Of a DNA stretch of 64,000 nt, positions 1 to 64,000 are shown one piece after another. Below the pieces are notes generated by a model that was not told the origin of the DNA, searched no databases, and saw only the letters and a program-made list of their open reading frames with translations. Source of the stretch: Plumapathes pennacea (taxonomy: Eukaryota > Cnidaria > Anthozoa > Antipatharia > Myriopathidae); NCBI GenBank assembly GCA_964036295.1, contig OZ038467.1, forward strand, positions 21,456,170 to 21,520,169, read 5' to 3'. Both the position numbers and the translations under genes were made by a program. Within the stretch, counting starts at the first letter, position 1, and each line of letters opens with the position of its first letter.

Positions 1-490
1 GCTGTGCCGACCCGCTAGGATACAGATTTTTTCAGTCTTAAATATTTCCTTTGAATGCCTTGTAAACTTCTATGAAAAAGTAAACTAGTATTCTGAGTTT
101 CAAAGCACCTGTTTTGTTCAAAAATGTAAACCTGAAAGTCGAAAGAAACTGTCTTTCAATTTGTGAGTTCGTGATGGGTTTACCGATTTTTACTGAGTTT
201 ACAGAACTACACACCTTTTACTTTTACTTCAAAAATCTGCATTCAACTCAAATCATTGGGTAAATTAGTTTCTTGTTTCTCTCAAGTATTTTAAGTTGAT
301 AAACTGAGAGCTAGATGACTACGAACAAGCGGTTAACGTGTTTACAAACGCCGAGCCGAGCCGTGTGTATGCGCGTGTTAAAATCGATCGGCGATGAAGT
401 ACTTGTTGATGCTTTGTTTTTATGTATAGTACAGCAGAAGACACTGAAGATATATGATCATTTCATTCTCAGAAATTGTAATATTTATGA
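1..490. other. Left edge, no gene seen
   Basis: AT-rich sequence. No exon-like open frame with splice signals and no repeat that I recognise. Confidence 0.5.
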
Positions 491-649
491 TTAATTGGTA
501 AGAGGACTTCGTGTCGTCCGATGTCGGTCTGTAATCATACTCGTGATTATGAAATCGGACTCCCGCGAAGCGCGGTCGTCCGATTTCGTAATCACTCGTA
601 TGATTACAGACCGAATCGGACTCCACTCAGTCCTATTACCATTATTAAT
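491..649. repeat. Palindromic MITE
   Basis: The two arms, about 523-559 and 569-605, are near-perfect inverted copies around a short GC-rich loop (cgcgaagcgcg). Outer ends also pair (ttaattggtaagaggac against gtcctattaccattattaa). This is the architecture of a small non-autonomous DNA element. A diverged relative lies near 46,455-46,615. Short open frames on both strands here are by-products of the palindrome. Confidence 0.7.
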
Positions 650-1365
650 CAGTAGGTTGTCGGGAGAGAAAATGGGAGTCTTTACAGACTGTAGATTTTG
701 TAACTCGGTATACTCGTAAAACGCGTCACTCATCCTAATATTAATTTCTTAACCGAGTTCAAGGCATTGTTACGTAGTTCCGTATCACAGCACTTGTAGT
801 GCATGCATGGTTTTTTATACAACACAAAGATTTGAGGGAGAAACGCTCTGTCATATGTTTGACGATAGGGATTTAACATTGTCTACGTTTTTTAACCTGA
901 AAAGAAGCGTTTCAGTTCACGAACAAATTCCTTCGTTACTTTAGAACAATGGCAAACTTGTGTAAACCTATCCGATAGGATAGTCCAAAGGCTTTGGCCA
1001 AAACGTTTGCCGGTTTTACGGTACGATATTGGGAAAAAGAGCTTGCATGTTTTTAACCCTTGATTTGGTGATCGAGCTTCCAACAGCGTAGTCAGGTACG
1101 TTAGTAATCATAAACACTTGCTACAACGCGTAGCCTTTCGTAGAACACCAGCGTTAATTTAACGACAAACTACCGTGTTAATAGAACGATAGGACAAAAA
1201 GCTTTTAGAACCACGAATCTATTATTAACCTCTTGTAAATACACCAATTGTTTTCTGCCAATACCAGTCGTCTCTTCACTACAGTTTGTCGTGTTTGTAC
1301 GTGACTTCCGTTTCTATTTGCGCGCGAGCTTCAGTAAACGACTTTAAGACGCCCATTTAGGTGCG

Positions 1366-1413
<48 letters not shown>

Positions 1414-2304
1414 GGGAGGGGGGGGGAGCGGACTAAAGCAGTTTCTAACGGCTAAGCGCGCACTGTATTACAGACCACAAAATTTGATGTCAACGTTCTT
1501 TTATGTTGGGTTTCAGAAATCGTTCAGCGGAAAATCAAATGAACGTTGCTGCGACACTATAAAACACATTTCTAGATAACGTTTGTGTTCGTTGGAATTA
1601 ATTTGGCGATGAAGGCAATGAAAAATAACGAAAAACCACATGGGATAAACTGTTGAATGTTTTATTCTGATCTAGAATGTCATCAAAACGGCTTCTTCCG
1701 CGAAGAAACCTGATCGTTGCTCCTGTACAGTCTCCTGTAATGACCACGCTCGACGTATTTGCAACAAGGACTGTGTTTTCAGCACTTTACGTTTTGTTTC
1801 CAAGACTTTTTCTTTGGTTGTGATGTTTTGTAGTTTTTTCTTTCGTTTTGCTGGTCCTTCTATAAGAATTCTTCAGCGAGTGCTTGTTTTTTCCTTTCTT
1901 TGCCTTTTCCCTTGGCGTGATTTCCTCCTAGTTTTCCTAAAAAAAAAAAAAAAAAAAAAGCACAAGAATGGTCATTGACGGAAAATTGTTTTTCTGCTGT
2001 GTAAACAGTTTTTTGTCGTAGTTCATGCATGGTTCACGGCCCAAGACGACAAGATGATAGCAAAGCTGCAGCTTTATACCTCAATTTTCCGTTTTTGTTC
2101 TTGCTTGTTTTTCCGTTTTGCTGGCTTTGAACGGTGGGCTTTGCATGAGTGGTTTACAACTGCAGATTTCTGTACGACTGGTTTTTCATCTGAGGTAATG
2201 ATCAGCAAGACGGACAGCATGGGTCAAATTCAAATATAAATCACTTTTCTCTGTTCCCGTACGAATAATGTCCTTCCTTTCTTATTCTTATCTCTAAGGT
2301 TAAG
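650..2304. other. No gene seen; simple repeats
   Basis: Holds a (GT)n microsatellite at about 1,371-1,412 followed directly by a G-rich run, and a 21-base A run at 1,939-1,959. The A run could be a retroposed tail, but no matching body was recognised. Open frames here are short and lack splice context. Confidence 0.5.
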
Positions 2305-2657
2305 TCATCCTTTTATGACTCCTATCAACTTATTTGCATCGGGTAACATTCTCTTCTGAATCCTTTGTAAACTGTTTGCTTCCTTTGTCCTTCTACTCGC
2401 TCTCTTTCTTTCTCTTTTCCCTGTATGCACTAAATTTTCGTGGTTCAGTACAACAACAGCAACAATGTCATAATTACTTTCGTCTGGTGACAACTCATTG
2501 GTCTTGGAGTCCATTTCTTCATTTTCCTCATCCTCTGATACCTCCACAGTGTCTCCTGGATTGTCTCCAACTTCTTCTTCTAATTCAGAGTCAGACTCAA
2601 AGTCTGAAGGAACCCACATTTCTGTATCTTCATCTTCACTTCCAGAGGCTTTGGCTG
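2305..2657 (-). CDS. Possible terminal exon of an unrecognised acidic protein
   Basis: On the minus strand a pyrimidine-rich tract ending in CACAACAG (just above 2,657) is a good splice acceptor. It is followed by about 117 open codons ending at 2,305. The product is strongly acidic in its first half (runs such as SGSEDEDTE and SEDEENEEMD) and basic near the end (KRERKRASRRTK). I do not recognise the family. Low-complexity acidic frames can be open by chance, but the acceptor plus a stretch open well upstream of the first Met favours a real exon. If real, its gene lies on the strand opposite ASPM and continues toward higher coordinates, where I found no partner exon. Confidence 0.3.
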
Positions 2658-2717
2658 TTGTGAATAAGAAACAATTTGAGTTAAATGCTGTCTTTTTGAC
2701 CCACTATACGCTCTAGT

Positions 2718-2880
2718 ATCTCCTAAATTCTCCCATCCATCTTTATTGAAACTGTATGAGTAATGTTGTGAGAATTGACAGTTAAATCAGCTTTTCTCTG
2801 GGTGATTCAGTATCAGATTCTCCTTACTGTACTGCATTTAACTGTGGTTAGACATTGAAAGGAGAATCATTAACTTGATC
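2718..2880. repeat. Copy of the ~200-bp CCCTTTCACTCCCAA MITE, decayed
   Basis: Shares the internal blocks gagaattgacagttaaatca and ttctccttactgt with the better preserved copies near 12.4, 28.4, 38.6 and 59.7 kb. The terminal TTAACCCTTTCACTCC motif is lost here. Confidence 0.55.
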
Positions 2881-3385
2881 AGAGGCACATGTGTCCCTCC
2901 ATCCAATTTGTACTTGGTTTTGTACGGTGAGGGTTTTTTGGCCAGGAGTGTTGGTTGGGGCTCTACAGATCAGGAGGAAAGGTCTGCTTACACTGTGCTA
3001 AGGCCTTTGTGAATCTCTTTCCTGTTACATGCTGTTTAATGTGATGAGGAGTGTTGTTAATTGATTTCTTCGTCAACTGGCAGAAGAGCTGATTTCTGTA
3101 AAGTCAAAGAACAAGTGTCAGCATCCAATGTTGGTTATTTTTAATTTCCAAGGCTATACACTACCAGACTCTTCCATCCGGCTCGCAGATTTCCCTGACA
3201 ACTCCCTCTATGAACTGTCTGGCTAGTCTATACCAGTCTATACTCTGCCAGAATGTCGAAGACGACCCAACTGTCTCTGCAAACATTCGACAACTCGACC
3301 CACAGGCATGGGACTCAAGCATAAGGCGTGAGGGACAGCAGGTATACTAGCAAGTCATGGCTACAGCTTGAACTAAGTAGAAGTA

Positions 3386-3691
3386 AGTACTTCTAAATTT
3401 TCATTCATATTGCTGCTAGTCTGGATCTGATAGAATGTTAAAATGAATGATTGTGTGAGTAGAAGGGTTAATATACTTATTTGTGTTGTGTGGGACAAGG
3501 TATTCTTTGTATTTCTCATGTTCCTGTGATGCCTGGGAAGTACTTCTAAATTTTCATTCATATTGCTGCTAGTCTGGATCTGATAGAATGTTAAAATGAA
3601 TGATTGTGTGAGTAGAAGGGTTAATATACTTATTTGTGTTGTGTGGGACAAGGTATTCTTTGTATTTCTCATGTTCCTGTGATGCCTGGGA
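3386..3691. repeat. Two-copy 153-bp tandem duplication
   Basis: Bases 3,386-3,538 are repeated at 3,539-3,691 with essentially no differences, head to tail. Such identity implies a recent duplication or an assembly duplication. It creates a repetitive minus-strand open frame that I do not treat as a gene. Confidence 0.9.
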
Positions 3692-4249
3692 CAATCTCTT
3701 ACAACAGGCTTCACCAGGTGGTTAAACTTCATTCTCACTCCCCCTGATTGTGACAGTACAGCTATAGACACCAAACAAGGTACATAAGGTTTTTATGAGT
3801 AACAAGCAGGGGGGGGGGGGGTACAGGGCAAGGGAGTGGTACTTGAATTAATTTTGTATGCCCCAAACATTCCATCCATCACCTTCCTAAAGGTTAAAAT
3901 AGTGATTTACATACCTCTTGTAAAAGTTTGGCCCGTTTTATACCTTGGACAAAAACTCTCGTGTGACAATCGAGGCACAAGTTTTAGAACCCCATTAGGT
4001 GGTAATATGACTATCCTTTCACCAGCTGTTTTACTGATCCTATACCAAAAAGCACCATTTTTTTTTCTATACCCTTCCTTATGCATGAGGTTTGAGAAAG
4101 GACCTCTTTTGGACATAGCCTTCCTGTTTATTATCGATCACTGTACCCCGACTCCCCCCTCCCCCCTCCCAAACCAGGGATAACACTCACACATCTTCCT
4201 CTCATTCACTGACAACTTTGTCTTTTCCTTTGTCTTTGTATTTCTGTAG
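3692..4249. other. Intron or 5' flank of the ASPM locus
   Basis: No exon seen. Contains a G homopolymer near 3,810-3,822 and a pyrimidine tract leading to the acceptor TTTCTGTAG that ends at 4,249. Confidence 0.5.
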
Positions 4250-13776
<9,527 letters not shown>

Positions 13777-13951
13777 GTAAGACATACACTTAGTTGAATT
13801 GTAACACGAGAGCGAATGCAAAGTCTCACAAAGTTGACACATTCCAAATTTACATCAATCTGAACTGTGAGCGACTAGTAGACTGTTTCAAGTAATCTCT
13901 TTTTCTTTCCAATTTTCCCCCGCAGTTTCGGGAGTGAAACTCGAACGCCTG

Positions 13952-15202
13952 CAGGGGCGGATCCAGCATTTTTAGTGGGTAGTTTCCGAAATTGAGCGCC
14001 GAAGGCGCGAGTATGCTAGGGGGTCCGGGGGCATGTTCCCCCGGGGAAATTTTAAAATCTAGGAGGCCAGAAACGCCACTTCCTGCAATTTTTGACGAAG
14101 GGGCGAGAAACAAAATTGAATGAAGGTGATTTCGTAAATGCTGCGGTCAGGTATCCCGCATGTTTGATCTTCCGAGACCACATGCTGGATAACCGAGCGC
14201 AATCTGTTTGCTAAACTTTTTGTGGCTATCTAGTCCACATTCAGCAAAGAGATTGGCCGCCAATTTTTCAGCAATTCCTAATTGTCCTTCTTAAACAAAA
14301 GTCGGAGAACCGCTCGGCGCTGTGTTAAAGAGAGCTCGCCTTTGTCATAGCTATAATTGAGCGTGTTGACTAGGTCAGGCCCTAGGTGACCCCAGAATCT
14401 TAAATAATACTCAGCAGGCAAACCATCGGGACCGAGAGATTTGCAAGACTCCATTGAGTTGAGAGCGTCAAAACAGTCAGAAAATCATAACTGCGTAATT
14501 GTGGTTCTCGTATTAATGACAGTGTTTCTTGAATCGGCCGGTGGCGCTTGTCCAAAACGTTAGCGGCGATTTCACCAACTTGCCCACATTGTTCGCATTT
14601 CGGCCAAATAGAACACAATGTAAACAAAATGCGCCATCCAGGTACTTAGAATAAGCCAGCCAAGGATATTGTTGCAGCCAGACTAGTTGGAACTTACGAG
14701 ATTTTCCGCCACTCTCTACGCGGCCTGTTGTCTTGATTCAATGCCATGTTCGATAAACCGCACTGTATAATACTGTTCACGAGTTCAAAATCACTCAAAC
14801 GGAACAGAGGACCTCACTGGGGTAGCCTGCCCCTTTTATACTTTGTCAGGTAGTTTCCAAGGTAGTTTCCGGCCAATGAGAGGTAAGCTTGGGGTGTTTC
14901 CGGCCAATGAGAGGCGAGTTTGGGGTGTTTCCGAATATCGCTTCAGTGGTTTCCTCCCATGGGTCCCCTCCCCTCGGTTCTCCATGCATAGAAACCGAAG
15001 AGAAGCGCATTTTTGGCGTCCAATGACACGAATAAACGCGGAGCGCGGGACGCAAGGTACTGGAAATTGCGTGAATTGGATTCCGGTACTCAGTGGAAAC
15101 AAGAAAAGACTCAGTCATTTGTCAATTTATTTTTTATTTTTTATTTTTTCCCCAAAATTCAGGTAGTTTCCGGAAACTAAGGAAACTACCCTGGATCCGC
15201 CC
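13952..15202. mobile_element. hAT-like TIR element, composite
   Basis: Left end CAGGGGCGGATCCAG is mirrored by CTGGATCCGCCC at 15,191-15,202. Next to each end is a second inverted match (ggtagtttccg / ggaaactacc). CAGGGG-type termini are typical of hAT elements, but I could not resolve an 8-bp target duplication and saw no transposase. The interior holds a minus-strand reverse-transcriptase remnant and a short internal repeat (ccggccaatgagaggyragyttggggtgttt-like) near 14,870-14,935. It follows directly on the last ASPM exon found. Confidence 0.6.
14120..14640 (-). pseudogene. Decayed non-LTR retrotransposon reverse transcriptase
   Basis: On the minus strand I read SMESCKSLGPDGLPAEYY followed by RRAVLRLLFKKDN, then ELLKNWRPISLLNVD and KSLANRLRSVI, ending DQTCGI. 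These match reverse-transcriptase motifs of L1/CR1-type LINEs: the GPDGLP substrate-loop region and the NWRPISLLNVDYK motif. Stops replace residues after KDN and after NVD, so it is dead. Only the N-terminal part of the RT domain is present. It is nested inside the TIR-bounded segment. Confidence 0.8.
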
Positions 15203-15269
15203 GCGGCCTGAAGTCGAATGAGCGCGATAACGTCCGAATACTCGTCCAAAAGGTACGTCATGTCGTGTC

Positions 15270-15440
15270 AGTAGATTCCCTCGATCTTGTCTCGTGCACT
15301 TTTTTTGCTGCATCCAATGGGAGAAAGGAGCTTCTGATCTGAGTTTCTCACGACTAGTGCCTTCCAATTGTTTTGTATTAGGCAGAGAGGAGAAGATATT
15401 TCTGATCAGGTTTTGAGTCGACCTGAAACTTTTCAGAGCA
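15270..15440. repeat. Distant copy of the 23.5-kb block
   Basis: The stretch containing gaggagaagatatttctgatcag and gtcgacctgaaactttycag recurs at 23,525-23,720. This links the 15-21 kb and 23-28 kb duplications to one history. Confidence 0.6.
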
Positions 15441-15651
15441 CACAAGATATTTACTTAGCGATTCGTTTAGTTCAACCGAGCTCATGGGCTTCATTTGGCC
15501 GTTCTTACTCACAGGTACAATTTATAGGCGCTGCCAGGAGAAAGATCCTGACTTTAATGTCCAAACCGACAAACATAATGTACGCACCTAACTTCTTCCT
15601 GTTTGTCGGCGGTACAATCTGTTTGTATAAGAATGATGTTACTAGCTATTA

Positions 15652-15840
15652 ATCCTTTCATTCCCATGACGAGTGAACAACTTCAATTTTTTTCGCCTTT
15701 AATTTCCCATGCAACCATAAATATATTTATAGTAAAGAGATCTTGTTTTTTTATGACAACTGATTAAAACTGTCGATTCTCACTACATTACTCATAAATT
15801 TCTTCTGAAGTCGCTGGGAGAATTTGTCTTTTGAGCTTGG
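15652..15840. repeat. CCCTTTCACTCCCAA-family MITE, inverted orientation
   Basis: Begins aatcctttcattccc and ends gagcttggccggtgaaagtg. Internal gattctcactacattactca matches other copies on the opposite strand. Confidence 0.7.
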
Positions 15841-17046
15841 CCGGTGAAAGTGTTTAAATATTCGCAGTCCTCCAAATCGCTAATTCGTCTCCTGCTAAAT
15901 AAAAAGACGTCTTCAGTTCTTGTTGCAAATAATATCACAGAATGGGTCAACCTCTCCTTTAAACATTTGCCACCCGACCGTTTTAAAAACTCATTCTTGT
16001 CTCTAATGCGTAAATCTTCGACCCTTGTTGACCTCGCTTATTGCCCAGAGAGGAGTGTCCGCACGTAGTTATGGTTGAGTCTCTTATATGTATTCATGCC
16101 AACTCTCCCACTTGTGCGATGTTCATGAAAAAATAATCCATTTCAAATGTTATACTGTAGCTGTCTGGCCCCAAAAATTTTCTAGTGTTGTGTTGTGAAT
16201 AATCGGCAGGCCTAGTAAAATCTGCCTGCTTATACTAGGAAACTGTTTAAAATACCTGCTATTTACGCTGTTATTTAGCAGAGTCAACACGAATTATAAA
16301 AGTAAGGGTTACTGAGTACAGACACGCCGAAACACATCACGCCCAAAATAGCGTCAGCGCCAGCTGGTTTACACATTGTCCTGCTATTCAAGCTGTGACA
16401 AGTTGTTCCTGTTTACAGATTCCTGCACGAACGCAAGTACTGTGAAAACTGACACTCCCCAGCTAGCATGATTGACTTGTTATTCCTGTTTACAGATTCC
16501 AGTGCATTAAAATCAAGTACAGTGCGGCTGTGTTTCTTTGTAGCTGGTACGGTGCAGTTGCTAGAGTTAAAGGTAAGATGAACTCTTGAAATCTCTGGGC
16601 GGGGAGGCCGCAGAAGTTCGGATTACCAGGTACAGTTTTTTTATTAGGTTTTGACAGAGTGGCAGAGTGAAAAATTCTGACTTTGATGTTGGGATAGAAG
16701 TGTATGCACCTTCTGTAGTGTCTACACCCAACTTCTGGCCTTTCTCAGCCGCCGTAGTTTGGACAATAACTTTATTATGCCCAGCCGTTTTGCCTAACAA
16801 CTCTGAGATCGATTTTGTGTCTAACTAGCTGTACTTCAAAAGATACGTATTCAAAAACATTGTCAATAGCGGAGTTAAAAGAAACTCTTCATTTGCTTCT
16901 CAACTTTAAATCATGAATGATCCTGCTCAGTGAACAGTGTTCACTCTGTCATACGAACTGCCGAGCTACGAGATCAAATTTTAACAAGTCCACATTTAAG
17001 GTCTGTAAATTATAATTGACAATTTCAGACTACAGCGGAACGATAT

Positions 17047-17520
17047 TAAGGCCCTGTTACACCGTGCAATTTTCTCAGCAACTTGTCTCGCAACGCCGTT
17101 GCGAGACAAGTTGCTGAAGAATTGCACAGTGTAACAGGACTTGTGTTGCAATTTTTTTGTTGCGCGCAACGTTGCACGAAGTAGAACTCGGTTCTACTTT
17201 TCGCAACGCGTTGCAGCAACTTGCAACGCCATTACACAGTGTAACACCCCTCCAGCAACTTGTCTCGCAATTTTTGCCTTGGCGCGATCAAGAGCGCGTG
17301 TGCGCCTTCTTTATAATTATTCAAATTCCACCGTGTTGACGTCTGGAATTTACAGCGCGCCAATCACAATTTTTTCCAAACTTTCCTCAACATCACACGT
17401 TGCAAGTTGCTGAGATCGCGTTGCACAGTGTAACACCCTACCTCCGCAACTGCAACGATAATTTTTCAACCGTTGCGAAACGAGTTGCTGAAAAAATTGC
17501 ACAGTGTAACAGCGCCTTTA
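17047..17520. mobile_element. Palindrome-rich MITE with GTTACAC termini
   Basis: Ends aaggccctgttacac and gtgtaacagcgcctt are inverted. The interior repeats ttgctgagaaaattgcacag-like and cttgtctcgcaacg motifs in both orientations. The duplicated block at 19,440-19,500 lacks this insert. The flanks share TA, compatible with a TA target duplication. Confidence 0.75.
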
Positions 17521-17713
17521 CTCTGCAGCCAAAGTAAGATATAGAACAGAACCCTCGGGTATAACACAATCCAGAAGCCCAAACTTGAAATCTACCCCGA
17601 AATAACGAATAAATCTGATCACGCGACTAAAGATGGCAATACCAGACAGATCAACAGAGACTGAAAATTCATTTTTCTAACCTTTGTATGACAAAGGCCT
17701 AAAAAAGATTGTT

Positions 17714-17714
<1 letters not shown>

Positions 17715-17752
<38 letters not shown>
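17715..17752. repeat. (AC)n microsatellite
   Basis: About 19 AC units. The corresponding site in the duplicated copy near 19,708 has only a few. Confidence 0.9.
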
Positions 17753-17754
<2 letters not shown>

Positions 17755-18274
17755 TACACGGATGTATAGCGTATTATTATGTAGAAATAGAATCCAACTG
17801 GATCTTCATTTTAGATAAATTACGGATTTCTTCGTGATACAGTGAAGACGTAAAAAATTGTCTACTTTTTCAGCGCATCAGTTCAACCCGTCTTCCTTTT
17901 TGGACCGCGCTCTCGACGTTTTGCAGCCACACAAATCTCTGGAAACCGAAAGTTCTCCATGGCAGAAAAATACGAATGACAGGTCTTGAAATTAAAACTA
18001 TAACAACATGCGAGGAAGCGACCAACCGGAGTGAACGTTTCGCAGCTTAGTCGGCCGGAAAGATAAATATTAGCTGGGCGGTATTCAGCAAATGAAAGTC
18101 GAGTTTGCTCCGTTTTATGCCAAGTGAAATTGTAAAACAGCTTGTAAATTATTAACAAATAGGCGCTGCCAGGAGAAACATCCTGACTTTGATGTGTAAA
18201 CCGACAGACGTGTAAGGCAAATTCTGTAATTAATGTCCGTACTTTCTGACCCTATGTCAGCGGTAAATACTATT

Positions 18275-18470
18275 AACCCTTTCACTCCCAATAGTGATCA
18301 ACTTCATTTTTTTCTCAGTCCTTCAATTTCCCATGTAACTATCAATATACGAGAACTTAGTTATTGATGACAACTGATTAGAATTGTAAATTCTCACTAC
18401 ATGGCTCATATATTTCTTCTTAAGAGACTGGGAGAAATTGTATTTTGAGCGTAGGAGTGAAAGGGTTTAA
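18275..18470. repeat. CCCTTTCACTCCCAA-family MITE
   Basis: Starts taaccctttcactcccaata and ends ggagtgaaagggttta, giving clear terminal inverted repeats. It is the best bounded copy in this block. Confidence 0.8.
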
Positions 18471-20914
18471 GTTTTTGTAATAGTGTCCTACTAGAAAAAC
18501 GTCGTCTTCAGTTTCTAATTGGAGATATTACCACAGAATGGGACAAATCTCTGTTTTAAACATTTGCCGTTCAACCGTTTTAACAAAAACTCATTCTCGT
18601 TTCTAATGCGTAAATCTTCGACCCTTGTTGACCTCGCTTATTGCCCAGACAGCAGTGTTTGCACATAGTTATGGTTGAGTCTGTTATTTGTATACATGCC
18701 AACTCTCCCGCTTGTGCGATGTTCATGAAAAAAGAATTCATTTCATTAAAGTTACAGAGGCACGAATTATAAAAGTAAAGAACTGAATACAGACACGCCG
18801 AAACACATCATGCCCAAAATAGCGCCAGCGCCAGCTGGTTGACACATTCCTACTAATAAAGCTATCAAGATTGACAAGTTGTTCCTGTTTACAGATTCCT
18901 GCACGAACACAAGTGCTGTGAAAACTGACACTGCTCAGCTAGCACCTAGTGTTTACAGATTCCAGTGCATAAAATCAAGTACAGTCTGTGTTTCTCTGTG
19001 GATGGTACGGAGCAGTTACAAGATTAAAGGTAAGAGGAACTCTTGAAATCTCTGGGTGGGGAGGCCGCAGAAGTCAGTCGGATTCCAAGGTACAGTTTTT
19101 TATTAGGCCTTGACAGAGTGGCAGGAGTGATAAGTTCTGACTTTGATGTTAGGATAGAAGTATATGCACCTTCTGCAGTGTCTACACCTAACTTCTGGCC
19201 TTTCTCAGTCGCCGTAGTCTGGATAATAACTTTATTTCGTAAACCGTTTTGCCCAGCAATTCTGAGATCAATTTTGTGTGAACCGGCTGTACCTCCAGAA
19301 GATACTTATTCTGAAACTCTGTACTAGCGGAGTGAAAATAAACTCTTCATTTGCTTCTCAACTTAAATAATGAATCCTGCTCAGTGAATATCCAGTCCAC
19401 ATGCACGGTCCGTAAATCATAAATTGACAACAAATTACAGCGGAACCCCAATATAACGAATCTTTATTTAGAGAAGTTCTCCATACAACAAACGATATAT
19501 ACTCTCGGCCAAAGTTACTGTAAAGATGTATAGAACAGAACAAACTATTTGGGTATAACACAATCAAGAAGCCCAAACTTAAAGTCTACCCCGATATAAC
19601 GAATAGATTTTATCACGCGACTGAAGATGGCAATGCCAGACAGATCAACAGAGACTGAAAATCCAATATTTTACTTTTTTATAAGAAAGGCCTAAGAAAG
19701 ATTGTTACGCACACACAGACACACGGCGTATTATTATATAGAAATAGAATCCAACTGGATCTTCATTTTCGATAAATTACGGTTTCCTTCGTGATACAGT
19801 GAAGACGTAAAAAATAGTCTACTTTTGCAGCGCATCAGCTCAACCCGTCTTCCTTTTGGCCCGCGTTCCCGACGTTTTGCAGCCACACAAATTTCTGGAA
19901 ACCGAAAGTTCTCCATAGCAGAAAAATACGAATGACATCTAGAAATTAAAACTGTAAAACAACATGCGAGAAAGCGACCAGCGCGGAGTGAACTTTTTGC
20001 ATCTTACTCCGCCGGAAAGATAAACACTAGCCGGGCGGTATTCAGCAGATCAAAGTCGAGCTTGCTCCGTTTTATGCCCAGTGAAACTGTAAAACAGCTT
20101 GTGAATTATTGGAAGTTTCTAAAAATGCGTAACAATACTTTAATGTCTTTAGTTTCCTGTCGTGAATAATGTCATAGACTTGTACAGCCCTTTGTTTTAA
20201 ACATTTGGCACCCAACTGTTTTTCACAGGAACGTGCTCTATTCATACATAAAGGCTTTTTAGTTCTGGGCCTTTTCATAATTTGTAAATCTTCGAATCTT
20301 TTTGACTTCGCTTTCCACCCAGACAGCAGGTTTAGCACGCAACTTAAAGTATGGTATTTAATTCTGTCAATGTACGATGTTCATAAAGAAAAGCATTTCA
20401 TGGATCTTGTAGCAGCTTGGCACCAGAAGTTTTCTTCCGTAGACTCTGGTGTTGTAAAAGCTGCCTGCGATTAAGAGTAAATTGCAGACACGCCGAAACA
20501 CATCAAACAAGTGCCAGCTGGCATGGTTGACGTTGTTTCTGTTTACAGATTCCTGCTTGTTCTTGTTACAGATTGCAGCGCATGAAAACAAGTACTGTTC
20601 TTCTTTGTAGCTGGTGCACTGCAGTTCCAAGATTTAGAGGTAAGATGGGAACTCTTGTCAAAGTCTCTGGGTGGGGAGAAGTTCGCAGTCGAAGGTATAA
20701 TTTATAGGCCTTGCCATAGTTGACTGTAAAGTCCTGACTTTGATCAGTGTTGGGTCAGAAAATAAGATCGGCAGTTTCTATAGTGTCGGCTACACCTACT
20801 TCTGACCCTCTGTTAGCTGTTGTTTGGGGGAACTCTCCGGGAGTGATGTTGTGTCTTATTAAACTGCCTGTGCTCCGCAAGATACTATTTGGGAACGCTA
20901 TATTAACGGAGCAA

Positions 20915-21062
20915 ATTTCCCATGCAACCATAAATATATTTATAGTAAAGAGAACTTCTTTTTACTGAACTGATTAAAACAAGTTCTCACTACATTACTC
21001 ATACATTTTTTCTGAAGTCGCTGGGAGAATTTGTATTTTGAGCTTGGGAGTGAAAGTGTTTA
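20915..21062. repeat. CCCTTTCACTCCCAA-family MITE, truncated
   Basis: Retains tttcccatgcaaccataaat, ttctcactacattactcata and gcttgggagtgaaagtgttt. The left terminus is missing. Confidence 0.7.
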
Positions 21063-22037
21063 AAAATTCGCAGTCCTCCAAATCGCTAATTCGTCTCCTG
21101 CTAAAAGAGACGTCGTCATCAGTTTCTTGTTTCAAATAATATCACAAAATAGTTAGCCCTCTGTTTTAAACATTTGCCACCCGACCGATTTAACAAAAAC
21201 TCATTATTGTCTCTGTTGCGTAAATCTTCGACCCTTGTTGACCTCGCTTACTGCACAGACAGCAGTCTCCACAAGTAGTTCTGGTTAAGTCTGTTATCTG
21301 TATACAGTTGCAATCAGCTTCACACGTGGTTTTCATTCAGCCAAGCGGTTAACTGACCGACATTTTTATACAAAAATTTTAATTTTAAGCACGTTTATTT
21401 GGCAAGCCGAGTGTCCCATTTGTGTGTCGGATCTATGGCAGAGTTAGAGCGCCGGTAGTAGTTTTGGCGTGGTTTATAATATAACTACAGCTGGCCGACT
21501 TGTGGCTATGTTTTAAACCAGGAACCGGGAACCCGGGAACGGGGAACCGGGAACGAGGAACCGACTCTGGAAAGGGGAACGCAAAAATTGGGAATTTAAT
21601 CAGAACAAAACCAAATTACTGGATTTTTGAAGATTTTTTCTCGGTTTTCGCCTGATAAAGAAACCTATAATTTGTCTTATTTATCCACTACTTACAGTTG
21701 TTAATGGGTAAAATGGTTTACAAACCCGCCACCACACGAAAAGAGAATATCTGGTGGCCACCGTCATTGTTGCCAGCTGGCCAATCAGGTTAGACTTTCT
21801 ATTTTCTAATAGTCAACTACCGCATTCATGATCAAACAAACTACTGGTGTCGGATTTGTAAGCGGGCTTCCGAAATCTAAAATAAATATGTTGACAACAG
21901 AGATGTGTAATTACATCCAGCTGGGACTCTTTAGTGTTACCACCCAAATACATTTTTGCAGTAAAGTCTCTAATCAGATGAAGAATACACTCTTTTGGAT
22001 AGTAATATGCAAAAGAATGTTACATATAACTTGATAT

Positions 22038-22383
22038 TGTAATGCGCGAGCATTAGGTGCTAGCAAGTATTGAGTTGAGTTCGTTAATCGAATGTAATGC
22101 GCGAGCGTTAGGCGTTCACGTGTGTAAGTTTAGTCCGTTTGTTATCCGTTAAGTGTTAGCATATGTAGTAAAGTCCGTTAAAGTGGCGACTGATAGCGAA
22201 TCGGTTAGCGTGTGTCTAGTATAAAAGGGATCACAAGCCGTTGTGGTACGAGTTTGTACGGGAGTTTTTACGAGAATTCCGTATGAGTCATTTTGTATGA
22301 GTCGACGTACTGTTGAGAGGTTAATACAGTTGGACGTTGTTGAAGCTCTGTTTCCTGTGTTTGTGGACCCTGGGTACGTTACA
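22038..22383 (+). mobile_element. Probable solo LTR
   Basis: A 346-bp segment starts TGTAATGCGCGAG and ends GTACGTTACA, so the ends are TG...CA with a short inverted repeat. It contains tataaaaggg at 22,220, a plausible core promoter, about 160 bases before the end. No primer-binding site or internal region follows. Flanking bases (gatat / ataca) do not give a perfect target duplication. Orientation is taken from the TATA box. Confidence 0.55.
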
Positions 22384-23127
22384 ATACAAAGTCTATCATA
22401 ATTTAAAATATCACAATTTAAAATATATTTTTCGTCATACAATTGACAAAATCGCTCGTTTGATTTGTCGAATTCGATGAGTTTGTTTGCTAAACAATGG
22501 CAGCTTATTATCTGGACTGCAAATTTGATAAATTTGGGAATGCGGACATTTCTAAAATGCGAATATGAACAATTTTGGCAGAGTGTACCTGTCAACACGT
22601 TTGATAATCGGTACATGTTAGTATAAATAGCTAATTAAATCAATCTGTTTCCTGTTTTCACTGATAGCTGCGACTCAGAGTTTTGCTTCATTTCAATTCT
22701 CTTCTTTTGTCGGGAAAAAAAATTAAAGGATCTCTTTTCAACCCTCGACATGTTACCCTCGACTTTCGACATAGACCCTCGTACACGCTAAATGGTTTGT
22801 TGATAAGATCTCGAGTTAAAAGCTTTGACTGTCAAGATGATCAGTTATTTTTTAATGAGTTATACCACTGATGTATATTGCTTTAAAGGTCAATTGTAAT
22901 CAGCAAGTTCACATAATCTCTCGTTCAATAACAAACCGGAACTTTAGTGAATGAATCTATAAACCAAATCAATTAACTAAATCAATAGCATATGCGCAAA
23001 ATAGTTTCTCGTATTTTGGCCAAACCGTGCTTTCATTAAAATTGGGCATTAACATTACATTTGGAGGAGGGGTGGGGCACAGTTTTGGTTGAGGCTCAAC
23101 TTCAAAATGTATACTGTTTCTTTATTG

Positions 23128-23158
23128 GGGGGGAGATGGGGGGGGGGGGGGGGGGGTG
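23128..23158 (+). repeat. G-run
   Basis: Two runs of G, the second close to 20 bases, next to the GGTTCCC minisatellite. Quadruplex-prone and error-prone to sequence. Confidence 0.85.
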
Positions 23159-23499
23159 TTAACAAAAAGATTCATGGTTACAGATTCCTGGTTCCTGGTT
23201 TCCCGTTCCCAGATGCCCGGTTCCGGGTTCTTAGATTCCCAGTTCCCAGGTTCCCGGTTCCGGGTTCTCGGATTCCGGGTTCCCGGTTCCCGGTTCCCGG
23301 GTTCCCGGTTCCCGGGTTCCCGGTTCCCAGGTTCCAGGTTCCCGGTTCCCATTCCCGGTTCCTGGCTTTCAGGTTCCGGTTCCCGGTTCTCGGTTCTCGG
23401 TTCCCGGGTTCCCGCTGCCATGTTTTAAACATAGCCCCGACATGTGAAGAAGGAAGTAAAGGTTTAGCGGAAGTGTAACTGCACAGTTTGCGCTACAGA

Positions 23500-24780
23500 A
23501 GCTTTTAACATAGAATTAATTCTAGATTCTCTCCATCTAATGTCTTGTGTACTTTTTGTTGCATGTAATAGGGAAACGAGCTCTTGATTTGAGTTTCTAC
23601 GACTAGTTTACATCAGGCAGTGAGGAGAAGATATTTCTGATCAGCTTTTTAATAGTCGACCTGAAACTTTCCAGTCGAACACAGCACAAGATATTCGGCT
23701 AGAGCGAGCAAACAAATAAGTAGCCTTCTCTTCTGATATATCATATACCGCTCTAATAATCCCATATCAATTCTGTCGACCCTTGAGCACCAAAATTAAG
23801 CAATAGAAACAAGATAAACGGCACGCACTAGATGTTTTGCGGTGCCAGCCTAGCATGTAAACAAATCCGTTGCTGTGAGTATTAAAATTGATTTGAGAGA
23901 AATCATAACTGATTTGCGAAATCGGTATTCTGTGTTATAAACAGAAGCCATGTACTGAATATGTGAAGAATTTTGTTTTTATTTCTTAAAGCCACGAACT
24001 GCTGAGCAACGATAGCGGTTCGCAAACAGAGTTTTCTCGAACATTTAAGAGTTGACTATAGCGAGAATCATTGTTTACAAACTTTTATTTTGTCATTCAT
24101 AATTTTGCCAACCGTGAAACAAATTGTCAGCGTGATCATCGCTATAAACAGCGACAGCCGGAAATTCTTGAGGTCACGCGATTGATCACGCACTCTTTGT
24201 TATGAATTTGTGAGGATTGAATTCCCTGGTGAGCTGTTTCTTTACTGGTTTCTTCACTGAAATTCGAGGTTAAAACGGTGTGTTTGGAGTTGTGGCGCAA
24301 AACAGAAGGACAGAAGGGAGCTTTCTGTCAAGACTGCTCAAGCGTTTATAATTCCATTGTCTGCTGTTTTACCAAACTAGATTCTGATTGGTTCAAGGTG
24401 ACAGTTGAGCGGGCCGGGGAGTCCCCAGGGATTGTTCCTTCGTTGCAAGTACGCCATCTTGTCTGGTGACTTGAGTTGTGGAGTTTCTTGTGGAGTTTCT
24501 CTTCAGCAGAGGTTAGTGAATCTTTATGCTGTTAGAACAGTGGTTAACGGATACAATAGGACACTTCATTTGTTCGAAGATCGGCGCTTTCCTTGGTGAA
24601 ATGTGCGCGTTTGAGTTCAGTGATTCATCGGGTGTTGTGTGGTCTGAATTCTGTCTTTGAATATTTGTATTTACTGATTTTAGGTTGTAACACTCTATTT
24701 GAAAGTTTATTTGGGATGTGTTTAAACGTAACTTCACTTCAATTTGCACTCTGATCAAAAGATCGCTCGCTGGAAACGCC
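23500..24780 (+). repeat. Upstream diverged copy of the NLR leader region
   Basis: Aligns in order with 26,880-27,700: tcttctgata, ttgtggcgcaaaac, the ctgattggtt block, cttcagcagaggttagt (here at 24,501) and gaagatcggcgcttt. The motif cagcagag|gttagt is a good 5' splice site in both copies, ending a candidate non-coding exon at 24,511. No downstream coding exon was found before the second copy. Confidence 0.6.
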
Positions 24781-24839
24781 TTGCGAACCGGCAGACGGTT
24801 TCGATTTCTGAATCAAACTGGAAAAGCATGCGACATAAA

Positions 24840-26420
24840 AAGCGGGCAATTCACTCAAAAGTGACAGAAGAGAGAAAATGTTCGACTTAAAGACAGCATT
24901 GTCCAGTCAGTTTGAGGGCTGGTATTCTTGGGCCGCTGTATGAAAAATCATATTGTGACATAGATCTATATAAACACGATTCTGTAGCTTTGTGGAATTA
25001 CGTGAAAAACACTGTGTAGATGAAAAACGCTTCGAAGCAAATAATTAAAGTTCTTAGCTGCTCAGTCTGAGAGTACAGAGAGAGCGGTAACTGAATAGTG
25101 AAACTAAAAGAATTCTGTACAAACAAACAAACAAACAAACAAACAAAACAGAAAGAACGTTCTTTAATGCATTAATTCTACCAGCACAATGGGGTCTTGT
25201 TTGGTTATAATATAAAAATAGTAGTCAATAAATACTACTCATGACTTCAATATTTTGCAACAGGCAAATTGACAACAAGCCTCTATGATTTGATAAATGC
25301 AGGCAAAGGGAGAATATTAAGTATTCACTTCAGTTCAATTCAATGTGTTTCCCTGTTGATGTACATCATATAACGTACAATGAATAGCGTAGAATTAGAT
25401 TTTTAAAAAAGTACATTCAATGATTTAGGTGTAAGATCCGTACCCTCAATCAAATGATCAACAATTTCTGGATAGGAGAAGGCCAGCATTTTTGTCAACA
25501 CATGGTCTATCTAGCTACAGCATTTAATGAACATCAAAAGATAATTTATAGCTTCACAAATATGACAGCTTTGATTTCTCAAGCACAGTGAACATGTATA
25601 GAGGTGGCAATAAACATCATGGAATACACTCAACAACAAAGAGATAGGAAACAATATATTTTACGTTAACAGCAGTTATTGTCCCCAGCTACATGCTTTA
25701 ATCTTGTAACATGGAGACTGTCTTATAGCACAGGTTTCCAAACCGAAACATTTACAATAATCAAATCAAAAGAATGCTTGCCACAAATGCCTCAGAAACT
25801 TCACACAGGAAGCATAAAATAAAATCTTGCTCATGAGCTGCAGAAGAGAGAGAGGAAAATATTTTACATTTAAAACCATATTGCCCAGTCAGCAAGAGGG
25901 ATTCTGGAGATATATGACATGCACAAAATAGGCTATTTTATAGATTCCATGGCTTTGTGAATCATGTGAAAAATCACCCTTTGTATAACAGACGAAAAGG
26001 TGCTTTGAGAAAATATGGATTTTTAGTGATCAGTTTCCAAAACAAAATTAAAACTGCACAAACAGGAAGAACATTCTTTGCATTCTTGTCAGCACAATAG
26101 GGTTTTGTTTGGCTATTTAAAACCACAAAGTCAATAAATGGATCATGTTTATGCCTTTAAGAATTTGTGACAGCCTTGATAAATTGATTTACACCTACCT
26201 CGACACAGCGACACCAATTTACACCATCAACACTCTTTAAACTAGTATATACAGTACTGCTTTTTAGTGATGAATGTTTGAATTGTCAACATGGAAAGTT
26301 TGGATTTTCAAACATTAATATATAAAAGATATTCACTTATAGACAAGATACGGAACAGAGCACACATGAAATTCACTGTAGACAAGATACGGAACAGAGC
26401 ACACAAGTTATTCACTGAGA
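24840..26420 (+). repeat. Internal duplication plus a short tandem repeat
   Basis: The stretch 24,860-25,290 (gagagaaaatgttcgac, attgtccagtcagtttgagg, gcacaatggggtcttgtttgg) is repeated with divergence at 25,840-26,130. A (CAAA)n run lies at 25,121-25,146. A direct repeat of about 50 bases containing gacaagatacggaacagagc lies at 26,340-26,420. No exon was recognised. Confidence 0.7.
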
Positions 26421-27419
26421 CAAGATATCGGGGAGGTATTTGGGATCATATGGTAGGTTAACCAGCCCAGCGTCAACTGTACTTGTTCACGTTTAGAAAA
26501 TGTACCGATCAAGTTCATGAAATGCACCGTGTCCTTTCAGGTTCAGAACATACACCGGCGTTAGTTCCGCACTTGAAACACGTTGGAACAAGCAACGGTG
26601 CCGAAAGTAAATGTGATGTTTTAGCTAATTAAACGAGTTCAGAAGAGACAACAGACAACTTTAGAACGGGTGCCGCTTTATGTGTGGTTTTGGTGTATAG
26701 TTCAGCATGTGTGTACATTTAACGAGATTTTATTGAAACGTTTTCAGCGTTTAGTCTGAAATAGGGTATCGATCTTGGACCTTTGGGCTGGAATAGGGTA
26801 GGAGGTTTTGATATTTGGTCTTAAAATAGGATCGAAAACTGCACATTTTGGTCTGAAATACTGTAGGAACAAGATACAGAATAGAGCGCACGAGATATTT
26901 ACTCTAGCGAGCAAACAAGTACAACCTTCACTTCTGATACTGAATATTAGCGAGCTGACAGTTCGTGTGCCGCCTGTTGACATAAAACAATAGTTCTGTA
27001 GTGCTAGCCTGTGAAAAAATCTGCAACTGTAATCCTTGTTTTGAAATATTTGTGAGTTGAAAATCAAAACTCATTTACAAACTTTGTATTCTGCGTGACA
27101 ACAGAAGCCGTGTAACGAATGTGTGAAGAATTTTGTCTTAGATACATCCCAAGCTGTGTAACGATGGCGATTTGTATAAAAACAGAGTTGGCTAAAAGCC
27201 ACAACCGGAAGTTGTTCAAATCACGCGATTTTTATGAGGGTTGAATTTCCTGTGAGCTGTTTTTTTCACTGGTACAAATTCAAGAGAATGTTTTGAGTTT
27301 TGTCGCAAAACACAGGACAGAGAAAAGCTAAGGTTTCTGTTAAGAATTTTCAGCGACAAAAGTGCCGACACAAGTCCATCACTCTTCGAGTTTGTCGCCC
27401 CATTTTCTAAACTCGACCC

Positions 27420-27534
27420 TGATTGGTTAGTTTTAAAAGGCGCAGATCGAACTCACCTGCACGACCATTTTGTGTGGTGGCTTTAGACTGATCGGATGTG
27501 ACTTTCTTGTGGACTTGTTGCTTTGCCAGCAGAG
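27420..27534 (+). promoter_or_regulatory. Candidate promoter and non-coding first exon of the NLR gene
   Basis: The block ends cagcagag|GTTAGT at 27,534, a strong donor. It lies about 2.1 kb upstream of the acceptor TTTTCAG (29,623) that precedes the start codon. The same block exists in a diverged copy ending at 24,511, so two alternative first exons are possible. No clear TATA box. The transcription start is not determined here. Confidence 0.4.
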
Positions 27535-28384
27535 GTTAGTAAAATTTTTACAGTGTAAGAAACAAATGTTCATTGAAACAACAGGACACCTTACTAGACT
27601 CGGTTCGAAAGATCGGCGCTTTAATAAGTTGATGAAATCTGCACGTGCGTTTTAGTTCAGTCGTCGGGTGTTTCGTTTATTCTGTTTCTATTTACTGCTA
27701 AACTAAAGTTTACTTTAGTACGAGACTGGCAAACTGTGTTTCAGATGGTCGTCGTGTCTCTGAGCGCGCCCTGAATAAGTTATCGTAAGATAATGTCCGC
27801 TGAAATGCGTCATTCTTGACCGTACTACAGGGTGCATACAGAAGAGAAATATTGTGTTGAATTGATAACACTCTGGATCGAGTTAGCGAGAGAATTGAAA
27901 GGGCAAAGACTTCAGTTACACTTACTAATGTAGTGCAGCCCAGTTGGATTGAGTGCAGGAGTCCTTGAGATCCTTCATTTCTAAACGATTGATCGCAGGC
28001 ATCTGAAACCGAAGATATGAAAGCTGATTGTGCAATCACACGAAAAATTCGGCCTTGTACATATGAACAGATCGATGCTTTTCTGTGTGTGAATTAATTG
28101 TATGGTCCTTATTTGATCATTCCGAGGGAGCAAAGAGGTGTGGCAGTAGAGTAATAATTATAAATTAACTTCCACAATTAAACTGAATGGGTTCTTTCAT
28201 TGAACAAACAGGATTTTCATTCCTTGCATTCTTACTTGTCTGGTGATTATACATGAACTGTAGTTTTAAAGTCATTGAAAAAGAATCAGACAGTAAATGT
28301 GATGATGAAGGAAGTAATCTAATGCATATCCTGACATGATAAGTGCAGACAGAGATGATATTTGTTGAACTTGAAAGTTGGGAG

Positions 28385-28582
28385 TAACCCTCAAGTTCAA
28401 AATGCAGATTCTCCCAACCTTTTAAGAGGAAATTATGAGTGGTGTAGTGAGAATTGATAGTTTGACCAACTATCATCTGAGTAAGGTACCAAAGGCCAAG
28501 TTCTCCTTACTGTATGATTTATTTGTGGTGCTGAAACTGAAGGAGAAAATTGAACTTGATCACGCTTGCGAGTGAAAGGGTT
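28385..28582. repeat. CCCTTTCACTCCCAA-family MITE
   Basis: Starts aaccctcaagttcaaaatgc and ends gcgagtgaaagggttaa, with the conserved interior (gtgtagtgagaattgatagt). Lies in the presumed first intron of the NLR gene. Confidence 0.8.
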
Positions 28583-29635
28583 AATATAGGAGTTATACAG
28601 ATTTCATACACCCAGGAAAATTGATTTGGTTCACCATGATGTGCAGATGGCATCCGTTGCCAGTGTAAGGGCCTCTTGTAAACAAAGTTTTCACCAGAAT
28701 ATTTGCTAAACTTCATTCATTGAGTTTTGCAGGTCTGAGTGCTGTTTTTTGTTTAGCCGAGGTACCAGTGATTCATAAACAGCACTAGTAAACAAATTAT
28801 TAAAACCGGCTGATGTAGTAGTTTGTTTATTGTCAAAGCATTTGCATATGTTAGGTCGCAAGTGACTGCTGAACTAAATTTGATTGGTTGTGGGTGCATC
28901 CTTTCCTCTCAAATGATTTGACATAGATTAGTAAGGGCCCCTCTGGATGCCAGCCATTGAACTGAATGTGCTACCCTGCTAAAATAAAGTTGTTCATTCA
29001 TTTGGCAAGGTGCCTCTCCAATGCTCAACATCGAATAATTAATACAAATGACATGTAACATTAGCAGTAATAATATATTATTGAATAACCAACAATATCA
29101 GATGACAGTCGAACAACATATAGTATTGTAGATAAGACTTATCTAGTGCTGAGCCCAGGGAGGGGATGGGGGATGAACAGTTGACCTCTGATGATGTTTG
29201 GATGATTGATCCGCAGATGTAATGAATGCATAAGGGATTAAATACAGATAGAGGGGTTTGGATGACAATGGAAAGTAAATTGTGCGATTGCTTTGGTTTT
29301 GCATTGCTATGTTTTTGTCCAAATAAGTTTGTCAGTATTCTCGGCTGATCAGAAACAAAAACAAAATTCGATTGTGATGTAGTATGGGAAAAACTACTCC
29401 ACATGACTGGTGCTCTAGGATATTAAATATAGTGGTAGCATTTTTTTGATCAAATTGTCTTCCAAGTTTTGTGTAACTGAAAATGTCTGTAAAAGATCAA
29501 GACATAAATTTGATTGGTTTTCAGTAGCTGAGAAGGGGTGGCAAAAATTAATCATGTTTTTTCCAGTTGTTGTGGTTTCACTAAAAACCTTGAATTAATG
29601 ATTCTTCATTTTTATGTTTTCAGGTCTAAACAAGA
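28583..29635 (+). other. Rest of NLR intron 1 and acceptor
   Basis: No exon or repeat recognised in this kilobase. It ends in the acceptor ttatgttttcag at 29,612-29,623 and a 12-base 5' UTR (gtctaaacaaga) before the ATG. Confidence 0.5.
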
Positions 29636-32600
29636 ATGGCAGAGGGTGGTCAGCCAAAGCGCAGACGCCTAGGAGATGAATGTGCAGATGGAGATGAAAC
29701 AAGTAAGTATATGTTGTATTTTTCTTCACTAACTCACACAAAAGAGATGACAAGAATAGATGATTTGCCACATTCAGTGTGCAGTTTGTATTCAATGCTG
29801 TTATTGACCAAGAGGAAATAGGAATTATTGAATATCCTGCACTCCCAGCGCTGATACTGTATACAAGATTGTGGTGTAACCTTTGGCCCATTAATTTATT
29901 AACCACACTCTTTTGATTGAGAGACATCTAGATGACTTATTGTCCAGCATACATTTTGTTCCCAAATAATAAAAATCACATGCCTTCTTTGGGAAAGAAA
30001 CAAAAAAAAAAGCTGACTGGCTTACATTGAGTAGCACTCAAAAAAGACATTCTTTTTACTGTAGGCTTTTTGTTCAGTAAATCACTACATTGCTGCCATC
30101 TTTAAATTAAAAGCTGTGAACTTATGGATCCAAATTTCTAGGCTTCGATTTGCCAAGACAGTGTTTGACCACACCATCACGAAATAATTAATTACACCTC
30201 ATATGGTTGACGTGATTTAAAACTTCCTTTGTTTAGCTAGTTTTTGTAATGACTTGGTTGGCTATTGAAAAAGTCTATGTTGCGCATGCCAGCAAAAGGT
30301 TTAAAACACTGAGGGAGTGAGTACCCACAGGGGAGGGGCGGGGGAAAGTTCTCCCTCTGTTAGGAGGCTCTACCCAAAAGGGGTGAGCAAATATTACACA
30401 GGAACATCAATTTTTAATATCAGTGCAGTCACCCGTGTGTTTGGTACTGTTTTACACTACAGTAATCAAGTCTAATGAAACTCATCAAATTTAAAATGCT
30501 GTCAAAAGTGGATAACAGAACAAATTCAGTTTTACACTAACAGCAACAACTAATTGATTTGGAAATGTATGCTTGCAAACATTAGCAGCCCATGGCAAAT
30601 CTGTACCTGAATCATTTGGTTATCAAGTTTCCAACCAATAAAAAATGGTGATGATTGACATAAATCTGTTTTAGGGGTAGGGACTAACATCTGATGCTCT
30701 GTGTGAACAAAGCTGAGAAAATTAAGCTTCTTAATTTAGGAGTTGTAGCCAAATAAAATGCATCATACTCAAAGCTTTGTTTTTACAGGTGCACCATCCA
30801 ACAACGAACTTTTGGATCTGTCACTTAAACTTGTTCACAGCTGGAAGTATGTTGGGATGCGACTTGGCTTGAACAAAAACGTCCTGGAGGACATCGATGC
30901 CAATAATGTTCAATATCCAAGTCCCAGACAGAAAGCTCTCACAATGCTAAGGGAATGGCAATATAGAATGCCAGATTCCTTCTCCTACATAGCTCTCTCG
31001 AAAGCTTTGCGACAAGAAGGACTATTTGAGCTGGAACGTAAATACTGTGGCTGTCAAGAGGTACAATTACTGGATCTTATTCTATTTCTATGAATTTACA
31101 CAAGGTAGAGTTAGTCATGAAAGATCCTTTTCCAAGTGATGCTGTGGTCAAGCTTTTTGTGACTCAAAATTGAAAATATTCTTTTCTTCGTTCAATCAAT
31201 CAATTACTGTTTATGAACAGCCCTTTCAAGCTTATGGCTAGAAACTTATCGAGGGACCAACTCTCTTAAAAATGATTTGACCTGACCAAAGTACCAAAAA
31301 TTGATTCCTTCTGCTGCTGTCAATAAAACATTTCATAAATGGCCAGAACCACATTTGAGCCTCACCATTTTAATTTTTTGATCAGTTGAAAAGCAACCAT
31401 ACCACACTTGGCCCACTCTTTTGCAGAAACACTGACTGGACAAAACATGTGCAAACTGACATTGTAGTGTTATGTGAACAAGAACAGGTGCTTGATTTCC
31501 AAGAACTGAAGTAATAAAGTTGATATTAATTATTTAGTGAAGAAAACCATGGTACAGTATTTGAAATTGGTTGTGGCTCAGAGTTGGACCCCTGGCTTAG
31601 ATCTTATTTTTATATACCCATATAGTGATACATTTTTTAACGCATTACCATCAGCCCAAACTTGAAGGGTTCATTGCTTACCTGATCGTACAGTGTTTAT
31701 ATATATTCATATAATAAGAATACCAATATTCTCAGAGTCAAATTTACAGTGCCCTGGATTACATACATTTCAGCCTTGATTCAGTTCTTTGATTTTTGAT
31801 GAAACGGTCTGTATCATATTCAGGGTTTGAAACTAATGGTAGCTCACGTTGTTCTGGAAAACCAAAAGCATTCCTGGCACAACCAAATACATCTAGTACA
31901 ATGGTTGCAGTTCTTGGGCAGGCAATGGCTTTCAGAAAAATGATGGAATTTTGCGTTGTGATGATGCTACTAATTTTTAACACAGTGATGTGTGGGAACT
32001 AAATTAAGGGGTCAAATTGGATGGGGAATCCGAAACATGACTTGTGGTTGTCCCTGGGACAAGTGGGCACAAAAGCTAAATTCGAACCCTGTATATTGCA
32101 GTTTACATCGATCTGTCTGTTAAATATTCAACAGTTTATTAAGACAACATGTAACTGTGTCTTCTTTCAGAGTGCTGCTGACCCACTTGTGAAGGAAGCT
32201 GCAAGTAAGTGAACTTTGGACAATTCTGCAATGCTTGTCTTGTGTGGATGGAAAGTCGATAAAAGGATTAAACCACCTTTTCTACTAGTAATGTATGAAC
32301 TCGACTTATTTTGTTAAGCATGTACAAGCCCTATGTAACAAAACCTGTCAAAGCCTTGTTTTAAAGAACACAAAGGGCACAAACACAGTCAGCAGTTTAC
32401 CCTCCTCGAAAATGGGGTGAGCTGCCTTGTTTGCAAGCAGAGTTACATCAGTAGAATGGTGATGCAAAGTTGTAAGGTGTTGCAATCTTGCATCATCACT
32501 TGCAGTAGTCAGACATTTGCATCTTAAATATTTGTTTCTTTTGTTTCTTTTTATCCTTTTCCTACTTATTGATCAATTTTAATTGCACAGTTTCTTTGTA

Positions 32601-34435
32601 ATGTTTTATTTGACAAACTTCTTCTCGTAGATTTTCTGAGGGAGCAATACAAGACAAGAGAAGCAGATATTAACCCCCTGCCTTGGAACGAAGATTGGCA
32701 GTTGTCTCTGGACAAAATCTACACCAAACTACAAATGGTCAGCAAGGAGAGGGAAAGATCGTGTAACCCAACCGAAGATCACTGCGACATGCACGAAATA
32801 TTCAAATCGCACAAAGAATGCCGCAAAGAAAAACCAAGAGTAGTTCTTGTTGAGGGAAAACCCGGGATTGGGAAGACAACGTTTACCCAGAAACTAACGT
32901 ACGACTGGTCTAGGGAAAAGATAAAGGCTAGCGAGTCATTCCCTGATATCGAGATCCTCCTGAAGCTAAAATGCAGAGATCTAAAACGCAGAGATCTAAA
33001 ACGCGAAGAGTGTTCACCTGCTGTTGCTGACATTCTAAAGAAAGCCATTACTGATCTGCTTCCACACGATCGGCCAGATCTCAGAGATGCCCTGTTCAGA
33101 TACATGAGAGAAGCGAATTCTGGTGTCCTTATGCTCCTCGATGGCTTGGACGAGCTTCCTCGAGAGATCGATCTGTTTCCACTGATCAGAGGAGAGATTC
33201 TCTCTAACCTTCATCTTCTGCTTACAAGTCGAGACAACCCAAAGGTACGAAAGTATTGCGACAGCCTTTTCCAGATCATTGGATTCACTTTGGAAGACGC
33301 GAAGTCCTACATTCTTCAGTTCTTCGAAAAGAACCCAGAAAATGGCCAAGTTCTCCTGGAGCGGATTGAAGCAGAAAGCCAAGATGGCGTACTACTTCAA
33401 GAACTGACACGAAGCCCGCTGAACACGACTCTTCTCTGCGCTGTTTGCCAAGAAACAAATGGCCAACTGCCTTCGCACACAACTCAACTGTACCAAAAGA
33501 TTATTTGGTGTATTCTGAAAATCTACTACAAGAAGAAAGCCCAAGATGCTCCCGCTGACCTCCTGGCGACACATGAAGAAGACCTTGCCGCTCTCGGTCG
33601 TTTGGCTCTGCAAGGGCTTCAAAATGACCAACTTCACTTCAGTGAAGACGACCTTCACGCCGAAGACCGCGCGAAGACAATTCTGGATTATGGATTCCTC
33701 TCAAAAGCAACAAGTGATTCAATTTTCAATCCTCGCTCAACGTATCAATTCCTTCATAAGACATTGCAGGAATTCTTTGCTGCGTTACATTTCCAGAAGC
33801 AGTTTTTGTCAGGTAACGAAGCTTATCTAGAATATTTTAGTGAGGCTACAGGTGATGAGTTTGATCTTGTTTTTAAGTTCAAACAGGTAGCGATATTCCT
33901 TGCTGGTCTGATGAGTCAAAACTCCGAGGCGGGAAAAATTTGTGTTCCTCTAGTTAGCTCTCTCACACAGAAATTCGCAAATACTGATGATCGTTATAGT
34001 TTTCTTTACATATGCGATGTAATCCGTGAAAACGTCAGCGTCGACTTAGAAGAAGATTTACATTCAGCTGTCGTCAGCAGTTTCACTTGGGAGGACCTGG
34101 AACTGAGCGGCGAGCGGCTTGATGAGAATTCAGTTGAATATCGACTTCTGTGTCAAGTATTGGAGAGAAACAGACCACTGGAAGAGTTATATTTGAACAA
34201 CAACGAGATAAAAGATATAAGCATGCTAGGTAAATGTATTGTGAGAAATTTAACACTGAAGTATTTATATTTGTGGGATAACCCGCTCCTTCATACAGGT
34301 GTTCGTGCACTCGCTAAAAATCTCCAAAACAACAAAACTCTAGAAGAGTTATGGTTGGACAAGAAGTGGAGCAACGAACCAGCTATTCAGGAGTTAAAAG
34401 AACACAACACACATCTGAATATTGGATATTTATAA
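29636..34435 (+). CDS. NLR immune receptor: Death domain, NACHT, LRR
   Basis: Cytoplasmic pattern-recognition ATPases of this layout oligomerise and recruit partners through the Death domain. Coding exons are 29636-29702, 30789-31060, 32171-32204 and 32631-34435. Phases match and the total is 2,178 bases, so 725 residues plus stop. The start is ATGGCAGAGGG after an AAGA context. Residues 1-22 include PKRRR, a possible nuclear signal. Residues about 27-110 form a Death domain (LLDLSLKLVHSWKYVGMRLGL through the W of REWQYRMP). The NACHT domain has Walker A GKPGIGKTT at about 201-208 and Walker B GVLMLLDGLDELP at about 289-301, followed by the usual helical region. The C-terminus (about 620-725) has only a few LRRs (LEELYLNNNEI, LKYLYLWDN, LEELWLDK). 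It is fully open over a 1.8-kb exon, so it looks functional. I do not assign an orthologue name because cnidarian NLRs are lineage-specific. Confidence 0.93.
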
Positions 34436-37400
34436 CTATAAAAATGTTCTGAGACAACAGACAAGCGTTTGTTTTCATTTCACGGCTCACAAAACAATTT
34501 TCTCTTTGAATCAATTATGTTTCTCTTCAAAACTGAAACTTGTTTGACCAGAAATTTGTCAAAAAACCAACAACACAAGTTTATTTCTGTCAGGAAAAAT
34601 ATCCACACTGCTCAGCATTGTTTAGGGGAATTTTTTGAGGTGAAACAGTGGCATTTTCATTCATAAAACGATTTGACAACAAGAAAATTCGACAAGAAAG
34701 CAGAAACACTCGCCGCGTTTGTGTCATGTTGTGAACAGAAATTCAAACATAGAGGCGTTTGACTGAGAAAATACTGATTTATTGATCAGAAGAAAATCAC
34801 AATAACATTGGATCATTGATAAGCAACATCAGGGAATAACATTTGAGCAGAAAACAATCAAAGAGAACAAGTTATTTGAAATTTCTTACCGTAAATTTGT
34901 GAAATATCTGTTTCGCCGCGCGGGAACGGAAAACACTCCAAGTCACATCGCTTTCTTGACACAAAAAAAGTCTTCAGCAGCTTCTACAGAATTTCCCTGG
35001 CCGTCAGGTTGAAGAACAACTCGTATTTATCAGCATAAAGCGGTGTAATGAAACCAGTAAATATCCAAAACTGAATTCGAAAACAAAGCGTGTGTACAAC
35101 TGTTCTTCTCTCGGTCTATGTACGGTGGTCCACAATTCAAAATAATGAACATAAAATCCATTAGAATGTATTCACAGTCAGAAAAGAGTTCCGGTATATC
35201 CTCCAGAATTGTTTGAAGCCTTCAAAGATCTCGTCAGTTAATCTTGGGCAGTTGTATAATTTTGCGTTGAATAAAGCCATCCGTAATTCAAAATTCTTCT
35301 CGGCAGTCCAAGTAGCGTTGAGAAATCGAAGCGTAGTTTCCACAGAAGCAAGTACAGTGCGTTTTCCGTGCCGTTTTGTTTACACAGTTATTGCATCACC
35401 CACCTTTGCAGAGTTTCTTTCTCGTTCAAATTTTTTTGTTCAAATGATCAAGCGAAAACTTTCAACCAATCAGCTGCTTGCGCTTTTACAAAAGGATCGA
35501 AATACACCAATGAAAAAATTCTTCTATTTCCTCAGAGGTACGGTTCGCATATTCTCTCTGCTGCAAATAGCATGTTCACTGGTTAACTCGTTTTACGGTT
35601 ACTCTGTAAAATTTAGTCCGCGATCCTTCAAACTTTTGTAAAAAAATTGCAGATTATTTCTGGCAAGAAAGATTTTAGAGATGAAGTGTTTTGCCGCGTG
35701 AAAAAGAAAACTTACGCTTGCCTGTTGCCACGTGATACAGACGTGGGGAGAGGTCATGTAATGTGTATTGTCTTTAGGAAATTTGATGATTACTTCTAAA
35801 CTGTGCCACGCTTTCCGTAAAGTATTGCATTAAATGAACATTAGATTTGTACTGCATAGAAATAGTGTGTGTAGTGCAAGACTTAGACTCGTGAATTATA
35901 CTTATTTTAATAAAGTCCAAACGAGGAGCTCAAACAATACGGTTAACTGCGACACTAAAATACCGTGATTGCGTTTAGCACACTTTCCCCTCAGCTCGCT
36001 AACTGCCCCAAAAGAGAAATAAAAAGACAAAACGCAATTGAAAAACCATCTTTTAAATCACTGGCCGTCGAAGTCACGCGATGGAGCGTCACCAATACAT
36101 TGTTTATGCGTCTGCGCACGCGCAGTAATATGACAAAATGGCGACCGGATGGCTTGGCAAGTTCTAGCTCGTGTTATACCTTTTGCTTTTATGTAAACTG
36201 CACCAAACGCTTCGTCTGGTCCGTACAGAAACGTACGCTGCGCAGGAAACCACAAATTGCGTTCAAAGTCACGTCACAAGGTACGGGCGATCATTGTATC
36301 ATGCTTGGAACGAATCCCGATTTTTTTATAACGAACACACTTTCCCAATCCGTTGGCAGCTCGTTGTGTCGGGATTCCACTAAATAAAAGCACCCGCTAT
36401 CCTGAACTCAAGTCTAAACTCGAGTGTTTTGCAAGCAAATTATGTATTAATGTTACGGTCATTCATGAACACGTGTTTGACAACAATGAAATGACTTGCA
36501 GTTCATAAGCACATGGGACATTTTAATTTTATTCATCGAGTTTATCAGTGCCCATGATACCACCAGGAAGAGAGTTTCTTTATTCATTTGTTTCAGAATA
36601 TAAACTTGTGTCAATTCAATAAACATTTACACGTGTATTTTACAAGCTGGACCATTATTCAAACACCACTGAACGGACTCCAACCGGACAAAAGTTTGCA
36701 AAACATCACAGATAGAGGTCTCAACTGTATAACTTGAACGGTATTCGATTAAAGTGTGTTTTAACATCTTGGGAATCTGGCACAACTTGTAAAATACATT
36801 TGTAAATGTTTTAATGAATTGACCCCAGTGCATATAATTTGTCGTATCAATGTTTGGAGGTGCAAATATCACTAGGGATCTGGGTATGGGGCTGCACAAC
36901 GTGTTACAATATTATTTGCAGTTTTTGGCCAACAGGTTTTGCTCATTCTCACATATTTACTGAAATTCATAACTTTTCATTGTGAGTGTCAAATACTGAA
37001 GGTTCGATTACAAATAACATTGTCTAATAATAAATTATAGCAATTTATTGCATAAATAATTGTTTGTTGATACAACTGTGTCAATCAGTGGAATGCACAT
37101 CTATTGTCATATTAATCTAGCATATATATTAACTTCAATCGATGACTTCGGCAACACGGCCATTGTTCAAAGCATGACTACAGGTGGTTATGGATTAAGG
37201 TCAAAATTTTGTTGTCATTTTAAAGCCTGGAAATGGGAAGCTTTCACTTACAAAATGACTTCCTTGATATGATGTTATGAGCTGAAACAATCTTTTACCT
37301 GGGTCTTTGATAAAAATACTTGTACTGTGTCTAATTGGCAGAAAATGGATTTTTTTTTACTGTACTGGCCGGCTAGCTTGATCAGGCTTTGAACATCTGA

Positions 37401-38552
37401 AACCAGAGGTGTACTGTACATGTCCCATGGGCTCAGCTGCTCTGGCTTTTGTAAGCAATTTTAACATGCCAAACAAAACTGAACCAACTGATTATAATTG
37501 ATCGAGCTGCTACAACTACATGGCTACAGCATTCTTTTAGCAAAACTGCACAAATTGCTTTTGGTGATACATGCGACAATAACTGTGAAATTTGCTCATC
37601 TTTACAAGTCTGTGAGTCAAATTTATTGAATAACTTCAATGATTTTCACTTACAACACAGAGATCACCATGACAGACGCCTACAAACTGCGTGGAGTGAC
37701 TGTTGTAGGTACGTGAGTCCTAGTTCTTGTGGGACACCTTCCATTTCTTTCTTGGTGAAACGTGCAAGGTTAATGCCACATTTGGGATTTGGAGCTTGTA
37801 CACCCTGCTCTCGCTGTGATATGTGATCGATGTCTATGGGCAAAATAAGGCTGTTCACTGATTCCACCTATTAACTGTCAGTGGGTGAACATTTGTTATT
37901 CTTGAATCTAGTTGGGGGAGGGACTCTGGTAGATTTCAAGCTGATAAGCTTTCCTTGAGGTTTTGCTGATTATGCATTTACTTATCCTTGCTTTTTTGCG
38001 TAGTGTGGTGAAATTTGATAACCCAAAGAATTGAGTTCAGATTTGCATAAATATGTTTTGTGCGTATGGTGGACGTCATTAAAATACTTTTAGAAGAAAA
38101 CCTCCTCAAAGAGAACAAAATGTGGCAGGAACATAAAAATGTCCTATCGGCTTGTTATTTGTTTGGTACAAAAATAAGCAATGTGAATAATGACGCGCCA
38201 CGAATATTAATATTAAAAATGAATATTAATTAGTTGGACCCCACAAAATCCTATTTGGACCCCTAAATTTTGGAAGAGGGAGTCCGAAGGACCCCCAGTT
38301 TTGAAATCCTGGATACAACACTGCTTTAATGATCCCTGTCTATATGTGGGAAAAAAGTAGAGACCAGAAGCTGCACCCTTGTATGGCCCACATTCTTAAA
38401 TATTATTCACTCAAACATTTAAGCATAACATTTTCTTTGTTCTCATGTTTTGTTAGTTAGTCTTGATGAGTAGGGATGTCAACTCTATATGCATGTCAAC
38501 TCCACACAGTGATGTTCAGGTTAAAACAATGAATGTTTGTTCTGGATACAGT
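34436..38552. other. Intergenic region downstream of the NLR
   Basis: I could not place a clear gene. Notable pieces follow. A 60-codon minus-strand frame at 35,161-35,343 has protein-like composition and no known family. A GCGCACGCGCAG motif at about 36,113 followed by aaaatggcgac resembles NRF1 and YY1 sites at animal promoters. At 37,669 an ATG in good context (atcaccATGACAG) opens a 13-codon frame ending at a GTACGTGAGT donor. None is joined to a supported gene. The NLR 3' UTR must lie at the start, but I saw no convincing AATAAA close to the stop. Confidence 0.4.
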
Positions 38553-38760
38553 TAACCCTTTCACTCCCAAGCTCAAGATTCAGATTCTCCTAACCTTTTA
38601 AGAAGAAACTGTATGAGTGATGTAGTGAGAATTCATAGTTTAATCAGTTTTCATCTGAACAAGGTGCTAAAAGCCAAGTTATCCTTTCTGTATATATTTC
38701 TGGTGAGAAATGGAAGGAGATAATTGAAGTTGGTCACTCTTAGAAGTGAAAGGCTTAATA
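38553..38760. repeat. CCCTTTCACTCCCAA-family MITE, best full copy
   Basis: Starts taaccctttcactcccaagc and ends cttagaagtgaaaggcttaa. About 200 bases with inverted ends and the standard interior. Confidence 0.85.
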
Positions 38761-39820
38761 GGTGACCTGTTCAGTTTTCAACTCATTTATATATCTTGGG
38801 TAATTTTCTATTCTTTTTCCCATTAAATCATTTGGTATCTTCCAAGCTGCTCTTTGGTTATCAGAATTCTCTTTGATTTGTTTTTTCACAATAGTTCTTT
38901 TAAGCTCATTTACTTCTTTGTCAATAAATGGTTTCTCATCTTTATAGGCCTTCCAGTCAGCTGGCTGACAGTGTTTATAGCCTTTTTCTTCAGCCAGTCT
39001 CATTTGTTTTAATTCATATAACCACAGAGAAGGATGGTTTGTTTTTACACTTGCATACTGTAGCATGTTTGCCATATACATTTAAAATGCATTTCCTATG
39101 CATTTCAGATATTACTTATGCGTTCAATTTTGTGTATGGCCACAGGGCATTTTTCAGTTCTGTTACAAATTGTTTCTCATCAAAGTTTTTAAACTTCCTT
39201 GATTCAATAAACATGGGTTGTCCTCTGGTTATACTGATTTTCCTTCATTGTAAATTAGATTGTGATCATTGATCAAAAGCGGGAATACTGTAGAGCGAAT
39301 TTATGCTGTCTGTCTTGTTTGTGATAAATACACTTATTAGAGTAATACCTGGTAGCATTTGTTCTTGTGGGTTTTTTTTATTGTCTCAGACAATTTTATT
39401 TTTGTTGATAATTAATTATTGTGTCTAACAGATGTTGAGTATTAGACTCTAAGGGATTAAAGAATTTTGCAATTCAATTCTCCCAGAATATAAACTTCTG
39501 TGTATTTAATGTAGTATCCATTTTTTTCAAAAACATATCATTATTTAGCTTTAGTATTTCAAGAGCAATATTACCTTCAAGGTCACATTGTCTCGACTAT
39601 GAGATTTTATTGTGCAAATATATACAAACTTCACCTCCATGTTGTTTCTATCACTATGGATGACATGATAGCCCCTCAATTGACCAGCTGATCTCAATAA
39701 TTGTAATTTCATTTATCGGTGTCAATTCATTTATAGCTAAAATATCTAGAGGCTCATTCATCATAACAATATTTCTAACTTGATCAATATCTTAATATTG
39801 TTAAAAAAAGGTTATTACAT
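38755..39820 (-). pseudogene. Decayed LINE (CR1/L2-type) endonuclease and linker
   Basis: Reading the minus strand from about 39,810 downward: EPLDILAINELTPINE (the ILAINET-like endonuclease motif), a frameshift into HVIHSDRNN, then DHNLIYN (the SDH catalytic motif of apurinic endonucleases). These are followed by ESRKFKNFDEKQFVTEL and, in the open part 38,755-39,081, IKENSDNQRAAWKI and NDLMGK, the usual linker before the reverse transcriptase. Frame changes and stops show it is inactive. The RT domain itself is absent. Confidence 0.8.
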
Positions 39821-40561
39821 ATTTAGTAGGCACATTTGAAAACCTCTGGCCTCGGACATCACTTTGCCGAAAGGCCTGGGTTTGGAAGCAATTTCATCAA
39901 GTCAACTGCTACCTCTACCAGCAAAATCTCATTATTTTATCTCTAATATATGCTCTAAGATTCAAAGGAAGGTTATATGCACCCCTTCAATGTAGGTGCA
40001 ACCCACTGTTATTCAGTGAGTTGTCTTGAATGATATCATTAATGATATTCTGCCTAAAAAGTTATGAGGATGCCATGAATAATTTTTTGTGCTAGTAATG
40101 CTTGCCTAGCAATACAGTCTAGCACTGTAACACAGCAAAAGTGTACAAAACACCCCCACCCCCTCCGCACTAATTCGGGGCATTTCTTATTTTATTAAAG
40201 TATTCTAATCACTGATATTTTTCAAAGGAACAGACTTTATTGTAACATCCAGAGGAAGCAATACTGGAAGCCAAGGCTTCAAAGCTTTCTTGTCTTGTGT
40301 GTGGTTTATATCTAGAACTTCAGCTAAACTTGCTAAAGTGTTGACCAATGTTGTGACATAGAAAACCAAACAGAAGCAGCATGTGCACAGTGTACCAAGT
40401 TTGAGCACAGTCTAGTCTGTTCTATAGAGAACTGTTTTGTATCCAAGACAAACTGTTCCGTTGGATGGACATCCTCTAGTGTTCAGATACATCAATTTTT
40501 ATAGCCCTCCATTATTGATTGGTTTTACTCAATGCTTCTGTACTTTTTTTTCTTTACTCAG
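39821..40561. other. No gene seen
   Basis: AT-rich sequence. Its end (tacttttttttctttactcag) is the acceptor for the first recognisable PNPLA exon. No cyclic-nucleotide-binding-domain exons, expected upstream in PNPLA6/7, were recognised between the NLR and this point. Confidence 0.45.
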
Positions 40562-40734
40562 GAATTCAGATTTTTCTTGCTTGGCTCGGCGTTTGACAAG
40601 AACCTCCATAGGACTGGTGGGGAGGCGGAGGACCGAGGTGAGGTTCACAGAAAAAGAAGAAATATCTGCTAATCAACAACAAAAAGGCTGCTATCAGAAT
40701 GTACTCATTTAGAGCTTTCGTTTTAGTGGTCACA

Positions 40735-43700
40735 CTTGATAGTGGAGCGGATATGTGCATGGATTGTTCACTTTCGGTTAAAAGCATCAAATTTGGCAGA
40801 AAGACAGGTTTTAGTGTGCCTATCAACTATGGATACAGTGCCACCGCAAAAAATAATGGGTTTCCGAGTTAAGGCGTATTTTCAAAATGGCCGCCATATT
40901 GGACCGGAAGTAAAAGTACATAGACCGAACCGTACATTTGAACTATCTTTTTTATTATTTGAATCACTTTCAATCAAAGATAGGAACAATAAAACGTGCA
41001 AGTATCATGTTTCGAAGAAAAACTTTGGGTTGACAATATAAAAAATGCTTTTAAAATGGCAATCTATACAGACCGGAAGTGAAAATTATTTTTAGCGGAA
41101 GTGGTCAAAGTAAATGCTTTTCTTTGTGAGCTTACCGTGTTTGTCTGTTTTATTATCACAGCCATGATAGAATATTTACCAATACATATTCTAGTTACAA
41201 TATTGGCTCATCATCTTAACCCTTTCACTCCCAAGTTCAAAATGCAGATTCTCCCAACTTTTAAAATGTATGAGTCATGTAGTAATAGTTCAATCAGCTA
41301 TCACCTGGGCAAGGCATCAGAAGCCAAGTTCTCCTTACTATAGTATTCGGCTTTCAATAATCGTAGAATGTTTCGTTTCGTCTATAACAAGTATGCAATA
41401 CAGTTTGAAGATTAAGTTGACCCTTTCACTCCCGAAAGTGATCAACTTCGATTTTCTACTTCAGTTTCTCACCAGAAATATGGTAAGGGCATAATATTCC
41501 ACGGATTTGACTATACAAGAGACAAGGTAGTTCTCAGGCTGAAAATGCGTCGAAGTAAATCATCTTAACGTAGTACATTTCTGTTGCCGCACTCATCAGT
41601 GCAGGTCCACGGAGCAGTCAGTGTAAGTGAGCCTTCACGTAGGAACAGCTTGCTCGACATCCTTTCTTACAGCCGCATCAAACGATTTTGCGGAGTTTTA
41701 CATCACTGGCACGCGGCTCTTTTATATACAAAACAATTTCCGCAAGCACATTACCCTCAGAACGTTGAATTTCCTCATCCTCGTCTATGACTGTCCTTGT
41801 CTTCTTTTACAACAAGGCTAGACAAGTGGCGCGGTATCCTTCGCTAATGAGCTGATCAATTCGAAACTCCAACAATGTTACGGTCAAATTCCTTATTATC
41901 GGGTTAAAAGGAATTGTTTCGGAACGATCGATTTTAGCCATGTTTATGAGCTTTCAGTGACATTTACTTTTTACCTCGTTTGATTTCTACATTGTCCTTT
42001 CTGGTTGTGAAAATCCATTACATCCGCACAGAACGTGGAGTGTTTTACACGGACTTGCCGTTTTGGAACGATCGTTGGACTAATTTCGCCATTTACGAGC
42101 GAATTGCCGAAGTCACGTTTTCAGTCACGCTTCTTGTTTGATTCTACCACTGCCCACCGCGCGGGCTCGGATATGACGTGTGTTCACGCGAGGTTGACGC
42201 GTGTGTTTTTTACTTGTAGAGTTGAATTGCTGATTGTTATGTTGTAAAGTTTACACTTTGTTTCACCTCGGAAATACATCTTGTAAATCCTCAAACTGTG
42301 TTATTACGACCGTTCCATCGTTTGGGAACAGGAATACTAAAATGCCCGTCTTCAAGGCTGAATTCAATGGTCGGGGCAAAACATCGCGGAGAAAGGGATA
42401 ATAAAATAGCCTGAAACTTTGACTTTTGAGTCAACTAAATTTTGTGAAACGAGCGTACGAGATATTGTTTCTTTGAGCTAGTTATCCGATGGTTTGAAAT
42501 ATTCCTTTTAAGTATTAAATACGAGTGATTTGCGAAGATCTATAAACTATAAACGTACTGGGCAAAGAGGAATAAACTCTCGACAAGGAGATATTTTCTT
42601 ATCGATTCATCACGGTATGTCGGTAATAAACGTCGGAGTTAAAGTCGCCAGGGCAATGTGCATTTGTTTTTTTACCACAACACACGAGTTTCTCGCTCTC
42701 TGATTGGTCGATTTACCGTGGTAAATAAGAGTCCAGACAACGATGCTGACGCCAGCATGTCACGTTTTGCAGCGAAATACAACGAAAGTTTCCTGTATAT
42801 TTCTAAATGTTGTGGTAAAATTAATAAATTTCCACTGGTTTTCCGTGGTGTGGACTCTTATTTACCACGATTTACGTCATCACATGGTCAAAATGTTGTG
42901 GACTCACAAAGAAGCGCCTCGTGAGTCCACAACATTTTGACCATGTGATGACGTAAATCGTGGTAAATAAGAGTCCACACCACGGCAAACCAGTGGAAAT
43001 TTATTAATATTTATCCAGTTATAAAACCAGTACCTTGATCGAGGTAACGCATTCAAAATCTTTACGCACTCAAAATCTTTTCTGTTTTTATAGAACGGTG
43101 CAACACCTGGAGATCGATCTTCCATGTACAGTTGCAACGAATAAACTTGTGCTTGCAGATTTCTTTCAACACACACACCAAGCGCACAGCTATTAACTGG
43201 TTTTGCGTAAAGTGGAGTGAAATTAAGGGAACCAGTCTAGACCCGCCACTGAATTCAAAATTCCCACTCTCTGTCGAAGAGGTGAAATCGACTCCACCCC
43301 ATGGACAGAGCCGTCTGTCAAAGTCCCGTCTCCCAGACAAACGAGAGTGTCAAATCCCCCTTTCGAAGTGTCGAATTGACCGACGCAAAAGCTTAGCTAA
43401 AAACCTATCATCCTGTAATGCAAATACGCCGTATATTTCGGGTACAAAATTAATCACATACAAAGCATGCAGCGGCACTTTCTGCGGATGCGGTAGAATT
43501 CGATCGCATGTTGTACTTGTCTTCGACTACCTGCTCGGGTTTCAGTGCACTGCGTCTTTTTTCTGCTTTGTTCAGGCCTCGTATAATTAAATACATAATA
43601 GAAACTTCTATGCCAGCTAGATTTGCACCGTGAAAAATGTATCTTCTCTCTCACCACTTTGCCCGTTCTTGAAAGACTTTGTCTCTTTTGGCATGCAAAT

Positions 43701-44372
43701 GTAAAGACCATTGAACTTTACTATATTCCCAGCCAAGGTTTTGTGGCCTGCTCCTATATCCGACTGGCGCTCAGATTTAGCGGAGCACTGTGCAACACAT
43801 TTAGACCACTCAGAAAGCTTTAAGATTCTATTTTCGGCTCCGCAGACTAAGGACTTCTGGGTACTAACAACTTTTATATTCTGCGTATGTCCTTTACTTT
43901 TCGACAAAATAAAAAAAATCATTTTCCAAATGTCAGGAATTTTATACATTTAAAGCAAACTTTAAAAATAGTTGAATAGGAGACATGATTTCAAACTCTT
44001 TGCCGTATTTCCGACTAAAGTAACATTCACTTCCGGTTTAATGTAGATGACACAAAACCAACCAAAATATGCATTGTCTAGGGCTATCCGACATATATTT
44101 TTTAACTTTCAGGCTCATTATATAATAAGAAATAAGCCTGAACATGTAAATTACATTTAAAGTCTAAATTTCATCAATGTCTATTCGACTTCCGGTCAAG
44201 ATGGCGGCCATTTTAGAAACCTCAAATGGATTTAACAGAAAGTTTCGCGGTGGCACTGTATCAGATATTTATTAATATGACAAAATGTATATTTCCTGCA
44301 AGTTTGGTGCTTTTAACCGAAAGTGAACAATTCGGCCTAAATTCTGTACATATCCGCTCCACTATGACAGCT
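40735..44372. mobile_element. Foldback element with ~300-bp terminal inverted repeats
   Basis: Left arm 40,735-41,100 and right arm 44,000-44,372 are inverted relatives: agtggagcggatatgt, gttcactttcggttaaaagc, acagtgccaccgc, aaaatggccgccat and gaccggaagt all recur in order. The interior has a CCCTTTCACTCCCAA MITE (41,217-41,340, with a second fragment at 41,417-41,480), MITE copy B and unrecognised open frames. It fills the intron between the first two PNPLA exons and sits inside a unit of the 89-bp satellite. Confidence 0.75.
42668..43011. repeat. MITE copy B, inverse of copy A
   Basis: Carries the same palindrome (ggtgtggactcttatttacc with its inverse near 42,960-42,985) and the unique arm ending in tttaccacaacacacgag. 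Orientation is opposite to the 10.6-kb copy. It is nested inside the 40.7-44.4 kb foldback element. Confidence 0.85.
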
Positions 44373-44374
44373 TA

Positions 44375-46255
44375 GGAGTTCAAAGTGAACACACTGTTAT
44401 TAGAATATACTTATTCAACTGAAGTTGAAGTGAATACTGCTCTTAGAACTGTGTGCTCATTGAGAGCTTTTATTTCAGTAGTTACACTTTAAATTTCATT
44501 TGACAGTTAAGACGTTGAAAGTGAATACTACTACTAGAATGTACTCATTATAAAGAGCTTTCATTTGAGTGGTCACACCTTTAGGTTTCATTCGACAGTT
44601 CAGGAGTTAGAAGTGAACACTGCTATTAGAATGTACTCATTGAGAGCTTTCATTTGAATGGTCGCACCTTTAGGTTTCATTCGACAGTTCAGGAGTTGGA
44701 ATTGAACACTGCTATTAGAATGTACTCATTGAGAGTTTTCATTTGAGTGGTCACACCTTCAGGTTTCATTCGACAGTTCAGGAGTTGGAATTGAACACTG
44801 CTATTATAATGTACTCATTGAGAACTTTCATTTGAATGGTAACACCTTCAGGTTTCATTCGACAGTTCAGGAGTTGGAATTGAACACTGCTATTAGAATG
44901 TACTCATTGAGAGTTTTCATTTGAGTGGTCACACCTTCAGGTTTCATTCGACAGTTCAGGAGTTGGAATTGAACACTGCTATTAGAATGTACTCATTGAG
45001 AGCTTTCATTTGAATGGTAACACCTTCAGGTTTCATTCGACAGTTCAGGAGTTGGAAGTGAACACTGCTATTAGAATGTACTCATTGAGAACTTTCATTT
45101 GAATGGTAACACCTTTAGGTTTCATTCGACAGTTCAGGAGTTGGAATTGAACACTGCTATTAGAATGTACTCATTGAGAGTTTTCATTTGAGTGGTCACA
45201 CCTTTAGGTTTCATTCGACAGTTCAGGAGTTGGAAGTGAACACTGCTATTAGAATGTACGAGAGCTTTCATTTGAATGGTCACACCTTTAGGTTTCATTT
45301 GACAGTTCAGGAGTTGGAATTGAACACTGCTATTAGAATGTACTCATTGAGAGCTTTCATTTGAATGGTCACACCTTTAGGTTTCATTTGACAGTTCAGG
45401 AGTTGGAATTGAACACTGCTATTAGAATGTACTCATTAAGAGCTTTCATTTGAGTGGTAACACCTTTAGGTTTCATTTGACAGTTCAGGAGTTGGAATTG
45501 AACACTGCTATTAGAATGTACTCATTGAGAACTTTCATTTGAGTGGTAACACCTTTAGGTTTCATTCGACAGTTCAGGAGTTGGAAGTGAACACTGCTAT
45601 TAGAATTTACTCATTGAGAACTTTCATTTGAATGGTAACACCTTTAGGTTTCATTCGACAGTTTAGGAGTTGGAATTGAACACTGCTATTAGAATGTACT
45701 CATTGAGAGCTTTCATTTGAATGGTAACACCTTTAGGTTTCATTTGACAGTTCAGGAGTTGGAATTGAACACTGCTATTAGAATGTACTCATTGAGAACT
45801 TTCATTTGAGTGGTAACACCTTTAGGTTTCATTCGACAGTTCAGGAGTTGGAAGTGAACACTGCTATTAGAATTTACTCATTGAGAACTTTCATTTGAAT
45901 GGTAACACCTTTAGGTTTCATTCGACAGTTTAGGAGTTGGAATTGAACACTGCTATTAGAATGTACTCATTGAGAGCTTTCATTTGAATGGTAACACCTT
46001 TAGGTTTCATTCGACAGTTCAGGAGTTGGAATTGAACACTGCTATTAGAATGTACTCATTGAGAGCTTTCATTTGATTGGTACCACCTTTAGGTTTCATT
46101 TGACAGTTCAGGAGTTGGAATTGAATACTGTTATTAGAATGTACTTCTTGGGAGCTTTCATTTTGAGTGGTAACACCTTTAGGTTTCATTTGACAGTTCA
46201 GGAGTTGGAATTGAACACTGAATTACAATGTACTTCTTGGGAGCTTTCATTTTGA
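44375..46255. repeat. 89-bp minisatellite, about 21 copies
   Basis: The unit contains gaacactgctattagaatg, tactcattgagagctttcat, ttgaatggtaacaccttt and ggtttcattcgacagttcag. Spacing between ggagttgga motifs is 89 bases. Outer units are more diverged than inner ones. It lies in a PNPLA intron and stops about 35 bases before exon 46290. Confidence 0.95.
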
Positions 46256-46454
46256 GTGGTTACTCACACGTTGTCGTCGTTATACGCAGGGGTCTCTCCC
46301 ATGTCGGGATAATCAAAGCTCTTGAGGAAGGAGGTAAGTTTACTTCTGCAGTAAAGTGCTATAAGAAAACTTAAACGTACACGAGGCACCGATAATGATA
46401 AAGATTTGAAATTCAACATATAGGCCATTTTCCTTGTGGGTATAATCAAAAGCG

Positions 46455-46615
46455 ATTCACAGTTAGCATGTGAGATTGAACCACCGATAATATTGATGTG
46501 TAAGTAATCATGTTGGTGATTATAATGAAGTCGGACTTTATAGGCCCCATGTTACCATCACTCGTTTGATTGCAGACCAACTCAGACTCCACACAAGTCT
46601 TATACCATTCTTCAG
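46455..46615. repeat. Diverged copy of the 491-649 MITE
   Basis: Retains gtaatcatg, gtgattataatgaagtcgg, cactcgtttgattgcagacc and cagactccac in the same order as the first copy, with the hairpin weakened. Confidence 0.55.
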
Positions 46616-47749
46616 ATGGTTTTGTTTTAGCAAACATCGAGTTTTCACCTTGCGGGACCTTGCCGAAAGCATTAGATAAACGTAAAAATCTCGTTAGCGT
46701 CTTGTACGACATTTTAAAACCAGCTTATCGGTCTTCTACCTTTATTGATCCGGCGCTTGCCATCATACGTTGCAGGCATTCCTATCGACATGGTGGGTGG
46801 GACCAGCATGGGCTTCTTCATTGGAGCAGCGTTGGCCGTAACTGGTGACGTCACGAGGACGTGCGAGATAGTGCGCGATTGGTCCTGGGTAAGAAAGCTA
46901 GTCACAATAAAGTGACTTTAAAAACCTTCCGCTGTCACTGCTCCAAAGTTGTCTGTTAGAACTGACTGTACTGGGACGTGTAAAGACTGTCACTGTCACT
47001 TTGATTGCCCCTGCATTTGTAGAACTTGTGTGAACAGTTCTCAGCACTGAACAGCAGTCCTCGTTTTGATGTTCTCCAAAGCTCAAGCACTCAGGAGTGC
47101 GGTCTCTTTATCCACAGGATATGAAGTCAATACTCAAGGTCGACCTGACTAACCCCTTTACTTCCATTTTTTCTGTTGAAACTCGGTTCTCGAAGTTGTT
47201 ACGCAGTTTCGTGTTTTTTTCTTTTCTGACCAAGTGTCAACTTGTTCCCGTGCAGGAAGTGGCTTCAAGGGAAGCATTCGGAGCTCTTTCGGAGAAAGAC
47301 AGATTGAGGTATTCTTGTTTTCTGCCTAAATTTGTGTGCAGTCATCAGACATGGGGGACGGTTAAGCCAAGAGACAATGTCGTAAAGGACTGTGTTGGCC
47401 AATACACTTATCCCTGTCTCGTCTGTCCAATCCATTCAAACCACTTGTCCACCCGCTCATACACTACCCCCACCCTCCCCCCCCCCCCCCATCCCACCCG
47501 CCCAACACAACTGCAACTGCAACTTTCAATCTCTCTCACAGGACTTACTTCTGCCTTACATCTTTATCCACTACGGACATCGCATCTTCCAGAATGAGAA
47601 TTCACATGGACGGTAAGCGGAGAGAAGTGTGACTTATAGGTAGTCAAATGATAGAAAGTTTGTTTTTGACGCTGCAGCGGTTTTTACATTAATTTGTTTG
47701 TTTTACGTCCATGAGTGTTCGGTGTGGTAACATCTAAGACCAGACTTGA

Positions 47750-48130
47750 GTTTCTGGTGTTGTTTTTTATGTTCTCAGCCTTCTTGTTAAATTTCTGTCG
47801 TTGTTTTGTGTTTCCTCGGATTCTTGTTGAGTTTCCGTCGTTGTTTTGTGTTCTCAGCTTTCCTGTTGAGTTTCTATTGTTGCATTCTGTCCCCATTTTC
47901 CCTGTTAAGTTTTTATCGTTGCATTCTGTCCTCAGTTTTCCTGTTGAGTTTTTATCTTTGCATTCTGTCCTCAGTTTCCCTGTTGAGTTTTTATCGTTGC
48001 ATTGTGTCCTCAGTTTCCCTGTTGAGTTTTTATCGTTGCATTCTGTCCTCAGTTTCCCTGTTGAGTTTTTGTCGTTGCATTCTGTCCTCAGTTTCCCTGT
48101 TAAGGTTTTATCGCTGCATTCTGTCTTTAG
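47750..48130 (+). repeat. 39-bp minisatellite made of a splice-acceptor region
   Basis: About nine copies of a 39-base unit containing tttccctgttgagtttttat and cgttgcattctgtcctcag. The last copy (cattctgtctttag) is the acceptor of PNPLA exon 48131. Because 39 is divisible by three, the array gives a repetitive open frame that is not a protein. Confidence 0.9.
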
Positions 48131-48895
48131 GGGCTATCTTCCTCCATTATGTAACCCAAAAGACGGACATCTACTTGATGGCGGCTACGTCAATAATCCG
48201 CCTGGTGAGTTGCGGCACGACTTTTGGGCGTCTGTTATGCTTCCCTATTTGTTGTTTGTTTGTTTGCTTGTTTATTTATTTGTTATTTTGTCCTCAGCTG
48301 ATGTTAGAAAGAACATGGGAGCGAAGACGATAATCGCAGTCGACGTGGGGTCAGAGAATTCCGGAAAAATGACAAACTACGGCGAGACTTGTCGGGATAG
48401 TGGCTGCTCTGGAACAAGTGGAATCCTTTTGCAGAGACAGTCAGGGTAAGATGTGGGCTCCCTCAGGTGCAGTGCTGGAATCAGGCCGCCTGCCTTGCGT
48501 GCAGAAGTATGTTTTACTAGCAATTAAACATATTAGAGCAAAAAACTTAAAGTTGACAGCCCATACACTCTTGCGGATCTCATTAGCCTTAAGTTGGCAC
48601 AGGTTATGTGTTTACTGAGTGTGATTTGTTTAGGTTCCGGGCATGGCTGAGTTTCCGTCTCGCGTGGCCTACGTGTCTTGCATTCAGCGTTGGAGGAAGT
48701 GAGAGAATGTACCTATTGCGAATACGTACGACCGCCAATCGAAAGGTGAGCTAACATCTGTACAGTTCAGTCTCACACATGGATCTCTTTTGCTGCTATT
48801 GAAAAATTCAGTCCAGTTACAGGTGTTGTTGTTGTTGTTGTTGTTGTTAGTGTTGTAGTTAGTATCATTATTATTATACTATTGGAAATTATTTA

Positions 48896-49540
48896 AGGCC
48901 GATTTTCACTAGTGAAGTAAGCGGAGATGGAGACGTAAGACACTTGCGTGCGTGTGAAAATTAGCGAACGGAGACGGAAGCGGAGAAGGAAGGAGATGCT
49001 ATTTTTGGCGTACGTTCGCGCGGTCAGTGGGCTGGGGACGTGTTTTTATTGGCCTCAACATCTTTGTAAACATGGAGGACGACTATGATAAACTACTCCT
49101 GTTTCTTTTCCTGTTCTTCAAGCGGCGGAGGAGACGAGAACTGGCTTGTCAGAGACAACCAAAGAGATTTTGGGTCAGGGAGATGTTTCTGAAGAGGAAA
49201 ACCCATGGGCAGTTTGAAAACCTGATAAAAGAAATCAGTTTAAATGACATATTTATTTTTGTTTGGTGGCAAGACGCGTTGGGCATGGGAACTAGTAGTA
49301 TTTTAGCCTGGAGAGATGCCTTCTGATTGGTTGATTGGTTCCGTCTCCGCTTCCGTTCAATCGATTTTCACAGGAACGTAACCGAAGTAAGCGGAGACGG
49401 AGACGCAAGAAAAAGAAAACCTTCCGTTCTGCTTCCTTCTCCGCTTCCGTCTCCGTTCGCTAATTTTCACACGCGCGCAAGTGTCTTACGTCTCCGTCTC
49501 CTTCTCCGTCTCCGCTTACTTCACTAGTGAAAATCGGCCT
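48896..49540. mobile_element. PIF/Harbinger-type MITE with a transposase remnant
   Basis: Ends AGGCCGATTTTCACTAG and CTAGTGAAAATCGGCCT begin inverted repeats of about 90 bases, flanked by TTA on both sides. The 3-bp TWA duplication is typical of PIF/Harbinger. The interior at about 49,068-49,250 (+) encodes MEDDYDKLLLF then RQPKRFWVREMF and HGQFENLIKEISLND. This resembles the N-terminal start of Harbinger transposases. The DDE catalytic part is missing, so the element is an internally deleted, non-autonomous derivative. It lies in a PNPLA intron. Confidence 0.8.
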
Positions 49541-49754
49541 TTAATGAGCTGTCATCGTCCGGGTGAGAGAAGACTGTTGTTGGTGACTGATCTTTTGTTG
49601 TTGTTGTGGTTGACTGTTTGTTTCATTTTTCAGGATTCAAGACGCTAGACTTTGGGAAGTTCGAAGAAATAATGGTAAGTGGTTCAAAGAAATACCTGTA
49701 TCAACCCTTTCACTAAGTGGCAACGCAAATAATTTCCAAGTCGAATTGAACCTT

Positions 49755-52073
49755 AAGGTGTGGCTGCTCAAATGAATGTTCTATTGGAGTACATTGTAAT
49801 AACAGTGTTCATGCTCAAATGAATGTTCTATACGAGTACATTGTAATAACAGTGTTCATGCTCAAATGAATGTTCTATTGGAGTACATTGTAATAACAGT
49901 GTTCATGCTCAAATGAATGTTCTATACGAGTACATTGTAATAACAGTGTTCATGCTCAAATGAATGTTCTATTGGAGTACATTGTAATAACAGTGTTCAT
50001 GCTCAAATGAATGTTCTATACGAGTACATTGTAATAACAGTGTTCATGCTCAAATGAATGTTCTATTGGAGTACATTGTAATAACAGTGTTCATGCTCAA
50101 ATGAATGTTCTATACGAGTACATTGTAATAACAGTGTTCATGCTCAAATGAATGTTCTATACGAGTACATTGTAATAACAGTGTTCATGCTCAAATGAAT
50201 GTTCTATACGAGTACATTGTAATAACAGTGTTCATGCTCAAATGAATGTTCTATACGAGTACATTGTAATAACAGTGTTCATGCTCAAATGAATGTTCTA
50301 TACGAGTACATTGTAATAACAGTGTTCATGCTCAAATGAATGTTCTATACGAGTACATTGTAATAACAGTGTTCATGCTCAAATGAATGTTCTATACGAG
50401 TACATTGTAATAACAGTGTTCATGCTCAAATGAATGTTCTATACGAGTACATTGTAATAACAGTGTTCATGCTCAAATGAATGTTCTATACGAGTACATT
50501 GTAATAACAGTGTTCATGCTCAAATGAATGTTCTATACGAGTACATTGTAATAACAGTGTTCATGCTCAAATGAATGTTCTATACGAGTACATTGTAATA
50601 ACAGTGTTCATGCTCAAATGAATGTTCTATACGAGTACATTGTAATAACAGTGTTCATGCTCAAATGAATGTTCTATACGAGTACATTGTAATAACAGTG
50701 TTCATGCTCAAATGAATGTTCTATACGAGTACATTGTAATAACAGTGTTCATGCTCAAATGAATGTTCTATTGGAGTACATTGTAATAACAGTGTTCATG
50801 CTCAAATGAATGTTCTATACGAGTACATTGTAATAACAGTGTTCATGCTCAAATGAATGTTCTATACGAGTACATTGTAATAACAGTGTTCATGCTCAAA
50901 TGAATGTTCTATACGAGTACATTGTAATAAAAGTGTTCATGCTCAAATGAATGTTCTATACGAGTACATTGTAATAACAGTGTTCATGCTCAAATGAATG
51001 TTCTATTGGAGTACATTGTAATAACAGTGTTCATGCTCAAATGAATGTTCTATACGAGTACATTGTAATAACAGTGTTCATGCTCAAATGAATGTTCTAT
51101 ACGAGTACATTGTAATAACAGTGTTCATGCTCAAATGAATGTTCTATACGAGTACATTGTAATAACAGTGTTCATGCTCAAATGAATGTTCTATACGAGT
51201 ACATTGTAATAACAGTGTTCATGCTCAAATGAATGTTCTATACGAGTACATTGTAATAACAGTGTTCATGCTCAAATGAATGTTCTATACGAGTACATTG
51301 TAATAACAGTGTTCATGCTCAAATGAATGTTCTATTGGAGTACATTGTAATAACAGTGTTCATGCTCAAATGAATGTTCTATACGAGTACATTGTAATAA
51401 CAGTGTTCATGCTCAAATGAATGTTCTATACGAGTACATTGTAATAACAGTGTTCATGCTCAAATGAATGTTCTATACGAGTACATTGTAATAACAGTGT
51501 TCATGCTCAAATGAATGTTCTATACGAGTACATTGTAATAACAGTGTTCATGCTCAAATGAATGTTCTATACGAGTACATTGTAATAACAGTGTTCATGC
51601 TCAAATGAATGTTCTATACGAGTACATTGTAATAACAGTGTTCATGCTCAAATGAATGTTCTATACGAGTACATTGTAATAACAGTGTTCATGCTCAAAT
51701 GAATGTTCTATTGGAGTACATTGTAATAACAGTGTTCATGCTCAAATGAATGTTCTATACGAGTACATTGTAATAACAGTGTTCATGCTCAAATGAATGT
51801 TCTATACGAGTACATTGTAATAACAGTGTTCATGCTCAAATGAATGTTCTATACGAGTACATTGTAATAACAGTGTTCATGCTCAAATGAATGTTCTATT
51901 GGAGTACATTGTAATAACAGTGTTCATGCTCAAATGAATGTTCTATACGAGTACATTGTAATAACAGTGTTCATGCTCAAATGAATGTTCTATTGGAGTA
52001 CATTGTAATAACAGTGTTCATGCTCAAATGAATGTTCTATTGGAGTACATTGTAATAACAGTGTTCATGCTCG
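49755..52073. repeat. 47-bp minisatellite, about 49 copies
   Basis: The unit is tgctcaaatgaatgttctat, then acgag or tggag, then tacattgtaataacagtgttca. It is extremely homogeneous. Almost the only variation is TACG against TTGG at one site. It lies in the PNPLA intron between exons 49634-49674 and 52208-52293. Confidence 0.97.
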
Positions 52074-52345
52074 TGATCAGAGTTTATTTTGTGCATCTTT
52101 TACTCGTTACTTTAGGTACAGGCAGTCTTTTCAGTGAAAGGATTTTAATAAAGCTTCCTGATTTTTGAACAGTTTTCTCTTCATTAACTAAGCGTTTTCG
52201 CTTTAAGATGTCGGCCATCACCACGCAAAGATCGTGTTCAAGAGTTGGACCCAGGGCGACCAACCTCCAGAGGTTTAAAAGACAGCATCAGCCGTAAGGT
52301 GCGAGAAATGTCCCTTGCTACTGCATCTGTGTCTGTAACTGAATA

Positions 52346-53366
52346 GAGACCTTAAGCAACAGGACGGGAGAGAGGACGGTGACGTCTCCGGAAGTAAAAT
52401 TCACGCTCAGACAATCATTCCGCATGCCCGAACATGATAGCTCCCCCGTCCTGTCCCGTCACCGACGTCAAAACAAGTAGTCTCACGTCGTGGTGACAAC
52501 GTCGTATTTTTTCGTTTATTTTAGGCCAGAAAGATTGTGTTTACGAGCTGAAACCTAAACAAGGAGCACTCAACATCTTCTAGAGCCGAGTGAAAGGTAC
52601 TTCAGCCTTTTATTACGGAGTATATCGGGATTTACGAGCATCGCTTTACCGCAATTGTTTGAGTGATTTTGCAGTTCGTACCAGATTTATCGGCGGCCAG
52701 GAAAAGCAGATTATTCGTCCTGAATTTTTTCCTTATAATCGAGTATCGGAAAACATGTGTTGTTTGCTTACGAGTCCTTCGGTCAATAAATCGTTTGTTT
52801 GCTGCATGCGTATGTTTTGATGTATTCGTCTGAATTCTGATCTTCACAACACATTTAGCTGTCAATGGAGACTTTTGCCCGCTGAATGTGTTCTTAATTC
52901 CTTGAGCTCTGTCATCGTCGCACATGCAAGTTTTACAATTACGGCAGGAAGAAATTGAAAGAGTTAGTCATTCCAGCTTGTACTAAGACTGTAAACATGT
53001 CACGAAAAGCTTTCTGACGGCACTTTTAATGTTTATCCTCGATGAACTAACGATTAAATACTGTTAGGCAGGTTTCTTTCGAACGAAACTGCACTCGACA
53101 GAAGCGGCTTTTAGAAACGTTTTACTTTGGACAAAACCAGCAAATTCATGGGGACCAATGTTCTACAGTCATAAGCCTTGATCATATAAATCGATAGTAT
53201 TTTACAATGGGACAATAAAACTAATCAGCTTATCCGGCGTTCTCTTCAGTCGTCGTGCTACTGCTTAAGTACTTGGAACATGCATGACACGACCGCGTTC
53301 TCTGCCCAATCCTCTCGCGGATCTGCCGTCGCCGTCGCGCTGTCCCGTCCTGTTGCTTAAGGTCTC
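52346..53366. mobile_element. 1.0-kb TIR DNA element
   Basis: Ends GAGACCTTAAGCAACAGGAC and the exact inverse at 53,344-53,366, flanked by TA on each side. No transposase was seen, so it is non-autonomous. The TA target fits the Tc1/mariner class among others. It lies in a PNPLA intron. Confidence 0.8.
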
Positions 53367-53878
53367 TAATGTCTTGTCACGACGTCGGGACACAAGGATG
53401 CGCACTTGAACTTTTCAGGGATTACGTTTTTTTTACGATTGGCGGCCGTACGCTGTTTAGATTTACTTTGCAACTGATTGTTCTCTTTATCATCGTTGTT
53501 GTCGAAGCAGCAAAGTCAACTGGGCTTCACAGACTTGTCCGAGGAGACTTCGCGGATTGACCAACCCATCCTGAGCTCTCACTTTAACTGGGGCTCGAGT
53601 TCTTACGTGGACGGACTTTTCAGCGGCGGCGCGGCCGAGTCACGTCACATGTTCCTACTGTCTGAAGACGAGGATGAGGACAGACCAATCCGCTACAGGC
53701 CGCGCACCGGCTCGCTCTCAGAACACGAGGACCTGTTGGCACTCAAGGCCCAGGCCCGCGCGATCCAACAGATGGAGGAGAGGAATACGCCTCTGAGTGG
53801 GGACAAGGCCGGATATGACATAAGTGCTGCCGTCTTCACTCCGGTTTTCTCATATATGTTGTCACTTATGAGAATCAA

Positions 53879-54189
53879 GGGTGCATTCTTTTGGAACTTT
53901 TGCGTCTATTTCTATTCCGAAATGGAATAGCAGAATCCACAGAATATAGCAGTTCCCAAAAGAACAGACTTTGCACTATTCCGAAAACAGAATAGTTGAC
54001 GAGAAAAAAATTCTGTCTATTCCTAATAAACCGGCGCTGTTCCGTTTAGTCCGTCAATTCTGATATCCGGAGCAGAATGACGGAATACTATTCCCGTTCA
54101 TTCGTAAATCAGAATAGGTCCCAAAAGAACACGATTACCGTTTATTCCGGAATAGTAATAGACGGAATAGTCCCTATAGAGCGCACCCC
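53879..54189. mobile_element. MITE rich in GGAATA/TATTCC inverted motifs
   Basis: Ends gggtgcattcttttggaac and gtccctatagagcgcacccc pair imperfectly. The interior carries many inverted tattccg/cggaata motifs and two cccaaaagaaca blocks. It follows the end of the acidic PNPLA exon and obscures its donor. Confidence 0.65.
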
Positions 54190-54345
54190 AGGTGAACAGA
54201 TTGAAGAGAAAAGCGTTTTGATTGATGTCTTTTCTTATTTGGTTTTGCAGTGAGTCTGATGATACTCACTTGAGAAGACGAGTAGGACAGCTTATAAGAG
54301 GCACGTCAGAACCATAAGGCGGTCTTGTTCTTGTTCGTGTACGTG

Positions 54346-54740
54346 TATAAACTACTTTTGGCTTCGGAAGTATGCACGGATAATTGTCCGAGGATATTAT
54401 CTGTGCTTATTATATAGACACGAGTGTTTTAGTGGAAAATATACCGTGCGTAAAATCCATTCGAAACTACATCCGGGACCCGAGTGGCGTAATTTCCATA
54501 TCCTCACTAGTGAGGATATCGTTGGCATCATTTCCCGCTTTTGCACGGCTGGTTGTTTGTGCAAATTCTCGTAAAACACTCGTGTCTAATATAATAAAAA
54601 GAAAATTACACGGCGGCTTGAAGATATGGATTTTATTTTCTCGTGGTGAAAACAATATTTTACCACTCGAAAATAAAATTCATATCTTCGTGCGGCCGTG
54701 TAATATCCTCTATATATTTCCGAAGCCAAAAGTAGTTTAT
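54346..54740. mobile_element. Foldback element with nested palindromes
   Basis: Terminal ataaactacttttggcttcg is exactly mirrored by cgaagccaaaagtagtttat at 54,721-54,740. Inner hairpins pair cactagtgaggatat and gaagatatggattttatttt with their inverses. It starts about 30 bases after the PNPLA stop codon. Confidence 0.85.
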
Positions 54741-55877
54741 TGTCTTTATTATCCTTCAAATATTTCCTCTCGAAGCGCAAATAACGGCGCGGAAACTGTT
54801 TCTCTCTGTTGCTCTCTGGAACTGCTTTTTGACCAATAAATTGATGTCCTCCTCAGTAGTCATCTTGTAATGATTTTTGTGACTAAACAAATAGAACTGT
54901 GTTCGGATATTGTCAATAAACAGCGTTAGTTCGCCAGGCGGGGGTTATTCGCTGATAACGTCCGCTCACGAGCGGACGTTATTCGGTCACGTGTCACGAT
55001 TCTACCAATCACGCGCGGGAGGAAATATTTAATGGGTCATAAACGCCGGTCATAAAATATGGGTAGACACCATATTTTAACTACTATTGCTAAAACAAAC
55101 TTTTCTGTATTTTACGGGCCCCGCTTGCACTCACGCTCAGTCGCTGGGCGCCGAAACACCGACGGCTGGAGTCTGGGGCTAGCGATCGCAATAATAAAAT
55201 AATTATAATAAACTTTATTAAGGTCTCAAGGCTTCTAGCTTGGCACTAGTGCCTTGCTAATTGGGGAGACTATACAAAGTATCATTTGATCTGTCATCAT
55301 ATGTCATAACCATAATACCACTTCTGCTACAATCTTTCACCACGGATTAAGTGTCGTCATCACGAGTCGTAAACAAAGTAGTCTATCCGTGCATTGCATA
55401 TGTGATGTGTCGAGTGGACGGATGTTTGCCCCCGGAGTTCAGCTGCAGCTGGCACGTATGGGCAAACGCCAAATAGAACAAAGTTGTCCACCGAGGAAAT
55501 TTAGGACATAGTATTGAATAGGTATTGTTCGAATCGATCCAACAGCCCGTTGTCTCTTTTTCAAATCGAAGTCAAGTGCAAATAGTTATGAAACTTAGTT
55601 CGATCGCTGCCCAGTTTCCTGACGACTTAAAATCGTCCAGTGGATTGGTCACAGTGCTGGAAGATTGTCTGAAGCTCCCACCACGTGCCTTACGAATATT
55701 ACTAGCCTGCGATGCGGTTGAACAGTGTTCACGGGCGCCATTTTGTGCTGATGGCGGATGGGAGACTGAGGTCTAGTCTAGAAAAGAATATTACCCAATG
55801 CGCATTCAGTATTGCCTCGGCCCAGTTCTCCAATTTTTGCGCTGACCGCTGCAGACCGAAGGCTCAAGCAGAAGCAA
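54741..55877. other. PNPLA-CTR9 intergenic region
   Basis: Contains the perfect hairpin aacgtccgctcacgagcggacgtt (54,957-54,980), an AT-rich run near 55,190-55,215, and an 83-codon + frame (55,525-55,776) that I do not recognise. The last 150 bases (ccattttgtgctgatggcgg, 55,738) could be the CTR9 promoter. No further gene seen. Confidence 0.45.
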
Positions 55878-58800
55878 ATGGCGACGTCCATTGAAATTTC
55901 TCTTCGCGACAGAGAAGATGAGGCAAGGTACTGTCACGCTGACTTCCATCGCTTCGATTTTACGTTCAGCCGTTGCTTAATGATCTTCTTTCCGTTCAGG
56001 TAATCAAGTTGCAATTCGATCAGCTCCTGATCAATGGTGACGAAATGTTCAGCATCTTCAAGCAAGAACATGCTCAGCTGCACATTTGGAACACGCTATC
56101 CGTAAGTCTGTTTATATTTGGCAGACACTCTTCAGTTTTGCTCAGAATTTGTGTCGTACGAGCTGTTTTCTCGACTCTATCGAAGTGTTTACTTTGTTGT
56201 CGTGTCAATTTAAGACTGGATACGAGTTGTCTCGTGAATGGTTCCCTTATCTTTGTGTTCATAGCTTCAGTATTATAAGCAGGGAAAGGCGGAGGATTTT
56301 GTTAATACTGGAAGCCGCCAGATCAGGTAATCAGTTTTGGTACACACTTTTCTGTGTGGCGTACCAGTAAATGAAGATGTAATTTAATCATATTTGTTGT
56401 GTTCAAACTCTGATTTGTCATCCTTAAATTTACAGTGTAAATTGTGTACAGTGTTAATTTAGACTGTATGTTGTACAATGTGTTTTAAATCAATATTGAA
56501 CAAGTGATTTGTTTGAGTGAAGTTTGTTTTTTATTCTTTGTAGAACCATTTGCTTGGTAGAGCATACTTTTGTCTTCTGGAAGGGGACAAGATGGAACAA
56601 GCTGATGCCCAGTTTAACTTTGTGCTAGCTCAGGTAAAGAACCATGAAATATGCTTTTTGCGTTTAACTCCCAGTTTCAAAATTCTTCCAACTATTCAAA
56701 TACTCAAAAGAAATGGAATGCAATCCTGAAATAAAATAACAATAATATTTTGTTGCAGTTTCTTGTTCAAAATTGTAATGTTTTCCAATGTCATGTAGAA
56801 CAACAAAGGCAGGGGACTTCTACAGGGTGTATACACCATATTTCAAAATGTCCACCACGTGGATTAGCCTGAGTCGAGTTACATGGAAATGATGTTGTCA
56901 GGGCCACTGTTTAACTGTTGGAAATCTTAAACCAGTTATTTAGTCTGTATGCTTGTTTCAGAATGCCTTAGAGCTGCTCTGTTCTGCATTGTACAAATAC
57001 ACACATGTACAATAACACACCAAAAGAAAGTCACCCTCACCATGTAGCTTGACCCAGGTTTTATCCATGTGGTGGCCATTTTGGAATAAGTTGTATCCAT
57101 GTTAAAAAGAGGAACCAAACACCATATTGTGCTTTTTTTTCCCCATGGTCTGGAAACAACATTCCAGCATTACTGGCAGTAGGTTTGCTAACTTTGCTGC
57201 CATGCCACTTCATTGATTTCTGGGTGTACTTCACATTTTGTTTGTCTGTTTATCTTATCTAAACACAATGGCTCTTGTGTTTTATCAGGAAAGGCCTGTT
57301 TCTCCTTAAAGATATTACAATGGTTCTTTGGCTTACTACAAGAAGGCACTCAGGACAAACCCAAACTGTCCTGGTAAGGGAATTGGTTTCATATTTCATT
57401 ACATGCATTACAGTCTGTATAACAGTACATCGTGATCATTCCCAATAACTTGAACCATCTGCACCCTGTAACTATCTGTGTAAACTAATGTCAGTTGTGA
57501 TCAACAGCAGTCTTTCTAAAGACTACACTACTCTTACACAGACAAATCACACTTGTTGAACAACATGGATTTGGTAAGCTGTAATATTATAGTGTTGTAA
57601 TATTTTTGTATTCTTTCTTAGCCACAGTTTGCTTCTGAATGGGTCACTGCTTCAATAAACTTGGAACACCAGATAAAGCAAGGTAAATATTAAGGAAGGT
57701 TCCCTGTGAATTCATGATCTAAAGGAGTATGACAGCTGCTAATATGAAATTAATGTGTTAGCCAAAGTCAGAAAGACTACAAAACCAAACCTAACTTTTT
57801 TGATAATCTGCGAAGGAGCAGTACGAACTGTAACTGTGCAATAGCTATAACCCAAACTGTAAAGTCTTATTAATATTTGGTTCTTGTCCTCTTCTCTTGC
57901 AAATACCTATAGACTGGCTTTTAAAAGGACATTGCAGTTAGATCCTTTGTGTACTGGAGCTATGGTTGGGTTGGCGATTTTGGAACTGAACTCAAAGAAG
58001 GTGTGTCCCCACATCTATAAACCATATCACTATAGTATACACTTCACAGCCTTCAGTAAAAAAAGGCTGATTTTTATATTCTGATAATTCTTATTTTTTG
58101 TTTGTATTTTGATTAGAGCTGCTTTCAAGAACATATGCTGTGGACAATTCCAACCCAATGGTGCTCAACCACTTGTCAAACCACTTCTTTTTCAAGAAGG
58201 TGTAAGTTTGGTGATGTACATATACATGTAACAGCAATGTATCACTGGCCAGTTAGCATGTCCATTGTGTATTTCCAGTCTAATGAATATTTCAAACATG
58301 GAACCCCATCTTAATATTTCCCTTCTGCATATTTTTTATCTCAACATTCTTTTCATATCCTTTCTCTTTACTCTGCCACCCTCCACTCACACACATTGTT
58401 TTCTTTTTTTCTACTCTTTGAGCCAAAAATCTGAGATATGGTAATCTTTGAATGGAATGGCATATCCTCTGAGAACTACAGCACTGTAATTTTGTCTACA
58501 TTTTATGAAATGTTTCATGTCAAGTAACCATAATCTAATACGTGTGTGTTTGTTGTCTCTCTTTTCTTTGAAAGACTAAAACAAAATTCAGCATTTAGCT
58601 CTGCATGCTTTCCATGGCACTGGAGTTGAGGCAATGCAAGCGGAGAGTTGCTACCAGCTGTCCTGAGCTTTCCATGTGCAGGTCTGGCAATTTATGTTTG
58701 GTGCTGTAAAATGCTACTAATTGTATTTCATTAGGTGAAATGCAGACTTTTACTGCAGATCTAGACACTAGTAAATCAAAAGTGTTACCATGAATTTTAC

Positions 58801-59424
58801 TTTACTCAGATAAAACAATGTTCACATGTTATCCATTCTCTATGCGTTATGTGCATTTCATTTCATTGAAATGAAAGTGTGAAGTACTGTACATTTATAA
58901 TTTCATCCCAACAAGACTTTCCAGTGTCACATGCATGTTTTGTTTGTTTGTAGAACGATTCTGATCATGCCTTCCTGTATTATTACCAGTCTACACGGTT
59001 GCCTCAGCCAGCTTCATTCTGCCACACTTTGGCTTGGGGCAGATGTACATTGCCAGAGGAGACACAAATAAAGTGAGACAACACTACTGCACTGGTTACT
59101 TTTTTGCTAATCATTAGGTACTAGGATTTTTACATTTAAGTGTTGTAGCCTTTTTTACAGGCAATTCCTAAGAAATCCCCAACCTTTTATAAAAATGTCT
59201 TTCAGGCTAACTTTATTTCCCAAAGAGTCCTTTAACTCTCATTTAGTTTAATTATTTTGTTTATTACAATTTTTGTAGGCTGCCCAGTGTTTTGAGAAAG
59301 TTCTCAAAGCAATGCCAGGGAATTATGAGACTCTGAAGATTTTAGGATCTCTGTACAGCACATCACTGGACCTGGAGAAAAGGGAAACTGCCAAGGTTGG
59401 TTTAGATTGATAATTCGGGTCTCG

Positions 59425-59560
59425 ACATTTAACGGTTGCCTGTTATGCCCAGGGCAACCAAAAATTTTGGTCAGGCAGTTTAGGGCCGGGCAACCAGAAA
59501 TTATGAAACTTTCCATTGCTTGAAGCCAATCTACAATCCAAAGGGCAACCAACCTAAAAC
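59425..59560. repeat. Dispersed repeat (aacggttgcc...), copy 1
   Basis: Shares taacggttgcc, aaccaaaaattttggtca, gggcaaccagaaatta and caaccaacctaaaacc with 60,212-60,345. Both lie in one CTR9 intron. Confidence 0.75.
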
Positions 59561-59666
59561 CCTATGCCTTACAATGCCGAGCACTGTAATTTGGGGTAGG
59601 CTTATTCACTGTACATGTACAGTAACCTTGTCTGATCACAAAATGCAATTGCACTTGCTGCAGGTA

Positions 59667-59865
59667 GCCACTCCCAAGCTCAAAATACAAATTCTCTCAA
59701 CTAGAGGATAAGAAAATATATAAGTGATGAAAAGAGAATTTATGTTTTAATCAGCTGTCATTTGAGCAAAGTATCAAATGACAAATTCTCCATACTGTAT
59801 GATATATCTCTGGTGGAAGACTGAAGAGAGAAAATTGAAGTTGATCAGTCTGTACTGTACTAGAG
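59667..59865. repeat. CCCTTTCACTCCCAA-family MITE
   Basis: Contains cactcccaagctcaaaatac, aaattctctcaacta, the agagaattt and atcagctgtcatttgagcaa blocks, and gaagttgatcag. Same CTR9 intron. Confidence 0.7.
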
Positions 59866-60041
59866 TCATGAATAGCAAACAACTGCCTCAAATCTACCAT
59901 ACATACCTGTATTTCTAGGAGCATATTTAGGGTGAGTGTGTGTAATAGTTTAGTGTATATTGTCATACAGTGTGCTGCATTCCTAAGGAACAGAGCATGA
60001 CAAAACTATCAACCTTGTAACATTTTCAGTGCTCAACACTA

Positions 60042-60210
60042 AAGGCTGGTTCACACTGTAAAGCAAGCACAAGAGAATGAAAACTTTTCCATTCTCTTGC
60101 GTTTGCGTTTGCGTTTGCGCTTGCTTCACAAATTTTACCATGTGAACCGTCGCTTGCGCTTGCGTTTGCTTTTACGCTTGCGCTTGCTTTACTCGTGTGA
60201 ACCAGCCTTA
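60042..60210. mobile_element. MITE with AAGGCTGGTTCACAC ends
   Basis: Ends aaggctggttcacac and gtgtgaaccagcctta are inverted. The interior is made of gcgtttgcgtttgc and gcttgcgcttgc hexamer-like repeats. It adjoins the second copy of the dispersed repeat at its TTAACGG start, with a TA on both sides. Confidence 0.8.
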
Positions 60211-60211
60211 A

Positions 60212-60345
60212 CGGTTGCCCGCTATGCTTGGAACAACCAAAAATTTTGGTCAAGCAGGTAAAATCATGGTCGGGCAACCAGAAATTACAAAAGTTTCTAT
60301 TGCTTGAAGTCAATCTATAGTCCCAAGGACAACCAACCTAAAACC
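60212..60345. repeat. Dispersed repeat (aacggttgcc...), copy 2
   Basis: Diverged direct copy of 59,425-59,560, starting immediately after the 60,042-60,210 MITE. Confidence 0.75.
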
Positions 60346-62884
60346 TTAACATTGAGAAATGATTTTCTTCTTAAGAGGCTGTTGGAATGAAAAAACAGTT
60401 GTAGGGTTGTTAGAGTACTGTTAAAGTTTGCTCTCTGAACCCAGTAACAGTTCCTTTTTTCTCAATTCCTTTATAAACAGGCAGCACTTTCAGCCTATGG
60501 AACGGCTTCTAGACTTTTGAAGGAGAAGGTGCAGGCAGATGTCCCTCCCCCCGAGATCTTGAACAACGTTGGCGCCTTGCACTTCCGCCTCGCCAATCTG
60601 AAGGAAGCAAAAGTAAGTCATTCAATCCACTTGGTTTGTCAATACAATGATACTACTGTGGGAACTAAGTTGGGCCTGCGTCGGCAAAAATACGTTTGGT
60701 GAATAAACGTGAGGTTGTTGTGGGAAATCTGAAACGTTGTAGAAGCGAGTTTCACAGTGGCTGCCGTTAGGAGCGTTAGACCTTTGAATAGATATTTGAA
60801 TGGCGAATATTTAAAGCTGATTAAATGTTTTATTTCAATGTAGAGTATACTGTATCCTACGGCATCTTTGTAGTAATTCTACGAGGCTTCCCTGGTTCGC
60901 TCCAAACAGGAAGGTAGCATGGACGAAAGCTACTACAACGCGATCTCCGTAACAACAACGTACAACTTGTCCCGGCTGCACGAGGCAATGTGCGAGAATG
61001 ACAAGGGAGAAGCGCTGTACAAGAACATCCTCAGAGAACATCCAAACTATGTCGACTGTAAGTAGGGTTACTCCCCCATCAAGCCTGGGTTTTCACGAGC
61101 GTAACAAGCAGCAAGCAGGCACAGGCACAGGCAGAAGGTTCTTATTTCACAGTGAAAACACGCTTGATGCAAGCGCAAGTGCACGAGGATAAAAATATTT
61201 TGATCCCTGTACTCTTGAGATTTCGTTGCTCGTGTAACCAAACTTTACTATTCAACTCGATCTAACTTTTACTGGGGCGCGTTTTTCTTTTGCCCAACTT
61301 TTTTTTACGACTTGTGTTATAGAAAATGTATTGAACCTCTGCTATTAGCTTTGGGTTTATTGGCTGAGTTTTGAGGTTGTACAAGCGTTACACGAACTAC
61401 TTACACTTGAATTTCATCTTCTTCCTATTAGTAAGAAATAATAATTCTTGTTTCGTTTCCGGGCTACCTAAGACTTGGCTGCATGGCACGTGACCGAGGA
61501 CAGATCTACACAATGAAGCCTCTGATTGGTTTAAAGAGGCCCTGCAGATCAACCAGGTATAGTCGTCGACAGAATGTTCGTTGGTCTTTTCATCACGACC
61601 AACACCTGATGATATATGATGTGTATGTCATGATTTATGTATGATACGACATTATATATATGATCATCAGATTGTGTGCCTTCTTTAGAACCATCTCGAT
61701 GCCTGGTCCCTTATCGGTAATCTTCACTTGGCGAAACAAGAATGGGGGCCAGGCCAGAAAAAGTTTGAGAGGATCTTGAAACAGCCCTCCACCGCTAATG
61801 ACGCGTACTCTCTGCTGGCGCTTGGAAATGTCCTGTCTACAGACGCTGCACACGCCATCACGTGATAAGTCCAAGGAGAAACGTCATCAGGACCGAGTGC
61901 TTGCGCTTTACAAACAAGTGCTGAGGAACGACCCAAGGAATCTGTACGCAGCCAACGGCATCGGTGAGAACTCACTGTGCAAACAAAAGTTTAGACCTAG
62001 CCCACGGTTCGCCCAATGACTGGTTTTCACGAGCGACGTAAGCACAAGCGCAAGTGTTACCTCAAGCACGGGAGTTCTTCTTTCAAAACGAAAATAAGAC
62101 AGACGCAACCACACGAGCTTCCTTTTCCTTGCGCGTGTGTTTGAGATCACTCCTTTTTACGGAAACGTGCCTGTTGCACTTGCTTCGCTCGCTTTCACGG
62201 ATGCATATTTCTTGCGCTTAGCTTAACCGCGTTTGAACAACCGGCCCCAGAGAAAGACATGCGCAGATCTGACACAAATGTTGGCGCACGCAAGCGTTGA
62301 CACACTACAGTGTACCCCTTGTTGTGCACATGCGTGAGCGATGTTCTGTTGGGAGGTGTGCACGAAACTCTTCACTCTTAATAATATTGACTTTATTTGT
62401 ATATTTGTATATTTGTTTGTATATTTATTTATTTATTAAACCGCTTGTTTTTTCCAGGTTGTATTCTCGCGCACAAAAAGGTTTCCAGAGAGAGGCGCCA
62501 GACGTATTCTCCCAGGTGAGTCAGCATTTACAGTGACTAGTAGTTTGAAGTGAAAGTACCTCGAACAGCTTTACTTTAATTTAGGCTTCTGCATTCAGAA
62601 TAGTTGGACATGCTCACTGAACATGCATTACGTTTTACAGAGAATAAAACCTTTATTGTTTGTAGGTACGTGAAGCCACTGCGGAGGTCCCGAACGTGTG
62701 GTTGAACTTGGAACACATTTATGTTGAAGAGAAAGAATACGTGGTTGCTATTCAGATGGTAAGGTTTCTATTAATTATTTGTTTGTTTTCTTTGTTGTTG
62801 TTGCTGTTGTTGTTGTTTATTTGCATATTCTCGGTGATGCCGTGACATCATCTAAAGACAAATCACAAACACTCTAAACAAGTT

Positions 62885-62930
62885 CGTTGTCGTTGTTGTT
62901 GTTGTTGTTGTTGTTGTTGTTCTGCGATAT
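62885..62930. repeat. (GTT)n microsatellite
   Basis: About 13 units just upstream of the acceptor for CTR9 exon 62941. A shorter GTT run lies at 62,795-62,815. Confidence 0.9.
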
Positions 62931-63589
62931 TTCTTCACAGTACGAGAACTGCCTTCGCAAGTTCTTCAAGCACCACAACATGGAAGTGATGTTGTACTTA
63001 GCCAGAGCATATTTCAGAGCCGGCAAGTTGAAGGAATGCAAACAAGTCTTGCTCAAGGTTTGTACACACTTTTATGCCACCAAAACTCGGCACTGTGACT
63101 CGGATTGACTCGGCTCCATTCGGTCTTGCTCAGGTCTGTTCGACTTTATTCGGTTCTGTCTGACCTTTTCCCGGGCTTTTTCGAGCCGGTTTGGTTGTGT
63201 TCGGCTCCTGTTTTATCCCATGTTTGAGCACACGTCTCATTTTAATTTATTTCTTTGCCAGGCTCGTCATGTGGCGCCAAACGACACCATTCTGCTGTTC
63301 AACATATCTTCAGTGCAGCAGCGTCTGGCTACGGGTATTCTGAAAGCCGAGAAGAGTCAGTTAAAGGTCGTGTTGGGTGCTGTAAGGGAACTGGAGCAGG
63401 AACAGAGGTACAAATACTCCTCCATTGTGGACTCTAAGATAGACCCTTTGAACTATTAGACGGAGGAAGCGTTTTCAGCACATTCTAGTCAGGCTAACAT
63501 ACGTTGTTTTTTTCCAGGAACTTTAGCTAACTCAGTCGCCATGGAGACCGGGTGAAATTTGATTTGGCGCGGGCCGCGTCAGAAGCCAG

Positions 63590-64000
63590 GTATAGACACA
63601 AACAAACAAACAAATAAACAAACAAACGAGCGATAGATACAGTTGTTGTTTATATTCTGTGCAAAACTGGTCCACTTACTGATTGCATATTTGACGCTGC
63701 CAGTTAGCATTAGGAAACAACTAAATTCCATTGGGAGAAAGGGCATGTTAAAGTGAACCCATTCAATTTACGGTCACGTGGTCTAATTGGGATAAACAAA
63801 CGGTTGCCAAAATAGCGCACGCAATCAAAACGGTTGTAATCAAAGGCTTCTTCCTAAAGTCGTTCATGTAGTGTTTACATGTGCCATGCTGAATGGATCA
63901 GTTGGTAATACAGCTGTGGGCCAAACGCATGAAATAGTCGGCAAAATGAAAATGAAAGCTAAATGTCATTTGCGAGAAGCGCGTATCCAATTCAGCGTGT
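63590..64000. other. Right edge
   Basis: Intronic sequence after the last CTR9 exon seen, with a (CAAA)n run at about 63,599-63,628. The coiled-coil and acidic C-terminal exons of CTR9 are not in the window. Confidence 0.5.

Follow-up and report, generated by a model that had tools for sequence, protein, structure and literature searches.

A decayed, unprocessed PNPLA6/7-CTR9 duplicate and its copies near one chromosome end in Plumapathes pennacea

In our reading, to which we give a probability of roughly 95%, the window analysed here (64,000 nucleotides of contig C6 in Plumapathes pennacea) carries a PNPLA6/7-CTR9 gene pair that arose as an unprocessed duplicate and is now dead, and the block, once dead, multiplied along the same chromosome. 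Alignment to an intact pair on C11 confirms the overall observation of the original prediction, made from the sequence of the window, that PNPLA6/7 and CTR9 are both broken beside an open NLR gene. Its preferred explanation, that a PNPLA-CTR9 block was segmentally duplicated and that this copy has decayed, is borne out by the intact C11 pair, by the introns present in both pairs, and by an identity of 78-91% between them over the main aligned stretches.

The genome search that the prediction had called for, on the expectation that an intact CTR9 should exist elsewhere, found at C11:15.963-15.990 Mb an intact CTR9 gene adjoining intact PNPLA6/7 catalytic exons, in the same order, on the same strand and with the same intron-bearing structure as the window copy on C6. 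The C11 CTR9 gene has 25 exons by an alignment that covers human residues 5-862, and there are no stops or frameshifts over that span; the 12 exons of the catalytic part of PNPLA6/7, the part looked at, are clean and collinear with CTR9. Divergence between the window and C11 is 5.9% in exons and 12.4% in other sequence. The intact CTR9 sits 0.41 Mb from the C11 end, and further pieces of CTR9 occur outside C6 at C11:0.15 Mb and at 18.16 of the 18.22 Mb of C8. A match at C5:3.99 Mb was rejected as CTR9, being intron sequence alone with inverted ends, and is taken for a probable mobile element.

Lesions were scored by aligning the DNA of each exon to its C11 counterpart, which replaced an alignment to human proteins that had overstated them. 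The C11-based aligner overlooked splice changes where gaps fell at exon edges, and the letters were then read directly, for 21 CTR9 and 10 PNPLA exons in the window and for the exon 7 acceptor of CTR9 in the other copies. All features described here lie on the forward strand. The window PNPLA6/7 copy has five frameshifts, one stop and three damaged splice sites, in agreement with the 'at least five frameshifts and a stop' first reported. The first exon of the catalytic part (40560..40640, aligned to C11:15963148-15963227) has a 2-bp deletion near 40619, just 5' of the glycine-rich loop, while exons 2 and 3, the nucleophile-motif region (46290..46888), are lesion-free. Exons 4-6 (47118..47612) combine a TT donor at exon 4 with a 1-bp insertion at 47568 in exon 6, and a 39-bp minisatellite replaces the first third of exon 7 (repeat and remaining exon, 47765..48204). 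Exons 8-9 (48298..48745) carry a 1-bp deletion at 48386 and a TGG to TAG change at 48398, followed in exon 9 by a 1-bp deletion at 48689. Exons 10-12 (49635..53636) have acceptors altered to GG (exon 10) and AA (exon 11) and a 1-bp deletion at 52274 in exon 11; 49 copies of a 47-bp minisatellite (49765-52072) take up the greater part of the intron that separates these two exons. There is an AG one base upstream of the GG at exon 10. A TAA at 47728 was rejected as a PNPLA stop because it came from a spurious alignment in the 39-bp minisatellite over the first third of exon 7.

The CTR9 copy has seven frameshifting indels, five stops, three lost acceptors and three missing internal exons, and 21 of the 25 exons are recovered, in parental order and with introns present. 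Exons 1-3 (55887..56326) carry a 2-bp deletion at 56305 in exon 3, and at 56327..56543 there is no trace of exons 4 and 5, whose C11 lengths are 128 and 48 bp. Exons 6-14 (56544..59395) have a GG acceptor and a donor displaced by two bases at exon 7, an AA acceptor at exon 12, a 5-bp deletion at 57308, TGA at 57636, a 25-bp deletion at 58117, TAA at 58577, TGA at 58664 and a 1-bp deletion at 58997. Exon 15 (90 bp in C11) is absent from 59396..60480, which contains repeat-like sequence. Exons 16-19 (60481..61963) carry TAA at 60874, a GG acceptor at exon 18, a 5-bp insertion at 61508 and a 1-bp insertion at 61832; exons 20-24 (62458..63589) have a 2-bp insertion at 62475 and TAA at 63528. Exon 25 was not found up to the end of the window, and a TAG at 56541 was rejected as a stop, being the acceptor of exon 6. 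The 'about six' frameshifts originally proposed are thus close to the seven counted against C11, and the two absent stretches correspond to exons 4-5 and exon 15. The GG acceptor is that of exon 18, to which the GG before exon 7 and the AA before exon 12 are to be added; in-frame stops were rightly noticed, but there are five rather than three.

Introns had been said to be retained, and they are indeed present and homologous to those of C11, which rejects a processed pseudogene (retrocopy) for either gene. The block keeps the exon-intron structure of its parent, carries lesions that disable it by comparison with the intact pair in the same genome, and evolves without coding constraint, and so resembles other duplicated (unprocessed) pseudogenes, which keep their introns, have an intact parent elsewhere, accumulate indels, stops and splice losses, and change neutrally. 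It departs from the usual case in that a pair of unrelated genes died together, as a single block, which then multiplied on one chromosome to seven copies or more.

The dead PNPLA-CTR9 block recurs at six further places on C6, between 20.59 and 23.17 Mb, along with two nearly identical fragments; the blocks found are all on one strand and are spread over the last 2.8 Mb of the chromosome. We label the window copy W, the other six blocks A-F and the two fragments G and H. Several alignments extend across more than 1 kb at more than 90% identity (among others, copy F matches the window over 6.6 kb and copy C over 3.6 kb, each at 96%), which makes this a segmental duplication in the usual sense of at least 1 kb at 90% identity or more in two or more places. 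Wherever an examined C6 copy retains the exon, the core lesions occur in it at the homologous positions, and in what follows the denominator is the number of such copies among W and A-F. In CTR9, the 2-bp deletion of exon 3, the GG acceptor of exon 7 (read directly in W, A, B, C, E and F), the exon 8 deletion, the TGA of exon 9 and the TAA of exon 17 are common to 6/6, the deletions of exons 11 and 13 to 5/5 each, and the GG acceptor of exon 18 to 4/4. In PNPLA6/7, the deletion and TAG of exon 8 and the deletion of exon 9 are found in 6/6, the TT donor of exon 4 in 5/5 and the insertion of exon 6 in 4/4. Several of the other window lesions are present in two or three copies and one is confined to the window, namely the TAA at 63528, among the two copies with that exon. 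Because they recur in other copies, the shared lesions are beyond chance, and because the core lesions occupy identical positions across the C6 copies, the block was dead before it multiplied.

The same distribution bears on the suggestion that the window might be a poorly polished stretch, in which intact genes only appear broken through base-calling mistakes in DNA that is hard to map. The lesions do lie within repeat-rich DNA, and G and H, which are 99.87% identical at a distance of 760 kb, mark the region as difficult to assemble; given that identity, some false duplication in the assembly is possible. However, artefacts should be private to one place, whereas here identical indels and stops stand at homologous positions in up to six of six separate copies. 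Furthermore, five nonsense changes and missing exons are unlike indel-type read errors, and both the adjoining NLR gene and the C11 gene are clean in the same assembly. We consider an assembly error extremely unlikely.

A haplotype origin, in which failed purging would have left allelic versions of a single locus lined up one behind another as separate C6 blocks, is slightly less improbable but still very unlikely. It draws on the near identity of G and H and on the divergence of the window from the other C6 copies outside exons, which is only 2.0-3.4% (against 12.4% from C11) and not far above the divergence that alleles can reach in a diploid, variable animal. Yet there are seven blocks, more than two alleles could supply, and they differ in truncations, lesions and neighbours; copy A is a chimera, its 3' part being younger, C11-like DNA. 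Both the haplotype and the polishing readings fail because the same core lesions turn up at matching sites in as many as six C6 copies that lie tens of kilobases to megabases apart.

The blocks are truncated at different points relative to the window: C, D and F end near 61921 and B near 59219, while D starts near 60184. Apparent CTR9 matches of C, D and F past about residue 634 are spurious (shown for F), blastn having found no 3' homology of these copies to C11, and the later exons of B and the 5' half of D in the protein-alignment output were likewise discarded. In a tree of one segment, G and H group with C11 apart from six C6 copies (support 100/100), within which only C and F are joined, with moderate support (94/88); in a second segment the sole resolved grouping is that of W and E (99/98). 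The distributions of single lesions are at odds with one another (TAA 58577 is found in W, B and F, TGA 58664 in W and C), as would fit exchange between copies.

Substitutions private to single copies number 63 over 8,724 site-copies in exons (0.0072) and 180 over 27,099 in other DNA (0.0066). The 61 exon changes that could be classified comprise 20 synonymous, 38 missense and 3 stop, where neutrality predicts 22-29%, 68-73% and 3.6-4.8% respectively. Since multiplication, therefore, the exons have evolved without coding constraint and at the rate of the surrounding DNA. A contrary sign is that pooled pairwise dN/dS among C6 copies is 0.48 for CTR9 and 0.47 for PNPLA6/7 rather than 1, but private changes were preferred to these values because pairs are non-independent, chimeric A is included, stops and low-similarity windows are omitted and transition bias is ignored. 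Between the window and C11, dN/dS for CTR9 is 0.18, so part of this divergence arose under constraint, as would follow if the C11 gene remained functional and the C6 copy died only some while after the two had separated. The private changes likewise count against the idea that the array is kept for a role at the RNA level, for instance through small RNAs or transcripts that might act on the C11 genes. Retention of several copies, all on the same strand, could be read in its favour, but private changes show no constraint, identity to C11 is just 78-91% and truncation points differ among copies, which leaves such a role highly improbable.

The neighbours of the dead block have fared differently. 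The NLR gene (30749..34435) consists of a Death-domain ORF (30749-31090) and a NACHT-LRR exon (32573-34435) that is one uninterrupted frame, just as predicted, and it lies upstream of the PNPLA-CTR9 block at four of the seven C6 places. Its copies are open too, all four fetched stretches reading through from residue 17 onward over the part covered, and between the window and its closest copy amino-acid changes exceed silent ones (50.7 vs 7.3). An ASPM-like piece (10933..13954) recurs near the ends of several contigs; by Pfam it has only a CH-type domain, and the name ASPM was taken from the earlier prediction. Of the eleven intact ASPM exons predicted there, three stretches taken to be such exons were examined; they are open in the window and in 4/4 of the copies fetched, where one shows an in-frame gap of a single residue and another is truncated by the stretch end. 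Outside C6, 11/11 of the ASPM-like matches listed lie no more than 340 kb from a contig end, and telomere repeats are present at only some contig ends.

We therefore return to a dead, unprocessed duplicate. The duplication itself is established by homology, gene order and introns, and the intactness of the C11 pair suggests that a segment with both genes, introns included, was duplicated from the C11 end region into that of C6. The C6 copy lost function through the indels, stops, splice-site losses, exon deletions and growth of intron minisatellites that it displays. Shared lesions and a recurring neighbour demonstrate that the block, already dead, multiplied on C6, joined at several of the places by the NLR gene; this happened later, at about 1/6 to 1/4 of the C11-C6 depth. 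The copies have gone on decaying neutrally and recombining, as in chimeric A. The NLR gene has probably stayed open under selection, with PNPLA6/7 and CTR9 as its passengers while the C11 pair would do their job.

Genome evolution of this kind, in which unprocessed pseudogenes are carried in chromosome-end duplications, is ordinary. Searches of open-licence papers listed no title or abstract on this locus. Human chromosome-end duplicons are described by Ambrosini et al. 2007 (PMC2323237), and here too blocks of varied mutual divergence are shared between chromosome ends; the C6 copies, however, reach 2.8 Mb from the end, so that 'subtelomeric' is a loose term for them. Coral immune-receptor families expanded by tandem duplication are reported by Noel et al. 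2023 (PMC10236652), whose main text contains neither 'pseudogen' nor 'subtelomer', whereas the co-duplicated neighbours in our window are dead.

Beyond the original prediction, the dead block proves to belong to a family of several copies that was dead before multiplying, and its NLR and ASPM-like neighbours were also copied in the region. An essential gene looks broken here, but with an intact CTR9 elsewhere the locus calls for annotation as a pseudogene; to record a loss of CTR9 or PNPLA6/7 would be wrong. More tentatively, and in our view doubtfully, the C6 end may be an active exchange zone in which an ASPM-like/NLR/dead PNPLA/dead CTR9 unit is recopied and remixed with the C11 end; the dead block would provide homology for the multiplication and diversification of NLR genes, and the excess of NLR amino-acid changes would be the selected result. 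Chimera A and the near-identical G and H are what this idea points to. Because the block died before it multiplied, its copies act as a neutral clock, which lets selection on an adjoining gene of immune-receptor type be measured against dead DNA.

Spliced alignment against human CTR9 and PNPLA6 sequences served as a first screen, in which both genes of the window were broken; the deciding comparison, by DNA alignment of one exon at a time, used an undamaged pair found elsewhere in this genome. The window is C6:21,456,170-21,520,169 in an assembly of 290 Mb and 24 contigs; the undamaged pair lies on another contig, C11, with PNPLA6/7 catalytic exons at C11:15.963-15.967 Mb and CTR9 at C11:15.979-15.991 Mb, in the gene order and strand relation of the window's arrangement. 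The original prediction that an intact locus for the essential CTR9 should exist elsewhere is thereby borne out by a gene that carries no stop or frameshift across 25 exons, spanning human residues 5-862; the 12 reference exons of the catalytic part of PNPLA are equally free of both. The sole odd junction, 3' of CTR9 exon 1, reads GAGGCAAG in the C11 gene and in six copies on the window's own contig (C6), and the exon probably extends three bases more, to a GC donor.

Measured against C11, the window CTR9 has seven frameshifting indels and five stops. Twenty-one of the 25 exons are present; exons 4, 5 and 15 are missing and exon 25 was not found upstream of the window end, while exon edges read directly show the loss of three acceptors (exons 7, 12 and 18) and a displaced donor. 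The window PNPLA has five frameshifts, one stop, one lost donor and two damaged acceptors, and the first third of its exon 7 has been taken over by a 39-bp minisatellite. A tblastn search with the whole of human PNPLA6 gave no convincing match to the N-terminal half in the window, which therefore holds the catalytic part only. The claim that both genes are broken is thus borne out by indels, stops, splice losses and absent exons.

DNA searches with the window PNPLA and CTR9 stretches, which score the best candidates only and so make copy counts lower bounds, place the window copy (W) in a family. At least six further blocks lie on C6, at 20.59 (A), 20.66 (B), 20.76 (C), 21.96 (D), 22.51 (E) and 23.16 Mb (F), with at least two fragments at 20.68 (G) and 21.44 Mb (H), and further CTR9 pieces occur at C11 0.15 Mb and C8 18.16 Mb. 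CTR9 sequence is found in all six blocks, at 93-99% identity apart from the 3' part of A, which has 81%; PNPLA sequence is found in five, all but E, at 85-96% in the main pieces and 78-81% in some short ones. Wherever the exon is retained, each of the C6 copies examined (W and A-F) has the core lesions at matching positions. Other lesions mark sub-lineages: TAA 58577 is found in W, B and F, TGA 58664 in W and C, and the insertions 61508 and 61832 in W and A; TAA 63528 is carried by the window alone of the two copies with that exon. Homology of C, D and F to the window ceases near window 61921. With an intact pair on C11 and core lesions common to the C6 copies, the reading that had been preferred, a decayed segmental duplicate, is upheld.

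Changes private to one copy, counted at sites with at least four C6 copies aligned, are as frequent in exons (0.0072 per site) as in introns and flanks (0.0066). The 61 classified exon changes comprise 20 synonymous, 38 missense and three stops, a mix close to that expected without selection (22-29%, 68-73% and 3.6-4.8%, respectively). W differs from C11 by 5.9% in exons and 12.4% in the remainder, as expected if C11 stayed constrained and the C6 lineage has been dead for much, but not all, of the time. Pooled pairwise dN/dS among copies, at 0.48 and 0.47, is below 1 and points the other way, but is given less weight because the pairs have a common history and include the chimeric copy A.

Three minisatellites occupy introns of the dead PNPLA: 89 bp x 21 (window 44423-46260), 47 bp x 49 (49765-52072) and 39 bp x 8 (47825-48125), the last of which also overruns the start of exon 7. 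Short stretches in introns of the intact C11 gene match all three, so that they probably expanded after the duplicate arose. Mobile-element-like DNA at 40740-44366, with copies of about 88-98% identity on C1, C3, C4, C6 and C10, separates PNPLA exons 1 and 2, and an intron holds a repeat of about 650 bp with matching inverted ends (48892-49544), for which dozens of genome matches are listed at about 89-95% identity. Elsewhere, at 6309-10356, a 4-kb array of 337 copies of the 12-bp unit CATCATCATCAC (99% matches) produces long spurious open frames.

Copy A is old in its 5' part relative to C11 (80-86%) and young in its 3' part (90-97%), while G and H match C11 at 91-98% over longer stretches and cluster with it in the tree; together these make repeated transfer or exchange between the ends of C11 and C6 probable, in more than one event. 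G and H, 760 kb apart (C6:20.681 and 21.441 Mb), are 99.87% identical over 3.7 kb, so that either they were duplicated very recently or the assembly has doubled the stretch falsely. The final 500 bases of C6 and C8 are identical at 351 of 365 aligned positions, which is consistent with exchange between those chromosome ends. TTAGGG-type arrays stand at the C5 end and C8 start, the C10 and C6 starts are N, and telomere repeat is absent from the last 500 bases of C11, C6 and the right end of C8. The ASPM-like piece (window 10.9-13.95 kb) recurs, among the matches listed, at five other C6 places and at 11 on C5, C8, C10 and C11. None of these 11 is more than 340 kb from the end of its contig: they lie near both ends of C8 and of C11, and near ends of C5 and C10.

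The NLR exon upstream of the block (window 32573-34435) has further C6 matches, among those listed, at 20.648, 20.727, 20.880 and 21.936 Mb. The order NLR-PNPLA-CTR9 recurs at four C6 places, the window included, with no NLR match at blocks A, E and F among those listed. The shared exon is open in all four fetched copies, that at 20.727 Mb covering residues 244-619 only; two of the four step out of frame at residue 16, within a T run before the probable exon start that is read as intron sequence. The window NLR differs from its nearest copy by 50.7 nonsynonymous and 7.3 silent changes, and this one pair suggests diversifying selection; the remaining pairs give dN/dS of 0.42-0.85. The contrast of broken genes beside intact neighbours is thus accounted for: the PNPLA-CTR9 pair is a dead passenger, redundant with C11, and the NLR is cargo whose frame has probably been maintained. 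Genomes are well known to evolve in this way; what makes the case useful is that a multi-copy block, dead already, provides a neutral yardstick adjoining a multiplying NLR gene.
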